Source of the DNA: Coriobacteriia bacterium
GTDB taxonomy: Bacteria; Actinomycetota; Coriobacteriia; Coriobacteriales; UBA8131
DNA: 64,000 nt
Assembly (NCBI GenBank): GCA_009784945.1
Contig: WQXH01000001.1
Span: forward strand, 87,257-151,256
Direction of reading: 5' to 3'
Positions 1-64,000 of this stretch are shown here, piece after piece. The translations under genes were made by a program, and so were the position numbers. The notes under the pieces are model-generated. The model saw only the letters and a program-made list of their open reading frames with translations. It did no database searches and was not told the origin of the DNA. The first letter of the stretch is position 1, and each line of letters begins with the position of its first letter.

Positions 1-1402
1 ACTCCGTGGCATCTGTGAAGGTCTTAAGGATGCTGAGGGCTTTAGTGCTGAGGTTGTCTCAGCAGCAGCTGATAGAAGCGTAGAGGTGGCTTTTAATGCA
101 GTGCGAAAGCCTGTTGAGGGCACCATACTCACCGTGCTCAAGGATAGCGCAGCTGCAGCAGCAAAAGCTGTAGAGGAAGGTGTTGATGGGCTGCAATGCC
201 TACAGGCCGTTGCAACAGAGGCTTTGGCATCAGTGCGACGCACTCCCGACTTGCTGCCGGTGCTCAAAGAAAACAACGTTGTAGACGCTGGCGGCTACGG
301 CTTGGCCATACTGCTGGAAGTTTTTAGCGCTTCATTGAGTGGCGAGGAGATGGTGCAGCCAACCATTGTGCACTATTCTGCATCGGATACTACGGTTGCC
401 ATCGAACAAATTAACGACTGGGAGGACAGCGCCTACCTTTACTGCACCGAGTTTCTCTTTTATTGCGAGAGCCTTGATGAAGAGAGTGCCCTGAATTTTC
501 TGGAAAGCGTTGGAGACTGCGAGCTCTTGGTAGGTTCTGCCCCGCACTTCAAAGTGCACGTACACACCAATGAGCCGGGCACCGTGCTCTCTTATATGAC
601 CGAGCGCGGACAGGTTTCTGAGGTACATATCCACAATATGCAGCTGCAAAGTAGCGCGAGGGAGCAAGGTGTGACTGGCGGGCTCACAGGCCAGTCATCA
701 ATCATGAAGCCTCAAAGTAACGACAATAGTGCTCACGTTTCGCCCAAGGAAATTGGATATATTGCGGTAGCCTCAGGCCCAGGAATAGTTCGCATACTCG
801 AGTCGCAAGATGTAGACTATGTGGTTCACGGCGGTCAGACCATGAACCCCTCAACAAAAGACTTCATTGATGCCATAGATGCCGTAAACGCCAAGTCGGT
901 GATACTGTTTCCCAATAACAAAAACATCATTTTGGCGGCCAATGCTGCCGTAGACAATGCCAGCAAACCAGCTGCTGTTGTTCCCACTACCAGCATTCCT
1001 CAGTCCTTTTCTGCCCTGTTTGTGGCAAATCAGGAGGCAAGCCTGGACGAGAATGTAGAATGCATGATTGAAGCGATTGACCAAGTAAAAACTGCCGAAG
1101 TTACCACTGCCATCAAAAAGGCAAAGGCTGCAAACGGCGATCCGATTGCTGCTGGCGACATTATCGGCATCACAGAGAAGGGTATCACTTCGGTTGGCAA
1201 AGAGGTTGCTGAGGTTGCCCTGGAGCTGGTAGGGCTTATTGCAGAAGATGCTGATGTTTTGACCATCTTAGCCGGAGTGGACTTTAGCAATGAGCAGCTT
1301 GATGCATTAAACGAGCGTATCAACGTTGAGTGGCCCGACTTAGAGACCGACTGCCAGCGAGGCGATCAGCCACTCTACCCGCTCATACTAGCAGCGGAGT
1401 AA
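1..1402 (+). CDS. fakA: DAK2-domain fatty acid kinase-like protein FakA/YloV (5' truncated by window)
   Basis: The reading frame is open to the left edge (frame 2 reads LRGICEGLKDAEGF before the GTG at 86), so this is the C-terminal part of a longer gene and the listed GTG is not a real start. Seen: a DAK2/DhaL-type end with PVEGTILTV and DAGGYG, then a middle domain with YCTEF, HVHTNEPG, GGQTMNPS and FPNNKNI, all typical of the YloV/FakA family. In Firmicutes FakA binds ATP and phosphorylates fatty acids held by FakB partners; that activity is inferred here from family. The ATP-binding N-terminus lies mostly outside the window. It ends with TAA 13 bases before recG, matching the common yloV-recG order. 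Confidence 0.9.
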   Translation, partial: LRGICEGLKDAEGFSAEVVSAAADRSVEVAFNAVRKPVEGTILTVLKDSAAAAAKAVEEGVDGLQCLQAVATEALASVRRTPDLLPVLKENNVVDAGGYGLAILLEVFSASLSGEEMVQPTIVHYSASDTTVAIEQINDWEDSAYLYCTEFLFYCESLDEESALNFLESVGDCELLVGSAPHFKVHVHTNEPGTVLSYMTERGQVSEVHIHNMQLQSSAREQGVTGGLTGQSSIMKPQSNDNSAHVSPKEIGYIAVASGPGIVRILESQDVDYVVHGGQTMNPSTKDFIDAIDAVNAKSVILFPNNKNIILAANAAVDNASKPAAVVPTTSIPQSFSALFVANQEASLDENVECMIEAIDQVKTAEVTTAIKKAKAANGDPIAAGDIIGITEKGITSVGKEVAEVALELVGLIAEDADVLTILAGVDFSNEQLDALNERINVEWPDLETDCQRGDQPLYPLILAAE

Positions 1403-1415
1403 TAGCGGGGCGGCC

Positions 1416-3587
1416 ATGCCAACGCGCGCTGTACAGACTGGTTTACTTGATACCGATGTCTCAGCCGTGCGCTTTGCTCACGGAAAACGCCTACTGGGCC
1501 TACATGAGCTTGGCATTCTGAGCATACGTGACCTCTTGACGCATTACCCCTTCAGGTACGATGACTTTTCAAAGGTGGTCAAAGTTGTCAATCTACCTCT
1601 CGGCCAAAAGAACGCTGTTCTTGGCACCATTCATGAGGCAAAGGGCAGACGCACTGCAAAGGGTGGATTTTTATACGAAATTGCAATAACAGATGGTACA
1701 GGCGTGCTTAAAGCTGTCTGGTTCAATCAAAAGTGGCTGGCGGATACGCTCACAGTGGGCAAGACAATCATGCTGCTGGGCAAGGTAGAGCACCATAGTG
1801 GCTATGCCCGCATGACCTCCCCCTTGCACACTCTGGTTACTTCTGAGCCGACGAGCATGCCTTCGCAAGATCATGATAAGGATATTTTGAGCGTTGACTC
1901 AGGCCCTAATCCTGTAGGCATTGCACCGGTATACCGTGCCAATGGTAAGGTGAGTTCTAACTGGATCAAACGTATCGTGCTTGAATCTCGCAAGCTAATC
2001 CTTGAGCCTTTGGATCCGTTGCCTCCTGCCGTTCGCATCAAGCACAATCTGGTAAGCAGGCAGATAGCCTGGCAAAACATTCACACCCCCTCTGTTCAGG
2101 AGGATTACGAGCTGGCTCATCGGCGGCTTGCGTACGAGCAGGTTTTCTTTGCTCAACTAAGCTTTGCTTTTGAGGATGTCCAGTCACAACAAGGGCTTTG
2201 TGCTTATACCCATACAAACTGCGAAGGCTTCAATACAGAGCTAGCTGCCCTCCTGCCCTTTGAACTCACTGATTCTCAGCAAAGAGCCATCAATGACCTT
2301 TACACTGACATGGCAAGCCCCAAGCGCATGAACAGGCTGCTTTTAGGCGATGTGGGATCAGGCAAAACAGTGGTTGCCTTACATGCCCTTCTTGCTGTGT
2401 CTAAAAGCGGTTGGCAAGCAGCCATGATGGCACCAACTGAGGTGCTCGCTCAGCAGTATGCATCCAGCCTGGGGCCTATATTGGATGCCTTAGGCGTGAG
2501 CTGGACAATGCTTACTTCAGCTCTGAGCGCCAAGGATCGCAAGGAGGCTTACGCTGGACTTGCGACTGGGGATATTAGCATTGCGCTGGGAACTCATGCA
2601 CTCATCGAACCCGAGGTAACATTTAAGACCCTCTCACTCATAGTGATAGATGAGCAGCATCGATTTGGTGTTGAGCATCGACATAGGCTTATTGCCAAAA
2701 GCCCCGCGGCAGATTTTTTCAGTATGACTGCTACACCCATCCCCCGATCTCTTGCGTTGGTGCTCTACGGCAGTGTGCAGGCAAGCTACCTGGCACATCG
2801 CCCAAGCAAGGCTGCTACTCACACCTATTTCTTAGACAGCGCGCTTGCCTACAAGGCCTATGAAGCCGTTCGCAAGGCCATTAGAAGGGGAGAGCAGGCA
2901 TTTATCGTTTGTCCCTTTATCTCGGCTCAGCCGCCTGGCGACGATGAGGATGTACTCTATCTTGACGATCTGGAGCATTTTTCTGATGAACCCTATATTA
3001 CTGCCGCTGAAACAGAACTCTTGCACCTGAGGTCAAAGGTGTTTCCGGAGTATCGTATCGAGCTTCTCACCTCTCGCGTCAAAAGCGAAGACAAGAAGCG
3101 TATTATGAGCGACTTTAAACTGGGAGTTGTAAACATTCTCGTTTCTACCACAGTCATCGAGGTAGGAGTTGACGTGCCAAATGCCACCACGATGATTATT
3201 CTTGACGCCAATAGGTTTGGCCTGGCACAGCTTCACCAGTTGAGGGGGCGGGTTGGACGCGGCACAAAGGACTCTCAGGTGTTCTTAGTGGCTCCTAAAC
3301 CGGGCGAGAGCGCACGCAGACGACTTCGCACCTTAGAAAAAGTCTCCGATGGCTTTAAGCTTGCTGAAGTAGATTTGGGAGAACGTCGAGAGGGCGACAT
3401 TGCTGGAACTCGCCAACACGGAGCAGGCTCTCTCAGCCTTGTCAATGTCATACGTGACAGTGCGCTAATCGAGGCTGCTCATGGCGACGTTGTGCAGTTG
3501 CTCGAAGAAGACCCAGCGCTCACTCTATCCAAGCATCTCCACCTACGCCAGGAGCTGTTTCGTATGCAGGGAGCCGGTACCAACTAA
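1416..3587 (+). CDS. recG: ATP-dependent DNA helicase RecG
   Basis: RecG regresses stalled replication forks and branch-migrates Holliday junctions. The 723-residue protein has the family layout: an N-terminal wedge/OB region, then SF2 helicase motifs including Walker A GDVGSGKT, the DEQH box in VIDEQHRFG, TATPIPR, VIEVGVDVPNA, QLRGRVGRG and the C-terminal TRQHG element (usually TRQSG). Length is close to the usual 680-700. It starts at ATG 1416, 13 bases after the fakA stop, and its stop is followed directly by rsmD, so the genes are probably cotranscribed. Confidence 0.96.
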   Translation: MPTRAVQTGLLDTDVSAVRFAHGKRLLGLHELGILSIRDLLTHYPFRYDDFSKVVKVVNLPLGQKNAVLGTIHEAKGRRTAKGGFLYEIAITDGTGVLKAVWFNQKWLADTLTVGKTIMLLGKVEHHSGYARMTSPLHTLVTSEPTSMPSQDHDKDILSVDSGPNPVGIAPVYRANGKVSSNWIKRIVLESRKLILEPLDPLPPAVRIKHNLVSRQIAWQNIHTPSVQEDYELAHRRLAYEQVFFAQLSFAFEDVQSQQGLCAYTHTNCEGFNTELAALLPFELTDSQQRAINDLYTDMASPKRMNRLLLGDVGSGKTVVALHALLAVSKSGWQAAMMAPTEVLAQQYASSLGPILDALGVSWTMLTSALSAKDRKEAYAGLATGDISIALGTHALIEPEVTFKTLSLIVIDEQHRFGVEHRHRLIAKSPAADFFSMTATPIPRSLALVLYGSVQASYLAHRPSKAATHTYFLDSALAYKAYEAVRKAIRRGEQAFIVCPFISAQPPGDDEDVLYLDDLEHFSDEPYITAAETELLHLRSKVFPEYRIELLTSRVKSEDKKRIMSDFKLGVVNILVSTTVIEVGVDVPNATTMIILDANRFGLAQLHQLRGRVGRGTKDSQVFLVAPKPGESARRRLRTLEKVSDGFKLAEVDLGERREGDIAGTRQHGAGSLSLVNVIRDSALIEAAHGDVVQLLEEDPALTLSKHLHLRQELFRMQGAGTN

Positions 3588-3588
3588 T

Positions 3589-4326
3589 ATGCGTATCATT
3601 GCTGGCATACACAAAGGAAGAAGGATACAGGCCGTTGACAGCATGGGCACTCGTCCTACCACAGACCGCGTACGAGAGGCTTGGGCGTCAACACTGAGCT
3701 GCCTTGCTCCTCATGGCAGGGTATCGGGCTTAAGCGTACTGGATGCGTTTGCTGGCAGCGGTGCCCTGGGGCTGGAGTTGCTTTCTCGCGGGGCAAGGAG
3801 CTGCCTTTTTCTCGAGAACAATAGCAAGGCGTTTGCAGCGCTTAAAGCTAATATTGCTGCTTTAGGCTATGGTAGCAGGGAGGCCTCGTGCAAAATGGTA
3901 GACTGCCTGGCTCCACAGTTGCTCAACACTCAAATGTGCGAAAGTCCCTTTGATCTCATAGTGCTCGACCCTCCCTATGCTTTGTCGCAAGAAAGAATAG
4001 GGGAGTTCTTGGGCAACCTGGCCAGGGCTGGACTTTTGAGCACACAGAGTGTTATCAGTTACGAGCATGCGCACACTGTTTCATCTGTATCAGACTTCGG
4101 GAAGACAGAAGCAAAGGACGACACTCTTGACAATCTCACCCTTGGAAAAGAGCGTAATCCACTGCGCCTGAAGTTGGTAAAGAGCAAAAAGTACGGTACG
4201 ATACAGATTGATTACTACATGGTTCTTAAAGTACACGAATTAGACAGTGAGCCACAACAAAGGAGGAGTAATGACAAAGGCATTAATACCAGGAACCTAC
4301 GACCCCGTAACCCTCGGACACATTGA
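3589..4326 (+). CDS. rsmD: 16S rRNA (guanine966-N2)-methyltransferase RsmD
   Basis: RsmD methylates G966 of 16S rRNA using S-adenosylmethionine. The ATG at 3589, one base after the recG stop, is chosen because the protein then begins MRIIAGIHKGRRI, as RsmD normally does; the track start at 3481 lies inside recG. Seen: TRPTTDRVREA, the SAM loop VLDAFAGSGALGLELLSRGA and the catalytic DPPY. It is 245 residues, longer than the usual 180-200, because of an insertion after the DPPY region and a tail. The last 56 bases (about 19 codons) read through the start of coaD in another frame, which is a longer overlap than usual. Its position next to coaD is conserved in many bacteria. Confidence 0.93.
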   Translation: MRIIAGIHKGRRIQAVDSMGTRPTTDRVREAWASTLSCLAPHGRVSGLSVLDAFAGSGALGLELLSRGARSCLFLENNSKAFAALKANIAALGYGSREASCKMVDCLAPQLLNTQMCESPFDLIVLDPPYALSQERIGEFLGNLARAGLLSTQSVISYEHAHTVSSVSDFGKTEAKDDTLDNLTLGKERNPLRLKLVKSKKYGTIQIDYYMVLKVHELDSEPQQRRSNDKGINTRNLRPRNPRTH

Positions 4327-4765
4327 CGTTATTGAACGCGCGGCCAGGGTGTTTTCTCATGTTATCGTTGCAGTAGCCGCCTCTCCACAAAAGGGCGCTG
4401 GCCCCTTCTTCAGCCTTGAAGAGCGCACAGGTTTCATCAAAGATGCTATTGCCCACCTCCCCAATGTAGAGGTTCACTCCTTTAGCTCACTTCTGGTAAA
4501 TTTTGCAGAAGAAATGCATGTTGACACCATCGTCAAAGGCCTGAGGGCTGTTACCGATTTTGAGTGGGAGTTTCAACAGGCCTCTATCAACTTTCAGCTT
4601 AACCCCAAGCTGGAGACCATGTTCATTATGGCAAATCCTCGATTTATGTACCTTTCTTCTTCAATGGTTAAGGAAATTGCTGCCATGGGCGGTGATATTT
4701 CGCACTGGGTGCCTCCTAAAGTACAGAGAGAGCTTGCCATTCGCTTGGGCTCAGAAGAGCACTGA
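4271..4765 (+). CDS. coaD: phosphopantetheine adenylyltransferase CoaD
   Basis: Fourth step of coenzyme A synthesis: transfers AMP from ATP to 4'-phosphopantetheine. Seen: GTYDPVTLGH (the class nucleotidyltransferase T/HxGH motif), VKGLRAVTDFEWEFQ, and SSSMVKEIAAMGGD near the C-terminus, in a 164-residue protein of normal length. The start ATG 4271 follows an AGGAGG ribosome site at 4261-4266; the upstream GTG 4247 in the track has none. It overlaps the rsmD 3' end by 56 bases, suggesting translational coupling. Confidence 0.96.
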   Translation: MTKALIPGTYDPVTLGHIDVIERAARVFSHVIVAVAASPQKGAGPFFSLEERTGFIKDAIAHLPNVEVHSFSSLLVNFAEEMHVDTIVKGLRAVTDFEWEFQQASINFQLNPKLETMFIMANPRFMYLSSSMVKEIAAMGGDISHWVPPKVQRELAIRLGSEEH

Positions 4766-4848
4766 TGGAGTTATGGTGTAACCCCATATACTCTCAACAG
4801 TCGCCGTAAAAACATTCTTCTTCCTAACAAAAATACTTTTGAACACTG

Positions 4849-4857
4849 TGCTACACT
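4849..4857 (+). promoter_or_regulatory. candidate extended -10 promoter for the cold-shock gene
   Basis: TGCTACACT fits an extended -10 (TGn followed by TACACT). No good -35 is seen at the right distance. A start about seven bases on would give a leader of roughly 95 bases beginning at the first of three hairpins. Confidence 0.4.
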
Positions 4858-4864
4858 ATTACGC

Positions 4865-4942
4865 GGGTCAACGACCCAATAGGATTGGCGATACGCCTAG
4901 CTTGGCGGCTGGTTTATCGCGCATTTAAGCTCATTTGAGCTC
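4865..4942 (+). promoter_or_regulatory. structured 5' leader of cspA (three consecutive short hairpins)
   Basis: Three perfect short inverted repeats follow each other: GGGTC-aac-GACCC (4865-4877), GGCG-ata-CGCC (4887-4897) and AGCTC-attt-GAGCT (4929-4942). Long structured leaders are known to control cold-shock mRNAs by temperature-dependent refolding in E. coli; that this one acts so is inference from position only. Confidence 0.4.
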
Positions 4943-4959
4943 AAAAAGAAAGGCAAGAC

Positions 4960-5163
4960 ATGGCAGAAGGCAAGGTAAAGTGGTTTAACCCAGACAAGGG
5001 ATACGGATTCATCGCCCGTGATGAAGGAGAGGATCTCTTCGTTCATTATTCCGAGATCCAAGGTGATGGATTTAAAACACTTGAGGAGAATTGTGATGTA
5101 GAGTTTGACATCACCACCGGACGTGAGGGTAAGCTCCAAGCAAGTAATGTGCGCTTGGTATAA
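4960..5163 (+). CDS. cspA: cold shock protein (CspA family)
   Basis: A 67-residue single-domain OB-fold protein that binds single-stranded RNA/DNA and melts mRNA structure. Seen: [14 protein letters not shown] (RNP1) and DLFVHYSEI (RNP2, where most family members read VFVHFS), plus the usual C-terminal ASNVRLV. It stands alone between coaD and queH, with its own candidate promoter, a structured leader and a strong terminator 20 bases after the stop, so it is probably a monocistronic unit. A GAAAGG ribosome site precedes the ATG. Confidence 0.97.
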
Positions 5164-5183
5164 AATCTCTTTACACACGTGAG

Positions 5184-5212
5184 AAAAGGCGGTCAGTTGG
5201 CCGCCTTTTTAA
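5184..5212 (+). terminator. rho-independent terminator after cspA
   Basis: Perfect 9-bp stem AAAAGGCGG / CCGCCTTTT around an 8-base loop, running into TTTTTAAA. It closes the cspA unit. Confidence 0.9.
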
Positions 5213-5259
5213 ATGAGTAAGTCACCTGTAAGCTCTGCCTTAAAGGATATGATTGCATC

Positions 5260-5898
5260 ATGCCAAAGCATGTACACACCCTGCTGCTTCATTGTTGCTG
5301 TGCGCCGTGCACAACGATACCGCTTGCTGCACTACAAAATGATGACTGGCAAGTCTCGCTCTTCTTTTTTAACCCCAACATTCAACCGCAAGAAGAATAT
5401 CAGCGTCGTCTTATGTGCGCTCAATCCTTTGGTGCAGAGCGGAACTCAGATGTAGTAGTGGGGGAGTACTGCACTGACAACTGGGAAAAAGAGGTGGGCG
5501 CACTGGGCGGCCCTTATCCCCTTATAGAGGGAGAAGACAATTTTTGCCAGATGCTCAAAGCAAAGAAACAACGGTGTAGAGCTTGTTATGACCTCAGGTT
5601 TACTGCCTTGGTTGCACACGCAGTAGAGCTTGGTGTTATGCATGTAGACACTACGCTCTCAATCTCTCCCTATCAGTTTAGTGAAGAGATCCAGCTTTCG
5701 TTAGAGGGGTGTGCTCGTCAAGCAAAGATACAAAGTCTTGGCAGTAATTGGAGTGCAAGCTATGGCGAGTCCGTTCGTTTGTCACGAACCCTTGGTCTTT
5801 ATAGACAGAATTACTGCGGTTGCAGATTTTCCAAGGAAGAGGCATTTCTTGAGCGTGAAATGGCCCGGGTAAACAAGGAGAAGCGAGACAAACTGTGA
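5260..5898 (+). CDS. queH: epoxyqueuosine reductase QueH
   Basis: Catalyses the last step of queuosine synthesis in tRNA, reducing epoxyqueuosine; QueH is the cobalamin-free, non-orthologous replacement of QueG. Seen: HCCCAPC at residues 11-17, FFFNPNIQPQEEYQRR, CRACYDLRF and YCGCRFSK, which supply the conserved cysteines of the family (DUF208). Its 212 residues are normal. It lies directly upstream of queA and tgt, so three queuosine enzymes form a block. An AAGGAT stretch about 12 bases before the ATG is the only ribosome site visible. Confidence 0.93.
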   Translation: MPKHVHTLLLHCCCAPCTTIPLAALQNDDWQVSLFFFNPNIQPQEEYQRRLMCAQSFGAERNSDVVVGEYCTDNWEKEVGALGGPYPLIEGEDNFCQMLKAKKQRCRACYDLRFTALVAHAVELGVMHVDTTLSISPYQFSEEIQLSLEGCARQAKIQSLGSNWSASYGESVRLSRTLGLYRQNYCGCRFSKEEAFLEREMARVNKEKRDKL

Positions 5899-5940
5899 TA
5901 GGTCTAGAGTGGGTAAGTGCCCCAGCAAGCGTGTGTAACT

Positions 5941-7005
5941 ATGAGAACTGACTCTTTTGACTACGATTTACCAGACGAATTGATAGCTCAAAGTCCGGTA
6001 ACTCCGCGAGATTCCTGCAGACTCCTGGTGGCACAACGACAGAAGGGGGTCATCAAACATATACAGTTTAAGGAGATACTTGATTATCTGGACCCAGGAG
6101 ATTTACTCGTGGTCAACAATACCAAGGTCATGCCTGCACGGCTCTTTGGTCATAAAGAAGAAACCGGTTGCAAGGCTGAGGTGCTCCTGCTTCGCAGACT
6201 CGAGGAGCTCGACCAGGAGGACTCTGCCTTAGAGCAGCACTGGGAGGCATTAGTAAAACCCGGCCGACGACTTAAACCGGGGTCTACTATTCTTCTGGAA
6301 GGTTTTAGCGCCAAGGTGTTGGACTGGGGAGGAGAAAAGAGCAAGGGAAGGCGTGTCGTCAAGCTGCTGTCTGGCGGAAGCAAAACGCTTGAGAAAGCAC
6401 TGCGTGAAACTGGTTCGCTGCCCCTGCCACCCTACATCAAAGACTACACCGGAGACAGCTCACTGTATCAAACTGTGTATGCTGAGAAGCAAAACTCTGC
6501 GGCTGCTCCCACTGCAGGCCTGCATTTTAGTAGCGAGCTGCTTAGCAAAGTAGAGGCCAAGGGTATACATCTTGCCAATATTTGCCTAGAGATAGGACTG
6601 GACACCTTTAGAAGGGTTGAAGAAGACTATATTGATAATCATGTTATTCATAGCGAATACTATTCTTTAAGCAACAACGTAGTTGAGGCTGTGCAACTCG
6701 CCAAGCAGCGAGGTGCGAGGGTCATTGCCGTGGGCACTACCGTGGTAAGAGCACTTGAAAGCTCTGTGAGTTGTGACGGCACCCTTTTGGCAGCAGATCG
6801 CAAACAAACCAGCCTCTACATTACCCCTGGATACCACTTTAAGGTGATTGATGCGCTCGTTACCAATTTTCACACTCCACGCTCCACTCTCTTAATGCTT
6901 GTGGCTGCCTTTGGTGGCTATGAAACGATGATGAGTGTTTATCGTCAAGCTCTTGAAGAGCGCTATCGATTCTTATCATTTGGCGATGCCATGTTGATTA
7001 TTTGA
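5941..7005 (+). CDS. queA: S-adenosylmethionine:tRNA ribosyltransferase-isomerase QueA
   Basis: Adds the epoxycyclopentane moiety from SAM to preQ1 in tRNA, the step after Tgt. The 354-residue protein from ATG 5941 begins MRTDSFDYDLPDELIAQSP, the usual QueA start; the track's GTG 5917 adds residues that the family lacks. Seen: VVNNTKVMPARLFG, AAPTAGLHF, GLDTFRRV, TTVVRALES, THFH-equivalent TNFHTPRSTLLMLV and the C-terminal FGDAMLI. No clear ribosome site precedes the ATG, so coupling to queH, 42 bases upstream, is possible. Confidence 0.95.
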   Translation: MRTDSFDYDLPDELIAQSPVTPRDSCRLLVAQRQKGVIKHIQFKEILDYLDPGDLLVVNNTKVMPARLFGHKEETGCKAEVLLLRRLEELDQEDSALEQHWEALVKPGRRLKPGSTILLEGFSAKVLDWGGEKSKGRRVVKLLSGGSKTLEKALRETGSLPLPPYIKDYTGDSSLYQTVYAEKQNSAAAPTAGLHFSSELLSKVEAKGIHLANICLEIGLDTFRRVEEDYIDNHVIHSEYYSLSNNVVEAVQLAKQRGARVIAVGTTVVRALESSVSCDGTLLAADRKQTSLYITPGYHFKVIDALVTNFHTPRSTLLMLVAAFGGYETMMSVYRQALEERYRFLSFGDAMLII

Positions 7006-7019
7006 ACTGAAAGGTGCGT

Positions 7020-8159
7020 ATGAACCCTCACTTTTGCTTTGAACTAATAGCTACCGATCGCGGCAGCGGGGCACGTGCAGGTGTTTTGCATACCCCACAT
7101 GGGTCTATTGAAACGCCTATCTTTATGCCCGTAGGTACTCGTGCCAGTGTCAAGGCACTTACGCGATCACAGCTACTGGAATTAGACTCACAGATAATTC
7201 TTGGCAATACCTACCACCTCTTTTGCCGCCCAGGTTCTACCATGGTAGAAGAGGCGGGTGGTCTTCATGGATTTATGTCCTGGCCACGTCCTATTTTGAC
7301 TGACTGCGGTGGGTTTCAGATCTTCAGTCTTAATAACACCATGAAGCTAGATGATGATGGGGTGAGCTTCAAGTCGATAATTGATGGCTCAGACCATCGC
7401 TGGACGCCCGAAGACAACATGCGCATTCAACAACAACTGGGTGCCGACATCATCATGCAGTTGGATGTATGTGCCCCTTATCCTGCAGAGCGACCAGAGG
7501 TAGAGCTCGCAATGCGCAGGTCGGCCATGTGGGCAAAGCGCTGCCGCATAAGCCACCAAGAGCCCAAGCAGGCCCTCTTTGCCATAGTGCAGGGTGGTAT
7601 GCATACCGACCTCAGACGCGAGAACATAGAACGGCTTAAAGAAATCGAAGCACAAACCACAAGTTTTGAAGGCTACGCCCTTGGAGGTTACTCGGTTGGT
7701 GAGCCACATGAGATTATGCTCGATGGCATAGGCGAGATTGGCGGACTTCTGCCGCACAATCGCCCACGTTACCTGATGGGACTTGGCAACCCAACGAGCA
7801 TGCTTGCTTCCATAGGCCTGGGTGTTGATATGTTTGATTCAGTGCTCCCTACGCGAACAGCACGCTTGGGTACAGCTTTTTCGAGCGAGGGACGCTTGAA
7901 CCTCCGCAATGCCCGCTTTGCCCGTGACTACTCGCCTTTGGATGCTCAGTGCACTTGTCAAACCTGCCAGCATCATACACGAGCCTATCTACGACACCTG
8001 ATTCAGAGCAAGGAGATTACCGGCGCGGTTCTTCTTTCGCTCCATAATATTCACTATCTCCTAGATCTTACACGCAAAGCACGTGCATCCATAATTGATG
8101 GTAATTACCGGGATTTTCTAACTTCTTGGTATGATTCGCCAGCTTCTGATGATTATTAG
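7020..8159 (+). CDS. tgt: queuine/preQ1 tRNA-ribosyltransferase Tgt
   Basis: Exchanges guanine-34 for preQ1 in GUN-anticodon tRNAs. Seen: TPIFMPVGTRASVKAL, LGNTYHL, LTDCGGFQIFS with the active-site Asp, ALGGYSVGE, and FDSVLPTRTAR with the nucleophilic Asp. A zinc site CTCQTCQHHTRAYLRHL lies near residue 311. ATG 7020 is chosen over GTG 7014 because GAAAGG ends six bases before it; the protein is then 379 residues, a normal length. It follows queA by 14 bases. Confidence 0.96.
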   Translation: MNPHFCFELIATDRGSGARAGVLHTPHGSIETPIFMPVGTRASVKALTRSQLLELDSQIILGNTYHLFCRPGSTMVEEAGGLHGFMSWPRPILTDCGGFQIFSLNNTMKLDDDGVSFKSIIDGSDHRWTPEDNMRIQQQLGADIIMQLDVCAPYPAERPEVELAMRRSAMWAKRCRISHQEPKQALFAIVQGGMHTDLRRENIERLKEIEAQTTSFEGYALGGYSVGEPHEIMLDGIGEIGGLLPHNRPRYLMGLGNPTSMLASIGLGVDMFDSVLPTRTARLGTAFSSEGRLNLRNARFARDYSPLDAQCTCQTCQHHTRAYLRHLIQSKEITGAVLLSLHNIHYLLDLTRKARASIIDGNYRDFLTSWYDSPASDDY

Positions 8160-8211
8160 GAGCAAAACCGCTATAATCCACTACGACCTATAATCTATTC
8201 GGAGGGGCACT

Positions 8212-9789
8212 GTGGCTGACAAACGCTTCAAACCTAAGAAAAGACCTTCCAGGGCAAGGAAACATGTACTGTTGCTGGTACTGCTTGGCTTGCTCATGGC
8301 AGGCGCGGTCTTTATGTTCTATCCTCCCCAGGAGAAGATACAGCAAGGGCTGGACGTACAAGGCGGGCTGTCCATCATCATGGACGCCACAAAGACAGAT
8401 GGTAGCATTGTTACCTTAGAAGAAATGGAATCTGCTCGAGAAATCATCGACAGACGTGTTAATTTACTGGGAGCCAGTGAGGCATCGGTACAAACACAGG
8501 GAAATAGCCAACTTCTGGTGCAAATACCCGGCAGCATTGATCAAACTCAGGCACTTTCTACCATCGGGCAGACGGGTGTTCTTGAGTTTATTAACCTTGC
8601 TGATGTAGAGGAGCAAGATGCCGTGGTTGCCCTCCTCAACTCCTATACCTTGTCGCACGAAGACATCAACAGAATGCTTGCCTTTGACGAGATAGAAGTT
8701 GAGCAAATTGGCGAGGAGCTGGTAAATGGACGAGCACCTGCCGGTCTTTACGCACCTCAATCACAGTCCGTGACTATCGACGAAGACTCTACTGACTTTG
8801 ACTTGGCCGCGGCGCAAGGCCCCACCATCTATAAGCTCCTGGCACTTGAGCCCGGAAGCTATGAGCCCATTTTTACGGGAGCAGACATCAACACAGTGCG
8901 CGTTGGCATGGATGGCGAGCTCAGTCTCAATTATGCGGTCAACCTCGAACTCAATTCAACGGCCTCAAGAGCCTTTGGCGAGGTCACTACTGCCCTGGCG
9001 CCAACCAAAGGTAAGGTCGCTATCATTTTGGATGGAGTCATTCAGAGCGCTCCTGCTGTTCAAGTTCCCATCACCGATGGCAACGTGTCCATTACCGGTA
9101 ATTACTCGCTCAGAGATGCCAACTCCTTGAAAACCGTACTGGATTCGGGCTCTCTGCCGGTAGCGCTCTCTGTCATATCCTCTCAAATGGTAGGACCAAC
9201 ACTGGGTCAAGAGGCGCTTGCCCGAGGTATCATGGTAGCTTTGATTGGCTTGATACTGGTGGCGCTCTACCTTGTAGTGTTTTATAGGGGCATTGGTTTT
9301 ATGACTTCTGCCTCAATCCTGGTATTTGCCGTTCTCTATATGGGAGTGCTGGCATTACTGAGCTACTTTGGACTTTTTGCTCTCTCTCTTGCTGGCATTG
9401 CCGGTATCGTATTGGCAATCGGTATGGCGGCAGACTCTTCAATTCTTGTGCTGGAGCGCTTCAAGGAAGAAATCCGCATGGGACGAAGCGTGCGCGCTTC
9501 TTCTGTAACTGGTGTCAGGCACGCAATCATCACATCAATTGACGCAGATCTGGTAGCACTCATTTCTGCTCTTACCATCTTTATTGCACCCTTGGGTGCG
9601 GTAAGCGGCTTTGGACTGGCGCTTGCCATTGGTGTCGTGTGTGACATCATTGGCATGCTGTTTTTCAAGGCTCCCCTTATTCGCCTCTTGGCACCGCGCA
9701 TCATCACCAGGCATCCCGGTTTTTGGGGTGTCAAGGAAGATGAGGAGTACGCCGAACAAGCAGGCGAGCTTGTCAGAGAGGAGGGATAA
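8212..9789 (+). CDS. secD: protein translocase subunit SecD
   Basis: SecD works with SecF in the Sec translocon, using the proton gradient to pull proteins across the membrane. The 525-residue protein has an N-terminal membrane segment (about residues 19-37), a long periplasmic-type domain with GLDVQGGLSI and GVIQSAPAV, and five C-terminal membrane segments. The segment-4 motif reads GMAADSSILVLERFKEE, a variant of GMAVDANVLIFERIKEE. GTG start with GGAGGGG four bases before it. It lies 52 bases after tgt with no yajC between, although yajC commonly precedes secD. Two TATAAT hexamers (8172, 8189) lie in the gap but no -35 is visible. Confidence 0.95.
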   Translation: MADKRFKPKKRPSRARKHVLLLVLLGLLMAGAVFMFYPPQEKIQQGLDVQGGLSIIMDATKTDGSIVTLEEMESAREIIDRRVNLLGASEASVQTQGNSQLLVQIPGSIDQTQALSTIGQTGVLEFINLADVEEQDAVVALLNSYTLSHEDINRMLAFDEIEVEQIGEELVNGRAPAGLYAPQSQSVTIDEDSTDFDLAAAQGPTIYKLLALEPGSYEPIFTGADINTVRVGMDGELSLNYAVNLELNSTASRAFGEVTTALAPTKGKVAIILDGVIQSAPAVQVPITDGNVSITGNYSLRDANSLKTVLDSGSLPVALSVISSQMVGPTLGQEALARGIMVALIGLILVALYLVVFYRGIGFMTSASILVFAVLYMGVLALLSYFGLFALSLAGIAGIVLAIGMAADSSILVLERFKEEIRMGRSVRASSVTGVRHAIITSIDADLVALISALTIFIAPLGAVSGFGLALAIGVVCDIIGMLFFKAPLIRLLAPRIITRHPGFWGVKEDEEYAEQAGELVREEG

Positions 9790-10754
9790 TGGTCAGACCA
9801 TTCAAGAAAGACATCAACTTCCTCTCAAAGAGAAGGATTTTCTTTATCATTTCGCTGGTACTGCTTGTGTTGTCCATAACAGCACTTCTCGTGAGAGGAC
9901 CCAACCTCGGAATCGAATTTGTTGGCGGCACATCAATCAACTTTACCAGCGCGGGAGACATCACCACCGAAGAAATGCGGAGTGCTTTTACCGATGCTGG
10001 CTCCGAGATGCCTTTGGTACAAACCACTGCTAGCGCAGACGGAGAACAAGGTTTTGTAGTGCGCACCTCAGAGGATGATTCTGCTGCTGCCTCTGCACTT
10101 GCAGACGAAGTGGCTCTAGCCCTGGGTCTGGAAGATGACAGCTTCCAGGTCATGACCATAGGCCCAAGCTACGGCATGGTTATTGCCAAAAACTCAGCCA
10201 TTGCCTTTTTGGTTGCCATAGGACTTATTATTCTCTACGTGGCCCTTCGTTTTGAGTACAAGATGGGCCTTGTGGCTGTACTGGGACTGATTCACGTCCT
10301 CGTCATCGTCATGGGCATTTACGCCATTACTGGACGAGAGGTGACGCCCAACGTCGTGGCCGCCCTTCTCACCATCATGGGCTATTCGCTCTACGACACG
10401 GTTGTCGTTTTCCACCGAATAAAAGATAACAGTGGCACAACCAACCGCCATTCCTTTATGACAGTGGCCAACCATTCCATCAACCAAGTGCTCATGCGCT
10501 CTATCAACACCACGACCACCTCTTTGGTGCCCGTGCTTGCCATGCTCTTCTTTGGTGGAGAGACCTTGAAGGACTTTGCCTTTGCCATGGCCTTTGGCCT
10601 CGTACTTGGTTCGTGCACGTCTCTCTTTATATCAACACCGATTTACGCGCTGTGGAAGCAACGCGAACCTAAATTCAAGAAGCTCTTCCAGAAGTATGGC
10701 GACGGCGTTGGGGTCTTTACCGCAGCAGACAACTTGGGAGATTCTTCAAAGTAA
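9789..10754 (+). CDS. secF: protein translocase subunit SecF
   Basis: Partner of SecD. Seen: N-terminal membrane segment, GIEFVGGTSI, and a C-terminal bundle with GYSLYDTVVVFHRIKDN (usual form GYSINDTVVVFDRIREN) and the NTTTTSLVPVLAMLFFGG stretch. It has 321 residues, normal length. Its ATG overlaps the secD stop (TAATG), so the two are translationally coupled. A strong terminator follows. Confidence 0.96.
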   Translation: MVRPFKKDINFLSKRRIFFIISLVLLVLSITALLVRGPNLGIEFVGGTSINFTSAGDITTEEMRSAFTDAGSEMPLVQTTASADGEQGFVVRTSEDDSAAASALADEVALALGLEDDSFQVMTIGPSYGMVIAKNSAIAFLVAIGLIILYVALRFEYKMGLVAVLGLIHVLVIVMGIYAITGREVTPNVVAALLTIMGYSLYDTVVVFHRIKDNSGTTNRHSFMTVANHSINQVLMRSINTTTTSLVPVLAMLFFGGETLKDFAFAMAFGLVLGSCTSLFISTPIYALWKQREPKFKKLFQKYGDGVGVFTAADNLGDSSK

Positions 10755-10762
10755 CATTGCTG

Positions 10763-10803
10763 AAGAATTGAGGGGCTGGTAGCAGCTGCCCCTCAATTCT
10801 TTA
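10763..10803 (+). terminator. terminator after secDF
   Basis: A perfect 14-bp stem, AAGAATTGAGGGGC pairing with GCCCCTCAATTCTT, around an 11-base loop, followed by a short T-rich tail. It ends the queH-to-secF run. Confidence 0.8.
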
Positions 10804-10902
10804 CTCTATCTATGCCACTAGCCCTCGTTAACCTGATATGCTCGACATATGAGCCAGGGCTTGTCCTGCTATCTTTTTCTATCATTAGGATAGAATAGGC
10901 AC

Positions 10903-12978
10903 ATGACTCAAACCATCTATCAAATGGGATTTTTAGGATTTACCTCTGCAGTGCTCACACTTGCTGTGGTAGCCCTTCTTATTTGGGTAATGCTACAGCG
11001 TCGCCGTGTGTTTAACCGGGCAATCCAGCTGATGGCACTCGGAGTTTTTTTAGTTGGAGCGGCCTTCTACCTTGTAGGCTATCTCTCTTTAAACCTCGGT
11101 CAAGGAGATCTGTTCCTCACGTTGTCTGGACTACTCCGTGCATTATTTTCTGCTGCTGCCATGTTTGCCTTCCAAGACAATGTAGCTGTGCTTGAGCGTG
11201 GCTTAAGCCCCTGGTTTACCAATAACACAGCACTGCAGCTGCTCTTTTGGATGACACATCTCCTTGCAGCCGTGGTAACTGCATCTGCCCTTCTGTCAGT
11301 TTTTGGCAGGCAGTTCCTCGAGCGCATTTCTTTACACTTCCGCCGCTTTCCCAAACGGTACTATCTATTTGGCAACGCCCAGGAGGTCATTACTCTTGGT
11401 CGCAACATCGCCTTGCATGACAATGCACGCATCAGGCCTGATCGCAAGCGCCTCTTGGTGTGCATGGCACCGGTATTTACCGAGGAGCAGGTAGATGCTG
11501 TACGTGCCTTTGAGGGCATTGTTATCGAAAGCAACCTGCCTGATCTTGAGGAGCGACTGGAGTCAGCAAGTGCATTTTACCGAGTCTCAAAAAGAGAACA
11601 GCGGCACATCATTTTACTGGTTGACGATGACAGTGCCGCGCTTGCGGCTGCAAAGCAACTGGCCGTGAGATTGGAGAAGCTGGATGAGCCGCACTATGTT
11701 GAACTTTCTGTAAGAAGTCACAACGAGTGGATGATGCAGGAACTGGACAACTTGAGTGCAAGAACCAGCTTTGCGCTTAACAGTATAGCCCTGCACACCA
11801 TGGCGGTGCGCAAACTGCTGCTTGAGCATCCACCTTTCAAGTTTTTGCACTTTGAGAAAGCTGTAGCCAATCGTGGTTTACATGCTCTGGTGGTTGGCTT
11901 TGGGCAGGTGGGACAAGCGGCAACGCTTGCGTTGGTAGAAAGCGCGCCTTTCTTAGGCGGTCTGCCTCAGATTGACATCGTGGACACTCAAGCAGTGGAC
12001 AAGCAAGAGCGCTTCTATATTGATTATCCCGCCTTCCGTCCGGGTGCTGTGGTAGAGCCTTTTGCCTCCTGTGAGTTTTATGAGCTCGATGTCACTTCTT
12101 CTATATTCTGGCAAAGCTTGCAGTCCAATGAACCACTTGCAAAACACTACGACTATGTGATAGTTGCCTTAGGGCACGACAATCTCAACCTTGATGTTGC
12201 CTATCGTATTGTACGTTTGCTTCAACAGGAAACCAGCCGCGAGGCAGACAACGGGGATGCAGGGGGTGCTGATGCCTGCTCAAAGGATCCTTGTCTCACG
12301 TCACTCATAGCAGTGCAGCTCTCAAAAAGCAGTATGCTTTCTTTGGCTTCAAAAGATAACCTGGTGGCCTTTGGGCAGCTCGATAGCTTGCTTAACGATG
12401 CCTGTATCATCAACGCAAACGTTGACACACTGGCAAAGGCTGTCAACCTTGTACATGCTCAGTCTTTGGCATCGAGTGATGGTTTAAGCACAAGCTCGCT
12501 CTGTAGCACTAAACTCTGGGCGCAACTCTCAGGCTTTTTGCGCTCCTCAAACCGCTCTGTGGCAGACTTTATTCCCGCTTATTTGCATCTCGCAGGAACT
12601 ACCTGCAAAGAGGTGCTTTCTGAAGAAGGCGCCACTTTAACCAAAGATAAAGACCTATTGGAAAACCTTGTGCGCACGGAACATCGCCGCTGGGCTGCTT
12701 TCCACTACTCTAAGGGATATCTCCCCATGAGCACTCAGCACATGAGCGCTCGTGCTGCCATCCTCAAGCGAGCTGATAAGAATCTCGCCTCATGTCATAA
12801 AGACGAAGAACTGCGCAGTCATGCATGCTTGGTTGCGTATGAAGATCTGTCCTCTGTAAACGTTTGTTACGCCAAGCTCACTGGCGATACGAAGCGAGAC
12901 TTTTACACAAACAACCTGAGCAATATCATCATGATCCCAAAGTTCCTCCGATTACTTGGTAGTGAGAACAAGGGCTGA
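10903..12978 (+). CDS. membrane protein with Rossmann/TrkA-N-like domains and C-terminal RyR-like domain
   Basis: A 691-residue protein of unknown function. Seen: three to four hydrophobic segments in the first 135 residues. Two nucleotide-binding-like folds follow, one starting RYYLFGNAQEVITLGRN (about 150) and one with ALVVGFGQVGQAATLAL (about 326), the latter like the NAD-binding TrkA-N/RCK fold. The C-terminal region has EHRRWAAFHYSKGYLP and, about 40 residues on, HACLVAYEDLS; this pair resembles the RyR repeat found in ryanodine receptors and in some bacterial proteins. Such an architecture suggests a ligand-sensing membrane protein or channel regulator, which is inference. An AGGA lies 12 bases before the ATG. 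It stands alone between secF and a secreted-protein gene. Confidence 0.75.
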   Translation: MTQTIYQMGFLGFTSAVLTLAVVALLIWVMLQRRRVFNRAIQLMALGVFLVGAAFYLVGYLSLNLGQGDLFLTLSGLLRALFSAAAMFAFQDNVAVLERGLSPWFTNNTALQLLFWMTHLLAAVVTASALLSVFGRQFLERISLHFRRFPKRYYLFGNAQEVITLGRNIALHDNARIRPDRKRLLVCMAPVFTEEQVDAVRAFEGIVIESNLPDLEERLESASAFYRVSKREQRHIILLVDDDSAALAAAKQLAVRLEKLDEPHYVELSVRSHNEWMMQELDNLSARTSFALNSIALHTMAVRKLLLEHPPFKFLHFEKAVANRGLHALVVGFGQVGQAATLALVESAPFLGGLPQIDIVDTQAVDKQERFYIDYPAFRPGAVVEPFASCEFYELDVTSSIFWQSLQSNEPLAKHYDYVIVALGHDNLNLDVAYRIVRLLQQETSREADNGDAGGADACSKDPCLTSLIAVQLSKSSMLSLASKDNLVAFGQLDSLLNDACIINANVDTLAKAVNLVHAQSLASSDGLSTSSLCSTKLWAQLSGFLRSSNRSVADFIPAYLHLAGTTCKEVLSEEGATLTKDKDLLENLVRTEHRRWAAFHYSKGYLPMSTQHMSARAAILKRADKNLASCHKDEELRSHACLVAYEDLSSVNVCYAKLTGDTKRDFYTNNLSNIIMIPKFLRLLGSENKG

Positions 12979-13082
12979 AACCATTGTCAAGGGGAGAGGA
13001 GTGTTCAGAGCATAAGCGAATCTATCGGTTCTACCATTGGTCGATTCTTACAATTTCTTAACTTGTATGTTGATTATTGGGG

Positions 13083-13088
13083 TATAAT
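13083..13088 (+). promoter_or_regulatory. candidate -10 element (TATAAT) for the secreted repeat protein
   Basis: A perfect TATAAT within GGGGTATAATTACTAG. TTGTAT at 13063 is the nearest -35-like hexamer but the spacing (14 bases) is short. Confidence 0.35.
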
Positions 13089-13245
13089 TACTAGCAATTT
13101 GTACACTCGGTATTGGCATATTGAGTGTTAAGCAGAGGTATATTGAAGAGTGGGTGTGGGCATTTTGGGTAGCTGACAAGATCCCTGCCTTTTAGCAGCT
13201 GACAGTGTGAGAGTATGTATGTACATGCTGTCCATTTGGTTGCAA

Positions 13246-13286
13246 GGAGCAGCAGGAGAAACTCTCCGCTCCATAGCCATTTTTCT
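13246..13286 (+). promoter_or_regulatory. terminator-like hairpin in leader (possible attenuator)
   Basis: Outer stem GGAGC / GCTCC and inner stem GGAGA / TCTCC around loop AAC, with a 4-base bulge (AGCA) on the left, followed by ATAGCCATTTTTCTTT. It lies between the candidate promoter and the start codon, so it could limit read-through into the gene. Confidence 0.4.
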
Positions 13287-13342
13287 TTAGGCCGTTACAC
13301 TAAGTACAAACAGAGCAATAAGGTCAAGGGAAAGGTTGTAAG

Positions 13343-16186
13343 ATGAAAGACGCTCACGCATTAACAAAGACAAATGGTATGAGGAAAAAGGTTGCGCGAA
13401 CAAGGAAATTTCTTTGTTACTCGCTCGCCTTCCTCTTGTCCATCAGCCTGTTACCCGCAATGCCTCTCATGGCATTTGCTGATGAGGCTGAAGCACCCGA
13501 TATCGAGCTGGTCAACGAGGAGCAGGATTTCTCTTCGGAAGAAGACCTAGATGGGGCATTTAAATCTGATGAGTCAGAAGGTGAAGATGCCGCTGGCACA
13601 CCTGAACAGGAAGTGCCGTCTAACGATGAGCCAGTGCAGCCCTTCGAGCCGGATTTCAATGATGAAGAGCAGAAAACGCTTCAAGAGCGTGATGCTGCAG
13701 ATGCCTTAGAGGCTGAAGAAGCTAATGACTTGGAGCTTCTAGACGCAGAGGGCCTAGCTGTTACAGAGCTCAGCTTTGAAGTGTTAATGCAAGCTAATGC
13801 TGCCATGATTGAGATTAAGGCTCAAGCAAGCGGACAGCTTACCGTGGCAAACCAATGGGATAGTACCATTGTCGTCTCTCGTAACAACGGCACAGGTACA
13901 CAGGTTGCTCCATGGGGCAAAACCACTTTCTCTGTGAATAATGGTGACACTATAAGAGTCATAGAGTCCAACCCAGGCGTTACCTTCAGGGACTGGTCAG
14001 GCACTAACAATCCCCTCGTTTCAGGTGTAAAGGCTGCTATTGCCGCAATGCCTGCCATGTCTGCCTTCACTACGACCTCAGCGGGCACGGCTGCCGGGCC
14101 CAATTTCTTCAATGCCTTCAACTACGAGGGCACTCTTGCTTCTCTTCCGGCTGGATCGCTCAACACCTCTAAAATTACCACTGCTGATAGAAAGTTCTTC
14201 GCTAGCTTCAACTATAAGGGTTCTCTCTCCTCCCTTCCAGCAGGCTCATTCAAGACATCTGCAATCACCAAAGCGGGCATGTTCTTTTTTCAAAGCTTTA
14301 ACGAAAGCGGAGCTTTGAAATCCCTTCCAGCGGGATCCTTTAATCTCTCTGGTCTTACCACCCTTAATGCCTGGAGCTTTTCTTGGTTCAACGCTGAAGG
14401 TGCTCTCACTTCTCTCCCAGTAGGGTCATTTGACACCTCAAGACTTACCACTGCTGATGGTCAGGGAGTCTTTTGCTATTTCAATCGCAAAGCCAGGCTC
14501 TCTACACTACCAGCTGGATCGTTTAACACATCAAAGGTTACTTCGGTAGGAAATTCCTTTTTTTCCGCGTTTAACTCACAAGGTGGCATTACCTCTCTGC
14601 CAGCCGGGTCATTTGATCTTTCAAAAGTCACTAAAATTGGTGAAGAATTTTTGCAGTCCTTTTGCTACTCAAGTCCTATAGCCTCACTTCCAGCTTCTTT
14701 TAAGCTGCCTCAAAAGCCAAGTACGGTTGGCGCAAAATATTGTGATAGCATGTTTTCATACTCCTCACTCACTCACGGAAACCGATCTGTCTCGCTATAC
14801 TTTGCCGCGCCAGCTCGAAGTGCCTTTTTTTACACTCAAATAACACCAGATAGTCCTGCTATGGGTGCAACGGTCAAGGTAAATGGTCAAGCAGCGCCCA
14901 AAACCTATACGGTGTCTTACAATGCCAATGGCGGAAGCGGAAGTGTGACTAGTCAAAAGGTAACCAACGGAGCAAGCTTTTCCACCAGAGCAAATGGCTT
15001 TACTCGCACTGGATATACCTTTACCGGCTGGAACACCCAAGCCAACGGAAGTGGAACTTCTTGGGCTGCCAGTACTACGCGTACCTATACGGCAACCAGC
15101 AATACTACCGTGTATGCGCAGTGGAAAAAATCTACCACCGGTACAAAGCCCAAGGTCACCACAACAACGGCTTCGGTTCACAGCGGCGTTGTAGGCGTTA
15201 ACTACAAAAAGACGATTGCAGCAAGCGGCACCAAGCCTATAAACTGGACCCGCTCATCAGGAAGTCTGCCCCCAGGACTGAAACTGTCAGGTGCAGGTGT
15301 AATCACCGGAAAGCCAACCAAGACAGGCACCTACTCCTTTGTTGTCAAAGCAGCAAACTCTGCTGGCAGTACTACCAAAACCTTTAAAATCACCATAGGC
15401 GCAGTAAAGATCACTACAGCCAAAGATTCAGTTCATGCAGGCATTACCGGCATAAGCTACAAAAAGACGCTTGCAGCAAGCGGCGCTAAGCCTATCACTT
15501 GGAAGCGTGTTTCAGGAAGCCTACCTCCAGGGCTTAAGCTCTCAAGTGCAGGTGTCATATCAGGTAAACCAACCAAGCAAGGCACCTATACCTTCAAGGT
15601 AAGAGCTACCAATAGCCATGGAAATACCGAGAAGACCTTTACCATCAAAGTCAATAACCCAAGCATATCAATAAGCTACCAAACCCACGTACAATCCGTA
15701 GGTTGGCAAGCTTTCAAAAAAGATGGTGCCATGAGTGGTACTTCAGGCAAAGCCTTAAGGCTTGAAGGCATCAAGATCAACTTACAAAACAACACGGGAA
15801 TCTCTGGAGGCATAAGCTATTCCACTCACGTGCAGTCCATCGGCTGGCAAAAGAAGGTAAGCCTCAACACCAACGGCAAAAGCTTAAAAGACGTCAAAGG
15901 CCCCATGAGTGGCACCTCAGGAAGAGCCTTAAGGCTTGAAGCCATTACCATAGAACTGACCGGAGACTTAAAGAAGCACTACGACATCTATTACCGAGTG
16001 CATGCACAAAAAGTAGGCTGGATGGGCTGGGCAAGAAATGGCCAAGAAGCAGGCACAGCTGGTCATGCCTATAGGCTTGAAGGCATACAGATAGTGTTAG
16101 TACCCAAGGTAGGCGGCAAGAAGCCGGGTAATACCTTCAAGGGCATTACCACGCCACCAAGTACAAAAAGCTTTATTAAGAAGTAA
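13343..16186 (+). CDS. large secreted modular surface protein (LPAGSF repeats, Flg_new/InlB-type repeat, two putative Ig domains, three ChW repeats)
   Basis: A 947-residue secreted protein, probably a surface adhesin or wall-associated factor (inference). Seen in order: basic n-region and signal peptide ending around AFADEAEA (about residue 47); an acidic Glu/Asp-rich linker to about 130; seven ~30-residue repeats with LPAGSFxTSKxT...FF..FN (about 250-470), resembling DUF285-type surface repeats; a YTVSYNANGGSGS...YAQW repeat of the Listeria-Bacteroides (Flg_new) type; two He_PIG-like domains (LPPGLKLSxAGVIxGKPTKxGTYxF); and three ChW repeats (xHVQSVGWQ...SGTSGKALRLEGI). There is no LPXTG anchor. 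The ribosome site supports ATG 13343; ATG 13379 would give a more standard signal-peptide length. Confidence 0.85.
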   Translation: MKDAHALTKTNGMRKKVARTRKFLCYSLAFLLSISLLPAMPLMAFADEAEAPDIELVNEEQDFSSEEDLDGAFKSDESEGEDAAGTPEQEVPSNDEPVQPFEPDFNDEEQKTLQERDAADALEAEEANDLELLDAEGLAVTELSFEVLMQANAAMIEIKAQASGQLTVANQWDSTIVVSRNNGTGTQVAPWGKTTFSVNNGDTIRVIESNPGVTFRDWSGTNNPLVSGVKAAIAAMPAMSAFTTTSAGTAAGPNFFNAFNYEGTLASLPAGSLNTSKITTADRKFFASFNYKGSLSSLPAGSFKTSAITKAGMFFFQSFNESGALKSLPAGSFNLSGLTTLNAWSFSWFNAEGALTSLPVGSFDTSRLTTADGQGVFCYFNRKARLSTLPAGSFNTSKVTSVGNSFFSAFNSQGGITSLPAGSFDLSKVTKIGEEFLQSFCYSSPIASLPASFKLPQKPSTVGAKYCDSMFSYSSLTHGNRSVSLYFAAPARSAFFYTQITPDSPAMGATVKVNGQAAPKTYTVSYNANGGSGSVTSQKVTNGASFSTRANGFTRTGYTFTGWNTQANGSGTSWAASTTRTYTATSNTTVYAQWKKSTTGTKPKVTTTTASVHSGVVGVNYKKTIAASGTKPINWTRSSGSLPPGLKLSGAGVITGKPTKTGTYSFVVKAANSAGSTTKTFKITIGAVKITTAKDSVHAGITGISYKKTLAASGAKPITWKRVSGSLPPGLKLSSAGVISGKPTKQGTYTFKVRATNSHGNTEKTFTIKVNNPSISISYQTHVQSVGWQAFKKDGAMSGTSGKALRLEGIKINLQNNTGISGGISYSTHVQSIGWQKKVSLNTNGKSLKDVKGPMSGTSGRALRLEAITIELTGDLKKHYDIYYRVHAQKVGWMGWARNGQEAGTAGHAYRLEGIQIVLVPKVGGKKPGNTFKGITTPPSTKSFIKK

Positions 16187-16201
16187 TGATGATAACAGCT
16201 G

Positions 16202-16230
16202 GCAAGGCAGGAGAAAAGCTCCTGCCTTGC
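16202..16230 (+). terminator. hairpin after the secreted repeat protein gene
   Basis: A perfect 12-bp stem GCAAGGCAGGAG / CTCCTGCCTTGC with loop AAAAG, 16 bases after the stop. There is no T-run behind it, so it is a 3'-end hairpin rather than a textbook terminator. Confidence 0.55.
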
Positions 16231-16264
16231 ACGTGCAAGTAGGCTCTGCAACATTCGGCTACGC

Positions 16265-16359
16265 CGAACGCGACAGGGGGGTTTGCCTTAGGCCAAACGC
16301 AACAGGATGACAGGAGAGTTTAGCTTTCGTTCAAACGCGATAGGACGACAGGAGGGTTA
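16265..16359 (+). repeat. three degenerate direct repeats (CAAACGCGACAGGA-type)
   Basis: Copies begin at about 16265 (CGAACGCGACAGGGGGG), 16294 (CAAACGCAACAGGATGACAGGAGAG) and 16332 (CAAACGCGATAGGACGACAGGAGGG), 29 and 38 bases apart. They lie in the gap between two converging genes. The last copy reaches the stop of the minus-strand gene. No function is apparent. Confidence 0.6.
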
Positions 16360-17160
16360 TGAGGAGGCACTCCAGGTTACGAGGAGATCTTCCGAGTAGG
16401 CGAGGGCTGAGGGCTGATAGACGATAAGCTTGGGAACCGGTGTCTCACCGATCACAGTTCCATCTGCATCTACGGGAGCAGATAGGGCAAAGTATAGCTC
16501 TCCACTAAACCGGGCTTGTGCAGAGAGCTCATGTGCTTCAAAGTTTGAGGAAAGGGTAGTGCCGTCTTCTGATGATCCAACAAAGGTGTCCAGTCGCACG
16601 CCAGCAGAAGTTTCGAGCATCCATTGAGTTGAATACAGAGTTGTGGTTGCATCTCGTGTATTTTCAAATTCTACCAAGGTGATATACACTTGCGCACCAC
16701 TGGCGGTAACTGGGCCAGCCTCCACAGACTTAACGCTTACCTTAAGGCCACTATTGTCGATAGTGGTGCCTGGAGAAAGACTTTTGAGGGAGCTGTTTGA
16801 AGCGCTGCCAATGACTTGCGGTAACTCAGGTGTAGCTGGCGAGGAGGGGGAGGTGCTTTCTTCTGGAAGATTGACATTTATGAACCATACAACAAGCGCT
16901 GCGACGACAAAGACTACGATAATCCAAAACCAAAATCGTGCAAACACCGGGCTGAGCGAGCGACCACAGAAGGGGCAGTGGTCAACATTGCTCACTACCC
17001 TGCTGCCGCATCTAAGACAGTGTATTATGTCTCGTTTCAATGCGGGGGAGATAGGTTTCTGTCTGCTTCGTTGCCTTGGCTTCGGACGACCATCAAATTT
17101 GGTTCCGGTATCCGAAAAGCGCCATGAGCCACGTCTGCCAAACCTGGATTTTCTGACCAA
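16357..17160 (-). CDS. zinc-ribbon membrane protein with C-terminal DUF4352-like domain
   Basis: A 267-residue protein of unknown role. Seen: a basic Arg-rich N-terminus, a zinc ribbon CLRCGSRVVSNVDHCPFCGRSL (about 48-70), one membrane helix FWFWIIVVFVVAALVVWFI (about 75-93), a Ser/Pro linker, and an outside domain with VYITLVEFENTRDATTTLYSTQWMLET, as in the DUF4352/immunoprotective-like fold. Start is TTG at 17160 with AGGAG six bases upstream on the minus strand. It converges on the secreted-protein gene. Confidence 0.75.
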   Translation of the reverse strand: MVRKSRFGRRGSWRFSDTGTKFDGRPKPRQRSRQKPISPALKRDIIHCLRCGSRVVSNVDHCPFCGRSLSPVFARFWFWIIVVFVVAALVVWFINVNLPEESTSPSSPATPELPQVIGSASNSSLKSLSPGTTIDNSGLKVSVKSVEAGPVTASGAQVYITLVEFENTRDATTTLYSTQWMLETSAGVRLDTFVGSSEDGTTLSSNFEAHELSAQARFSGELYFALSAPVDADGTVIGETPVPKLIVYQPSALAYSEDLLVTWSASS

Positions 17161-17335
17161 GTTCCGCTCCTCGTGTATAGTACTACGCGCAACAGTTTAC
17201 CTGGAAGCATCAACCAAAGAATTGCCACTCCCGTTACTGCATTATTCTACCGCATACTGCCAATAAATTGCCCGTGCCACGTGAATATATAGTCGATGCT
17301 GGCAGTTATAGTTCGTGCGCTCGGACAAGCTCGGG

Positions 17336-17341
17336 TACAAT
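17336..17341 (+). promoter_or_regulatory. candidate -10 (TACAAT) for the recJ-recQ operon
   Basis: GGGTACAATGG lies 47 bases before ATG 17388. No clear -35. If real, transcription starts near 17348 and excludes the track's upstream start at 17268. Confidence 0.35.
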
Positions 17342-17387
17342 GGTTGCTTGCTTTATTAGCACAAATACTACCGTCAAAGGATTGACT

Positions 17388-20369
17388 ATGCGCTGGAAGA
17401 TGAAGTCCTTTTCTGCACAGCTGGTAGAAAAGCTGAGTGTAGAACTGGGGGTTTACCGAATTGTTGCCACAATTCTCGCTTTGCGTGGAGCAACAGATCC
17501 ATCAAGCGCCCGTCGCTTTCTTAACCCTGCCTTAGAGGAGCTTTGGAGCAACCCAGAAGATATTCCAGGCATGATAGAGGTAGCAAATGGTGTAGAAAAC
17601 GCCATGCGTACCAATAAACGCATGGTGATATTTGGCGACTACGACGTTGACGGCATTACAGCCTCGGCGCTCATGTATAACGTGTTGCTCTCACTTGGCG
17701 TTAGGGCGCAGGTTGTCTTGCCTCTGAGAGCAGGGGAGGGTTACGGTCTCACAGAGGAGGTTTTAGGGCGCATTCTCTCTTTAGATCCCGAGGTAGTGCT
17801 CACCGTAGACTGCGGTGTTACGGCCGTAGAGGAAGTCAGTTATCTCAAGGCACGTGGTATTGAGGTCTTTGTAACCGATCACCATGAAGTCTCTGATACT
17901 ATCAGCCTTCCTGCCCCTGCGGCAAACCCCAAGTTTGACCCAGATAACCCCGCTGTGATTCTCTCAGGTGTGGGTGTGGCGCTCAAACTTGCGGCTTTAC
18001 TCTGCCATCGTTTTGATAAACCCGAGCTCTGGAAAAGTCAACTTGACCTTGCGGCACTTGGCACCCTCGCAGACTGCATGCTACTTAGTGGCGAAAACAG
18101 AGCGATCGTTTCTGCAGGTATCAGGGCCATCAACACTCAACCACGACCTGGCATTTCTGCACTACTCGAAGTCTCTGGTAGCGCTACAAAAAGTATCAAT
18201 GCGGAGGCTCTTTCTTATGGTCTCATACCACGACTCAACGCTGCCGGACGGGTAAGTGACCCGCTCATATCCTTTAATCTCCTCTGCACCCTGGATCCAG
18301 GCAGGGCAATGCAGTTGGCTCAAAAGCTAGAAGGTCTCAATACCGAGCGCAAGGAGATAGAGGCTGCCCTTATGTCCAAGGCGGTAAGACAAATCGAGGC
18401 CTTGGAGCCTGGTAGAGCCTCTCTGGTTGTGGGAGGTGAGGATTGGCACGAAGGCGTGCGAGGGATAGTTGCCAGCCGGTTAGCTCGTCAGTACGGAGTA
18501 CCTGTAGTAGTTTTTTCATTCGAAAACGAGCTGGCGGTTGGCTCTGGCAGAAGCGTGGGCACCGTTAACCTCTACGAAGCGGTGAGCAGGCTTGAAGACC
18601 ACTGTGTGAGATTTGGTGGTCACGAGGCTGCCATTGGCGCTACCATTAAGAAAAAAGACATTGAAGAGTTTTCCAGGCGCTTAGAAGAGGCTATTAAGGA
18701 GAGTCCCACAGAAACGTTTGAATTAGTTGACGAGATTGACTGCACTTTAAGCTTTGAACACCTGAGCTTTGACGCTATTGATGAACTTGAGATTCTTGAA
18801 CCATTTGGCAATGGCAACCCTGAGCCGCGACTGCTTACCACAGGCCTCATGGTTAGGTCGCCTCGCTATGTCGGAACAGGAGAGAAGCACCTGTCGTTTA
18901 CTCTCTTCGATGGCACAAGAGAGTTTTCTGCTATTTGGTTTAATGCCACATGTAAGTCAATAGATGAGCTGCCTACGATTGCTGATGTAATCTATCATGT
19001 TCGCATCGATAGCTGGCGAGGCAGACGAAAGATAAAACTGCATATTCTTGATCTTTTTGCCGCTGGAGCTGGCTCGCTTAACAGTGAGCGCCCTGCGCTG
19101 GACAAACTGAAACAACTGCTCTTACTTGGTAGTAACAGCGACATATATCAAGAAGTGGCACATTGCATTAATGGTCGTGAGGTAACACTGCGTCGTGCTC
19201 AGTCTAAGTGTTTAGAGACCCTCGCTCAGGGCACTTCGACCTTGGCAATCATGGCAACTGGTAGGGGCAAGTCGTTGATATTTTATACCTTTGCCGCAAC
19301 GCAGGCGTTAAGAAAAGGAAAGGCCAGTCTTTTCATTTACCCACTGCGTTCGCTCATTGGAGATCAAGAATACTTCCTTGCTCATGCACTAAAGCAGCTT
19401 GGGCTTACCTGTGCCAGCCTTACAGGCGCCACTCCCGAGGCCGAGCGACAAAGAATCTATCAGGCTGTTCAGCAGGGCTCGTTATCTGTGGTGCTCACTA
19501 CCCCTGAGTTTGTTCTCGCGCATAGCCACAACTCCAGCCTCTGGTCCAACTTCTCCTTTGTGGCGATAGACGAGGCGCACCATATTGCTACTTCAAGCAA
19601 GTCGTTTAGGCCAGACTACACACGCCTTGAACGCCTGCGCACCCTTATTCCTGGAGCAGTCATGCTTGGACTTTCTGCTACCTCAGATAAACCTACCACT
19701 GATGACATTGTCAAAAGCCTGGGCGTTGAACATATTGTTATTGATACAAGCAAGCGGCCTAATCTCAAGCTTGTTGATCATAGAAATGCAGATTTGCGCG
19801 ATGAGGAATTGGTAAGTATTGTGGCTGGTAGTTTGCGCACCCTTGTTTATGTTTCCTCGCGCGGTGCCACTATCGAGCTCTGTAAACTACTCAGAAAAAA
19901 GCTCGATGGCAAGGCTCAGCGTATAGCCTTTTACAACGCTGCTCTTGAAACAGACGACAGGCGTTCGGTAGAGGAGGCCTTTAGACAAGGCAAGCTCGAC
20001 TGCCTCGTTGCCACCTCTGCTTTTGGCGAAGGGGTCAACATTGCCGATGTGCGCGATGTTGTGCTCTACGATCTACCTTATAGCATCATTGACTTCAATC
20101 AAATGGCCGGAAGAGCCGGTCGAGACGGACTGGAAGCTCATGTACATATATTGGCCAAGCAAGAGGACACTGAACAGCTTCTTACATACCTTGAGCAGCA
20201 AGACGATGTACATCAGAGTGCAGAACAGGCCAAAGCAGAGCATGACGAGCGACAAATGAGCGCAAGACAACTAAAATTGTTTTCTGATTGGTTATTTGAC
20301 GCCAGCCCGCATACGCTGCAGGCTGTCATCCAAAAGCCATTAACGCCGCTTGAGGGTCTTGAGGAGTAA
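17388..20369 (+). CDS. recJ: RecJ single-strand exonuclease fused to a RecQ-family helicase
   Basis: A single 993-residue chain joins two enzymes that usually cooperate as separate proteins in 5'-end resection. N-terminal half: RecJ with FGDYDVDGITA (about 83-92), TVDCG, TDHHE (the DHH metal site), a DHHA1 part with SGRSVGTVNL and RFGGHEAAIG, then an OB fold to about 580. C-terminal half: SF2 helicase with Q motif (RRAQSKCLETL), Walker A ATGRGKS (about 623), IDEAHH (about 728), FRPDYTRLERLR as in RecQ, GLSATSD, and QMAGRAGRDG. The usual RecQ zinc-binding RQC and HRDC domains are absent. ATG 17388 follows AAAGG by seven bases; the track start adds 40 residues without a ribosome site. Rel follows eight bases downstream, so they share an operon. 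Confidence 0.93.
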   Translation: MRWKMKSFSAQLVEKLSVELGVYRIVATILALRGATDPSSARRFLNPALEELWSNPEDIPGMIEVANGVENAMRTNKRMVIFGDYDVDGITASALMYNVLLSLGVRAQVVLPLRAGEGYGLTEEVLGRILSLDPEVVLTVDCGVTAVEEVSYLKARGIEVFVTDHHEVSDTISLPAPAANPKFDPDNPAVILSGVGVALKLAALLCHRFDKPELWKSQLDLAALGTLADCMLLSGENRAIVSAGIRAINTQPRPGISALLEVSGSATKSINAEALSYGLIPRLNAAGRVSDPLISFNLLCTLDPGRAMQLAQKLEGLNTERKEIEAALMSKAVRQIEALEPGRASLVVGGEDWHEGVRGIVASRLARQYGVPVVVFSFENELAVGSGRSVGTVNLYEAVSRLEDHCVRFGGHEAAIGATIKKKDIEEFSRRLEEAIKESPTETFELVDEIDCTLSFEHLSFDAIDELEILEPFGNGNPEPRLLTTGLMVRSPRYVGTGEKHLSFTLFDGTREFSAIWFNATCKSIDELPTIADVIYHVRIDSWRGRRKIKLHILDLFAAGAGSLNSERPALDKLKQLLLLGSNSDIYQEVAHCINGREVTLRRAQSKCLETLAQGTSTLAIMATGRGKSLIFYTFAATQALRKGKASLFIYPLRSLIGDQEYFLAHALKQLGLTCASLTGATPEAERQRIYQAVQQGSLSVVLTTPEFVLAHSHNSSLWSNFSFVAIDEAHHIATSSKSFRPDYTRLERLRTLIPGAVMLGLSATSDKPTTDDIVKSLGVEHIVIDTSKRPNLKLVDHRNADLRDEELVSIVAGSLRTLVYVSSRGATIELCKLLRKKLDGKAQRIAFYNAALETDDRRSVEEAFRQGKLDCLVATSAFGEGVNIADVRDVVLYDLPYSIIDFNQMAGRAGRDGLEAHVHILAKQEDTEQLLTYLEQQDDVHQSAEQAKAEHDERQMSARQLKLFSDWLFDASPHTLQAVIQKPLTPLEGLEE

Positions 20370-20376
20370 GAGTTTC

Positions 20377-22752
20377 GTGTACGAGCACCGTGACATAGAA
20401 AGAATTGACAGCTTTATCGACCTGGAGCCAGATGACTTTAAAACTGGCATAGGCATTCCAACCGATGCCTCAAGTTCAACCGAGGCCTTTTCTAAACTTG
20501 ATGATGCGCTGGTGCATATTGACTTTGCTTTGGTGTTAGAGAAGGTATCGTCATATATGAAGGAGCCGGAGCTTGAACAACTCAAGCGTGCATACCATTA
20601 TGCCAACGACGCCCATGCTGGGCAGACTCGCAAAACCGGCGAGGCTTTTATTACACACCCTGTACAGGTGGCTCTCATTTTGGCAGAGCTGCGCATGGAC
20701 GTTGACACGCTCACTGCTGCCATACTTCATGATACGGTTGAGGACTCCTCACGCTCACTTGAAGATATAGAGCGAGAGTTTTCTTATGACGTCATGGTGC
20801 TTGTAGACGGAGTAACCAAGATAACGCGCATAGAAATCGAGACTTTGGGAGAGCAGCAGGCCAAGAATCTGCGTAAAATGCTGGTGGCCATGAGCCGCGA
20901 TATACGCGTTATTGTCATCAAACTGGCTGACAGACTACATAACATGCGCACCCTGCAAGCACTTCGCAAGGACAGGCGTATCTTTAAAGCACGCGAGACC
21001 ATGGAAATCTATGCGCCGCTCGCTCATCGCCTTGGAATCAACTCAATCAAATGGGAGCTCGAAGACCTCTCTTTTTATTACCTGGAGCCTGTACGTTTTG
21101 GCCAAATCCAACGTATGGTTTCTGAGTCTCGTGATGGTCGCGAATCCTACCTTCACAGCACTATCGAGCTCCTCGAAGAGGAGTTCATCAAAGATGGTGT
21201 TGCGGCACGAATTACCGGTAGGCCCAAGCACCTCTACTCCATCTACCAAAAAGTTGCAGAAAAGGGCAAGGACTTTTCTGATATCTACGACCTTATTGCC
21301 CTCAGGGTAATCGTAGAAAGTGTTGCTGAATGCTACGCCTGCCTCGGTGCCGTGCACACACTGTGGAGCCCTATGCCAGGGCGATTTAAAGATTATATCG
21401 CCATGCCCAAGTTTAATATGTACCAGAGTCTGCATACGACGGTCATAGGCCCTGCCGCCAGACCTCTGGAAATACAGATTCGCACCAAGGACATGCACTA
21501 CGCAAGCGAGTTTGGTGTTGCTGCTCACTGGCGGTACAAGAACAGCTCGGGAGAAAGTGCTGATGCCATTTCTGACGAACAGTTGATGTGGCTTCACCAA
21601 ATGCTCGACTGGGCAGATGACACTACCGACCCCAGCGAGTTTCTCGATGCCTTGCGGCTTGACCTGGAATACTCTGAGGTCTTTGTCTTTACTCCAAAAG
21701 GCGAGGTCATCAGTTTGCGTGCCGGCTCAACACCCATAGACTTTGCCTATGCCATTCATACCGAAGTAGGCAATCACTGTATAGGTGCCAAAGTTAACGC
21801 TTCCATTGTGCCGTTGAGCTACGAACTGCAAACAGGCGACCGCGTAGAGGTTCTTACACAAAAGGGCTCTGGCCCTTCGCGAGACTGGCTTTCTATCGTC
21901 AAGACTCCCTCGGCGCGACAAAAAATCCGCAGTTATTTTTCCAAGGTCACCCGCTCAGATGACATTTTGAGAGGCCGTGAGCTTCTCGCAAAGGAAATGC
22001 GTAAGCATGGCCTGGGAATTTCGTCGTTACGCTCCACTCAGGCTCTCTCAAAGGTCTGTAAAGAACTGGGGGTGAGCGTCAGTGACGAGTTGATGGCTCA
22101 GATTGGCTCCGGTAAAACAAGCCAACGCATGATAGCCAACAAGCTACTAAAGATCTTGGTAAAGCCAGATCAAGAACATTGGTCTGAAGTTACTAACATT
22201 GCTGGTCTTACTAAAACTACGCATGCTGCCATTGCACCAGAAAAGAGGGGCGGACGCAGGTCGCAAAGTGGCGTTTTGGTCAAAGGTTTAGAAGACGTTT
22301 TAGTGCGCCTTGCTCAGTGCTGTAATCCTGTTCCAGGAGACAGCATCATCGGCTTTGTTACCCGTGGCAAAGGAGTGAGCGTGCATCGCATCGACTGCCC
22401 CAACGCCGACAGCCTTCAAAAAACACCCGAGCGCATCATTGAGGTGAGCTGGAAGCAAGAAGCAAGACAAGAAAACACCTTTAATGTTGAGGTTTTTATC
22501 GAAGCATTGGATCGCCTGCGCCTGCTGCAAGACGTTACCATTGCCCTGGTTAATAATGGTGTTAACATCTTAGGCTCCACCACTGTTGTGCACGGCGACG
22601 GCATTGTGGACATGCGCTTTCTTTTTGAAGTTGGAAGCACCATGCAAATTCAAAAAATCCTCGGTGATCTGCAAAGTGTAGAAGGCGTCATTGATGCCAA
22701 ACGAAGCCTGCCGGGTCAAGTTATTAAGAAAAGCAAGGAAAGGAGTCTCTGA
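20377..22752 (+). CDS. rel: bifunctional (p)ppGpp synthetase/hydrolase Rel
   Basis: Makes and degrades the stringent-response alarmone (p)ppGpp. Seen: HD hydrolase domain with HAGQTRKTGEAFITHP and intact HDTVED (about 117); synthetase domain with ITGRPKHLYSIYQK, KDYIAMPKFNMYQSLHTTVIGP and LEIQIRT; TGS domain VFVFTPKGEVISL; a conserved-Cys region QCCNPVPGD (about 647); and a C-terminal ACT domain. Both catalytic domains look intact. GTG 20377 is preferred because GAGGAG lies ten bases before it; the track's TTG 20350 lies inside the recJ-recQ 3' end. It gives 791 residues. The next gene starts on the rel stop (TGATG). Confidence 0.95.
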   Translation: MYEHRDIERIDSFIDLEPDDFKTGIGIPTDASSSTEAFSKLDDALVHIDFALVLEKVSSYMKEPELEQLKRAYHYANDAHAGQTRKTGEAFITHPVQVALILAELRMDVDTLTAAILHDTVEDSSRSLEDIEREFSYDVMVLVDGVTKITRIEIETLGEQQAKNLRKMLVAMSRDIRVIVIKLADRLHNMRTLQALRKDRRIFKARETMEIYAPLAHRLGINSIKWELEDLSFYYLEPVRFGQIQRMVSESRDGRESYLHSTIELLEEEFIKDGVAARITGRPKHLYSIYQKVAEKGKDFSDIYDLIALRVIVESVAECYACLGAVHTLWSPMPGRFKDYIAMPKFNMYQSLHTTVIGPAARPLEIQIRTKDMHYASEFGVAAHWRYKNSSGESADAISDEQLMWLHQMLDWADDTTDPSEFLDALRLDLEYSEVFVFTPKGEVISLRAGSTPIDFAYAIHTEVGNHCIGAKVNASIVPLSYELQTGDRVEVLTQKGSGPSRDWLSIVKTPSARQKIRSYFSKVTRSDDILRGRELLAKEMRKHGLGISSLRSTQALSKVCKELGVSVSDELMAQIGSGKTSQRMIANKLLKILVKPDQEHWSEVTNIAGLTKTTHAAIAPEKRGGRRSQSGVLVKGLEDVLVRLAQCCNPVPGDSIIGFVTRGKGVSVHRIDCPNADSLQKTPERIIEVSWKQEARQENTFNVEVFIEALDRLRLLQDVTIALVNNGVNILGSTTVVHGDGIVDMRFLFEVGSTMQIQKILGDLQSVEGVIDAKRSLPGQVIKKSKERSL

Positions 22753-23348
22753 TGCATATAGAAACCATACCGGTCATGATTGGCGGCAATCGCTTTTTTA
22801 CTGAGAACTGTTACCTCGCCTCTGCAACTGATGAGAGTGCGTGTGTCATTGCCATTGATCCCGGAGATGAACCAGAAGCAATCTTAGGCCATCTTGGTTC
22901 TCGTAGCCTCGCTGCTATAATCATCACGCATGGACACGAAGATCACACTGGAGCCATTCCTCGATTGATTGAGCATACAGGCGCCTCTCTCTATGCCCAT
23001 GAGGGCGATCTTGAGTGGCTTGACGAGGGCGTTAGTAAGCATGTCACCACCTTGTCTGATGGAGAGCTTCTTGATTTGTGCGATTTGAAGCTACTTGTCA
23101 TGCATACCCCTGGCCACAGCCAGGGGTCAATATGCCTCTATAGTTCCGAAGACAGCATTTTGATCAGTGGCGACACACTCTTCAAGGGAACCTGCGGAAG
23201 AACAGACCTGCCAGGCGGCAATCCATCGAGCATGCACGACACCTTGGCACTACTGTCAGCGCTACCGCCAGAGACAAGGGTCTACCCGGGACATGATGCA
23301 CCCACCAGCATAGGTGGGGAGCTAGACCGCGGACTTGCAGAATACTAA
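22752..23348 (+). CDS. metallo-beta-lactamase-fold hydrolase (glyoxalase II-like)
   Basis: A 198-residue hydrolase with the metal motif THGHEDHTGA, then HTPGHSQGSICLY, SGDTLFKGTCGRTDLPGGN and YPGHDAPT, which are the zinc ligands and loop of the hydroxyacylglutathione-hydrolase-like branch. It lacks the C-terminal substrate helix domain of true glyoxalase II, so the substrate is unknown. The ATG overlaps the rel stop (TGATG) with an AAAGGAG ribosome site inside rel. This rel-neighbour arrangement is common in Gram-positive bacteria. Confidence 0.88.
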   Translation: MHIETIPVMIGGNRFFTENCYLASATDESACVIAIDPGDEPEAILGHLGSRSLAAIIITHGHEDHTGAIPRLIEHTGASLYAHEGDLEWLDEGVSKHVTTLSDGELLDLCDLKLLVMHTPGHSQGSICLYSSEDSILISGDTLFKGTCGRTDLPGGNPSSMHDTLALLSALPPETRVYPGHDAPTSIGGELDRGLAEY

Positions 23349-23362
23349 CGCCGGGAGAACCT

Positions 23363-25174
23363 ATGTTTATTGCCGTTGTTCAATTCAATCCCAAGGTAGC
23401 GGCGCTGACCGAAAACTGTGAGCGCGCCTTGGCCATGATTGATGAGCTGGCTCTTTTACCCTATCCACCCGACCTGGTAATCTTTCCCGCCCTTGCGCTT
23501 TCGGGCGCAGAGCTCGGAGGCCTGGTTACTCACAATGCCTTTGCAGCAGAAGCTTTGGACGTAGCGCGAGTCTTTATGACCAAGGCTTCGCTTCCTACCT
23601 TGATAGGCACTGTTCTGCCACGACCTGCCATGGCTAATACCCGTTTTGTATGCGAGGAAGAAATACTCTTTGCTGTCAATGGGCGGGGGAGCGCCCTGGG
23701 CTTCATAGACATGAAGTGCAATGCCGAGAGTCAAGACTACGTTGAGAGCATCAGCATCAAACTCAACGGGCTTACCATCACCATCATACTGGACGATTTT
23801 ATCGATCCGGATGCGCGCTACGCCGACTCCGATGTCATTCTCTCTATGATTGCTCGACCTTATCAAGAAACCAATGGGCTGCTCACTGCCTCAAGCCAGA
23901 TCGACAGCTTGAGAACTGATGCCATTTCCAACGATGCGTGGGTCGTAGTTGCCAGCCTCTGTGGCGGAGAGGACTCCTTTGTTTACGAAGGTGCCAGCCT
24001 CGTGCTGGCTCCCGATGGCACGGTCATTGATTCGGCAGCACCCTTTGAGGAGGCTGTATTTACGGTAAACCTCAGCAGGCAGAGTGAGACTCCTCTTGCC
24101 ACTGATAAAGACACCCACCATGACATCGACTCAATGGACACCAAAACGCTAGCCAAGAAGCTTTCGCCTGCATTGAGCCGCAAGCATGATAAAAAGCGCA
24201 TACGACCTCTCTTGCCCTACGAAGCCACCTGGAAGGCACTTGAAGTTGGGTTAAGAGACTACGTGCTCAAAAATGGCTTTGAGGGCGTAGTGCTCGGGCT
24301 TTCGGGAGGCATAGACTCTGCAGTAGTAGCAGCTCTTGCCAGCGACGCTTTGGGAAGTTCGTTGGTGCACGCAGTTCTAATGCCCTCGCCTTATACTCAA
24401 GAGAGCTCAATGGTAGACTCAAAAGCGCTCGCACAAGCCTTGGGGCTCGAGCTTTTGAGCTTTCCCATAACCGATCTTTACGAAAGCTTCCAAACGCAGG
24501 CTGAGTTTAATTTAGGTGACCCAGGTACCGAAAGAGCGCTGCAAAACCTTCAGGCGCGCCTCAGGATGGTCATCTTGATGCACCTATCTAACTCACATGG
24601 ATGGCTCTTGCTCAACACAAGCAACAAATCCGAGATTGCAGTGGGGTACTCCACCCTGTATGGCGACACTGCCGGTGCCATCTCTCCTTTGGGCGGACTC
24701 TATAAAACCGATGTATATGGAGTTGCACACTGGAGAAACAGTCGCGACATGGTTATACCACAAAGTATTCTCGATAAGGAACCCTCTGCAGAGCTCTCTT
24801 TTGGGCAGCTGGATAGCGACGTCTTGCCTCCTTATGAATCTTTGGATCAGATACTACGTTTGCACATCGAAGAGAATCTTGGAGTCGATGAGATACTGGA
24901 GCTCATCAATGGTTATCCACTTAAAACCTGTGTAGATGCTGCAACCATTGTCGATGTCCTAGACCGCGTAAAAGCTGCGGAGTTCAAACGAAGACAAGAG
25001 CCCCCTTCCTTTCAGTTTGATGGTATCAATATCACCGACCACAGAGCCTGGCCTATTACCAATGGTTTCAATGATCATAGTCGAGACATCGTTGTTCCCA
25101 CAGAGATCATAAACTATCTTGGGCTACTCTACCGCGAAATAGGCCAAGGCGGCTTTAATCTCATGGATAACTGA
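23363..25174 (+). CDS. nadE: NAD synthetase with N-terminal nitrilase-like domain that appears catalytically dead
   Basis: Final step of NAD synthesis, amidating nicotinic acid adenine dinucleotide. C-terminal half: P-loop LGLSGGIDSAVV (about 310), NTSNKSEIAVGYSTLYGD and SPLGGLYKTDVY, all intact. The N-terminal ~270 residues have the nitrilase/glutaminase fold that normally supplies ammonia through Glu-Lys-Cys. Here the Glu position reads FPALALSG (usual FPELALTGY) and the Cys position ITIILDDF (usual GLLICEDLW), and the Lys loop YRKxHLPNYGVFDE is degenerate and shortened. The enzyme is therefore probably ammonia-dependent despite its 603-residue glutamine-type length. ATG 23363 has GGGAG upstream and follows the hydrolase by 14 bases. 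Confidence 0.9.
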   Translation: MFIAVVQFNPKVAALTENCERALAMIDELALLPYPPDLVIFPALALSGAELGGLVTHNAFAAEALDVARVFMTKASLPTLIGTVLPRPAMANTRFVCEEEILFAVNGRGSALGFIDMKCNAESQDYVESISIKLNGLTITIILDDFIDPDARYADSDVILSMIARPYQETNGLLTASSQIDSLRTDAISNDAWVVVASLCGGEDSFVYEGASLVLAPDGTVIDSAAPFEEAVFTVNLSRQSETPLATDKDTHHDIDSMDTKTLAKKLSPALSRKHDKKRIRPLLPYEATWKALEVGLRDYVLKNGFEGVVLGLSGGIDSAVVAALASDALGSSLVHAVLMPSPYTQESSMVDSKALAQALGLELLSFPITDLYESFQTQAEFNLGDPGTERALQNLQARLRMVILMHLSNSHGWLLLNTSNKSEIAVGYSTLYGDTAGAISPLGGLYKTDVYGVAHWRNSRDMVIPQSILDKEPSAELSFGQLDSDVLPPYESLDQILRLHIEENLGVDEILELINGYPLKTCVDAATIVDVLDRVKAAEFKRRQEPPSFQFDGINITDHRAWPITNGFNDHSRDIVVPTEIINYLGLLYREIGQGGFNLMDN

Positions 25175-25193
25175 GTTAGTTGGCCGGGTTTAT

Positions 25194-26144
25194 ATGGATC
25201 ATCGCTCACCTCGTTTTAAGCAAGTAGCTTCAACTGGCCTGCTGCTACTTGCAGCAATAATCTGGGGACTTTGCTTTGTTGCGCAACGATCTGCCATGGA
25301 ATACATTGGTCCTTTCCTTTTTAATGGCGTCCGACTTATGCTTGCCACTGCTGCCCTCAGCGTAATACTGCTGATTATTCTTGGCATAAGGCGCATGCGC
25401 CGGCCTGCTTGCAAGCAACATTCAAATATCAAAGTGAGCTATATCATAAAGGTCAGTCTGCTCTGCGGCATCATTCTTTTTGTTGCGTCTAATACGCAGC
25501 AGATAGGTTTGGTCACCGTCACTGCCTCAAAGGCCGCATTCATTACTGCGCTCTATATTGTTCTGGTGCCCGTTGTAGGTCTCTTCCTCAAGCAAAAGAC
25601 CCGCTGGAACACCTGGGTGAGCGTAGGGGTTGCGGTGGCTGGCCTCTATCTTCTTTGTGTAAGCTCCTCTTTTACCCTGGCACTTGGAGACATCATTTTG
25701 ATTGTTTGCGCGCTCTTTTGGGCTTTTCATATTTTGGCAGTTGGGCACTATGCACCGCTCATCACACTTTTGCAGCTCTTTGGCATGTGCACCCTTCAGT
25801 TTGCCATTGCAGGAATCCTCTCCCTTGTTTGTGCACCCTTGGCTGACCAGAGCTTTGTATCAGCCCCTCTCACCTTTGATGCAGTTACCAAGGTGGCTCC
25901 TGAGCTGCTCTACGCAGGATTGCTCTCAACCGGCGGTGCTTTTACCCTCGCCGCCGTTGCGCAGCGGCATGCCAAGCCTACACCGGCTGCCATCGTCATG
26001 AGCACCGAGAGCGTCTTTGGCCTCTTAGGAGGCATGTTTTTACTGGGAGAAACAATGTCTGCAAGAGAGGGTGTCGGATGCTTTCTTATGCTGGTGGCAG
26101 TGCTGCTCACACAGTGGGAGTTTAAGAGGGCAGCACCCAGCTAG
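25194..26144 (+). CDS. DMT-superfamily permease (EamA family)
   Basis: A 316-residue inner-membrane protein with about ten hydrophobic segments in two five-helix halves. Seen: LLAAIIWGLCFVAQRSAM at the start and PTPAAIVMSTESVFGLLGGMFLLGE in the second half, both characteristic EamA signatures. The substrate is unknown; family members export amino acids or metabolites. It starts 19 bases after nadE with no strong ribosome site. No terminator is evident between nadE and this gene. Confidence 0.9.
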   Translation: MDHRSPRFKQVASTGLLLLAAIIWGLCFVAQRSAMEYIGPFLFNGVRLMLATAALSVILLIILGIRRMRRPACKQHSNIKVSYIIKVSLLCGIILFVASNTQQIGLVTVTASKAAFITALYIVLVPVVGLFLKQKTRWNTWVSVGVAVAGLYLLCVSSSFTLALGDIILIVCALFWAFHILAVGHYAPLITLLQLFGMCTLQFAIAGILSLVCAPLADQSFVSAPLTFDAVTKVAPELLYAGLLSTGGAFTLAAVAQRHAKPTPAAIVMSTESVFGLLGGMFLLGETMSAREGVGCFLMLVAVLLTQWEFKRAAPS

Positions 26145-26194
26145 TGCACTGTGCCAGCTAAAAGGCAAGCATCAGAGGTTCGCATCATTGCATC

Positions 26195-26226
26195 TTGAAA
26201 TTTTTACACCTTGCCTGTGCTAATAT
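26195..26226 (+). promoter_or_regulatory. candidate promoter of the aldolase gene
   Basis: TTGAAA (26195-26200) with extended -10 TGCTAATAT (26218-26226). Spacing is 20 bases, longer than ideal, but the TGn extension compensates. It lies 33 bases before the GTG start. Confidence 0.45.
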
Positions 26227-26258
26227 CATAGATATCAAACTCGATCAAAGGAGGCGCC

Positions 26259-27209
26259 GTGCCACTCATTACAGCCCAGGATGTTCGTATTCCGGCAGAC
26301 GTACTACCCGAGGCTCACGAACTTTATGTAGAAAACTATCTGGCGGCAACAAGAAGCACCGGAAGACTCATGCTGTTTGCCTGCGACCAGAAATTAGAGC
26401 ATCTCAATGATGATTTCTTTGGCAAGGGAATTAATCCGGCCGACAATAATCCAGAGCACCTGTTTAGGATTGCCACCAAGGGCGTAGTAGGTGTTATGGC
26501 AGCGCAGCGTGGGCTCATAGCTCAGTATGCCAATGATTACCCAGGCATCAACTACCTGGTTAAAATGAACTCCAAGACGCATCTCATCAAGCCATCACAA
26601 GACGACCCCTACTCTCCACAGCTCAACTCACTTGATGCAGTTATAGCCATGCGCGAGGCAGGGGTAAACATTGTTGGCCTGGGTTACACTATTTACCTTG
26701 GGTCAGAATATGAATCAACCATGCTTGCAGAAGCTGGAGAACTTGTTGCTGAGGCTCATGCCCAAGGCTTCATAGTGGTGCTTTGGATATACCCCCGAGG
26801 CAAGGCAGTGGTCGACGAGAAGGATGCCCACCTTATTGCCGGTGCAGCTGGCACAGCCGTGTGCCTTGGCGCTGACTTTGTTAAAGTCAATCCGCCCCAA
26901 GCTGCCGACGGCCTCAGCTCTGCGCAGCTGCTTGCTCGTGCCTGTGAGGCATCGGGTAGAACAGGCTTGGTTTGCGCGGGCGGATCTTCAGTAGATGCCT
27001 CCTCATTCCTCACCCAGCTTTATGAACAAATCCACATTGGCGGTGCCCAGGGTAATGCTACCGGACGCAACATTCATCAACGCTCACTCGATGAGGCAGT
27101 ACGCCTCACCAAGGCAATCAGCGCCATTACGCTTGCTGATTATGATCCAGATGAGGCTCTTGACGTGTATGAAGGAAAAGAAAACTTCAGGCTACCACAC
27201 TACCACTGA
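26259..27209 (+). CDS. class I (DhnA-type) fructose-bisphosphate aldolase-like protein
   Basis: A 316-residue TIM-barrel aldolase of the archaeal-type class I/DhnA family. Seen: FACDQKLEHL (usual DHGLEHG), an active-site Schiff-base Lys candidate in ADFVKVNPP (Lys209), and the phosphate-binding end CAGGSS...GGAQGNATGRNIHQ. The likely reaction is reversible cleavage of fructose-1,6-bisphosphate in glycolysis; related enzymes act on other sugar phosphates, so substrate is not certain. GTG start with AAAGGAGG upstream. It overlaps the metG-like gene tail to tail by ten bases. Confidence 0.88.
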   Translation: MPLITAQDVRIPADVLPEAHELYVENYLAATRSTGRLMLFACDQKLEHLNDDFFGKGINPADNNPEHLFRIATKGVVGVMAAQRGLIAQYANDYPGINYLVKMNSKTHLIKPSQDDPYSPQLNSLDAVIAMREAGVNIVGLGYTIYLGSEYESTMLAEAGELVAEAHAQGFIVVLWIYPRGKAVVDEKDAHLIAGAAGTAVCLGADFVKVNPPQAADGLSSAQLLARACEASGRTGLVCAGGSSVDASSFLTQLYEQIHIGGAQGNATGRNIHQRSLDEAVRLTKAISAITLADYDPDEALDVYEGKENFRLPHYH

Positions 27210-29230
27210 GAAGGATGTTTCTTGAAGAAATCAAAGCGTGGAGGAAGTTCCTTGAGAGGATGTCCGCCCTTTTGTAGGTCAGCAGGCGAGAAGAATATGT
27301 CGTTTCCGTCTCCTATGAACTTCCAGGAAAAGTACACATCTGCGGACACATCAAAATTGAGCTGCTTGAATATCAGTTCGCAGCCCTGAGGCACAATAGG
27401 GTGCATGAGCAGCAGAGCCATACGGAGGAGATAAAAGGCAGAGGCCAGGGTGGTTTTACGTGCCTGCGTGTCTTCTCCTGCATCTTTGATGCTGTCTGAC
27501 CAATGCTTGTTGGCTCTTCTCAGGTACTCAGAAGCAATCTCAAAGGCAGTGTGCAGCTCGGTCTTGTACATCGCCCATTCATAGGCACGGTAGGTATCTT
27601 GAGCGTCGTGCAGCAGCTTCTCGGGAATGTCTGCCAGGGGTAAGAGACCCCCAAAGTTCTTTTGAGCCTCATAGAAGCACGAGCGTGCCAGGCGATTAAA
27701 GATATTGGTCAACAGCGCGCTTTCTTTGAGCACAGGATCTGGATCCTTCTTATTGGCGTGTGGGTCTAAAACTTGAGGCCTAAAACTGACGGGCTTCTTG
27801 CCAAGACCCAGTGCAATAAAGTGGGCACGCAATTGCTCGGCAGTATAGTGCTCCAGGAGATCATCTGCCATGGGAGGCTTGATATCCGCCGAAGATGACG
27901 CCTTTTTGTCAAGAAAGAGCAGATGGTAGTTTGCCACCAGTTTAGTTTGCTGAAGCTGTCCTTCCTGGGCAAAGGCTGAAGGAGTTGAGGCGGTACACGC
28001 ATTATGGGCTGCCCATAAAGCTGTTTGCGCTATGCCGTAAAAAAAGATATTGTCTTGACCTATGAACTGATACACCGTTGCATCCTTGCTACACCAGTAG
28101 TCTTCAAATGACCCCTTGCTTGAACCACGTGCAGATGCGTTGAGTGACTCCACTCCTTCGCCTTTGTTTTTGAGCCAGGCACGTGTAAAGCTCAGAGGCG
28201 CCCAGAGCGATTCTGGCCAGCACCATACCGTTAAGCCTTCTATGGACTCTATAACAGGCGCAGAAACGCCCCAGGAGGCGTTTCCAGTGATACGAAAGGG
28301 CACCAGCGCCTTGCCAGTTCGAAATCGAATACCGTGCTCACTTAATAGTGCGCGCGCCTTGTCTCGACTGTCAAGGCAGTTAAACTCAAGTTCGAAGGAG
28401 GCTTTGCCCTTTTCGGTGGCTCGGTAATGGTGAGTTGGCAGCTTTGACGCAAGAGCCTGGTACGCTTGGAGATGCTCTTGCTTTACATACATCAGGGGTG
28501 CAACCAAGAACTCTTCCATGGTGTCAGTTACCACTGATCGAGTAATATCATCGCTTCGTAGATAATCAATGTGTTGTTTGAGTGCCTCGGCCATTTCTGG
28601 AAGCTTAAAGTACCAGTTGTTAACTTCACAAAGCTCTGGCGTAGTTTGAGTAACAGTGCTCTTGGGGTTAAGAAGATCCTCTGGTCTATACTGGTGCCCC
28701 ATATCGCATTCATCAGCGTAGGCGCGCTGACTCTTGCAGCCTTGCACAGGGCAGTAGCCTTCGACCTGTCGCCCATTGAGAAATACTTGTGCCTCGGTAT
28801 CATAAAACTGGGCAGTAGAGTCCAGATGTAACCATCCGTTTGCGTGCAACCTCGTAATGATTTCTTCGGTGTACTGCTCATGCACCTCTTTGCTCAAACC
28901 CAGGCTTGAGCCTTCGTAGATGTCAAGAGAAATATTATAGGCTGCAAGACTTGCGCTTTGCTCGTCATGGTAGTGCAAAACGAAGTCATGCACACTTCCC
29001 TGGTAGGCTTCATTTTCTTTAAGCTTGCGATATCCCTCATCTATTGAAGAGCCGTAACAGTCGGTTCCCGAAACAAAGAGTACCTTGTCTTTGCCTATGC
29101 GATTTCTTAAAAAGCGTGCATAGCAATCGGCAGGCACAAACACACCGCCAATATGGCCAAAATGCAGGCCTTTGTTTGCATAGGGCATGCCTGCGGTCAC
29201 CAATGCGCGTTTAGGAAACTCGGGTCTCAT
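27200..29230 (-). CDS. metG: divergent methionyl-tRNA synthetase-like class I aminoacyl-tRNA synthetase
   Basis: A 676-residue protein most like MetRS. Seen: TAGMPYANKGLHFGHIGG (HIGH motif as HFGH), a zinc-insert region CPVQGCKSQRAYADECDMGHQYRPEDL followed by NPKSTVTQTTPELCEVNNWYFKLPE as in E. coli-type MetRS, and an anticodon-domain-like C-terminus. Deviations: the usual DEHG or DAHG near residue 60 reads GTDCYGSSIDE, and the KMSKS loop reads LDKKASSSAD (KASSS), losing the second lysine. It lacks the C-terminal tRNA-binding extension. It may be the cell's MetRS or a second, altered paralogue; a search of the whole genome decides. Minus strand, divergent from tRNA-Leu. Confidence 0.8.
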   Translation of the reverse strand: MRPEFPKRALVTAGMPYANKGLHFGHIGGVFVPADCYARFLRNRIGKDKVLFVSGTDCYGSSIDEGYRKLKENEAYQGSVHDFVLHYHDEQSASLAAYNISLDIYEGSSLGLSKEVHEQYTEEIITRLHANGWLHLDSTAQFYDTEAQVFLNGRQVEGYCPVQGCKSQRAYADECDMGHQYRPEDLLNPKSTVTQTTPELCEVNNWYFKLPEMAEALKQHIDYLRSDDITRSVVTDTMEEFLVAPLMYVKQEHLQAYQALASKLPTHHYRATEKGKASFELEFNCLDSRDKARALLSEHGIRFRTGKALVPFRITGNASWGVSAPVIESIEGLTVWCWPESLWAPLSFTRAWLKNKGEGVESLNASARGSSKGSFEDYWCSKDATVYQFIGQDNIFFYGIAQTALWAAHNACTASTPSAFAQEGQLQQTKLVANYHLLFLDKKASSSADIKPPMADDLLEHYTAEQLRAHFIALGLGKKPVSFRPQVLDPHANKKDPDPVLKESALLTNIFNRLARSCFYEAQKNFGGLLPLADIPEKLLHDAQDTYRAYEWAMYKTELHTAFEIASEYLRRANKHWSDSIKDAGEDTQARKTTLASAFYLLRMALLLMHPIVPQGCELIFKQLNFDVSADVYFSWKFIGDGNDIFFSPADLQKGGHPLKELPPRFDFFKKHPSQW

Positions 29231-29284
29231 AGTAACTGTCCTCCTTCATCTTGATGATTATCGCATAAGCTCTGTCCATTGATA

Positions 29285-29293
29285 TGTTACAAT
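29285..29293 (+). promoter_or_regulatory. candidate extended -10 promoter for tRNA-Leu
   Basis: TGTTACAAT (TGn plus TACAAT) lies 24 bases before the tRNA 5' end. No firm -35. Confidence 0.45.
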
Positions 29294-29317
29294 TTTTTGC
29301 TGCACATAGCTTTTCTT

Positions 29318-29401
29318 GCCCGGGTGGTGGAATGGCAGACACGGAGGTCTCAAAAACCTTTGTCGCGAGACGTGTGGGTTCAAATCCCACCCCGGGCACC
29401 A
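29318..29401 (+). tRNA. tRNA-Leu (anticodon CAA)
   Basis: Acceptor stem GCCCGGG / CCCGGGC closes perfectly with discriminator A and an encoded CCA. The anticodon stem GAGGT / ACCTT surrounds loop CTCAAAA, giving anticodon CAA (29351-29353), which reads UUG. A long variable arm (tgtcgcgagacg) and the T arm GTGGGTTCAAATCCCAC confirm a class II leucine tRNA of 84 bases. Confidence 0.96.
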
Positions 29402-29502
29402 AGCATGAACCCAAACACCTCTACACACTGGCCTATTGTGGGCACCAGGTTGTAGCTCTTGCTTCTTTGTAAGGGGTGTAAACCGATAGGGGAGTGGCCT
29501 CC

Positions 29503-30123
29503 ATGCACACCATCTTCGTAACTGGTTCTATGGCGTCTGGAAAGCGCTCGGCCTGCCGCCATCTCGCCACCAAGGGTTTTACTCATATCGACTTGGACGA
29601 GGTAGCAAAGGAGTTCCTTGCGAGCGAGTCTGTCAAGCACCAATTGGCTTTATCGTATGGAAAGGGCATTTTTGACGATGAGGGAAATATCAACAGTTCC
29701 GAACTTGCTGCACGTGCCTTTACGAGCAAAGAGAGTACAGCTGCACTTAATGAAATCATGTGGCCATTGGTAGCTAATCGCCTTGCCAGTTTGTTGTCTT
29801 GCGAGGACGGTCTGGATGGTCGCTTTTCTGCTAAGCATGTGGTTGAGATTGCCATGCTTGCCGAGGCTCCTGGATTTTCCCAACTTGCTGACGCAGTCAT
29901 CGGCATAAGTGCACGAGAAGACATACGGATCAAACGAGCGTTGGCCAGGGGCATGCATCTGGAGGACATTCACAAAAGAATGGCTCTTCAGGCATCTGAC
30001 AGCGAGCGTGCCGATTGTTGCGATGTGGTGATAGAAAACAATGGCAGTCTTGCCGATTTGCACGCGAGGCTCGATGAATGGTTTCATACGTATAACGTAC
30101 AACTAGCGGAACATATGTTCTGA
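29503..30123 (+). CDS. coaE: dephospho-CoA kinase CoaE
   Basis: Last step of coenzyme A synthesis, phosphorylating dephospho-CoA at the 3'-OH. Seen: P-loop TGSMASGKRS at the N-terminus (usual GxIGSGKS), FTHIDLDEVAKE with the conserved acidic pair, and the lid region SAREDIRIKRALARG. 206 residues from ATG 29503, which follows AGGGGAG by eight bases; the track's GTG 29494 overlaps that ribosome site. Variation in the P-loop is slightly unusual but keeps GxxxxGK. uvrB follows after 13 bases. Confidence 0.9.
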   Translation: MHTIFVTGSMASGKRSACRHLATKGFTHIDLDEVAKEFLASESVKHQLALSYGKGIFDDEGNINSSELAARAFTSKESTAALNEIMWPLVANRLASLLSCEDGLDGRFSAKHVVEIAMLAEAPGFSQLADAVIGISAREDIRIKRALARGMHLEDIHKRMALQASDSERADCCDVVIENNGSLADLHARLDEWFHTYNVQLAEHMF

Positions 30124-30136
30124 TATACTGGTAACT

Positions 30137-32260
30137 ATGAAACAACCACTTAAGATAACTCATGAGCATCTGGCGGATAACAAATTTGTTGTACGCTCTC
30201 AGTTTGACTTGGCAGGCGACCAGCCTGAAGCCGTTGACGCACTAGCCAAAGGGCTTGCTCGTGGTCTTCGCTATCAAACCCTGCTTGGTGTAACTGGATC
30301 CGGTAAAACCTTTACTATGGCCAAAGCAATCGAAAGGGCTCAACGTCCGGCTTTAATCATGGCGCCTAACAAAACCCTGGCTGCTCAGTTAGCGGCCGAG
30401 CTCAAGGAGTTCTTTCCAGAAAATGCTGTTTCGTATTTTGTCTCCTACTACGATTATTACCAGCCCGAGGCCTACGTGCCTACCACAGACACCTTCATCG
30501 AAAAAGACGCTTCTATTAACGAGGAGGTAGAAAAGCTCAGGCATGCAGCCACCGCCGCACTGCTCTCTCGACGTGATGTTATCGTGGTTGCGAGTGTATC
30601 TTGCATCTATGGCATCGGCTCACCCGAAGACTACGCTGGCATGGCGGTGTTTTTAGATAAAAGCCAGTCAACGAGTCGCGATAAACTTATTTATCAGCTC
30701 ATCGATATCCAGTATGACCGAAACGACTACGAGCTTCTCAGGGGTACCTTTAGAGTGCGGGGAGACACCGTGGATGTGTTTCCACCTTATGGCGATCACC
30801 CACTGAGAGTTGAGTTCTTTGGAGATGAAATTGAAAACATCTATGAGGTAGATGGAGTCAGTGGCGAGATTCTCAAAGCCTACAAAACCATACCGGTATG
30901 GCCCGCTTCTCACTATGTAACTGCCCGACCTAAAATCGAGAAGGCGCTGTGCACCATAGCTGACGAGAGGGATCTTCGAGTCGCAGACCTCAAGAGTTCT
31001 GGCAAGCTCCTTGAGGCACAGCGCCTTGAGCAACGCACCAACTACGACCTTGAGATGCTTGAGACGATGAGCTTTTGCTCTGGCATAGAAAACTACTCAC
31101 GCCATTTGGACGGACGTGAAGCTGGAGTCCCTTCATTTACTCTCATAGACTACTTTCCCGATGATTTCTTTTGTATCATAGACGAGAGTCATGTAACCGT
31201 TCCGCAAATTGGTGGCATGTATGAGGGCGATCGCTCTCGAAAAACTACGTTGGTAGAGCACGGATTCAGGTTGCCGAGCGCCTTGGACAACCGCCCTTTG
31301 CGTTTTGACGAATTTGAGCAACGCGTCAAACAATTCGTGTATGTCAGCGCCACTCCGGGCGACTATGAGGAGCGTGTGCAAGAACAACTGGTAGAGCAGA
31401 TCATCAGGCCCACAGGATTACTCGACCCAGAAATCGAGGTACGACCAGCCAAAAACCAAATTGAAGATATAGTTGATGAGGCCAAAGAGCGTGTGGATAA
31501 AAATGAGCGCGTGCTCATCACCACCCTTACCAAGAAGATGGCAGAAGACCTCACCGACTACCTTCTTGACAGGCAGATCAACGCACGCTACATGCACTCT
31601 GATATTGGCACGCTCGAAAGAATCGAGATATTACGCGATCTTCGCAAGGGAAGCTTTGATGTCTTGGTGGGCATCAACCTCTTAAGAGAGGGTTTGGATT
31701 TGCCCGAGGTAACCCTGGTGGCTATTCTTGATGCCGACAAAGAGGGTTTCTTGCGTAATCGTCGCTCGCTTATACAGACGATTGGCCGAGCTGCTCGCAA
31801 TGTGTCTGGCAAGGTGCTTATGTATGCAGACAAGTTGACAAAATCCATGGAGGTGGCCATCGATGAAACACAGCGGCGAAGACAACTGCAGATGGAGTTT
31901 AATACTGCACGTGGCATACAGCCTCAAACCGTACGTAAGGCCATAAGCGATATCATGGATTATATGGAGCTGGCAGTTGAGGCCACCGAAGAAACTACTG
32001 AGGCGGTTGCCAATGAACTGGCAGCACTGGGCAAGAGTGAGGCTGCTCGTATTATCAGCTCTATGGAAGACGAAATGGCAGAAGCAGCCTCAAGCATGGA
32101 CTTTGAACGTGCTGCTCGCTTGCGTGACCAGGCTGTCAAGCTCCGCGCGGCTCTTGAGGGCACCGATGAGTCAGCAGTTTTGGAAAAACTACGCGAGAGC
32201 GCACGCAAGGGCGGCACCTACGGCACGAGAAAATCTCGCGCACGCTCTCGAAAGAAGTAA
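30137..32260 (+). CDS. uvrB: excinuclease ABC subunit UvrB
   Basis: DNA damage recognition helicase of nucleotide excision repair. Seen: GVTGSGKTF (51-59), the beta-hairpin region YYDYYQPEAYVP, DESHVTVPQIGGMY, SATPGDYE, RIEILRDLRKGSFDVLVGINLLREGLDLPEV, QTIGRAARN, and a C-terminal UVR motif AASSMDFERAARLRDQ. It has 707 residues. No Shine-Dalgarno is clear at ATG 30137, so coupling to coaE is likely. I see no LexA-type box between them. Confidence 0.97.
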   Translation: MKQPLKITHEHLADNKFVVRSQFDLAGDQPEAVDALAKGLARGLRYQTLLGVTGSGKTFTMAKAIERAQRPALIMAPNKTLAAQLAAELKEFFPENAVSYFVSYYDYYQPEAYVPTTDTFIEKDASINEEVEKLRHAATAALLSRRDVIVVASVSCIYGIGSPEDYAGMAVFLDKSQSTSRDKLIYQLIDIQYDRNDYELLRGTFRVRGDTVDVFPPYGDHPLRVEFFGDEIENIYEVDGVSGEILKAYKTIPVWPASHYVTARPKIEKALCTIADERDLRVADLKSSGKLLEAQRLEQRTNYDLEMLETMSFCSGIENYSRHLDGREAGVPSFTLIDYFPDDFFCIIDESHVTVPQIGGMYEGDRSRKTTLVEHGFRLPSALDNRPLRFDEFEQRVKQFVYVSATPGDYEERVQEQLVEQIIRPTGLLDPEIEVRPAKNQIEDIVDEAKERVDKNERVLITTLTKKMAEDLTDYLLDRQINARYMHSDIGTLERIEILRDLRKGSFDVLVGINLLREGLDLPEVTLVAILDADKEGFLRNRRSLIQTIGRAARNVSGKVLMYADKLTKSMEVAIDETQRRRQLQMEFNTARGIQPQTVRKAISDIMDYMELAVEATEETTEAVANELAALGKSEAARIISSMEDEMAEAASSMDFERAARLRDQAVKLRAALEGTDESAVLEKLRESARKGGTYGTRKSRARSRKK

Positions 32261-32289
32261 GCTGTTCTCAAGTTGTCCTCAGTGGTGTA

Positions 32290-34413
32290 TCAGTATGATA
32301 TCACCGTGGTTCCAGAAGGTATATTGTCGTAAATCCATTTGGCATTTTGTAAGTCGAGTCGCACACAGCCTGCTGAGGCAGGCACTCCCATTCTTCCATC
32401 CTTTACCACAAAGGTGCCTTGGTAGTACGAAACAGAGTGAAACAGATAGTCACCATAGAACTGTGTCCACCAATAGCACGAAAAGCCGTTGCCAAAAACG
32501 TACCCTCTGCTGCCAACCGAAAAGGTGCCCTTGACCGTGGGTGTTTGAGGGAGTCCCGGCGAGCACACCCAAAAGTACTGATTGACCCAGCCAAGGCTGG
32601 TTTTACGGTACACCCCAACCAGACAGTTGCCACTGTCGATGGCAAGAAGCCAATTGGTGGGGCTAAAACGTCCAGCCACTCTGGAATTCATCATAAACTG
32701 CGCATGCGTCAGGGGAGGGGCTTCCCAATATGCACCGCTTGTTTGCCCAGGAGCTGGAGACCCTTTAATCACGAGAACCACCTGAAAGGCCTCCATAGCG
32801 CTGTTGAGGGTTGTGGTGCCCGAGTTAGAGCCGTTTCGCGCCCAGCCCAGCCAACCCCAGTTAGCCGAGTGTGCTCGATAGTACACATCAAAATACTGGG
32901 CCATCTGCCCAGTTAATCGTATCCTGATAGCCTCAACCCGCTTGCCCCCATTGGCTATGCCCGACTCGGTACCATTGCTCACCCAGCCCTGCCAGCCTTG
33001 ACCTTGGACATATGAATTGTACTGAATTCCACCGCTGACATTTGAGCTTACATTGAGTTTATAAGCTTGCAGCTGCCTTGACTGTTTGGTGGTTCCCACT
33101 GTTGCGCGAGCAGACACAGTTGATAGCCAGCCTCTGCCAGCTACGTGAGCCTGAGCACTGAGGGAGGCATCAAGAGAGGGTGGTCCAGCGCTTAAGAATG
33201 GCGTGTTATCTCCATGGGGTATGAGCCTTACCTGTATGGCCTCCACTCTGCATGAAAAGCCTACGGTTCCAGCCATGGAACCATCTTGGCCAGAAGTCCA
33301 GCCCAGCCAGCCAACGCCCGCTGAGTGAACACGATAAAACACTTCATAATGGCTGGCGAGTTGGCCAGTGAGCCGGATTTGAATGGCTTCAACGCGCAAG
33401 GAGCGTCCGGTAGTGCCTGCATCTGCTCCATCCTTTACCCAGGGTTGCCAGCCGATTCCCTGTACGTGTGTACGGTATTCGATAGACCCAGAATGCTCAG
33501 GACTGGCGATTCTCAGGCGCAGTGCTTCCATACGCAGTGCACGTCCGGTAGTGCCTGCGGTATCTCCACCCGCTCTCCATCCTTGCCAGCCAATTTTTTG
33601 GACATGGGCATGAGCCTCAAGCGTCATAGGGCGCTTGACAAAGGCATTGGTCTCCACTGTTGCGCTGCCAAGAGGTACAAGTTTGATTTCCAAAGCTTCA
33701 ATCCTGTGGCCATAACCTGAGGTTCCCGCATGTCCTCCATTTGCTGTCCAGCCAAGCCATCCAAACTGTGCCGAGTGCACCCGATATTGCACGTCAAATG
33801 CCTGTGCAAGCTCACCGGTAAGCCTCACGTTGAGTATGTCAAATCTGAGCGCCTTGCCTGTAGTGCCAGATAAGGCACCATCCTTGACCCAGTTTTGCCA
33901 GCCAGCACCTTGTACATGAGTTCGATACTCTATCGAACCTGTCACATTGCTATTTGCCAATCGGATATTGATTGCTTCTGCTCGCAGTGCACGTCCGGTA
34001 GTGCCAGCCTGTTTGCCACCTTTAACCCAGTTTTGCCAGCCAATGCTCTGAACATGAGTCCGGTACTCCAGAGCTGCTGTGGGCGGTTTGGCGCTCTGCA
34101 CTGCCAGTTCGTCATCAGCCTGCATAAGGTCTATGCTGTACCCTTCATTGGCAGTTTCTTCAAGTTGTCCAGCAGGCTCAGCCTCCTTAGGCTTGGTAAC
34201 CACCGCCTCACCAGAGACCTCTCGCTTCAATTCATTTGGCTCAACGGCTTCGAGCGCTTCTTCTTGACCCTCTTCTTCTTGAGGCTGGATGGCGTCATCT
34301 AAAGAAAGCTCGTCTGCCCACGCAGTCTCAAACTCTACCAGAGGCAGTAGGGTAGCGCATAAAACGACTGATAACAGTGCTTTTGATATCTTTTTCATCA
34401 TATCTTTTCTCAT
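32290..34413 (-). CDS. secreted L,D-transpeptidase with nine ChW repeats
   Basis: A 707-residue secreted cell-wall enzyme. Seen: signal peptide with cleavage near AWADE (about 33), an acidic linker, nine ChW repeats in three A-B-C triads (A and B contain HVQxxGWQxW, C contains HSAxxGWLGW), and a C-terminal YkuD domain. The YkuD site reads HSVSY...G.MGVPASAGCVRLDLQNAKWIYDN, the His and Cys of an L,D-transpeptidase, which makes 3-3 peptidoglycan crosslinks or attaches proteins. ChW repeats probably bind wall or matrix (inference). ATG at 34413 with AAAGGAG seven bases upstream. It converges on uvrB with 29 bases between stops. The surface protein at 13.3 kb carries the same A-B-C triad. Confidence 0.9.
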   Translation of the reverse strand: MRKDMMKKISKALLSVVLCATLLPLVEFETAWADELSLDDAIQPQEEEGQEEALEAVEPNELKREVSGEAVVTKPKEAEPAGQLEETANEGYSIDLMQADDELAVQSAKPPTAALEYRTHVQSIGWQNWVKGGKQAGTTGRALRAEAINIRLANSNVTGSIEYRTHVQGAGWQNWVKDGALSGTTGKALRFDILNVRLTGELAQAFDVQYRVHSAQFGWLGWTANGGHAGTSGYGHRIEALEIKLVPLGSATVETNAFVKRPMTLEAHAHVQKIGWQGWRAGGDTAGTTGRALRMEALRLRIASPEHSGSIEYRTHVQGIGWQPWVKDGADAGTTGRSLRVEAIQIRLTGQLASHYEVFYRVHSAGVGWLGWTSGQDGSMAGTVGFSCRVEAIQVRLIPHGDNTPFLSAGPPSLDASLSAQAHVAGRGWLSTVSARATVGTTKQSRQLQAYKLNVSSNVSGGIQYNSYVQGQGWQGWVSNGTESGIANGGKRVEAIRIRLTGQMAQYFDVYYRAHSANWGWLGWARNGSNSGTTTLNSAMEAFQVVLVIKGSPAPGQTSGAYWEAPPLTHAQFMMNSRVAGRFSPTNWLLAIDSGNCLVGVYRKTSLGWVNQYFWVCSPGLPQTPTVKGTFSVGSRGYVFGNGFSCYWWTQFYGDYLFHSVSYYQGTFVVKDGRMGVPASAGCVRLDLQNAKWIYDNIPSGTTVISY

Positions 34414-34562
34414 GCCAATTCTCCTTTTGGCTCATTGTGCAATCTTGCCCTTAATGATGCTCCTCTCATAATAATACAAAACTATTGAAAAAAAGACTTG
34501 TGGCAGACCGTGGGTGGCGTATGCACATCCTTTTGTTGCACAAATAATATAGAGCAAATCGC

Positions 34563-34568
34563 TACAAT
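34563..34568 (+). promoter_or_regulatory. candidate -10 for the dCMP deaminase gene
   Basis: TACAAT in GCTACAATATACC; TTGCAC at 34536 is a possible -35 at 21-base spacing, which is long. A start near 34575 would leave ATG 34581 almost without leader, favouring ATG 34620. Confidence 0.35.
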
Positions 34569-34619
34569 ATACCAAGCGCAATGATGGCCACCAGTAATCA
34601 GAAAGTGTGCAGGAGAACC

Positions 34620-35108
34620 ATGAGCAGGCGAGACAAAACTAATTACTACCTTGATATAGCCGAGCAGGTTTCAAACCGCGGTACTTGCATCAGGAGGCAT
34701 TTTGGTGCAGTCATCGTTAAAGATGATGAAGTTATTTCTACTGGCTATGTGGGTGCGCCCAGAGGGCGACAGAACTGCTCGGATATTGAGTCGTGTTATC
34801 GCGAAGAGCGTAAAGTGCCTCGTGGCGAGCGTTATGAGCTTTGTCGTAGCGTTCATGCAGAGGCAAACGCCATAATCAGTGCAGCAAGAAAAGACATGAT
34901 AGGCAGCTCACTTTACCTGGTAGGCATAGACATGAGCACCAATGAATACGTAGATAGAGCCAACTGTTGCGCCATGTGCAAGAGATTAGCGCTCAACGCA
35001 GGCATTGAAACAGTATACGTTCGCGACACCAGGAGTGATTTTCGAGTCATCGAGGTAGCAAGCTGGATAGCTAACGACGATTCGCTCTCAGACGAGCTTG
35101 GGTATTAG
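34620..35108 (+). CDS. deoxycytidylate (dCMP) deaminase family protein (ComEB-like)
   Basis: Zinc-dependent deaminase that converts dCMP to dUMP for dTTP supply. Seen: GTCIRRHFGAVIVKDDEVISTGYVGAPRG, the zinc/catalytic HAEANAI, and a second zinc motif CCAMCKRL. 162 residues from ATG 34620, where the family's N-terminus begins; AGGAG lies close (four bases). The track's ATG 34581 adds 13 residues and stays possible. The end SDELGY-stop is repeated as a 21-bp tandem duplication at the phage border. Deaminases of this family occur in both hosts and phages; position before the AT-rich region suggests a host gene. Confidence 0.87.
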   Translation: MSRRDKTNYYLDIAEQVSNRGTCIRRHFGAVIVKDDEVISTGYVGAPRGRQNCSDIESCYREERKVPRGERYELCRSVHAEANAIISAARKDMIGSSLYLVGIDMSTNEYVDRANCCAMCKRLALNAGIETVYVRDTRSDFRVIEVASWIANDDSLSDELGY

Positions 35109-35130
35109 ACAGACGAGCTTGGGTATTAGA
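35089..35130 (+). repeat. 21-bp perfect tandem duplication of the deaminase 3' end
   Basis: CAGACGAGCTTGGGTATTAG followed by A occurs twice head to tail (35089-35109, 35110-35130). The first copy contains the deaminase stop codon; the second is downstream. It marks the junction between host-like and phage-like sequence, so it may be or contain an attachment site, though a tandem pair on one side is not the usual att arrangement. Confidence 0.75.
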
Positions 35131-35939
35131 AAGCTCCGGAGAAGCAGAACTCACGTTTGCTGCAACATTACTCTACATAACAATTATTATCAGAATTACC
35201 CATAGCATATCATGAGCATTAAAAGCGGTATTCATCAATTCGCATACTACCCGTTTTAATATGCAGCGTGTTTTCTTGGTTAAACCAGTTGACACTACTT
35301 GACGATGCCCAAGTAAATTTTCCATTCAAATCGAAAATTTACCAGAACAAAAATACTACCACAAAACCACTCGTATCGCTCACCACACATTGAGCGAAAA
35401 CAACATGTCATACTGCGCAAATTAATTTGACACAACTATATAGTTAACGTATGTGTAACGTGAAAAAAAGCACTAAAAACAGCTATTATCTTATGAAACC
35501 CCTGGTAAACCCCTATGTAACGTTGTAACACTGTAACACATATAGGGTAGTAAATGATAATTAATAACACAATAAGTAGTGGAATTTGAGGAAAAACCAC
35601 CTAAAAAGGCAAATAAAAAGAGTGAAGGACTTCGCGTTACGCGTTACAAACCCCAAAAACAGCCATCTACCAGCACTTTAGCCGTAACACAGCCTGTAAC
35701 GTGACTACTTTTAACCTTCACTCCACGCACAAACCTGTAACGTAAGAGCCGTTTTTCATGTAACAGCTAATAACATATCTACATAATTTGTAACACAAAC
35801 AAGCTCAAAATATAACTGCTAACGTAACAAACAATTACAACGCGTCCACCATCTGACAACCCCTTAAAAGACATAAAAGCAACACCCAATACGGTTGATA
35901 ACGTCCTGCGTTGGAGGTTGCAAAAAGGAAGGAATCACC
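35131..35939. other. 809-bp non-coding AT-rich region with TGTAAC repeats (possible origin or control region)
   Basis: No credible gene on either strand. Ten GTAAC cores read on the plus strand (starting 35455, 35517, 35525, 35533, 35684, 35696, 35737, 35760, 35790, 35824) and two inverted GTTAC (35636, 35643). CCTGTAACG occurs exactly twice (35693, 35734). TTGACA hexamers occur at 35289 and 35427, and one operator-like palindrome at 35315. This is the pattern of iterons of a replication origin or of multiple protein-binding sites; which one cannot be told from sequence alone. Confidence 0.6.
35315..35340. promoter_or_regulatory. palindrome copy A (operator-like)
   Basis: AAATTTTCCATTCAAATCG plus AAAATTT: a 26-bp near-perfect palindrome sharing TTTTCnATTCnAATCGAAAA with copies B and C. 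It lies inside the non-coding leader region. Confidence 0.5.
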
Positions 35940-36296
35940 ATGCACACAGTAATAGGCAATTCGCAAGTCCTAGCAATCAAGTCAGCCAGCCACCAGCACG
36001 CACTCCTAAAAGAGCACGAAGCCAAACAAATAAAAAGAAAGCTACCACTCAAAAACGGGCAAAAGGTATTAAACCTCATGCACCCGGAAGACCGAAAGCT
36101 ACAAGCAAGCACACCACTACCGGTATCAGCCTTCGTAGTCAGTGATTGGGCAATCAGCGTACACCCATACGCTAAAAACAACCAAATAATCAAGCTACCA
36201 AAACCACGCCGCATGACACCAAAGCAAATGCTAGAAGCAGCACAAGCTGCCGGGCATACAAGGCAAGCGCAAGTAGTAGCGGCTGTAGCAAGATAA
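35940..36296 (+). CDS. hypothetical phage protein, basic
   Basis: 118 residues from ATG 35940, which follows AAGGAAGGA; the track's earlier start has no ribosome site. The protein is rich in Lys/Arg/His and Ala, has no Cys, and ends QAAGHTRQAQVVAAVAR. I do not recognise it. It is the first gene after the TGTAAC region and is followed by a strong hairpin, so it may form its own short transcript. Confidence 0.6.
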   Translation: MHTVIGNSQVLAIKSASHQHALLKEHEAKQIKRKLPLKNGQKVLNLMHPEDRKLQASTPLPVSAFVVSDWAISVHPYAKNNQIIKLPKPRRMTPKQMLEAAQAAGHTRQAQVVAAVAR

Positions 36297-36305
36297 CCAA
36301 CTCCC

Positions 36306-36350
36306 AGCAAGCCCTCCCCTCTTTCTCCAATCGGAGGGGAGCGCTTTGCT
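36306..36350 (+). terminator. long hairpin after the first phage gene
   Basis: CTCCCCTC pairs with GAGGGGAG across a 12-base loop, and the stem continues as AGCAAGC with GCTTTGCT after one mismatch. There is no T-run immediately behind, and palindrome B starts 14 bases later. It is probably a terminator or attenuator. Confidence 0.5.
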
Positions 36351-36363
36351 ATACCCAAAAACA

Positions 36364-36383
36364 TTTTCTATTCGAATCGAAAA
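36364..36383. promoter_or_regulatory. palindrome copy B (operator-like)
   Basis: TTTTCTATTCGAATCGAAAA, palindromic at 18 of 20 positions, 43 bases before ATG 36427. It is identical to copy C. Confidence 0.6.
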
Positions 36384-36426
36384 CTTCGATTTAAAACACA
36401 CACTCAAAACAAGGAGGGATCCCACC

Positions 36427-36645
36427 ATGGCGCAAATACTAATGCCGCTAAGCTCATACGAACCGTGGAGCGGCGCAAGTGAAACATACAAAACCATAGA
36501 AGAAGCTAGCAAGCTAGATGAGTTAGATGAGCTGATAGAAAAGTTGTACCCAAACGGTATTGATGAGACAACGCTAAATGACTTTTTGTGGTTCGATGCT
36601 GATTTCATCTTTAAGAGTCTTAAGATTGAAACGGGGCCAACATGA
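36427..36645 (+). CDS. small phage protein, unknown
   Basis: 72 residues from ATG 36427, chosen because AAGGAGGG lies just upstream; the track start at 36346 runs through palindrome B. Acidic, with a Leu/Asp/Glu-rich middle (ASKLDELDELIEKLYP) that could be helical. No recognised domain. Its stop overlaps the next start (ATGA), so the two are coupled. Confidence 0.65.
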   Translation: MAQILMPLSSYEPWSGASETYKTIEEASKLDELDELIEKLYPNGIDETTLNDFLWFDADFIFKSLKIETGPT

Positions 36646-36899
36646 TAGTTGATGGAAGAAAGATACTTGACTTAATAAAAAAAGACCCTGATAGCCCGTA
36701 CCTAGCTGATGACATTGCAACAGGCATAGAGCTTGGTTCTTTTGACATCGCAAGCTGCGAAACCTGTCGATACAAAAACAGGCTATGGGCTGGTGGTTAT
36801 CAGTGTAAAATCACAGGACAATTCATAACAAGAATTAAATATTGCGGGATGTACGAGTTAGCGCTGACAGACTTGTCAAAGTACAAGCGTCTGGATTAG
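36642..36899 (+). CDS. small Cys-rich phage protein (CETC...IKYCG family)
   Basis: 85 residues with CETCRYKNRLWAGGYQCKITGQFITRIKYCGMYE, four cysteines in a zinc-finger-like spacing. The same C-terminal pattern recurs in the gene at 38956 (CETCKRAQ...CTSIKYCGLWE), so these are paralogues. Role unknown; perhaps an early regulator. It starts on the previous stop (ATGA). Confidence 0.7.
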   Translation: MIVDGRKILDLIKKDPDSPYLADDIATGIELGSFDIASCETCRYKNRLWAGGYQCKITGQFITRIKYCGMYELALTDLSKYKRLD

Positions 36900-36922
36900 C
36901 AGCTTCACCCTGCCAAGAATTA

Positions 36923-36942
36923 TTTTCTATTCGAATCGAAAA
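36923..36942. promoter_or_regulatory. palindrome copy C (operator-like)
   Basis: TTTTCTATTCGAATCGAAAA, identical to copy B, only three bases before the AAGGAAGGA ribosome site of the YraN-like gene. Confidence 0.6.
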
Positions 36943-36959
36943 ACAAGGAAGGAATCATA

Positions 36960-37319
36960 ATGAGCAACAAGACGAGCAACGAGGAGCTCGGTAAACTGCT
37001 TGCGTTTGTTTACCTGGCTGAAAAGGGTATAAACATCATTGAAAAAAGCTGGAGTGATGGAGATTTACAGGTTGACGCAATCATAGAAGAAGACAAAGAC
37101 CTAGTGTTTATTCAGATAAGAACAAGCTGAATACCTGGTGAATTTCCCAGGACCAGCTTTACTAAAAAGAACCGCGAAGAAGTAGAAAAGGCGGCTATCG
37201 CATACCTAATGAGAAATAAAGTAGAGTCAAAAAAGGTGAGGTTTGACATCATCGACATAGCTATCACTGGTGAGCAGCAGTGTTTCCTCAGACACCATCG
37301 TGATGCATTTGCTGTGTGA
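36960..37319 (+). pseudogene. YraN (UPF0102)-like gene interrupted by an in-frame TGA
   Basis: Missed by the track because it is split. From ATG 36960, after a good AAGGAAGGA site, the frame reads LGKLLAFVYLAEKGINIIEKSW...VDAIIEEDKDLVFIQIRTS, then TGA (37128-37130). It then continues in the same frame with NREEVEKAAIAYLMRNKVESKKVRFDIIDIAI...HHRDAFAV to TGA 37317. Together this matches the YraN endonuclease-like fold (LGExxAxxYLxxxGYxILxxNW, VFVEVKTR, VRFDVVAV, IENAF). The nuclease residues GEID and EVK read LQVD and QIR, so even a full product would probably be inactive. It is either a decayed gene, a recoded one, or a real 56-residue product. Confidence 0.65.
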
Positions 37320-37325
37320 GCAAAA

Positions 37326-37344
37326 TTTATATTCAAGTTGAAAA
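37326..37344. promoter_or_regulatory. palindrome copy D (degenerate)
   Basis: TTTATATTCAAGTTGAAAA keeps the ATTC...GAAAA frame of copies B and C but is less symmetrical. It overlaps the start of the AAAGGAGG site of the next gene. Confidence 0.3.
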
Positions 37345-37353
37345 GGAGGCGTC

Positions 37354-37593
37354 ATGACCTACGTATTGAAAATCGAGTGTGTCGATTGTGGCACAACATT
37401 AGATGAAGGAAGTTTCGATTGCCTTGGTGAATTGATAGATTACGCCGAGTGTTCTGACATTCGGCACAGCAAGGACACTCACTGGCTTCATGTTTGTTCT
37501 GTTTGTATGGTCAACAGAAGAGTATCTAACACACTCGTGCGTACAGAGAGCCACGGTTGGAGGCGCTATGAAGAGGCGCAGTTCTTGTTATGA
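37354..37593 (+). CDS. small Cys-rich phage protein
   Basis: 79 residues with CVDCG near the N-terminus, single Cys residues in the middle (FDCLG, ECSD) and CSVCMVNRR at about 48, a possible zinc ribbon. Strong AAAGGAGG ribosome site. No family recognised. Its stop overlaps the next start. Confidence 0.65.
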   Translation: MTYVLKIECVDCGTTLDEGSFDCLGELIDYAECSDIRHSKDTHWLHVCSVCMVNRRVSNTLVRTESHGWRRYEEAQFLL

Positions 37594-37751
37594 GGACAAA
37601 GTTAACACTGGTGATAGCTCTGTTTGTACTAACAATATTTGCCATGCCGGTTCTTGCTTGCACTGTTGAACAAATAACCATGCCACCGACCAGGCTTGCC
37701 AAACCGGACTATCAACAACTACTAACAACAATAGGAAGGAGACCGCTATGA
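37590..37751 (+). CDS. 53-residue putative phage lipoprotein
   Basis: Too short for the track. ATG 37590 overlaps the previous stop (ATGA) and the stop TGA 37749-37751 overlaps the next ATG, so it fits an unbroken coupled chain. It reads MRTKLTLVIALFVLTIFAMPVLAC: a positive n-region, a 16-residue hydrophobic core and a lipobox-like VLAC. About 29 residues follow (TVEQITMPPTRLAKPDYQQ). It would sit outside the membrane, lipid-anchored. Small phage lipoproteins of this kind can block superinfection; that role is inference here. Confidence 0.6.
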   Translation: MRTKLTLVIALFVLTIFAMPVLACTVEQITMPPTRLAKPDYQQLLTTIGRRPL

Positions 37752-37990
37752 CAGTTCTAATACACACGGACAAGCCTGAAAGCTGCATTCATTGCACTTT
37801 CTATAGTAAGTATGATGAAAAGCTGTTCCGCTGCCACGCTATGCCGAAAAGAGAGGGGTGGTTTGCTCCGCACTTAGAATGTCTTTATTTTTTACCAAGC
37901 TGGTGCCCACTTATCGAGGTAAAAGCTGGCACAGTCCATGATGCAATCATGGGCGAGGTTACTGTCTGGGTGGAGGTGGCAGCATCATGA
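37748..37990 (+). CDS. small Cys-rich phage protein
   Basis: 80 residues with CIHCTFYSKYDEKLFRCH and LECLYFLPSWCP, a treble-clef- or zinc-finger-like set. Coupled to both neighbours by ATGA overlaps. Function unknown. Confidence 0.65.
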   Translation: MTVLIHTDKPESCIHCTFYSKYDEKLFRCHAMPKREGWFAPHLECLYFLPSWCPLIEVKAGTVHDAIMGEVTVWVEVAAS

Positions 37991-38496
37991 GCATAACTAA
38001 GGAACTACGAAACTACGCGATGTCTATCAACAGCCCCGCTTTTCGCAAAACAATAAGTACCACTGCTGACCAGATTGACGAAGCCCACCAAAAAGTATTG
38101 GACGCTCAGTGGAGCAAAGCACTGGAAAGCCTCAGAGGCACCTTCGCGGAATCCCACATCGAGCTACCCAAAGACGCTAACGACAATCACATCAAGGCTG
38201 GGGACAGGATAAAAACTGGTGACTTTTCTTATACTGCTAACTTCGTTGGTCGTGACGCTGCCGGCAACGGTATCGTTGTAGAGACTGAACGTATGACATG
38301 GATGCCAAGCTTCAGCGTAACCCTTGACAAGCACGATTCTCAAGAGGCGATAGACGCAGATGCAGAGTTAGATTGGGTTGACTACCTTGAAAAACACAAC
38401 CTTGAGGACGTGCCAAGTGGTTGCGTGAAAGTGCAAATGCTCCACCTTCTCCGCCGCCAACGTGAATTGCTGGAGGGTGCTTATGTCGATTACTAA
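37987..38496 (+). CDS. phage protein, MSITKELR family (long form)
   Basis: 169 residues. The N-terminus MSITKELRNYA...TADQIDEAH is shared with the next gene (MSITKELREWG...IADRIDEAH), so the two arose by duplication. A middle stretch, IKAGDRIKTGDFSYTANFVGRD, looks like a small beta barrel. Unknown function. Confidence 0.65.
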   Translation: MSITKELRNYAMSINSPAFRKTISTTADQIDEAHQKVLDAQWSKALESLRGTFAESHIELPKDANDNHIKAGDRIKTGDFSYTANFVGRDAAGNGIVVETERMTWMPSFSVTLDKHDSQEAIDADAELDWVDYLEKHNLEDVPSGCVKVQMLHLLRRQRELLEGAYVDY

Positions 38497-38782
38497 AGAG
38501 CTTAGAGAGTGGGGTTGGTGCAATCTTGATGTGATAGATAACAGAAAAAGTAGTCTTGTAGCCATTGCCGACCGCATAGATGAAGCGCATACCAATATGG
38601 GAGACAACATTGCTGAGCTAGCGAAGGAAAACGTCATACTATGTGAGGATGCGATGAAGTACCGCAACAAGGCTCTCAAGTACTGCTGCTATCAACGCAA
38701 GTGCAATTTCAGAGACATATGCGAGCACCCTGATGGTGAGTGGTGTGAGGATGTCGTTAAGGAGGTAGATAGCGATGTCTGA
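38483..38782 (+). CDS. phage protein, MSITKELR family (short, Cys-rich form)
   Basis: 99 residues from ATG 38483, preceded by GGAGGG five bases upstream; the track's start at 38462 is less likely. N-terminus paralogous to the preceding gene; C-terminus has CCYQRKCNFRDICEHPDGEWC, five cysteines. Overlaps both neighbours. Confidence 0.65.
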   Translation: MSITKELREWGWCNLDVIDNRKSSLVAIADRIDEAHTNMGDNIAELAKENVILCEDAMKYRNKALKYCCYQRKCNFRDICEHPDGEWCEDVVKEVDSDV

Positions 38783-38969
38783 CGTATGCCACTGGACAGA
38801 AGAAGAAGATAGCAGCTATTGGGAAACTGATTGCGACCAAGCCTTCACGCTCATTGACGGCAAACCCAGCGACAACCTCATGGTTTACTGCTGCTATTGC
38901 GGCAACGAGCTGGAAGAAGTGCCGTACTCAGATATAGACGAAAGCGAGGTAGACAATGAGACCGATTGA
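38775..38969 (+). CDS. small zinc-ribbon-like phage protein
   Basis: 64 residues: CHWTEEEDSSYWETDCDQAF...YCCYCGNELEE. The CxxTExxxxYWETxC...CxYCG layout is a common one in phage early regions. Probably binds zinc; role unknown. It overlaps both neighbours by 8 and 14 bases. Confidence 0.7.
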   Translation: MSDVCHWTEEEDSSYWETDCDQAFTLIDGKPSDNLMVYCCYCGNELEEVPYSDIDESEVDNETD

Positions 38970-39216
38970 TAGGGATAGGCTGCTGCGACATGTTGATTCA
39001 GAACTGTCAAGCGAGCATGAGGAATCCGAGTGGGACAAAGGGTACAACGATGCGCTTAATAACGTGAGAATGCTCATTGAGTATGGCAACCTCGACCTCG
39101 GCACCTGCGAGACGTGTAAACGCGCACAGAAGAGATTTGAACAGAGAGATAGATGCGAACGAACCGACATCTATTGCACAAGCATCAAATACTGCGGCCT
39201 ATGGGAGGAGCACTAA
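38956..39216 (+). CDS. small Cys-rich phage protein (CETC...IKYCG family, second copy)
   Basis: 86 residues; acidic helical N-terminus, then GTCETCKRAQKRFEQRDRCERTDIYCTSIKYCGLWEEH, paralogous to the gene at 36642. Unknown function. A short gap with a weak GAGCG/CGCTC hairpin follows before the next gene. Confidence 0.68.
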   Translation: MRPIDRDRLLRHVDSELSSEHEESEWDKGYNDALNNVRMLIEYGNLDLGTCETCKRAQKRFEQRDRCERTDIYCTSIKYCGLWEEH

Positions 39217-39283
39217 ATCTTATTATTAGAGCGCTGCAAGACGCTCAACTAACTTAATTAAACAAATATTGAAAGGATTTACC

Positions 39284-40564
39284 ATGGAACACAGACGTGT
39301 GATAGGTGAGCGCGAGCATGAGATTTTGCGCTCATATGACGTGAGAACGACTTACTCAAAAGTTTTTGCCGAGCTTGATGAAGTGTATGTGAAACGAGAA
39401 GAACTCTGGGGCTATGCTGGGTTCGAACACGGCACGATATATAACATCCCGCCGTTTATCAGTGAACTCGAAAAAAACGAGATAATGGAGATTGATGAAG
39501 ATACACCTAAACGCAGTAACTCGATGTTCGAGGTACGCATGGTTGCAGCTGACAAACTCATTGTTAAACTAGAAACCAAGTCGTACAGACTGAATTTTCA
39601 CCCAGGTGCGATAATCTCTGCTGCACAAAAGGCTGGCTCAAGTATCGGGAGTGAAAGATCAGGCTCAGTTTGTTGTTTTGGTTACGAAAAGGAGTACGAA
39701 GGAACTGCTCTGCAACTCGCTTTTGACCCTCATATAGCCGTCTTGGAGCCTCTTGACAATGAGGGAAGGAAGAAAACAGGCTTTCAAATGCTCTTCTTGG
39801 GAACAACAGGGCTTCATGCCTATGGGAACCTTTATAGAGGTAATGGTCACTGTATCGACAGGATGTCCACAGAACTCATAAGAGACATTTCTATGATCGA
39901 GCTTTCGGTGAAAGACCCTGATAATCATCTTGATGTTGATGTCGCAACGGCTTTGTGCCGTATCACTAGTATGGCCAACGCTTGGACTGTACACTTGGCT
40001 ACCTGTCTTCATCAACGCACAGACATCACACCAGGGCAACTTGTCTGCTGTGACGAAGATGTGTTTGACCTAGAGGAGTGGACTCCATTGGCAGGTAGAA
40101 ACAAGAGTAGCCACTGGGACGAGTATGGAGAGCAAATTGAAAACGAACATGACAGTATATTTATGTGCTATATGGACTCGCGCATTAGTGGTACGGGGAA
40201 TTGGAAGGCAAAAGAGATTTACAGGCCATTTTCCACTAGAGAAGTTCATGAATTGGTAGAGAAAACGCACTTGTTTTCTAGCTGGAAAAAATGTCCGAAC
40301 TGTGGCGAAATACTTACGCGAAAAGATAGGGAAGAAGTAAGATACACCATTGGAGAAAGTCTTGGTCTAGAAGGTATTTACTGCTCACTTCAGTGCGCTA
40401 TAGAGAGTGCTCACTATCACTGCACCAAATCAATGGCAGTGGGCGATGAAACAGTATCGCTTGTGAATGGAAAAATGGTTATAATCCCCGCTGTGGCTGA
40501 GAGACGCTGCCGACCGCGCCAAGCTGAAGGTGGTGAGGAAAGTGGACATCAAAGCGCTGCTTAA
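39284..40564 (+). CDS. hypothetical phage protein with C-terminal zinc ribbon
   Basis: 426 residues from ATG 39284, which has GAAAGGA six bases upstream (the track's TTG 39269 precedes that site). Most of the protein is unrecognised. Near the C-terminus it has CPNCGEIL...GIYCSLQCAIESAHYHC, a treble-clef-like zinc site. Its 3' end overlaps the next gene's listed start. Confidence 0.65.
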   Translation: MEHRRVIGEREHEILRSYDVRTTYSKVFAELDEVYVKREELWGYAGFEHGTIYNIPPFISELEKNEIMEIDEDTPKRSNSMFEVRMVAADKLIVKLETKSYRLNFHPGAIISAAQKAGSSIGSERSGSVCCFGYEKEYEGTALQLAFDPHIAVLEPLDNEGRKKTGFQMLFLGTTGLHAYGNLYRGNGHCIDRMSTELIRDISMIELSVKDPDNHLDVDVATALCRITSMANAWTVHLATCLHQRTDITPGQLVCCDEDVFDLEEWTPLAGRNKSSHWDEYGEQIENEHDSIFMCYMDSRISGTGNWKAKEIYRPFSTREVHELVEKTHLFSSWKKCPNCGEILTRKDREEVRYTIGESLGLEGIYCSLQCAIESAHYHCTKSMAVGDETVSLVNGKMVIIPAVAERRCRPRQAEGGEESGHQSAA

Positions 40565-41471
40565 AATGAGTCAACAAGAAATAAAAGACGCAGCTCTCGG
40601 CCTCAACGGAGCCAGAGAAATTGTCGGTTCTACAGGGAAATCATCAGTAATTGTTCAAGGTACAGTTCCATTTGTGCTAATGGCACACATGGATACCTAT
40701 TACTGCGATGAACCAAAGACAATCATTTACGAGAGAGGGAGATTGTCTGTTCCAAAAAACTCAGTAGCTGGGGTGGGAGGCGACGACCGCTGCGGTTGCT
40801 GGACACTTTTTAAAGCCGCTGACTGGGAGCGCTCTCCTACCCTGTTGTTTTGTGAAGATGAAGAGCTTTGTGGAACTGGCTCTTCTCCAGGACTACATTT
40901 GCATGATTGGTCTGAGTATAAATGTTTTGTTGAGGTTGATGGCCCTGGATATGGGGTTTTTTACTCCGGAAGCACGTCAAATTCGACTCTCGACAGCTTT
41001 ATGGAAAATGAGCTTGGCCTAACAAAGCAGCTAACGTCATATAACGATATAGCTGAAATATGCAGACCAGGAAACCCTCCAGGAATAACACTGGGAGCGG
41101 CTTACTACAACCAACATGACGCGTCCAGGGAGTGGATTTCTGAATTCGGGCTTGTAGTTCAGCTTGAAGTTCTCAAACAAATGGTTCGTGTAATCGGCCG
41201 CCTTGATTGGTCTGTAGTGCCTCAAGTGGCGAAATCACGTTGGAGGACTGGCTCATGTTACAGCGCCTATTCCCACGGCTTAGGACATGAAGGCGAAAGG
41301 GTAAAAGGTAAAAAACCAGAGTTGGGTGAGCAAGCTACTGTAAAGATAATCAATGAGCCGACAGAAAAGCACAGCTACGATTACGGAGCCATGGGCGAGT
41401 GTGAGCTTGCACCGTCATGCTCTGGCTGCAAGTGGGAAGAAGCATGTGGGTACGATATATATGCGGCGTAA
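40530..41471 (+). CDS. phage M28-like metallopeptidase-fold protein
   Basis: 313 residues resembling zinc aminopeptidases. Seen: LMAHMDTYY (HxD), GVGGDDRCGCW, LLFCEDEELCGTGS (EE), VEVDGPG, and YNDIAEICRPG...GAAYYNQHDASREWI, which match the metal and general-base positions of a phage-borne M28-type group. The C-terminus has an extra cluster CELAPSCSGCKWEEACGYD. Substrate and role are unknown. The start is uncertain: GTG 40530 overlaps the previous gene; ATG 40566 directly follows its stop. Confidence 0.65.
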   Translation: MVRKVDIKALLKMSQQEIKDAALGLNGAREIVGSTGKSSVIVQGTVPFVLMAHMDTYYCDEPKTIIYERGRLSVPKNSVAGVGGDDRCGCWTLFKAADWERSPTLLFCEDEELCGTGSSPGLHLHDWSEYKCFVEVDGPGYGVFYSGSTSNSTLDSFMENELGLTKQLTSYNDIAEICRPGNPPGITLGAAYYNQHDASREWISEFGLVVQLEVLKQMVRVIGRLDWSVVPQVAKSRWRTGSCYSAYSHGLGHEGERVKGKKPELGEQATVKIINEPTEKHSYDYGAMGECELAPSCSGCKWEEACGYDIYAA

Positions 41472-41518
41472 CAAATGAATAAGTACTGGTGTTTATTTAC
41501 TAGTGCGCATATACACGC

Positions 41519-41581
41519 AGATGGCTAGGTGTTTATGGTATAATATCTACATGGAAGGAGCGACTAACACACTAGGCATCT
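41519..41581 (+). promoter_or_regulatory. extended -10 promoter flanked by an inverted repeat
   Basis: TGGTATAAT (41536-41544) is a perfect TGn-TATAAT. AGATGGCTAGGTGT (41519-41532) and ACACTAGGCATCT (41569-41581) form an imperfect inverted repeat on either side, the layout of a repressor or activator site. It lies before the genes for 41623 onward, including the replication genes. Confidence 0.55.
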
Positions 41582-41622
41582 AGCTTTTATTTATCATTTA
41601 AAAACAATAGAAAGGAGCCAAG

Positions 41623-42063
41623 ATGGCGCAAGCAGTAGTGGTACAAGGTGAAACATACGATGAAATAAGAACTCTCCTAAGCTTTATCTCAAATGGGCTT
41701 GACTCATACAATGCAGAGGAGGACTTGTGCGACCCAACCAAAGAGCCTGATTACGCTGATAAGTCTGGAACAGACCTATATGACGAGTTGTACGAGGAAG
41801 GTAAAGATGAACGATTCAGCACAGCCAAGAATGCAGAAAGAGCATTTATTAAGGTTCTTGATGATCTGAGGTTAAACGTGATTGAAGAAGGTGACGACTA
41901 CATAACAGTCGAGACAAAAGACATTGAGCCGCTCACTCAACTCGAGCTGCAAGAGCTACTCCAAGCTTCATGGAACTATCGTTCGACAGTTTCCAGGGAA
42001 TTCCGTTATGATTCACCAAGGCTAAGTTACAAAATACGGAGAGCAGCCGACCAAGTAGATTAG
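41623..42063 (+). CDS. hypothetical phage protein, acidic
   Basis: 146 residues, very Asp/Glu-rich, with AAAGGAG before the ATG. No recognised domain. First gene after the promoter at 41.5 kb, heading the replication block. Confidence 0.65.
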   Translation: MAQAVVVQGETYDEIRTLLSFISNGLDSYNAEEDLCDPTKEPDYADKSGTDLYDELYEEGKDERFSTAKNAERAFIKVLDDLRLNVIEEGDDYITVETKDIEPLTQLELQELLQASWNYRSTVSREFRYDSPRLSYKIRRAADQVD

Positions 42064-42093
42064 TATCCAATTCTTCGAGCGAGAGGTTTAAAA

Positions 42094-42342
42094 ATGGTAA
42101 AAAATATCATAACTGACGAAGACTTTGAACTTCGAGAATTCGCAGAAGCTAACGGGCTAAGAGACGTGGTAATCGCTCGTGACAGAAAGTACGCCACAAT
42201 TCGACAAACACCAGATGCTAGGAGATTTGTAATCTACATCGGCAGGTCATACCGAGGCTGGTCAAAAGAATACGAAGTTGCTATAAGGAAAGCTAAGGAG
42301 CTACTTGCAGTCATGTCTGGTGATAAATATGTCGCCGCGTAA
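42094..42342 (+). CDS. small hypothetical phage protein
   Basis: 82 residues, mixed charge, with RFVIYIGRSYRGWSKEYEVAIRKAKELLAV, which looks like a strand-helix unit. GAGAGG lies upstream. Unknown function. Confidence 0.6.
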   Translation: MVKNIITDEDFELREFAEANGLRDVVIARDRKYATIRQTPDARRFVIYIGRSYRGWSKEYEVAIRKAKELLAVMSGDKYVAA

Positions 42343-42367
42343 GACAAAACCAATTAAAGGTCAACAA

Positions 42368-43885
42368 ATGACCACGTTTGAGTCAAATCCAGTTAAGCAA
42401 AGACTACTTGCTATTCTTAGTTACGATTGGAGGCGACTCCCTTATCGAGTCGCATCGTCATTTGAACACGACATGGCACGTATCTGCTGGACTGACAGCA
42501 AAAACTTATATTACGGAACAGGGAACCCAGATGCACCAATTGCCACCGAGCCTCTTGACTGCCTACAAGGGCTCATGACAAAGATGCCTAGGGCGATTTA
42601 TCGAGGAGACTTGACCTTTTATCCAATAAAGAAAAAGACAGAGCACGGCGCTGTGAAGCTACAACCGCAGCTGCTGGACAACGCTTACTTGGAATTTTTC
42701 TACGATATTCTAGCAGGGACTCTTGGAGTCTATGCGGGGATGAGAAAGCCAGAGCTTTGGAGACGTATAGGGAGGTTAACGGGAAGAATAGAAAGCATCG
42801 AAGATTTTTATGGTGTTTCAGGAGGTAAGCAACTTGCTGGAATATATCAGATATTCATGGACATGCTCACGCTTAGCCCAGAACTTGCACCAATGGAGGT
42901 CTGCTCAGCTGTTGCTATTGGCAACACGCTTTATGGCGGCCTTCTCAGAGAAGAGTTAACGGACAAAATGATTCCAAAGCACATCATACCAAGCACCACA
43001 TTTAACCTCAAGAAAGCTGAAGCGTTCTTTGACCTGGTTTGCCCAGACGAAGACAGCCGCCACAACCTCATACTAGCGACAGTATATCCATACTACAAAA
43101 GAGGTAACGAGAAATTCTTTGTCCTCAAAGGCGCTGGTGGCTCCGGCAAATCAAGCTACATTGAGCACTTTGAATGTTTACTTGGTGACAAGTATTCCGT
43201 CACGGACTTTTCTGGTTTGTCCTCTCAAGGTCATGAAAGGTATCAGGCAAACGCACGGCTGCAAAACAAATTGGTGCTACATGCTCCTGAAAGTAAAATG
43301 TCTGGCGCCGACAAATTCATGTCTGAGTTAAAGAAACTGGCTACAGGAGATAAGTTCATAGGCAGAACCATTGGTGTCAATGCACATGATTTCATCCCTG
43401 ATGGTGTTCTTTATGTTGACACCAACGAAAAGGTAGCACTGGACAATAGCGATGCAATACTGAGGAGAAAAGTTGGAATTACCTTCTCAGAGAGAGGTTT
43501 TGCCAAGTTTGAGTTCGCTCCTTACTACAAGTGGTTACGATCTGTGACTGGTGCAGCGAGTCTATTTTTATATGCCTACAACTATTACCTTGAAGACTGT
43601 GGCGGTATATTTGAATTTAATCAAATCGACCTAAACGACAAAGAAGACTTTCCACCTGTACTTGAAGACGCAACGTATCGTCTCATGGCAAAGTATGATT
43701 TGAGGCACGGCGCATACATACATGGAACAGAAGTAAGAGAGGTCGCAAGGTTTGAGAAGACACGCTGGTTTAATTACTACGGCCTTAGCTCAAAGCCGAT
43801 GCGTTTTGAAGGAGGCATTTCAAGGGTTATTGCTGTCACTGACCATGATGTGTTTAGGACGAGAATGAAAGAAGAGGGACTATGA
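42368..43885 (+). CDS. phage SF3-type replicative helicase (P4/D5-like)
   Basis: 505 residues from ATG 42368, which has AAAGG seven bases before it; earlier starts (42305, 42329) overlap the previous gene. Seen: KFFVLKGAGGSGKSSYIEHFECLLGDKY (Walker A, about 255), LVLHAPESKM at the Walker B position, VLYVDTNEKV (sensor) and ILRRKVGITF. This is the helicase half of phage P4-type primase-helicases; it has no primase domain of its own. The prim-pol domain is the next gene, overlapping by ATGA, so the two probably act together to start phage replication. Confidence 0.85.
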   Translation: MTTFESNPVKQRLLAILSYDWRRLPYRVASSFEHDMARICWTDSKNLYYGTGNPDAPIATEPLDCLQGLMTKMPRAIYRGDLTFYPIKKKTEHGAVKLQPQLLDNAYLEFFYDILAGTLGVYAGMRKPELWRRIGRLTGRIESIEDFYGVSGGKQLAGIYQIFMDMLTLSPELAPMEVCSAVAIGNTLYGGLLREELTDKMIPKHIIPSTTFNLKKAEAFFDLVCPDEDSRHNLILATVYPYYKRGNEKFFVLKGAGGSGKSSYIEHFECLLGDKYSVTDFSGLSSQGHERYQANARLQNKLVLHAPESKMSGADKFMSELKKLATGDKFIGRTIGVNAHDFIPDGVLYVDTNEKVALDNSDAILRRKVGITFSERGFAKFEFAPYYKWLRSVTGAASLFLYAYNYYLEDCGGIFEFNQIDLNDKEDFPPVLEDATYRLMAKYDLRHGAYIHGTEVREVARFEKTRWFNYYGLSSKPMRFEGGISRVIAVTDHDVFRTRMKEEGL

Positions 43886-44559
43886 TAGAGCAAATGAAAG
43901 GGTTCAGAACGCACAATAAAGTGCCTTGCGAGGAGTGGAGGAGTGGGGCTAACAGAAGCCCTGTCGAACTACTGTTTCACGGCGGTGCTGCTCAGGTCGG
44001 AATAGTTCCGGCAGAGCACGGCTGCGTTGTTCTTGATGTTGACGTTAAGGGAGAAGTAGATGGCACAAAGAGTATCTCAAAACTTCCTGAACTACCGAAC
44101 ACCTTACGGTATAAAACAGCGAGTGGAGGCTGGCATGTTTGGTACAAGGTGCCAAGCGACATAGTTATCCCACAAAGAAAGCTGACTGCTGGCGTTGATG
44201 TTCGCTATGCGGACGGCTATGTGTGCGTTGGCGCAGACTATGAAGTCCTCAGTAAGCATTACATTGCAACTGCCCCTGGCTTTCTTGTCAGCATGTTGAC
44301 TTTAGTGAAGCCAAAAAAGGCGTATCCATCAAAACGCACAGCAAGCTCAAGCATGTGCTATAACCTCTCCCCTCTCCCGAAAGGGAACAGAAACAACATG
44401 CTTTACTCTTGGGGCTATGGCCTGCTGAATGGAGTTGAAAAAGGGGAATTGTCAATACAGGACTTGTCAGAGTTAGTGCATCTAAGGGGCAGAATATCTG
44501 GACTTCCTTATCAGGAATGTCAGACTGTTCTTAGTTCGCTTTTGGCAAGCAGGAAATAG
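43882..44559 (+). CDS. prim-pol domain protein (bifunctional primase/polymerase)
   Basis: 225 residues. Seen: GCVVLDVDVKGEVDGTKSI (the catalytic acidic pair), PNTLRYKTASGGWHVWYKVP with the SGGxH motif, and GVDVRYADGYVCVG. These mark a prim-pol domain, which makes primers and can extend DNA. In many phages this domain is fused upstream of the helicase; here it is a separate gene downstream. Coupled by ATGA. Confidence 0.85.
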   Translation: MIEQMKGFRTHNKVPCEEWRSGANRSPVELLFHGGAAQVGIVPAEHGCVVLDVDVKGEVDGTKSISKLPELPNTLRYKTASGGWHVWYKVPSDIVIPQRKLTAGVDVRYADGYVCVGADYEVLSKHYIATAPGFLVSMLTLVKPKKAYPSKRTASSSMCYNLSPLPKGNRNNMLYSWGYGLLNGVEKGELSIQDLSELVHLRGRISGLPYQECQTVLSSLLASRK

Positions 44560-44561
44560 TA

Positions 44562-44768
44562 ATGAAAGAAAGGAGGACTATGACCGAAAGAGTCCCACCA
44601 TTGGAAGAGAGAGCTTACTGTGTAAAAGCCCTCAAGGAAAAACAAGGAGAAGACGGAAGTTGGAACGTTGGCCCATACCAAACAGGTCTCTACAACGGGC
44701 TTGAGCTGGCTGATGCAATTCTGGACGACCGTGACCCTGAGTTTAAAGAGCTTGAAAAGGAGGATTAA
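44562..44768 (+). CDS. small hypothetical phage protein
   Basis: 68 residues: GEDGSWNVGPYQTGLYNGLELADAILDDRDPEF. No domain recognised. ATG 44562 has AGGAAA upstream; ATG 44580 follows AGGAGG by only three bases, so the start is not certain. The stop overlaps the exonuclease start (TAATG). Confidence 0.6.
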   Translation: MKERRTMTERVPPLEERAYCVKALKEKQGEDGSWNVGPYQTGLYNGLELADAILDDRDPEFKELEKED

Positions 44769-45334
44769 TGAGGGACTACATCGGCTCTGCTGATGCTTAC
44801 AACATCTACATTGGAAGCTATGACTCGCTAATCAAATCAAAGCTAGCTGACAGTGGCTATATGAGTGATGAAATGATTCGCGGTATTAGACTCGAAAGAG
44901 ACATCATAGAGCAGTTTTGTCTCGCAGAAGAGCATGAAGAGGTAGAGCTGCAAGTAAGCATCAAAAGAGATTATTGCAGAGCAACGCTTGATGGCCTGAT
45001 TCGCAGCGCAAGCCTTGTTATAGAAGCCAAGACATCCAAGTATGATTGTCCTTTAAATCTCATGAAGGATTACCCAAGGTACTATTACCAGGTACAATGG
45101 CAACTGTGGCTGCTTGGGTTAGAAGAGAAAGTCGAGCCGTTCGGTGTTCTGCTTTGGTGCAAGTGCCCTCAAATCGACAGTGGCAAAAGCCCTTATGACG
45201 AAGAGGGGCACCTTGACATTACCGTAATTAAAATTGCTCCAGATGCAAGTGTCCATGAAGTGTTTGAAAAAAACTCTAGGGAGTTTTGGGTTAAGTGGAG
45301 GGAGGCAAAAGTTGGTACCAAAAGAGGCAATTAA
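44768..45334 (+). CDS. YqaJ/lambda-exonuclease-type PD-(D/E)XK nuclease
   Basis: 188 residues. Seen: RGIRLERDIIEQF (the conserved Glu), ATLDGLIRS (Asp), VIEAKTSKY (ExK) and YYYQVQWQLWL, the layout of phage 5'-3' recombination exonucleases. It would resect DNA ends for annealing by the Sak4-like protein two genes on. AAAGGAGG ribosome site. Its 3' end is overlapped by the homing-endonuclease-like gene. Confidence 0.87.
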   Translation: MRDYIGSADAYNIYIGSYDSLIKSKLADSGYMSDEMIRGIRLERDIIEQFCLAEEHEEVELQVSIKRDYCRATLDGLIRSASLVIEAKTSKYDCPLNLMKDYPRYYYQVQWQLWLLGLEEKVEPFGVLLWCKCPQIDSGKSPYDEEGHLDITVIKIAPDASVHEVFEKNSREFWVKWREAKVGTKRGN

Positions 45335-45899
45335 TCGAAACGGTGAGCGCTACGGCTCGCTGACTGTCATTAAGGCGGTCGGTGGTGGTCGCTCCTTGTT
45401 TAAGTGTGATTGTGGAAACGAAAAAGTCATATCGACAAGCGCTGTTGTACTAGGGCGAACACACTCTTGTAGCTGCAAGCAGTACAAAGACAGAGGCACT
45501 CACAAAAGGTACCATCACAAGCACTATTCAAGGTGGATTTACTGGCGCAAGGACGGTCTGTTGTGTTCTGAGTGGCAAGAAGACATTGAAGTATTCATTA
45601 AGTGGATGGACGACAACGAGCCGGACACATGGCACAGGACTGAGCGTATTGACAAAGAAAAGCCCTATGGGCCTGATAATTTGCTCTTTCGAGCAAAGAA
45701 AGTCGATGTTGAAAAAGAGAAGTTAAAAGAAGCCAAGGTAGGAATTGTGTTAATTAGCGACAGTGAGCATCTGTCGTTTGAATCAATGGTAGAAGCTGCA
45801 AGGTTTTTGGGCATATCAAAGCAGCGAGTAGAACAACTCACAAAAAAGACTGCTCAGCGATCTGGTGGCTACTATGTTAGGAGGGCAAGTGAAGCTTAG
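45312..45899 (+). CDS. HNH/AP2-type homing-endonuclease-like phage protein
   Basis: 195 residues from TTG 45312, preceded by GGAGG at 45301-45305; the track start at 45234 lies deep in the exonuclease. Seen: NRNGERYGSLTVI...FKCDCGNEKVISTSAVVLGRTHSCSC (AP2-like DNA-binding part with Cys pairs), SRWIYWRKDGLLCSEW, and RTERIDKEKPYGPDNLLF, the RIDxxxGYxPxN signature of phage HNH-type nucleases, with Tyr-Gly here. A C-terminal helix-turn-helix SFESMVEAARFLGISKQRVEQL resembles NUMOD. Such genes are often selfish insertions. Confidence 0.72.
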   Translation: MVPKEAINRNGERYGSLTVIKAVGGGRSLFKCDCGNEKVISTSAVVLGRTHSCSCKQYKDRGTHKRYHHKHYSRWIYWRKDGLLCSEWQEDIEVFIKWMDDNEPDTWHRTERIDKEKPYGPDNLLFRAKKVDVEKEKLKEAKVGIVLISDSEHLSFESMVEAARFLGISKQRVEQLTKKTAQRSGGYYVRRASEA

Positions 45900-45929
45900 T
45901 GAAACGAACAACATAGGAAGGAGTAAAAA

Positions 45930-46589
45930 ATGGCACTAAAAATAAAGGTTATGAAGGCAACTCAAAGGGTGAACGAGGTCGTTATGGGCTCGCCGCTATC
46001 TGGCAAGACAACCTACGTGAATAGCCAAGTTGACCTGCCTGAAACACTTTTCATCAGCACCGATGGAAATGCACATGATGGATGCCAGGTCGCAGAAGCA
46101 GACAACTGGGACGACTTGATGGATGCGATTAAGTATGGTGTGTCAGGAGGGTCTAAAGGTAGTTTAACAACAATAGTATTAGATCTTCTTGACGATGCAG
46201 TCGCGTTTGCCGAACAACGAGCCCAAAAGTCCCTTGGTATGACTGGCAAGGCTGACTCACGTGGTGCCTACGGCAAGTTCACGCTAACTGTTGGTGAGCT
46301 GGTAAAAGAACAGGTTTTAAGACCACTTTTGGGCAGCGATAAGCAGGTCTACATCGTCATGCATAGCACTGAGAATGCTGAGGGCGTTGCTGTTCCCTGC
46401 TTTGGCTCGTACAGCAGAGACGCAACTGACATTTTGAACTGGGTAAAGGGACGCTGTGGGAAGGTCGTTCGATGCGAAAATCCCATGAGCGGTGTTTATG
46501 ACGTTATTGTGGAGGCCGAGAGGATCAACAGGGCTGAGGAACCAGCTAAACCACCGATTAAAAGAGCAAGCAAAAAGCAAGCGGCGTAG
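45930..46589 (+). CDS. Sak4-like RecA-fold ATPase (single-strand annealing/recombination)
   Basis: 219 residues with Walker A GSPLSGKTTY (about 26), Walker B LTTIVLDLLDD and a C-terminal basic tail KRASKKQAA. The size and motifs fit phage AAA_24/Sak4-type ATPases, which act with an SSB in annealing. Placed between exonuclease and SSB-like protein, this supports a phage recombination role. AGGAG upstream. Confidence 0.78.
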   Translation: MALKIKVMKATQRVNEVVMGSPLSGKTTYVNSQVDLPETLFISTDGNAHDGCQVAEADNWDDLMDAIKYGVSGGSKGSLTTIVLDLLDDAVAFAEQRAQKSLGMTGKADSRGAYGKFTLTVGELVKEQVLRPLLGSDKQVYIVMHSTENAEGVAVPCFGSYSRDATDILNWVKGRCGKVVRCENPMSGVYDVIVEAERINRAEEPAKPPIKRASKKQAA

Positions 46590-46601
46590 GAAGGAAAAGA
46601 C

Positions 46602-47138
46602 ATGGCGCGATATGATGTTATTGAAGGATACATTGAAGATATTTACTTAGGCAAGACTTCTAATGAGACAGAATACCTTGGTATTAAGTTTCACAGTCAT
46701 GAAGAGACTGAATACCCAGGTTTTAGAGAGATCAAGTGGTTTTTTACACCAAAGGCAAGAGAAATGTCTCAAGACAAAGTTTTGCGCGTTCTCAAGATGG
46801 CTGGGCTTGAGCCAACTGGGAGCAAGCCAACAACGCCAAAGACAGCCCTCAAGCTGTTGGCAAGAGAAGAGCTTGTCTACCTGAAAATCCCTATTACCGT
46901 ACAGCCAAACGAGTACGAAGGCAAGGTAAGATCACAGTTTGACCTTGGCTGGGATAACGATGGCGAGCCTCTTGGTCTCGTGTCGTCTGGCTTTGACAAG
47001 TTTGGTGACTTGCTTGCTAAACGAAGAGAGCAGACAGAAAGTGACTCCAAGCCTAATGCCGACCAAAGCGCCAAACCGGAAGTCACTGTTTTCGATGATA
47101 GCACACTCGATGTTTACAATGACGAGATTCCTTTTTAA
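46602..47138 (+). CDS. phage single-stranded DNA-binding-like protein
   Basis: 178 residues. The body looks like a beta-rich OB-type domain (YDVIEGYIEDIYLGKTSNETEYLGIKF...), and the C-terminus is acidic ending DVYNDEIPF, the SSB tip that recruits partner enzymes. The family is DUF669-like phage proteins. Directly follows the Sak4-like gene. Confidence 0.72.
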   Translation: MARYDVIEGYIEDIYLGKTSNETEYLGIKFHSHEETEYPGFREIKWFFTPKAREMSQDKVLRVLKMAGLEPTGSKPTTPKTALKLLAREELVYLKIPITVQPNEYEGKVRSQFDLGWDNDGEPLGLVSSGFDKFGDLLAKRREQTESDSKPNADQSAKPEVTVFDDSTLDVYNDEIPF

Positions 47139-47150
47139 AAGGAGGTTGTC

Positions 47151-47582
47151 ATGCCGAGAACTCGCTCAAGAAAGTGGCAAGAATCTGTCACCTGGAAAGC
47201 CTTTGCCGACTACATAAAGATGCGTGATGCCATCAGAACTACTGGAACACTGGCAGAAGTTCATTGTATGTATTGTGGCAGGAGGCACTACAGGGCAGAA
47301 AGTCAAGCCGGACACATGATAAGCAGGACTTACGGAAATGCTCTTTACAACCCAAAAGTCGTATTCGCCAGTTGTTCTAACTGCAACTTATATCGTGAGG
47401 GTAATCATGTCTCTGGCTACCTTAACCTGGTCGAAATGGTGGGGCCTAAGCAGGCGAGTTCAATTGTCATAGATGCAATGAAGCCGAAGCCTTACACAAT
47501 GGAAGAACTTGAAGACATCGAGGAGGGCTGCCTTGCCGCCGTAGAGATAATGGAGTCTTATTATGAAGCTCATGCAAGATGA
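47151..47582 (+). CDS. NinG-like HNH recombination protein
   Basis: 143 residues. Seen: HCMYCGRRH, ESQAGHMISR, and FASCSNCNLYREGNHVSGYL, which match lambda NinG (Rap) with its zinc-binding cysteines and HNH core. NinG cuts branched DNA structures in lambda recombination. Strong AAAGGAGG site. Overlaps the following gene by 20 bases. Confidence 0.8.
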   Translation: MPRTRSRKWQESVTWKAFADYIKMRDAIRTTGTLAEVHCMYCGRRHYRAESQAGHMISRTYGNALYNPKVVFASCSNCNLYREGNHVSGYLNLVEMVGPKQASSIVIDAMKPKPYTMEELEDIEEGCLAAVEIMESYYEAHAR

Positions 47583-48147
47583 TATTGAAGCTCGCCTTGA
47601 CTATCTTGAAGAAGTAGCAGGACTTGGAGCTAAAGTTGACATGATTACTCAACTTGAAGACTTTGCAACCATCGAGTTGTTCAAGTATGAAGTTCAGCGA
47701 AAGGCCGTAGAGGCAGAAGGTGTCTCCACCGGCCTACTCCCAGCTGTTGCAGAAGCGACACGTGCTGAAATCAAGCGCATGGAAAACCTGTTTGACTCCT
47801 GCTTTTCGCAAGAGAGAATAAGGCCACAAGCGCTATTTGATGGGTGTTTGAACATAAGAGACAAGGTGGCAAGGCTTACCGACCTCACTGAAGGTCAATT
47901 GGTCTTGATTGTTGACGACCTGACTGTCGAGTTCGTTGTAAGAAAGTATGCCAAGGCGATGCTTGAAGGCGACATTGACGACATGCACAAAATTTTAGAC
48001 CAGTCACTTGGCAAACCACTAGAGCAAAGAGTTACAGAACACAGAGAGCTATCTGTGGTAGCAGGGCTCACGGAGGCTGAACTCCGTGCCCTGCTACCAG
48101 CAGGTGAGTCAAGCGTAGAAATGGAGATTGAAATTGAAGACGAGTAA
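47563..48147 (+). CDS. possible small terminase subunit
   Basis: 194 residues, largely helical and acidic, ending MLEGDIDDMHKILDQSLGKPLEQRV...VVAGLTEAELRALLP, a pattern seen in phage small terminases. Position two genes before the large terminase supports this, but no DNA-binding motif is clear at the N-terminus. Treat as tentative. Confidence 0.5.
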   Translation: MKLMQDDIEARLDYLEEVAGLGAKVDMITQLEDFATIELFKYEVQRKAVEAEGVSTGLLPAVAEATRAEIKRMENLFDSCFSQERIRPQALFDGCLNIRDKVARLTDLTEGQLVLIVDDLTVEFVVRKYAKAMLEGDIDDMHKILDQSLGKPLEQRVTEHRELSVVAGLTEAELRALLPAGESSVEMEIEIEDE

Positions 48148-48451
48148 AATCAAAAAGAGGCTTGCCGCTGCGAGTCGCCTTGTCCTGGACAACATAGAAA
48201 CAATAGAAGAACTAAAGGCACATCCTGTTGTTCTCCCTGCAATTGATGGTGTAAATATTGTCTACCCAAGAACGGTGATTTTTTGGGCAGATGGTTCAGC
48301 AACTGTTGTTAAGTGCACAGAAGGAGAAACGTGGGACACAGAAAAGGCCATTATGGCAGCTATGGCTAAGAGAGCATATGGTAACCGTGGCTACAACGAC
48401 ACTGTTCGCCGGGCTATCTCCATGGCCACTGGCAGAAAGGTAAGGAGATAA
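48134..48451 (+). CDS. conserved small phage protein preceding terminase
   Basis: 105 residues from TTG 48134, with GGAGA six bases upstream; the track's TTG 48128 is too close to that site. Seen: PRTVIFWADGSATVVKCTEGETWDTEKAIMAAMAKRAYGNRGYNDTVRRAI, a widespread phage family of unknown role usually near terminase genes. Overlaps the previous 3' end. Confidence 0.72.
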   Translation: MKTSKIKKRLAAASRLVLDNIETIEELKAHPVVLPAIDGVNIVYPRTVIFWADGSATVVKCTEGETWDTEKAIMAAMAKRAYGNRGYNDTVRRAISMATGRKVRR

Positions 48452-48726
48452 TGTCTCAAGTAATTACCAATAAAGAAGTGGCAGAGACTTTTCAGCAGTA
48501 TGCCAACCACGTACAAGATGCCATAAACGCTTTCAATCGAGCGGACACACTGCCAGTGTGCAATGTGAGAGCTGAGATTCGAGCAAGAAAAATAGCTGCT
48601 GAGATTTTACACCCTATCCAGCAGCTGTTTGCTACGGCTGCTCAAAACTTCGGGTATGAAGCAGCCCTTGAAATCGAACAGCCACAAGACATGGAGCCAA
48701 TTGACTATGGCCAAAGCTTCTATTAA
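48451..48726 (+). CDS. small hypothetical phage protein
   Basis: 91 residues, helical, without recognised motif. ATG overlaps the previous stop (TAATG) and its end overlaps the terminase start by 20 bases. Confidence 0.6.
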   Translation: MSQVITNKEVAETFQQYANHVQDAINAFNRADTLPVCNVRAEIRARKIAAEILHPIQQLFATAAQNFGYEAALEIEQPQDMEPIDYGQSFY

Positions 48727-50215
48727 CAAACTTGATGCAGCCGGTGAGCGTCTCGTTCGCATTGAGCTTGCTCGCAGGAATTTCTGGGAGTACTGCAAGT
48801 TGCGTATACCAGCAGTCTATAATGAGAAACGACCCTGGCTAAAAGATATGTGCACAACAATGCAACTGTTCTTTGAGCAAGACGAAAAACGTATCTTAGT
48901 TTTGAACCTGCCTCCACGTCACTACAAGTCTCTTACTGCTCAACTTTTTACCGAGTGGACTTTCGGACGAGACAGAAATGCACGGGTTATGACTGGCTCA
49001 TATAATGAAGTCTTGGCTACGAGGTTTTCAAAGAAGACTAGAAACGCAATCCAAACTCCAACAGGGCAAAGCAAGAAGATTCAGTACGGTGACATCTTTC
49101 CAGACACCAAGGTCTCAAAAAAGGATGCTGCTGCTGAGTCTTGGGCGCTTGTTGGAGCGAGGGATGCTCCCTCGTACCTGGCCACATCACCAGGCGGAAC
49201 AGCCGTAGGGATGGGTTGTACGCTAATGATTTTCGATGATATTATCCGTAGCCCAAAAGAAGCTTATTCAGATTCAGTGCTTGAGGACTTGTCAGCCTGG
49301 GTGTTTGACACCATGATGTCAAGGCTTGAAGGTGACTGGAAGATCATAGTTGTGATGCAACGTTGGAGCCTCAAGGACATAGCAGGGCAGTTTCTTGCTG
49401 AGTATGATTGTATGCATGTTGATTACCCAGCTTACTCAGTTGACAAGGACGGGAAAATGACCTTTCTTTGTCCTGAGCAACTTGACGAAGCATCATGGAG
49501 AGCAAAGACAAGGCTCATGTCACCACATGTTGAGCAAGCTATCTACCTTCAAAAGCCTGTTGACATAGCAGGTCGTCTCTACAACGAGTTTAACACCTAT
49601 CCTGTCAGAGATATAGTCCCTGGCAAAGAGGAGTGCGTCTATTCCGTCACAGACACAGCAGACAAGGGCAAGGATTACCTTTGCTCATACGTATACATAC
49701 TACGTGACGGGACAGCGTACATACTTGACCACGTTTTATCAGACGCTCAAATGGAGATTACAGAAGTTCAAGTAGCCGAAATGTTTGACAAGTGGGCAGT
49801 CAAAATCGCTTTCACCGAGTCAAACAATGGCGGTCGCCTGTTTGCAAGGAATGTGCGTCGCTTAATGAGGAGAAAAGACTGCGTGTTTCTAAGTGAAATG
49901 ACGACCACCAACAAGGAGGCAAGGATATTGCTAAGCGCTGGCTGGTGTCAGAATTATGTCTGGTTTCCTGAGCCATGGAAGCACTCCTGGTCACCACTGT
50001 ATGACCAAATAATGAGCTACAACGCAAAAGGCAAAAATGTCCATGACGACGCTGTTGACTGCATGAGTTTTGTGTTTGATAGGTGCACTCAACAAGTTGA
50101 AGTAACCCAAACTGACTATGATGGAGACTCTGCATTTGCGTTTTCGAGTTACAGAGAGGACAGTAATCCTTATGGGCAAAAGACGTATCAGACATACTGG
50201 AACTGGGCTGAATGA
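48707..50215 (+). CDS. terL: terminase large subunit
   Basis: 502 residues from ATG 48707; the track start at 48629 adds residues inside the preceding gene. Seen: LNLPPRHYKSLTA (Walker-A-like), LMIFDDIIRSPKEA (Walker B), a motor end with VVMQRWSLKDIAG, and a nuclease half with SVTDTADKGKDYL, TESNNGGRLFARNVRR and HDDAVDCMSF, whose Asp residues bind metal. It packages DNA into proheads with the portal. On the plus strand, while the portal lies on the minus strand 5.5 kb away. Confidence 0.92.
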   Translation: MAKASINKLDAAGERLVRIELARRNFWEYCKLRIPAVYNEKRPWLKDMCTTMQLFFEQDEKRILVLNLPPRHYKSLTAQLFTEWTFGRDRNARVMTGSYNEVLATRFSKKTRNAIQTPTGQSKKIQYGDIFPDTKVSKKDAAAESWALVGARDAPSYLATSPGGTAVGMGCTLMIFDDIIRSPKEAYSDSVLEDLSAWVFDTMMSRLEGDWKIIVVMQRWSLKDIAGQFLAEYDCMHVDYPAYSVDKDGKMTFLCPEQLDEASWRAKTRLMSPHVEQAIYLQKPVDIAGRLYNEFNTYPVRDIVPGKEECVYSVTDTADKGKDYLCSYVYILRDGTAYILDHVLSDAQMEITEVQVAEMFDKWAVKIAFTESNNGGRLFARNVRRLMRRKDCVFLSEMTTTNKEARILLSAGWCQNYVWFPEPWKHSWSPLYDQIMSYNAKGKNVHDDAVDCMSFVFDRCTQQVEVTQTDYDGDSAFAFSSYREDSNPYGQKTYQTYWNWAE

Positions 50216-50387
50216 GTTCGAAAGCTTTGTTGAATTGGTGTACTCAAAGTGGAGAGACGAAAACAAGGATAAAGAAGCTCTGCGAAATTACATCTTGAAA
50301 GGCTGGGGCACCCCAGATAGAATGGCAATTTGGAGATTGTTTGCCGAGTCTAATTGGTGGAGCGGCTCTGATAGCAGCAGTCAGTAG
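50172..50387 (+). CDS. small hypothetical phage protein after terminase
   Basis: 71 residues from ATG 50172, overlapping the terminase end in another frame. Seen: FESFVELVYSKWRDENKDKEALRNYILKGWGTPDRMAIWRLFAESNWW, helical. Last plus-strand gene before the terminator. A GAGGA about 12 bases upstream is weak support for the start. Confidence 0.5.
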   Translation: MGKRRIRHTGTGLNEFESFVELVYSKWRDENKDKEALRNYILKGWGTPDRMAIWRLFAESNWWSGSDSSSQ

Positions 50388-50394
50388 ACCGATT

Positions 50395-50431
50395 AAAAAA
50401 GTCTGCCTCAGTCAGTGAGGCGGACTTTTTT
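50395..50431. terminator. bidirectional terminator between converging phage modules
   Basis: AAAAAAGTCTGCCTCA pairs with TGAGGCGGACTTTTTT (one G-U) around a 5-base loop. A-run and T-run on either side let it work on both strands, ending the early/packaging run and the late run. Confidence 0.93.
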
Positions 50432-50464
50432 GTCTCAAACCACGAAAGACCACGCAAGCTGCTG

Positions 50465-52432
50465 CTACCTAATTACACTCACTGAGCAAGGCTGAATAAC
50501 CCCGTTTTCATGAACTAAAATTACATGATAGCGAGTGTTTCCCATCATGATAGCATGGGTGTCGTTTTCTACAGTTAAAGTAGTGACAGATGCCTTGTCC
50601 CAAAGGTCGCTAGTGACTTCAATTTTTAGTGTAAAGTTGGTCTTTGGTGGTGTGATTGCTGGAGAGAACACCCTTTCGGTTCCATCTTCTGTATAGTCAA
50701 AATTGCTCCCTAGCTCCCACGCTAAAACATTGTCAACGTATAATTTCGCGCGACGTGGGTACGCTTTGTACCAGTCATTACCAGCTAGCCTGATGGTTGC
50801 CGCTTTCGTGCTCTTGTTGTAGGTTAGTGTTGCAGGGATAGAGTCTCTGCCAACCAGAATCGGGCTGCTTTCTGACCAATTACTTGTCCTTGTGCCGCCG
50901 CCCCAGCCAGTTCTTGTTGCTCTACAACGAAGTTTGACCAGCCTCCTGCCAACTGGATTTGTCACAGAGCTTGAGGAGGTAAACCCGCTCGAAGTACTGT
51001 TTCCAATGCTAGCCCAAGAAGACCAAGTAGAGCCATTATTACTCGAAGTTGAGTATTGGTATTCAAAAGTTGTCGTACCTGTTGGGACTTCTGGGGCACT
51101 TGCAAACCCCCACGATGCTTGCGCTTGTACAACATGGTTTGAATTGCCATACGCTACCAGTGCTAGCGTACTTTTTGTAGCACTCAAAGCTGGGAGCGTA
51201 GTCGAGTGAGGGCCAGTTTGCACCCATGCACTGTTGCCAGCGGCATTGACAGCCCTGATTCTTATCCACCTTCTCGTATTGGTGGACGCTGCAACTGAGT
51301 ATGCAGTTGCTGTTCCAGCTAGAGTAGCAGCGCTTGTCCATGATGTTCCATTAGTGGATGTTTCTACAGCAATGGAACTGTATGGTTTGTTTGAGGCACT
51401 GGCGTTCCTCGTCCAGGACAAGGCGATGGTGTTACTGTTAAAAGTCCCTGTCCTTACCAAGTTTGATGGCGCATCCGGGGCGAGCATGGTTATTGCTGTT
51501 GCAGTGTTGCTTGGGCCTGTGTTTCCATAGCTTGATGGCCCTGTTGCATAGACTCGGTAATAATAAGTGCCAGACGGCGGTGTGTAAGTCAACTCTTTTA
51601 CAACAGCGCCTTTATAAATGTCAGTGGTTGCAGCAAAGTTACTGGTGGTAGACCTTTGGACTAACACACCTGTTGCATAGGTAGCGTTGTTCGTCCATGC
51701 GAGCTTCACGTTTGCGCCACTTATTGCAGCAGTCAGATTGCTTGGGGCCGACGGCTGGGTGTAGTGAACACCACTTGTTGCGCCAGTCACCTCCACGCCG
51801 TTATAGCCTGTTGCTGTGTAACGAAACCAAACTCGTGAGTTAGCCGTAAGACTCCTGTTGACAGCAGTGCCGGCAGTAACGCTACCGTGCCGTGTCCAAG
51901 TTGAGTTGTTGTACGAATAATAAAGCGCATAGCTTACCCCGTTTGTCACGGCAGGGCAGGTCACGCTCCTTGAGTTGCCAGTGCCACTTACTGTAGGAGC
52001 AGGAGGCTTTGCGGCCTCTTTGAGCTTTGGGACAGTGACATTTCTTGTGAATTCAGAAAGCCCCCAAGGAGACCAAAATCGAACTCTCAATGTCAAGGTG
52101 TAGTCAGTGTCCTTTTTGAAATAGGCCCTACCAGCAGACAGTTTCTTGACTTGGTTCCAGCCGAAATTAGTTGTGTTTATCCCCGCTGGCTTCCACTCGT
52201 TAAGCCAGACTGTGTTTGCAGGAAAGCTACCTGCGCTGTTGTCTGAGATTCCACAGTGCAAGCCCCAGGTGGTTGCTCCGTGAGAAAGTTTGTTTTCAAC
52301 CCAAGCGGCACCGTCAAAGTCTACACGAGTAGTATATTCTGTGCCTCCGACTGTCAAGTCGTACATACTTGCACACAAGTTGCCATACGTATGCTTTATG
52401 TAGTTACCATCACCGTTGTGCACTGCTGCCAT
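50465..52432 (-). CDS. phage tail/fibre protein with fibronectin type III domains
   Basis: 655 residues. Seen: an N-terminal ~130-residue domain, then about three Fn3-like modules (PSAPSNLTAAISGANVKLAWTNN; PDAPSNLVRTGTFNSNTIALSWTRN) and a Thr/Ser-rich beta C-terminus. Fn3 modules are common in phage tail fibres and probably touch host surface sugars (inference). ATG with AGGAGG upstream on the minus strand. Last gene of the late operon. Confidence 0.82.
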   Translation of the reverse strand: MAAVHNGDGNYIKHTYGNLCASMYDLTVGGTEYTTRVDFDGAAWVENKLSHGATTWGLHCGISDNSAGSFPANTVWLNEWKPAGINTTNFGWNQVKKLSAGRAYFKKDTDYTLTLRVRFWSPWGLSEFTRNVTVPKLKEAAKPPAPTVSGTGNSRSVTCPAVTNGVSYALYYSYNNSTWTRHGSVTAGTAVNRSLTANSRVWFRYTATGYNGVEVTGATSGVHYTQPSAPSNLTAAISGANVKLAWTNNATYATGVLVQRSTTSNFAATTDIYKGAVVKELTYTPPSGTYYYRVYATGPSSYGNTGPSNTATAITMLAPDAPSNLVRTGTFNSNTIALSWTRNASASNKPYSSIAVETSTNGTSWTSAATLAGTATAYSVAASTNTRRWIRIRAVNAAGNSAWVQTGPHSTTLPALSATKSTLALVAYGNSNHVVQAQASWGFASAPEVPTGTTTFEYQYSTSSNNGSTWSSWASIGNSTSSGFTSSSSVTNPVGRRLVKLRCRATRTGWGGGTRTSNWSESSPILVGRDSIPATLTYNKSTKAATIRLAGNDWYKAYPRRAKLYVDNVLAWELGSNFDYTEDGTERVFSPAITPPKTNFTLKIEVTSDLWDKASVTTLTVENDTHAIMMGNTRYHVILVHENGVIQPCSVSVIR

Positions 52433-52440
52433 GTGACCTC

Positions 52441-53145
52441 CTAAATAGTTGCCTCAAGCAAAATGTCTCTGGTTAAGTTAACCTCAACTTGCTCTCTGTT
52501 GATCTCTATGATTCCATAAGCATTAATGCGACTCGGTACAGGTGGCACGATTGTTACTTGTTCTTCATCATCGCCATCATCGCCATCGCCACCGTCACCG
52601 TCGTCACTGCTATCGCCATCATCGCCATCGCCGTCTTCGTCGTCACCATCGTCGCCAGGTCCAGGGTACTCATGCTCGCTTGCATCTTCTGACAAAGGAG
52701 GGATGTGGACAGCGAGAGGCATATCCGTCGGCAGATGGTCGTCAGACAGTGGGATGAGCCCATCACCAAATGGCGTGAAAGCAGATGCGCAAAGGATCAC
52801 ATAGTATCCTTCACTTTTCCTTTCAACAGTTACGACTGAAGTGATTGGGTTAACATCATGCCAACCAGCGCCGGCTACCACGACATCTTGGAGCAACCAG
52901 CTATCAAGTTGCAGTTGCTGTGGATATCCAGATTCAGTGCTCATGTTTCGGTAGCTGGTTTGAAGTTGCCAGCCTGTTATCAGTCCGAAGTCGCCAGGCT
53001 CAGGTCGTATCAGCGTGTTCTCTACTTGTATATCTGATTCGAAGAGAATTACTGTCTGAGTCAGTGAGTGGTTAACACTCTTCAGCTCGAGCGAGAGCCT
53101 GATTCCACCACCTGGGTGTTGAGCGAAGTTGTCGTAATAGTTCAT
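52441..53145 (-). CDS. phage structural protein with acidic low-complexity linker
   Basis: 234 residues. N-terminal beta-rich part of about 150, then GPGDDGDDEDGDGDDGDSSDDGDGGDGDDGDDEEQ, then about 45 residues. The linker is encoded by a triplet-like GAT/GGC repeat. AGGAG upstream of ATG. Probably a virion component by location. Confidence 0.6.
   Translation of the reverse strand: MNYYDNFAQHPGGGIRLSLELKSVNHSLTQTVILFESDIQVENTLIRPEPGDFGLITGWQLQTSYRNMSTESGYPQQLQLDSWLLQDVVVAGAGWHDVNPITSVVTVERKSEGYYVILCASAFTPFGDGLIPLSDDHLPTDMPLAVHIPPLSEDASEHEYPGPGDDGDDEDGDGDDGDSSDDGDGGDGDDGDDEEQVTIVPPVPSRINAYGIIEINREQVEVNLTRDILLEATI
52562..52660. repeat. imperfect trinucleotide repeat encoding the Gly/Asp linker
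   Basis: Plus strand reads runs of ATC, GCC and GTC units. It is prone to slippage; changes would alter linker length and, if not in threes, the reading frame. Confidence 0.7.
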
Positions 53146-53153
53146 GTCAGCTC

Positions 53154-53636
53154 CTAAAGAGGTTTAAGAAAGACGATAGTTCTCCCAGGAATAGCACTAG
53201 GAGTAGGGCTAGAGCTGCTAGCTCCGATAGAAAACACTAAAGGGTTGCCTCCGTCTTGTCTCCTAAGCCCAGCTGCCCCATCGTCAGCAATGTTAGCTCT
53301 CAAAGTGTCAACAATATCGTTTGCCCACACATGAGAGGGCACAACAGTTGCAAAGTGTCCGTATGCTGGAAGTACATTAGTAGCACCACCAACTCTAGTG
53401 GCTTTAAGACTAGTGTGACCTTCCACTGTCCCTCTCCAGACCACACGAGAGGATTCAATCACACTTCCGTTGTCGTCTCTTGCGTAAGTAATGAAATCAA
53501 CCTCACTGGGCCATGCCTCAAGAGGACGATCTACAGACATAGTAATCATGGTTCCACTCACTTGTGACTCTCCTGAGATAGCCACTTCTCTTGCTTCATC
53601 AGTGTTATTCGCGGACACTCTTCTTAGTTTTGTCAT
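53154..53636 (-). CDS. hypothetical phage structural protein
   Basis: 160 residues, beta-rich, with no recognised domain; near the start VAISGESQVSGTMITMSVDRPLEAWPSEVDFITYARDDNG. AGGAGG upstream. Placed between structural genes, with 8 bases to each neighbour. Confidence 0.55.
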   Translation of the reverse strand: MTKLRRVSANNTDEAREVAISGESQVSGTMITMSVDRPLEAWPSEVDFITYARDDNGSVIESSRVVWRGTVEGHTSLKATRVGGATNVLPAYGHFATVVPSHVWANDIVDTLRANIADDGAAGLRRQDGGNPLVFSIGASSSSPTPSAIPGRTIVFLKPL

Positions 53637-53644
53637 GTCGCCTC

Positions 53645-54136
53645 CTAAATTACGTTAACTGTGTTGTCTGTAATGCGAATCTTGCCCTTGAGGGCTTTTA
53701 CGACTTCGCCATCGGGCAGCAAGATGTCAATTGAGTAGTAAACAATGCCAACAGGGAGGAGCATTTCTTCTCTAGTAAGCCTTATGGTTAACTCGCCTTC
53801 TAAAATGTTGTTGCCAACCGAATTAAGCTCTGTCCACTCGCTTCCGTCAAAAGCAACTGCCCTACCATTTTCTAAGAGCCAGCAGATGTCTCCACTCATG
53901 ACACCAGGTAGCTCTTGTAAGCCAGCTGCGTCAATAGCAGAGTGACAGGCAACACGCCTTTTTACTAAAGCAGTATCATCAGTTTTGCTGTCTTCCCACT
54001 TCTCTTTGCGTATTACTAAGACGACAACACAGCCGACCAGCTGAACTGGTGCTCCTGTTTCGATGTCAGATAGACTAATTTTTATCGGAGGGTTAGTCCC
54101 TCTCGGCCAGTCTCTGATGTTATAGGTGTTGCTCAT
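53645..54136 (-). CDS. hypothetical phage structural protein
   Basis: 163 residues, beta-sandwich-like: NIRDWPRGTNPPIKISLSDIETGAPVQLVGCVVVLVIRKEKW, ending GKIRITDNTVNVI. The pattern recalls baseplate or fibre N-terminal domains of phages, not a specific family. Overlaps the upstream gene by ATGA. Confidence 0.55.
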   Translation of the reverse strand: MSNTYNIRDWPRGTNPPIKISLSDIETGAPVQLVGCVVVLVIRKEKWEDSKTDDTALVKRRVACHSAIDAAGLQELPGVMSGDICWLLENGRAVAFDGSEWTELNSVGNNILEGELTIRLTREEMLLPVGIVYYSIDILLPDGEVVKALKGKIRITDNTVNVI

Positions 54137-55761
54137 AGCTCACCTTCTTTCTTGCGCTCAAGCACGGGCTGTGAGCCTGGTGCTTGGATAACGCTGTTTG
54201 AGTTGACAGGTTGATATGAGTCCAGTGCTGTTTGGTAAGTCTTAGCTGCTGGGAGTGTGTAGGCTGATGTATACTGGTCTGCTTTCGTATTTGCTTGACT
54301 GTCGCTTGCTTGTTGTTGTTGATTCCCCCAGAAGTCCATCTGCTTTTGGTATGTGCCAGCTTGCTTCGCTGCGTAACTTTGCATTTCTTGAGAAGACATG
54401 TTCGAAGCGCTGTTAAGTCGATTGCCTTGTTGGTCAAACATAGTTCCGAACCAGTAGTTAGGGTTTGCGTAGATGGACATCTGCTCGTAGTTTTGCCCTG
54501 CTTGCTGACCAACTTTTCCCCAGTAGTCAGCCCATGCTTTAGCGCTTGATTGATTGAACTGGTTAGTGTATTGCGCCCTCTGATCTTCGAGAGTCATGCG
54601 AGCGTCACCATAGTTGGAGTCAGCTTCCCTCATGGCCTTGTTGTAGGCTAACGCCGTGACCTGGTTGGCATTATTTGCAGCTTCAGAGGCAATTTGACCG
54701 AGCCTTCCGCCAAGGGATGAGCCGCCCAGGTTATGTTGACTTAATATGCTGTTCGCTTCTCTGGAGTTTTTGACAGCATTGGATGCGGTCTCGTTTGACG
54801 ACATGAGTAACTCTTGATTGTTCTTGAGTTTATCTGAAGCGTAGTCCTGGTCAATCTTTTGAAGGTTTCGATTGTACTGCTGCATGTAGCCGTCGAGCAC
54901 AGACTGAGCTGCCCCGATTGCGTAGTCACGCTCAGCGCTTGATTGCATGGCGGTAACTTCTGCTTGAGCCTTTGCAGAAACAGCAGCGTTGTCAGCGTTG
55001 AGTGCCTTTTGTTGGTCAGCTTGCTGCTTTTGCCTGAGTTCTGAAGCTGACATACCACCGTTGTCTTCAGAAAACTGAGTTGAAACCGTGTTGCCCTTAT
55101 CATCAGTAATGGTATAAGTTTTGACGACTCGCACATTGTCGCCGTCTCCTGTGGTCGAAACACCGACAGAAACGTCAATGGTGTTTGCTTTATGTTTCAC
55201 TTCTCCAAACTTAGTTTCCAGACCAGCCACTTTTGCTCTTTGGTCTAAGATGATTTGAGACTGGTTTTTATCCATACTAAAGTTCGGATACTGCATTTCA
55301 AGTCGTGCAAGCTCAATTTTCTCAAAGTTCAGCTGAGAGCCGACAGCCTCTGCCTCCTTTTTCCAGTAATCACCACTGGCAATCCAAAACTGAGCCTTTT
55401 GTTCATCTGTTGCATTTGGCTTGAGGGCTGCTGGTAGCTTCAAGTCGTTGGTTACAATCTTGACTGTGTTGTTAAGCGACAGATCGAACGAGGAAGGAGC
55501 TGCTGCTCCCCCACCGCCTCCACCGCCTCCACCCGAGAAGCCAAAGCTTGATGTCTGTGTTTGTTGGTCAGGATAAGGTGCGTTTAAGCCGGGAACTCGA
55601 CCGACCTTACCAGCTGTAGCGCTTGTATTTGGAACAAATATTCCAGCTGAATTAAACGTGCCAGCCTGCCCTCCCAGTGTTGGGTCTGCAAGAGGGTTAC
55701 CAACGTTGGGAAGTGGTGCGACTGGGCCTTGTGCGACTGGGCCTGTGTACCTGTTAACCAT
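54133..55761 (-). CDS. phage coiled-coil virion protein (possible internal/ejection protein)
   Basis: 542 residues. Seen: a Pro/Gly/Asn-rich N-terminus, a stretch of nine glycines then AAAPSS (about 80), and long Ala/Gln/Asn/Ser-rich helical regions with coiled-coil character from about 120 to 500. No enzymatic motif. Next to the portal, such proteins are often internal virion proteins; this is inference. ATG overlaps the portal stop by one base. Confidence 0.55.
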   Translation of the reverse strand: MVNRYTGPVAQGPVAPLPNVGNPLADPTLGGQAGTFNSAGIFVPNTSATAGKVGRVPGLNAPYPDQQTQTSSFGFSGGGGGGGGGAAAPSSFDLSLNNTVKIVTNDLKLPAALKPNATDEQKAQFWIASGDYWKKEAEAVGSQLNFEKIELARLEMQYPNFSMDKNQSQIILDQRAKVAGLETKFGEVKHKANTIDVSVGVSTTGDGDNVRVVKTYTITDDKGNTVSTQFSEDNGGMSASELRQKQQADQQKALNADNAAVSAKAQAEVTAMQSSAERDYAIGAAQSVLDGYMQQYNRNLQKIDQDYASDKLKNNQELLMSSNETASNAVKNSREANSILSQHNLGGSSLGGRLGQIASEAANNANQVTALAYNKAMREADSNYGDARMTLEDQRAQYTNQFNQSSAKAWADYWGKVGQQAGQNYEQMSIYANPNYWFGTMFDQQGNRLNSASNMSSQEMQSYAAKQAGTYQKQMDFWGNQQQQASDSQANTKADQYTSAYTLPAAKTYQTALDSYQPVNSNSVIQAPGSQPVLERKKEGEL

Positions 55762-57488
55762 TACATCACCCCTTGTTGTCTAATTGGATTTGGGATTTGG
55801 GTCTGCATTGCTGGATTTGGTTGCCCTTGGCCTTCAGCCATTTGCATTGCCATTTCTGGTGGTATAGGTTGTCCTGCAAACGGGTCACCACCAGCAGGAG
55901 GCCCCATGTTTGGAGAGTCTAGGAACGAGAGTTTTTTTGCAATGGCATCATTGTTGAGGCCACTGGCAAATACGATCTCTTTGATTAAGTCGTCAGCGAT
56001 GCCAAGAGACATGACACGCTGGGCCAACATTGGAGACTGCTCTAGGAGACCCAACATCTTCATCACGCTGTCAAGCTTCATAGCATCAACATCATTGTTA
56101 CCTGAGTCAATGTCTATCTCATAGTCGTACATGTTTAGCTCATTTTCCACCAGCACTACACCATCTTGTACGAACCTCTCAGGAGCTATAGGCATAAGAC
56201 GCTGTACATACTCCTGACTTACCTCAACTAAGAAGGTCTCCGGGAGATTGTGGAAGTAGATTTTTAGAGACTCAACACAGAGTTGCTCTAAGAAGAGTTT
56301 GAGCGAGTGCTGGGTCTGGTTATCAGCAGCGTCAATGTTAGACTGTGCTTGTTTAATTGCGGTTGGCGTTTTGCCTATAGCAGCAGAGCTGGTCACATCA
56401 CCAGAGACGTTAGCCACAGGGTTATCAGCTATCTGGAATATAAGCGCTTGGTCGGCACTGTGGTTTTGGTTGTAGTTCAAAAGGCTAGGTGTCTCTAGCT
56501 TGAACGGATCAAGCTTTGCTTCTTGGGGCAACGTGATAAGTGTCCCTGGCTTTACTTGAACTTTACCGACATTGTAGCCACGCAATATGAGCATTGGATC
56601 AATCTCAAGTTCCTGGGCTTTCCTTCTAGATTGCTGTGACTGGTCAAGGTCAATTTGGATACCACCTATGAGCGACAGCAATGAGCACCCATATGCCGTG
56701 AGGTCGTCGTGGTCGTTGTAATATGTTACGTGTCCCCTGCTTGGAAGCTCCTTTTTTTGAATGGTCAACTCGGAGTTGCCTGGCATGAAGATATAAAGCA
56801 TGTACTTGCCATCTTCTAAGACGTAGTAGCGAACAACTTCGTAACCCAAGTTTGGCACATTGGCTCGGATGTTGGCTTCACTTTGAAGTTTCAATGAGCG
56901 AGAAGATGGTTTACTTTCTAGCAGCTCCTTCAGCGCCTTTTTGTCTAACGTGTCGTCTTCGCCTGCTGCCTTTATGAGTGCCTTAATGTCTTCTTCTGAC
57001 CACCAGTCTCGGATGAACACGTCACCATCGTTAATATTTTTGACGCCAGGAGCCGGGAACACATCTGCCCAGTAGTGCATCTTGAAATCGACAGTGTAAG
57101 CACCATTAACCTTAGTGAAGTAAGGCGTAACTGTCTTAAAGCCAAAGGTTAAGCCGTCTCTGATAACGACCCAGCAGGACTGAATGAGCCCCTCTTGCAG
57201 ACGAGCAAAACGAAAGAAAATCTCCTCGACAATGAATTCGCATATGACACACATGAATTCATTGGCGATATTTCTTAGTTTTCCTTTTGGCATTTGCTTG
57301 AGAACTCGCTGAGCTTTCTTTATAATAAGCGAAGCACTCGTCCCCTCGCCGTAAGGGAACGGGTTGCTACCGTAAGTTCTTGCGGCAACATTGCCAGCTA
57401 GTTTTTGGTACTGAGAGAACGTTCCCTCGAACTGCTGTGCCTGTTGCCTGGCTTCGGAGTAATTGTCTTTGATCTTAGTTATGTCCAC
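55761..57488 (-). CDS. phage portal protein
   Basis: 575 residues with portal-like layout: helical N-terminal part with GKLRNIANEFMCVICEFIVEEIFFRFARLQEGLIQSCWVVIRDGLTFGFKTVTPYF, a DVFPAPGVKNINDGDVFIRDWW stretch as in podovirus-like connectors, DLDQSQQSRRKAQELEIDPMLILRG, and a Met/Pro/Gln-rich tail. The portal is the DNA gate to which terminase docks. GTG start at 57488 with AGGAG upstream. It is probably podovirus-like rather than siphovirus-like, but that is a weak call. Confidence 0.75.
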   Translation of the reverse strand: MDITKIKDNYSEARQQAQQFEGTFSQYQKLAGNVAARTYGSNPFPYGEGTSASLIIKKAQRVLKQMPKGKLRNIANEFMCVICEFIVEEIFFRFARLQEGLIQSCWVVIRDGLTFGFKTVTPYFTKVNGAYTVDFKMHYWADVFPAPGVKNINDGDVFIRDWWSEEDIKALIKAAGEDDTLDKKALKELLESKPSSRSLKLQSEANIRANVPNLGYEVVRYYVLEDGKYMLYIFMPGNSELTIQKKELPSRGHVTYYNDHDDLTAYGCSLLSLIGGIQIDLDQSQQSRRKAQELEIDPMLILRGYNVGKVQVKPGTLITLPQEAKLDPFKLETPSLLNYNQNHSADQALIFQIADNPVANVSGDVTSSAAIGKTPTAIKQAQSNIDAADNQTQHSLKLFLEQLCVESLKIYFHNLPETFLVEVSQEYVQRLMPIAPERFVQDGVVLVENELNMYDYEIDIDSGNNDVDAMKLDSVMKMLGLLEQSPMLAQRVMSLGIADDLIKEIVFASGLNNDAIAKKLSFLDSPNMGPPAGGDPFAGQPIPPEMAMQMAEGQGQPNPAMQTQIPNPIRQQGVM

Positions 57489-57578
57489 TAGGCGCTCCTA
57501 ACGGTCGGGAACCATTTTCGTGACGTTGCGAAAATGGTGTAGATGGGTGCTGGTCTTTTGAGGGGTGTAGGTGGTTTC

Positions 57579-57746
57579 ATGAACGAGTACTGCCCAAATT
57601 GCGATGCTGTAGTTTTAGACAGTACGGTTGAATGCCCAGAGTGCTCAGTCAGATTTATTAGTATTAGTGAAGGCGTGCTTATGGTTGCGGTGCCAGAGAA
57701 AACTGGCAAGTGCCCTGAGTGTGGGTTCACCGTAGTCAGCATTTGA
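57579..57746 (+). CDS. small zinc-ribbon protein in an inverted cassette
   Basis: 55 residues from ATG 57579 (the track's 57543 adds 12). Seen: YCPNCDAVVLDSTVECPECSVRF and KCPECGFTVVSI, three CPxC pairs in a tiny protein, a double zinc-ribbon. It runs opposite to the surrounding late genes and is followed 21 bases later by a membrane-protein gene with a strong ribosome site. The larger minus-strand ORF over this spot is a shadow. Confidence 0.65.
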   Translation: MNEYCPNCDAVVLDSTVECPECSVRFISISEGVLMVAVPEKTGKCPECGFTVVSI

Positions 57747-57767
57747 TTTTTTAGAAAGGAGGAACCA

Positions 57768-58169
57768 ATGCTCAACCAAATGTTTGAACCGACAAACGAC
57801 TTCTCAGTCATTGAAGCGCTATCTTTATATTTATCAATTTTGCCTTGGCATGTGGTCGCTGTCCTTGTTATTACTATTCTATTGTTACCGTTCTTTGCTT
57901 TGTGGAAGAGGATGGAGGATTCAGGGTCAGCAGAAAAGCTTAAGAAATCCGCCGCCGCCTTAGTAGCCGGAGCTGGTCTTGGTTTCTTCCCGGCTCTCCT
58001 GCTAACCTGTGTAGTTTTTTTCGCTGCTGCACAAATAAGGCCACACACAGGGCACATTCCGATTCTTGACGATGTTTCAGCTCTCGCAACTTTCTTCATT
58101 ATCTTTGCAGCTTGCACCACTCTTGTCATCTTCTTGGCAAAGCCAAGCGAGAAAGATAGCGGCGCGTGA
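57768..58169 (+). CDS. membrane protein in the inverted cassette
   Basis: 133 residues, AAAGGAGG upstream. Seen: three hydrophobic segments (about residues 27-45, 63-88, 105-125), with acidic and basic residues between. It could be a holin-like, immunity or exclusion protein; no family is clear. Its stop lies 19 bases before the stop of the giant minus-strand gene. Unlike most neighbours it is on the plus strand. Confidence 0.7.
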   Translation: MLNQMFEPTNDFSVIEALSLYLSILPWHVVAVLVITILLLPFFALWKRMEDSGSAEKLKKSAAALVAGAGLGFFPALLLTCVVFFAAAQIRPHTGHIPILDDVSALATFFIIFAACTTLVIFLAKPSEKDSGA

Positions 58170-58188
58170 CACGAGCATGGTACTGTGA

Positions 58189-61100
58189 TCATATCCTCAC
58201 TCCTCCCGCTGTGTAACCTGTCTTGAAGCTGCTTTGAGCAGAACCGCCCTTTGCTAATCGCATGTAGTTGGTATCTGTTACTGGCTGGCTTGTCTCGCCC
58301 TTCTTGTACTTGACGGTGCTGGCTGTATTCTGGAAGTTCATGGGTTCTATTTTCATGCCTTTACCTGCGCTAACCGTAGGCTTGGAGTAGTCTAGAGTGA
58401 TTGGTGCGTTCGGTTTTTTGCTTGTTGTTTCGCTGAATGATTGCTTTCCCTTGCCTTTGGGGAAGAACTGCTCTAATTTTAGGTCTGACAATGAGGGAAC
58501 ATGGTAACGAGTCGAGCCACCACCACCGCCGCTTCCTCTGCGACCGCCGCCCGAGACACCTGAGCCGTCTCTGGAGCCTTTGGTTTCGTAGTACTTATTT
58601 TTGTTATGGTTACTATCTTTTCTTGAGCATCCTTTCCCTGCTCTTAGTGTGTCATACCACAAAAGTCTTTCATAAAGTTCGTAGTCCTCATCTTTTAGCT
58701 CTCTCCATTCAGTAAGATTGATTGACCTATACAACTCTTGAAGTCTTGGGTCTATGTCGTAGATAAGATTGACTTCTGCCGCTGCAAGCTGATAAGCGAG
58801 GCTGTTTGTATACTGAAGGTTGCGGTCTGCTTCAGTAAGCTGATCAAGCAACTCCTTGTTATTCCACGTGGCTCTTAGATAAGTGAAGTTGTTGGTGTTG
58901 TCTTCTAGCCACTTACCTTGATCGTCAGTATCGAGAAGCCTGTAGGCTCTAAGAACTGCTAGGTCTTCCTCTGAGAGTGAGTCGCTATAGTCATAAGTGG
59001 TGCTAATTCCCTCAACATTAGAAACGCCCAGTCTTTGCAAGGTCTCAGCGACAACTGCGCCTTTGTTTTCGTCTCTGGCCTTAAGCCATGCCTTTTGCTG
59101 TTCTTCTGGTGTCATTTCTTCCCACTCATCTGACCTTACCAGCATGTCGAGCCTGTGCATAGCATTCATTCCGACCGCAGAGTAGACTGCGTGTTGTTCT
59201 TTCGTGTCAAGATTAATCCTGTTCCCATCAGCATCGTTGGCAACTATCGGTCTGTTCGACGGCATCACAGGAAGGTTAAGTGAATGGAGCCTTCTTGCGT
59301 TTTCGAGAACTGGGTGATCGTCATTAACATTGAGGCTCGCTATGGTAAACATTCTGAATCTGTCAAAATTCGTCAATTCTTGACCTATGGAATCTTGCTT
59401 GATGGGCATAAAGAACCGACCTCCAACGCCTTTGACGGACGTTGCTGCCAGTCCCGCGAGCCAGCTTGTGATGTTGTCTTTTGACCATGGTACTTCATTG
59501 TTGATTGGCACATTTGAGTACCTTTGATACGGGTCGGCCAAACTTGTTGACTGATTAATGAAGGAGCCAAACGGGATTTGCATCTTTATCATGCCGGCTG
59601 CGAATGTCTGTAGGCCGCGAGGTGGCCCCTGTTCAATGTTGGAAAGAAAATGGCTTATGTCCTTGGTCGCTTTCAAGAGGTTCTCAGCCCCAGAAAAACT
59701 GCCAAAGCTATCTATAGAAGCAATTGTCGCATCAACAATTATTTTCTCAGGCGAATGGCCCCTCTTAACTCCGTCACCAAGCGTTGAATAAACAATAAAT
59801 GGTGTAGCGAATCCACCAAGGTGACGAGCTAGTTCAAGGTATGTATCTCCAACTTTTATTGAATACGGCTTTCTCCCTTCAGCCTCCCAGAGTGCGATCT
59901 CTTCGTCGCTGTCAGGCATTGCACCAGTCACCATTCCTACTATCCCAGCAAAAAAACCTAGAGCACCTACCTCAAGCCCAGACTTGCAGTCAACAACAGC
60001 CCTTCTAACTTCCAGGGCTCTTTCGAGCGACCCCTCCTTGGTGGACAGCATCGCTTTACCAAACTTTGCTATGCCGAGTGAGGCACGACTAAGGCCCCTC
60101 ATGCCAACTCTAACCTGAACATTCCAGTAGCCAAACAAGGCTCTCTCCACAGTTTTAACTGCGTTTTCTTTTGCGAAACCTGATGCTGGTACTTTTTCTA
60201 AGAGTTCATTCAGCCCCTTTCTGACGATTCCCGACAGGCTATAATTGACTGTTCCGAGTCCTTGTTCAAAATACATCTTCTCCTCAAAGATTGGGACAAT
60301 CCCATCTGGGTCAACCAGAGACTTCAGGTATGCTTGCTCGATAGTCATGTTTGCATCCTTGTACCAGGCTATGGCAAACGACCTTGACATCCCTCTGATT
60401 GGCATGTCACCAAGCTGAGTAACATAGGTTGTTATCTCTCTCATTACTGCACCAGCTGCGGTATTGTGCTTAACCTTTGATTTCCTGCTGTCACCTTTGG
60501 TTCTCAGTGCTGCGCGATCGGCCATAGCACGACTGCCCTCAGCAAATGCCTCTTGCACTCCGTACCTGACAGCAGCCGCGCCCTCAAGACCTCTCGGAAC
60601 CCCAATGTGACCAGCTGGCTGGACTTTTCTCGTCCCAATGACATCTCCTTTTGAATTTGTTACATCTATTGTTAGCTGACCACCTTTCGTCGCGATCCAT
60701 TTGGCAAAGTTGAGGTTTATGGCCCTCGTTAAGGGTAGGTTCTCCTCAAAAGCAACCTGCCAACCATTCAGCTGGTCAAATATCCTACCAGCAGGACTTG
60801 ACAACAGTGACATATCAACCCATGAGTGAAGGTAAATACCCTGCTGCTGAATATAGTCATAGAGCGCATTCTTTTTCTCTGATTTCTTCATGCCAGAATC
60901 ATCAATGACCTTTGCGAACCACGCATGTCTAGCAGCATCTTGTTGTCTAATACTTTTCTCAATCTCTGTAGCCCGTTTCCTGATGCCACTAAGGTCTTTG
61001 CTCGACTTGATGGAAGCCTCAGCTTCGATCTCAGTCCATAATCTTTGTCTCTCTTCAAGAAGTGGTTTGTACCCATCAGATATTGCCCTAGCGTCACTGA

Positions 61101-64000
61101 GAACTTCACTTGACAACTGTAGGCTCTTGTTAACACCCTTGACTGTTCTGGTCATTGCTGACATCACTTCGCCCGTCGTGGCAGTTCCGTTTGAAATGTT
61201 TTCCTTCAGATTTTTCGTGAACACCTTTGCAGATTGAAGAATCTGTCCACCAAGAGAGCTTATTCGAATGTCAGCTTCTAGAACCTTATTGTATGTCTTA
61301 TTGTCTAGTTCCAGCTTCCCCTCTTCTGCCATCTGTATAATGCGCTGAAAGCCTTGACTGTTGTTAATCTCAACAGGCTCACCCCTCACAGCAGCATCAA
61401 TCATGTCTTTTAGTTCAGCAAGAGAGTGCTCTTCAACCCAGGTCTCCGCAAATTTCCTCTGTCTTTCATTTTCGACAGCCTCATACTCAACGGTTCCATC
61501 TGTATTTTTCTTGCTTTGTGAAGTCTTCTTCTTTCCTGTCTTGCCCATGGGGTCAGCCACTATTTCGCCGTTTTCTTTTTCTGCCTTCGCTCTCTCTTTT
61601 TGCTCCTCACCTTTGATGCCTTGTTCCTCGCTTGACTTGGTGCCAGGCTTGTTTTCGGGAGTTGAGCCTGGGGCCGACTCACATTGAGCTGGAGTCGGCT
61701 CTGATTCTTTTACGGACTCAGAAGGCGTCCCATCTTTAGTTTTCATTGATTCAACGTATGACTGAGCGTCTTCAACCAGCATCTTGGCCCTGGTTGGTGA
61801 CATGTCGGCTATTTCAGCAACATCTGCCTCAAAGGTTGAGAGCTGGTGCATTCTTTCACCCCTGGTGAGGGTGTTATCTGCCCTTAAGGCTTGAGCCATT
61901 GGCTCTATGAGCGCGCTAGCCTCAGAGATATAATCTGGCTTAGCGCCCATAGCGTCTCCTTTCGTATTTGGATTATCAACAGCGGGTTTGTTTTCATGAC
62001 GCAGCTCAGTTGGCTCCGCTCCTTGCTGAGAAGCCTCATTTTCCAGCCTCGCTTGCTCAGCCTCAAATATCTGCCTAATCTCTTCGTCTGAAACAGTGCG
62101 ACCATGCTCTTGCGGAGCCGTCTCAGCTGTGTCACCTATGTTAATAGACTTTGTTTGGTCTACGTAGTTTTGAATCTCTTGAAAATATGCACGTTGGTCA
62201 CCAAGCTCCCACCCGTCGATGCTGCCAACCAGCGTGGTTTCAACCTCTGCAACGAGCTCCTTGGCCTCCTTCGGCGTGTAAGCTGGATCAGCTTCTATAG
62301 TCTCCTTAAACCTTGGGAGTAATTCTCTTATCCGAGTTTTATAGTCATTTGTTGTGTCTTTACCTTTTTCAAACATTTGATCAATGAGAGGATATGCGTC
62401 AACTTTCGTGTCTCCGTCAACTTTCACAGGGGCATCGACACCAGCCTTTAGATTCGCTCTCACTGTTCCAGCACCAGTGATGCCACCAGCTACAGCCAAG
62501 CCTGTGACTCCACCGAGCAGCCCAGCGTAGACAGCCTCGTCCTTGTTAAACACACCGCCTTGTGCCTCATTTCTAAGACCATAATTAGTGGACTCAACTG
62601 CCGCATTAACTGCCCCAGCCTCACCACCGTGCATAGCTATATTGCTTGCTGCTTGCCTGGCTGTTTGCTTGAGCCCAGCCCTGCCAGCAACTGCCGCACC
62701 CTTAAGTGGCTTTCCGAGAATTGGAACCATTGATGCTATATCTAGACCAGTAGCAGTTGCTTCAAGACCTAGCTGAGCAGCAGTTTGTGACTCCCTACTG
62801 AAGAGATTTGCATTGCCACTCCTTGCTTCATTGGCATAATCCACAATGTTTTCGTAGTTCGGCGACAAGGTATACCCTGCCCGAGCATCGCCAGCATTGG
62901 CGTGAATATCACCTGGTATATAGCCAATGCCGAGTATCCCTAGCATCACGTCCCTTGGAAATGAGCCTTCTGGTGCCCAGACATTAGTACCAGGGTTCGC
63001 TGTTAAACCCTTGTCAGCGAGTTGCATAACATTGTCCATCCCAAACCGCCAAGCATGTCCCATTCTTTGGGTCAGAGATCCATCTTTACTCAACTCTTTT
63101 CTCGCCTCAGCGGCAAGTTGATTGTCATTTGCCCATTCTTGGATCCCTTCTCCGTACACGCGGGAGAAGTTTTCTAAGTTAAACTGCTGGGAATTTCGTG
63201 CATCAGCCAGGTGCGCCCTTCCAAGTTCAGCAGCGTTATACTCAGGGCGGTAACCAGTCTCTTTTTCGTAGATGGAAGCTGCTTGAAGTCTTTGCTCTGG
63301 AGTAACGGAGTGGTCATTTGGCCAAACTCCAAACTGCTCCTTGAAAGCTCTTTCTGCTGCATCTGCCTGTGCATATTCATTTTTCAGTTGCTCGTCGAAT
63401 GGTGCTCGTGGCTTCCCCATCATCACTTCGTACCATATCTCACTGTCGGTCGCATTTGGTCGCTTTTTTTTGATAGAAGAAAAAGCTTGGTCTGCCAGCA
63501 CTCCAGCCTGTTCCTCTGTGAGGTCTACAGTCTCTCCTTTGGCAGTGCCAATAAGGCCGAGCGTGTTTGCGCTCGCGCTGCCCGAGCCTCTCCTGCCCTC
63601 TCCTGCCATACCTTGAGTAAGCCTGATTGCTGTCTCTCTGTTCTGGCGATAGTAATCATTTGGGTTCGCTGACGGGCCCAGCGTACCTTGACCAATTTGA
63701 GGTTCAACTTGCTGCCTGATTAGTTCCTCGACGCTTGCTCCTGGCTGATTTGCTCCCACCATCTGGTCAAACGCTAAATTGTGTTTCGTTTGCCTTTGAT
63801 AGATTGGGTTTTCTTCGAGTGTGGTAACGTCTCTAGCCATCTGCCTTATAGGTTCACTCATATCTGGTGCTACAGGCTTGTTAAAGAACTGACTAGTGTA
63901 GTCAGCCCTTGAGTTTTGTATTGCGAACGGGCTCCTGTCTACATACCTCGGTTGCTCTCGTTCCCAGCGCTCCCTAGCCACAGCCAGCGCGGCATCTACG
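58189..64000 (-). CDS. giant phage virion protein (large polyvalent/internal virion protein), truncated at the right edge
   Basis: At least 1930 residues; the frame is still open upstream of GTG 63981 (VDAALAVARERW), without a ribosome site, so the true start probably lies beyond the window. Seen: a Gly/Gln/Asn-rich N-terminus with LPD-like features, a charged Lys/Glu-rich helical middle (about 700-900), a hydrophobic piece GALGFFAGIVGMVTGAM (about 1400), then LPD38-like text (IPFGSFINQSTSLADPYQRY, FFMPIKQDSIGQELTNFDRFRMF), and a Gly/Ser/Arg-rich linker before the C-terminus. No catalytic motif is clear. It resembles giant internal or injected virion proteins. Confidence 0.7.
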   Translation of the reverse strand, partial: VDAALAVARERWEREQPRYVDRSPFAIQNSRADYTSQFFNKPVAPDMSEPIRQMARDVTTLEENPIYQRQTKHNLAFDQMVGANQPGASVEELIRQQVEPQIGQGTLGPSANPNDYYRQNRETAIRLTQGMAGEGRRGSGSASANTLGLIGTAKGETVDLTEEQAGVLADQAFSSIKKKRPNATDSEIWYEVMMGKPRAPFDEQLKNEYAQADAAERAFKEQFGVWPNDHSVTPEQRLQAASIYEKETGYRPEYNAAELGRAHLADARNSQQFNLENFSRVYGEGIQEWANDNQLAAEARKELSKDGSLTQRMGHAWRFGMDNVMQLADKGLTANPGTNVWAPEGSFPRDVMLGILGIGYIPGDIHANAGDARAGYTLSPNYENIVDYANEARSGNANLFSRESQTAAQLGLEATATGLDIASMVPILGKPLKGAAVAGRAGLKQTARQAASNIAMHGGEAGAVNAAVESTNYGLRNEAQGGVFNKDEAVYAGLLGGVTGLAVAGGITGAGTVRANLKAGVDAPVKVDGDTKVDAYPLIDQMFEKGKDTTNDYKTRIRELLPRFKETIEADPAYTPKEAKELVAEVETTLVGSIDGWELGDQRAYFQEIQNYVDQTKSINIGDTAETAPQEHGRTVSDEEIRQIFEAEQARLENEASQQGAEPTELRHENKPAVDNPNTKGDAMGAKPDYISEASALIEPMAQALRADNTLTRGERMHQLSTFEADVAEIADMSPTRAKMLVEDAQSYVESMKTKDGTPSESVKESEPTPAQCESAPGSTPENKPGTKSSEEQGIKGEEQKERAKAEKENGEIVADPMGKTGKKKTSQSKKNTDGTVEYEAVENERQRKFAETWVEEHSLAELKDMIDAAVRGEPVEINNSQGFQRIIQMAEEGKLELDNKTYNKVLEADIRISSLGGQILQSAKVFTKNLKENISNGTATTGEVMSAMTRTVKGVNKSLQLSSEVLSDARAISDGYKPLLEERQRLWTEIEAEASIKSSKDLSGIRKRATEIEKSIRQQDAARHAWFAKVIDDSGMKKSEKKNALYDYIQQQGIYLHSWVDMSLLSSPAGRIFDQLNGWQVAFEENLPLTRAINLNFAKWIATKGGQLTIDVTNSKGDVIGTRKVQPAGHIGVPRGLEGAAAVRYGVQEAFAEGSRAMADRAALRTKGDSRKSKVKHNTAAGAVMREITTYVTQLGDMPIRGMSRSFAIAWYKDANMTIEQAYLKSLVDPDGIVPIFEEKMYFEQGLGTVNYSLSGIVRKGLNELLEKVPASGFAKENAVKTVERALFGYWNVQVRVGMRGLSRASLGIAKFGKAMLSTKEGSLERALEVRRAVVDCKSGLEVGALGFFAGIVGMVTGAMPDSDEEIALWEAEGRKPYSIKVGDTYLELARHLGGFATPFIVYSTLGDGVKRGHSPEKIIVDATIASIDSFGSFSGAENLLKATKDISHFLSNIEQGPPRGLQTFAAGMIKMQIPFGSFINQSTSLADPYQRYSNVPINNEVPWSKDNITSWLAGLAATSVKGVGGRFFMPIKQDSIGQELTNFDRFRMFTIASLNVNDDHPVLENARRLHSLNLPVMPSNRPIVANDADGNRINLDTKEQHAVYSAVGMNAMHRLDMLVRSDEWEEMTPEEQQKAWLKARDENKGAVVAETLQRLGVSNVEGISTTYDYSDSLSEEDLAVLRAYRLLDTDDQGKWLEDNTNNFTYLRATWNNKELLDQLTEADRNLQYTNSLAYQLAAAEVNLIYDIDPRLQELYRSINLTEWRELKDEDYELYERLLWYDTLRAGKGCSRKDSNHNKNKYYETKGSRDGSGVSGGGRRGSGGGGGSTRYHVPSLSDLKLEQFFPKGKGKQSFSETTSKKPNAPITLDYSKPTVSAGKGMKIEPMNFQNTASTVKYKKGETSQPVTDTNYMRLAKGGSAQSSFKTGYTAGGVRI

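Follow-up and report, generated by a model that had tools for sequence, protein, structure and literature searches.

The window, that is, the whole stretch of 64,000 nucleotides that was analysed, contains a gene in which a RecJ nuclease and a RecQ-like superfamily 2 (SF2) helicase core are joined in one chain, with the catalytic motifs of both halves kept. The fusion is ancient and class-wide. It is reasonably probable, in our judgement, that this gene is the Coriobacteriia form of recJ, in which a 5'-3' exonuclease is joined to a 3'-5' helicase for coupled resection. End resection by RecJ together with RecQ is a textbook partnership, and an entire class has here retained a natural single-chain version of it. 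The search, which covered the open-access literature, found no paper describing a RecJ-RecQ fusion, and the conserved arrangement seems to be undescribed so far; such fusions satisfy the RecJ model, and their annotation is presumably just RecJ.

Structure and conservation of the fusion gene

The reading frame begins with an ATG at 17388 and ends with a TAA at 20367-20369, and contains no internal stops and no frameshifts. In the 993-aa protein, Pfam matches were obtained for DHH (residues 79-226), DHHA1 (349-438) and RecJ_OB (450-555) in the RecJ half, and for DEAD (603-769) and Helicase_C (816-914) in the helicase half. The RecJ half is complete, with DHH, DHHA1 and OB domains and their catalytic motifs, and residues 24-555 scored 470.7 bits against the NCBIfam recJ model TIGR00644, above the cut-off of 396.9. 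The DHH motif columns are invariant or almost so across alignment A1. The SF2 core occupies residues about 600-945 and all helicase motifs were found in it. The Pfam matches and the uninterrupted frame bear out the preliminary description, which reported an intact RecJ followed in the same chain by a full RecQ-like SF2 core. The features are listed in Table 1.

Table 1. Features of the fusion gene and its downstream neighbours (positions in the window)
Feature	Position	Strand	Basis or remark
RecJ-helicase fusion gene	17388..20369	+	993 aa plus stop; full-length homologues found
Shine-Dalgarno-like AAAGGA	17376..17381	+	6 nt 5' of fusion ATG; read from sequence
DHH nuclease domain	17622..18065	+	Pfam, motif inspection
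DHH motif I, FGDYDVDG	17631-17654	+	Motif inspection
DHH motif II	17805-17819	+	Motif inspection
DHH motif III, TDHHE	17874-17888	+	Motif inspection
DHH motif IV	18060-18077	+	Motif inspection
DHHA1 domain	18432..18701	+	Pfam, motif inspection
DHHA1 motif GSGRSVG	18540-18560	+	Motif inspection
DHHA1 motif GGHEAAIG	18615-18638	+	Motif inspection
RecJ OB-fold domain	18735..19052	+	Pfam
Interdomain linker, ~45 aa	19053..19187	+	Alignment A1; HIRAN sits here in older relatives
Helicase RecA1 domain	19194..19694	+	Pfam, motif inspection
RecA1 Walker A, TGRGKS	19257-19274	+	Motif inspection
RecA1 DEAHH	19569-19583	+	Motif inspection
RecA1 FRPDY	19605-19619	+	Motif inspection
RecA1 motif III, SATSD	19674-19688	+	Motif inspection
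Helicase RecA2 domain	19833..20129	+	Pfam, motif inspection
RecA2 motif IV, YVSSR	19848-19862	+	Motif inspection
RecA2 motif V, TSAFGEGVN	20013-20039	+	Motif inspection
RecA2 motif VI, QMAGRAGRDG	20100-20129	+	Motif inspection
Shortened C-terminal tail	20223..20366	+	Alignment A1; structure model of long relative
rel, bifunctional ppGpp synthetase/hydrolase	20350..22752	+	Pfam, gene order; conserved downstream neighbour
MBL-fold hydrolase	22752..23348	+	Gene order; conserved next neighbour; same order in Monoglobus

A structure model of the full fusion, for which the window protein and five relatives were the input, gave a mean pLDDT of 74.5 and a pTM of 0.48; the predicted domains are believable, the placement of the two halves relative to each other is not. 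The first fold matches were S. aureus RecJ (8y30) and the D. radiodurans RecJ-DNA structure (5f55), followed by the RecQ cores 6crm and 4tmu.

A match to the fusion was present in 397 of 400 genomes sampled from one class, judged from named relatives (L003-L007) to be Coriobacteriia, whose members live in the gut and in the environment. Full-length fusions were found as one ORF of about 1,000-1,390 aa in nearly all families of the class that were examined. The arrangement was continuous both in two other genomes of the same genus, at 59-62% identity to the window fusion, and in dozens of other genera, at 40-50%, and each catalytic motif was kept in 51-57 of 57 fusions. Three families outside the class but in the same phylum also have the fusion, which is complete in f34 and f96 and was seen in f87 as far as the contig extends. 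That the fusion arose by a recent accident, or from an error of assembly or annotation, is all but excluded; the window's genome is a fragmented assembly, 88% complete, but the continuous arrangement recurs in hundreds of genomes, some of which are assembled as a single contig, in the class and in the three further families, and this conservation rules out an artefact or a frameshift as its source. Two individual fusions have odd frames, which are possible assembly errors or inserts: a 1966-aa frame (L046:1801-7698) matches the RecJ-to-RecA1 part alone, with RecA2 in a different frame, and another (L047:3332-7495) has an additional stretch between RecA1 and RecA2.

The downstream order of rel and the MBL hydrolase is common to fused and unfused recJ genes, including those of Clostridia, where the recJ-rel neighbourhood is the same as that of the fusion, and the fusions lie mostly at the usual recJ site directly 5' of rel. 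This conserved order identifies the fusion gene as the normal recJ and not as a paralogue present in addition to it; a further recJ gene was not found in the window's genome (88% complete, fragmented assembly). In one genome, G008, the helicase half has been cleanly lost, leaving a 571-aa RecJ (L103:3236-4948) directly followed by rel; its genus otherwise has the fusion, as in G003. The motor is therefore not indispensable. A further genome of this genus (G092) is also without a RecQ-like match.

Relationship of the helicase half to RecQ

By sequence and fold, the nearest solved relatives of the fused helicase were RecQ, WRN and BLM, whose cores share with it all SF2 motifs and GRAGRDG, and a model of the C-terminal half of a relative gave the RecQ core 1oyw as its first fold match. 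A comparison of the C-terminal half with RecQ models, proposed in the preliminary description, led to its recognition, though at 202.4 bits for TIGR00614 (recQ_fam; cut-off 219.8) and 186.2 bits for TIGR01389 (cut-off 640.2); other fusions scored about 160-225 bits. RecQ has an aromatic-rich loop after motif II (W..DFRPxY), which couples ATP use to DNA. This loop was present in 16 of 19 unfused RecQ-type proteins but in none of 57 fused helicases, and no Pfam match to the zinc-binding, RQC or HRDC domains of RecQ was obtained in the window fusion. In trees, the fused helicases, together with a stand-alone relative described below, were separated from the RecQs by a branch supported 100/100, and after rooting with RhlB and RecG outgroups the fused clade had an SH-aLRT of 87. 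Because of the missed cut-offs, the absent loop and the tree position, the helicase half is not RecQ proper; its sequence places it in a clade beside RecQ, without membership of it. The description as a RecQ-type helicase is therefore upheld for the RecQ-like SF2 core and not for RecQ itself, while the reported lack of RQC and HRDC was confirmed. Derivation of the fused helicase from the host's recQ is ruled out by the trees. The defence helicases DpdF and PsyrT are similar to the fused helicase by profile, a likeness that we attribute to common RecQ-like descent and do not take as a sign of a role in defence.

The two activities of the fusion are also those of E. coli RecJ and RecQ in the RecF pathway, but there they reside in separate proteins. 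Bacteroidales likewise have separate proteins, although the genes adjoin: recJ and recQ (L139:2992-6607, L140:2992-6642, L141, L142) are adjacent and co-directional, with an overlap of 8 nt in one record, from Bacteroides finegoldii. Unlike the fused helicase, Bacteroidales RecQ has the aromatic-rich loop and groups with RecQ, and this adjacency shows an independent tendency to link RecJ and RecQ activities physically. The four matches over 80% in plasmid and phage records were all adjacent Bacteroidales recJ and recQ genes, and no in-frame RecJ-helicase fusion was found in those records. A nuclease and a RecQ-type motor are also joined, physically or functionally, in WRN and in Dna2-Sgs1/BLM resection. 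WRN has an exonuclease and a RecQ helicase in one chain, but its nuclease is 3'-5' and of another fold, and Dna2 is a separate SF1/PDDEXK enzyme. RecBCD, AddAB and AdnAB resemble the fusion in resecting ends with a motor and a nuclease, but their SF1 motors and PDDEXK nucleases are unrelated to its SF2 motor and DHH nuclease.

Accessory domains and the C-terminal domains of other RecJs

Older fused members have the architecture RecJ-HIRAN-helicase-winged-helix. In deep members HIRAN lies between OB and helicase (E 1e-8 to 1e-18), and by motif it was found in 29 of 57 fusions; Pfam found none in the window protein, and the window's genus and many Coriobacteriales families are without it. The HIRAN of deep members contains the stretch R(D/E)P.N..D.NA, which from the alignment we take to be the counterpart of a stretch with two asparagines that HLTF HIRAN requires for DNA binding; HLTF HIRAN binds ssDNA and forks (PMC4666394). 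HLTF and Rad5 have HIRAN beside an SF2 motor, as do the older fusions, but the motor is of the SWI2/SNF2 type and RecJ is absent, and the window fusion itself has no HIRAN.

A C-terminal tail of ~150 aa is present in nearly all members outside the window's genus. A high-confidence model of a long relative predicts it to be winged-helix-like, composed of helices and a two-stranded wing, and places it where the RQC winged helix is found in RecQ. Of this tail, the last conserved stretch (F..W....P..P) alone is left in the window fusion, and alignment A1 shows the window's genus as a reduced form, from which HIRAN and most of the tail have been trimmed. The suggestion that the RecJ half may do the DNA-binding work overlooks both the predicted winged-helix tail of the relatives and the HIRAN of older members. 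A stand-alone HIRAN-helicase-winged-helix protein of 648 aa (L169:4998-6944, IMG/VR contig 2837169743), which has no RecJ half, is about 44% identical to the fusions over nearly its whole length, starting at residue 2, which corresponds to the linker through to their last residues. As it aligns nearly end to end with the fusions, the helicase part is a self-contained module. This protein is a candidate for the pre-fusion ancestor; in the tree it nests among the fused helicases, and a monophyletic fused group was not rejected (p-AU 0.106). The 58-kb viral contig that encodes it also encodes an actin-like protein of the ParM/Alp type.

The DHH-DHHA1-OB core of the fusion is common to RecJ (TIGR00644; S. 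aureus 8y30, D. radiodurans 5f54-5f56, T. thermophilus 2zxo), but in solved RecJs the OB is followed by no more than a C-terminal domain of about 130-230 aa, where the fusion has a complete helicase. In other actinobacterial families and in Bacillota, unfused RecJs have a C-terminal domain, Pfam PF10141, to which several actinobacterial RecJs and the tails of several fusions match below threshold. In profile-profile comparison, pooled C-terminal domains aligned with RecA2 and tail of the fusion over 222 columns (probability 99.3, E 2e-20), against control maxima of 7.8 for 60 column shuffles, 0.3 for reversed profiles and 11.6 for true RecQs. The domain from family f74 matched RecA2 alone at 93.8 and the tail at 98.4, and its RecA2-like part has lost the helicase motifs. 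With the Bacillota domains the tail alone was significant (94-97), and RecA2 homology was not detectable in them by this method, even after more sequences had been included. When the tail by itself (A3) was searched against PDB sequences, no meaningful match was obtained. At the level of profiles, these comparisons show the C-terminal domain of many unfused RecJs to be homologous to the tail of the fused helicase and, in f74, to a decayed second RecA domain as well; for f48 they no more than suggest RecA2 homology, and it is plausible that the Bacillota domain derives from a helicase. Many unfused RecJs may thus carry the relic of a helicase as their C-terminal domain, and this could account for where the so far unexplained domain of Gram-positive RecJs came from. 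No paper treating PF10141 in this way was found in a search of the open-access literature. In a RecJ tree, whose deeper order lacks resolution, the unfused f74 fell among the fused f34, f87 and f96 (group support 91), and loss of the helicase in f74 is favoured for this reason. Intermediate states of the one fusion can thus be seen: complete, trimmed, decayed and lost.

These homologies, together with the loss of motifs in f74 and the natural state of G008, from which the helicase has cleanly gone, would fit a helicase half that is chiefly a scaffold or DNA-binding platform for RecJ, with a minor ATPase that decays repeatedly and leaves the C-terminal domain of other RecJs. Such a role agrees with D. 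radiodurans RecJ, whose C-terminal domain binds SSB and enhances the nuclease activity (PMC4846377). We nevertheless regard it as improbable; in the fused clade, 51-56 of 57 sequences retain Walker A, DEAHH, motif V and motif VI, which points to selection on ATPase activity.

Other resection enzymes and the proposed role of the fusion

The window's genome has a free RecQ encoded by a separate, complete gene (L002, 623 aa, 729.5 bits), in which zinc-binding, RQC and HRDC domains were all found. The preliminary description held that separate full recJ and recQ genes would speak against the fusion; recQ was found and recJ was not, and the fusion stands regardless. The genome also encodes a UvrD-like helicase with a C-terminal PDDEXK nuclease (L093:820-4434), as one ORF, and the second PDDEXK protein that usually accompanies such an enzyme in the class was not seen in this ~88% complete assembly. 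PDDEXK_1 proteins were found in 77 of 80 genomes, mostly as two in tandem, and an AddAB-like gene pair is present in the majority of the genomes in the class. By an approximate manual count from the match table of 120 sampled genomes, a free RecQ-type protein, recognised by a best match above 390 bits, was present in about 69; about 46 had the fused-type helicase alone and 5 had neither. Replacement of free RecQ by the fusion is ruled out for the window's genome by the complete RecQ there, and replacement of AddAB is unlikely given the 77 genomes with PDDEXK_1 proteins. The fusion, likened earlier to a minimal RecBCD/AddAB, is not the only resection machine here.

RecJ digests ssDNA 5'-3' and RecQ-type helicases move 3'-5'. 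In the proposed mechanism, the helicase would load on the 3'-ending strand at a DNA end, gap or stalled fork and move 3'-5' into the duplex, a polarity taken from family resemblance. The displaced 5'-ending strand would pass to the tethered RecJ, and unwinding and 5' resection would advance together, a coupling suggested by the same resemblance, to yield a 3' tail of ssDNA on which SSB, RecFOR and RecA could act. HIRAN probably holds a 3' end or fork in ancestral members, and the winged-helix tail probably splits the duplex, which is the job of the RQC domain in RecQ; the window's genus would work with the trimmed version. The geometry of a single chain suits the coupled 5' resection that had been envisaged from the start. 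RecJ, RecQ and SSB resect blunt or 3'-overhang ends, and in Deinococcus a direct RecJ-RecQ contact was not found (PMC4846377).

The lack of the aromatic-rich loop in all 57 fusions, and the free RecQ and UvrD/PDDEXK enzyme in the genome, count against coupled resection as the explanation. The free RecQ, the AddAB-like enzymes and the helicase loss in G008 are evidence against a sole or essential role. The fusion is probably active mainly in RecF-type gap and fork repair, beside the AddAB-type machinery and not in its place.

The absent loop, the presence in older members of the fork- and ssDNA-binding module of HLTF (PMC4666394) and the handling of double-strand-break ends by AddAB-like enzymes in most of the class would be in keeping with a helicase half that is an ATP-dependent remodeller, not an unwinder, translocating or branch-migrating like HLTF so that forks are reversed or proteins stripped. 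This is rather unlikely, as is its corollary that RecJ would trim newly made lagging strand where forks have stalled; the best sequence and fold matches are to unwinding RecQ helicases, not to SWI2/SNF2 dsDNA translocases, and the window's genus and many Coriobacteriales families have no HIRAN. For coupled resection, the fusion is a tractable enzyme with which the mechanical coupling of unwinding and 5' digestion can be tested, and it could reveal how RecJ gets placed on the displaced strand.

Other genes in the window included a run of large co-directional ORFs on the reverse strand (50465-63981) of 655, 542, 575 and 1930 aa, with smaller ones between; these four largest had no Pfam match at E 1e-5. 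Also on the reverse strand, 32290-34413 encodes eight ChW repeats and a C-terminal L,D-transpeptidase (YkuD) domain. On the forward strand, 13343-16186 encodes a secreted-looking protein of 947 aa with repeated F..G.L.SLPAGSF units and with putative Ig-like repeats.
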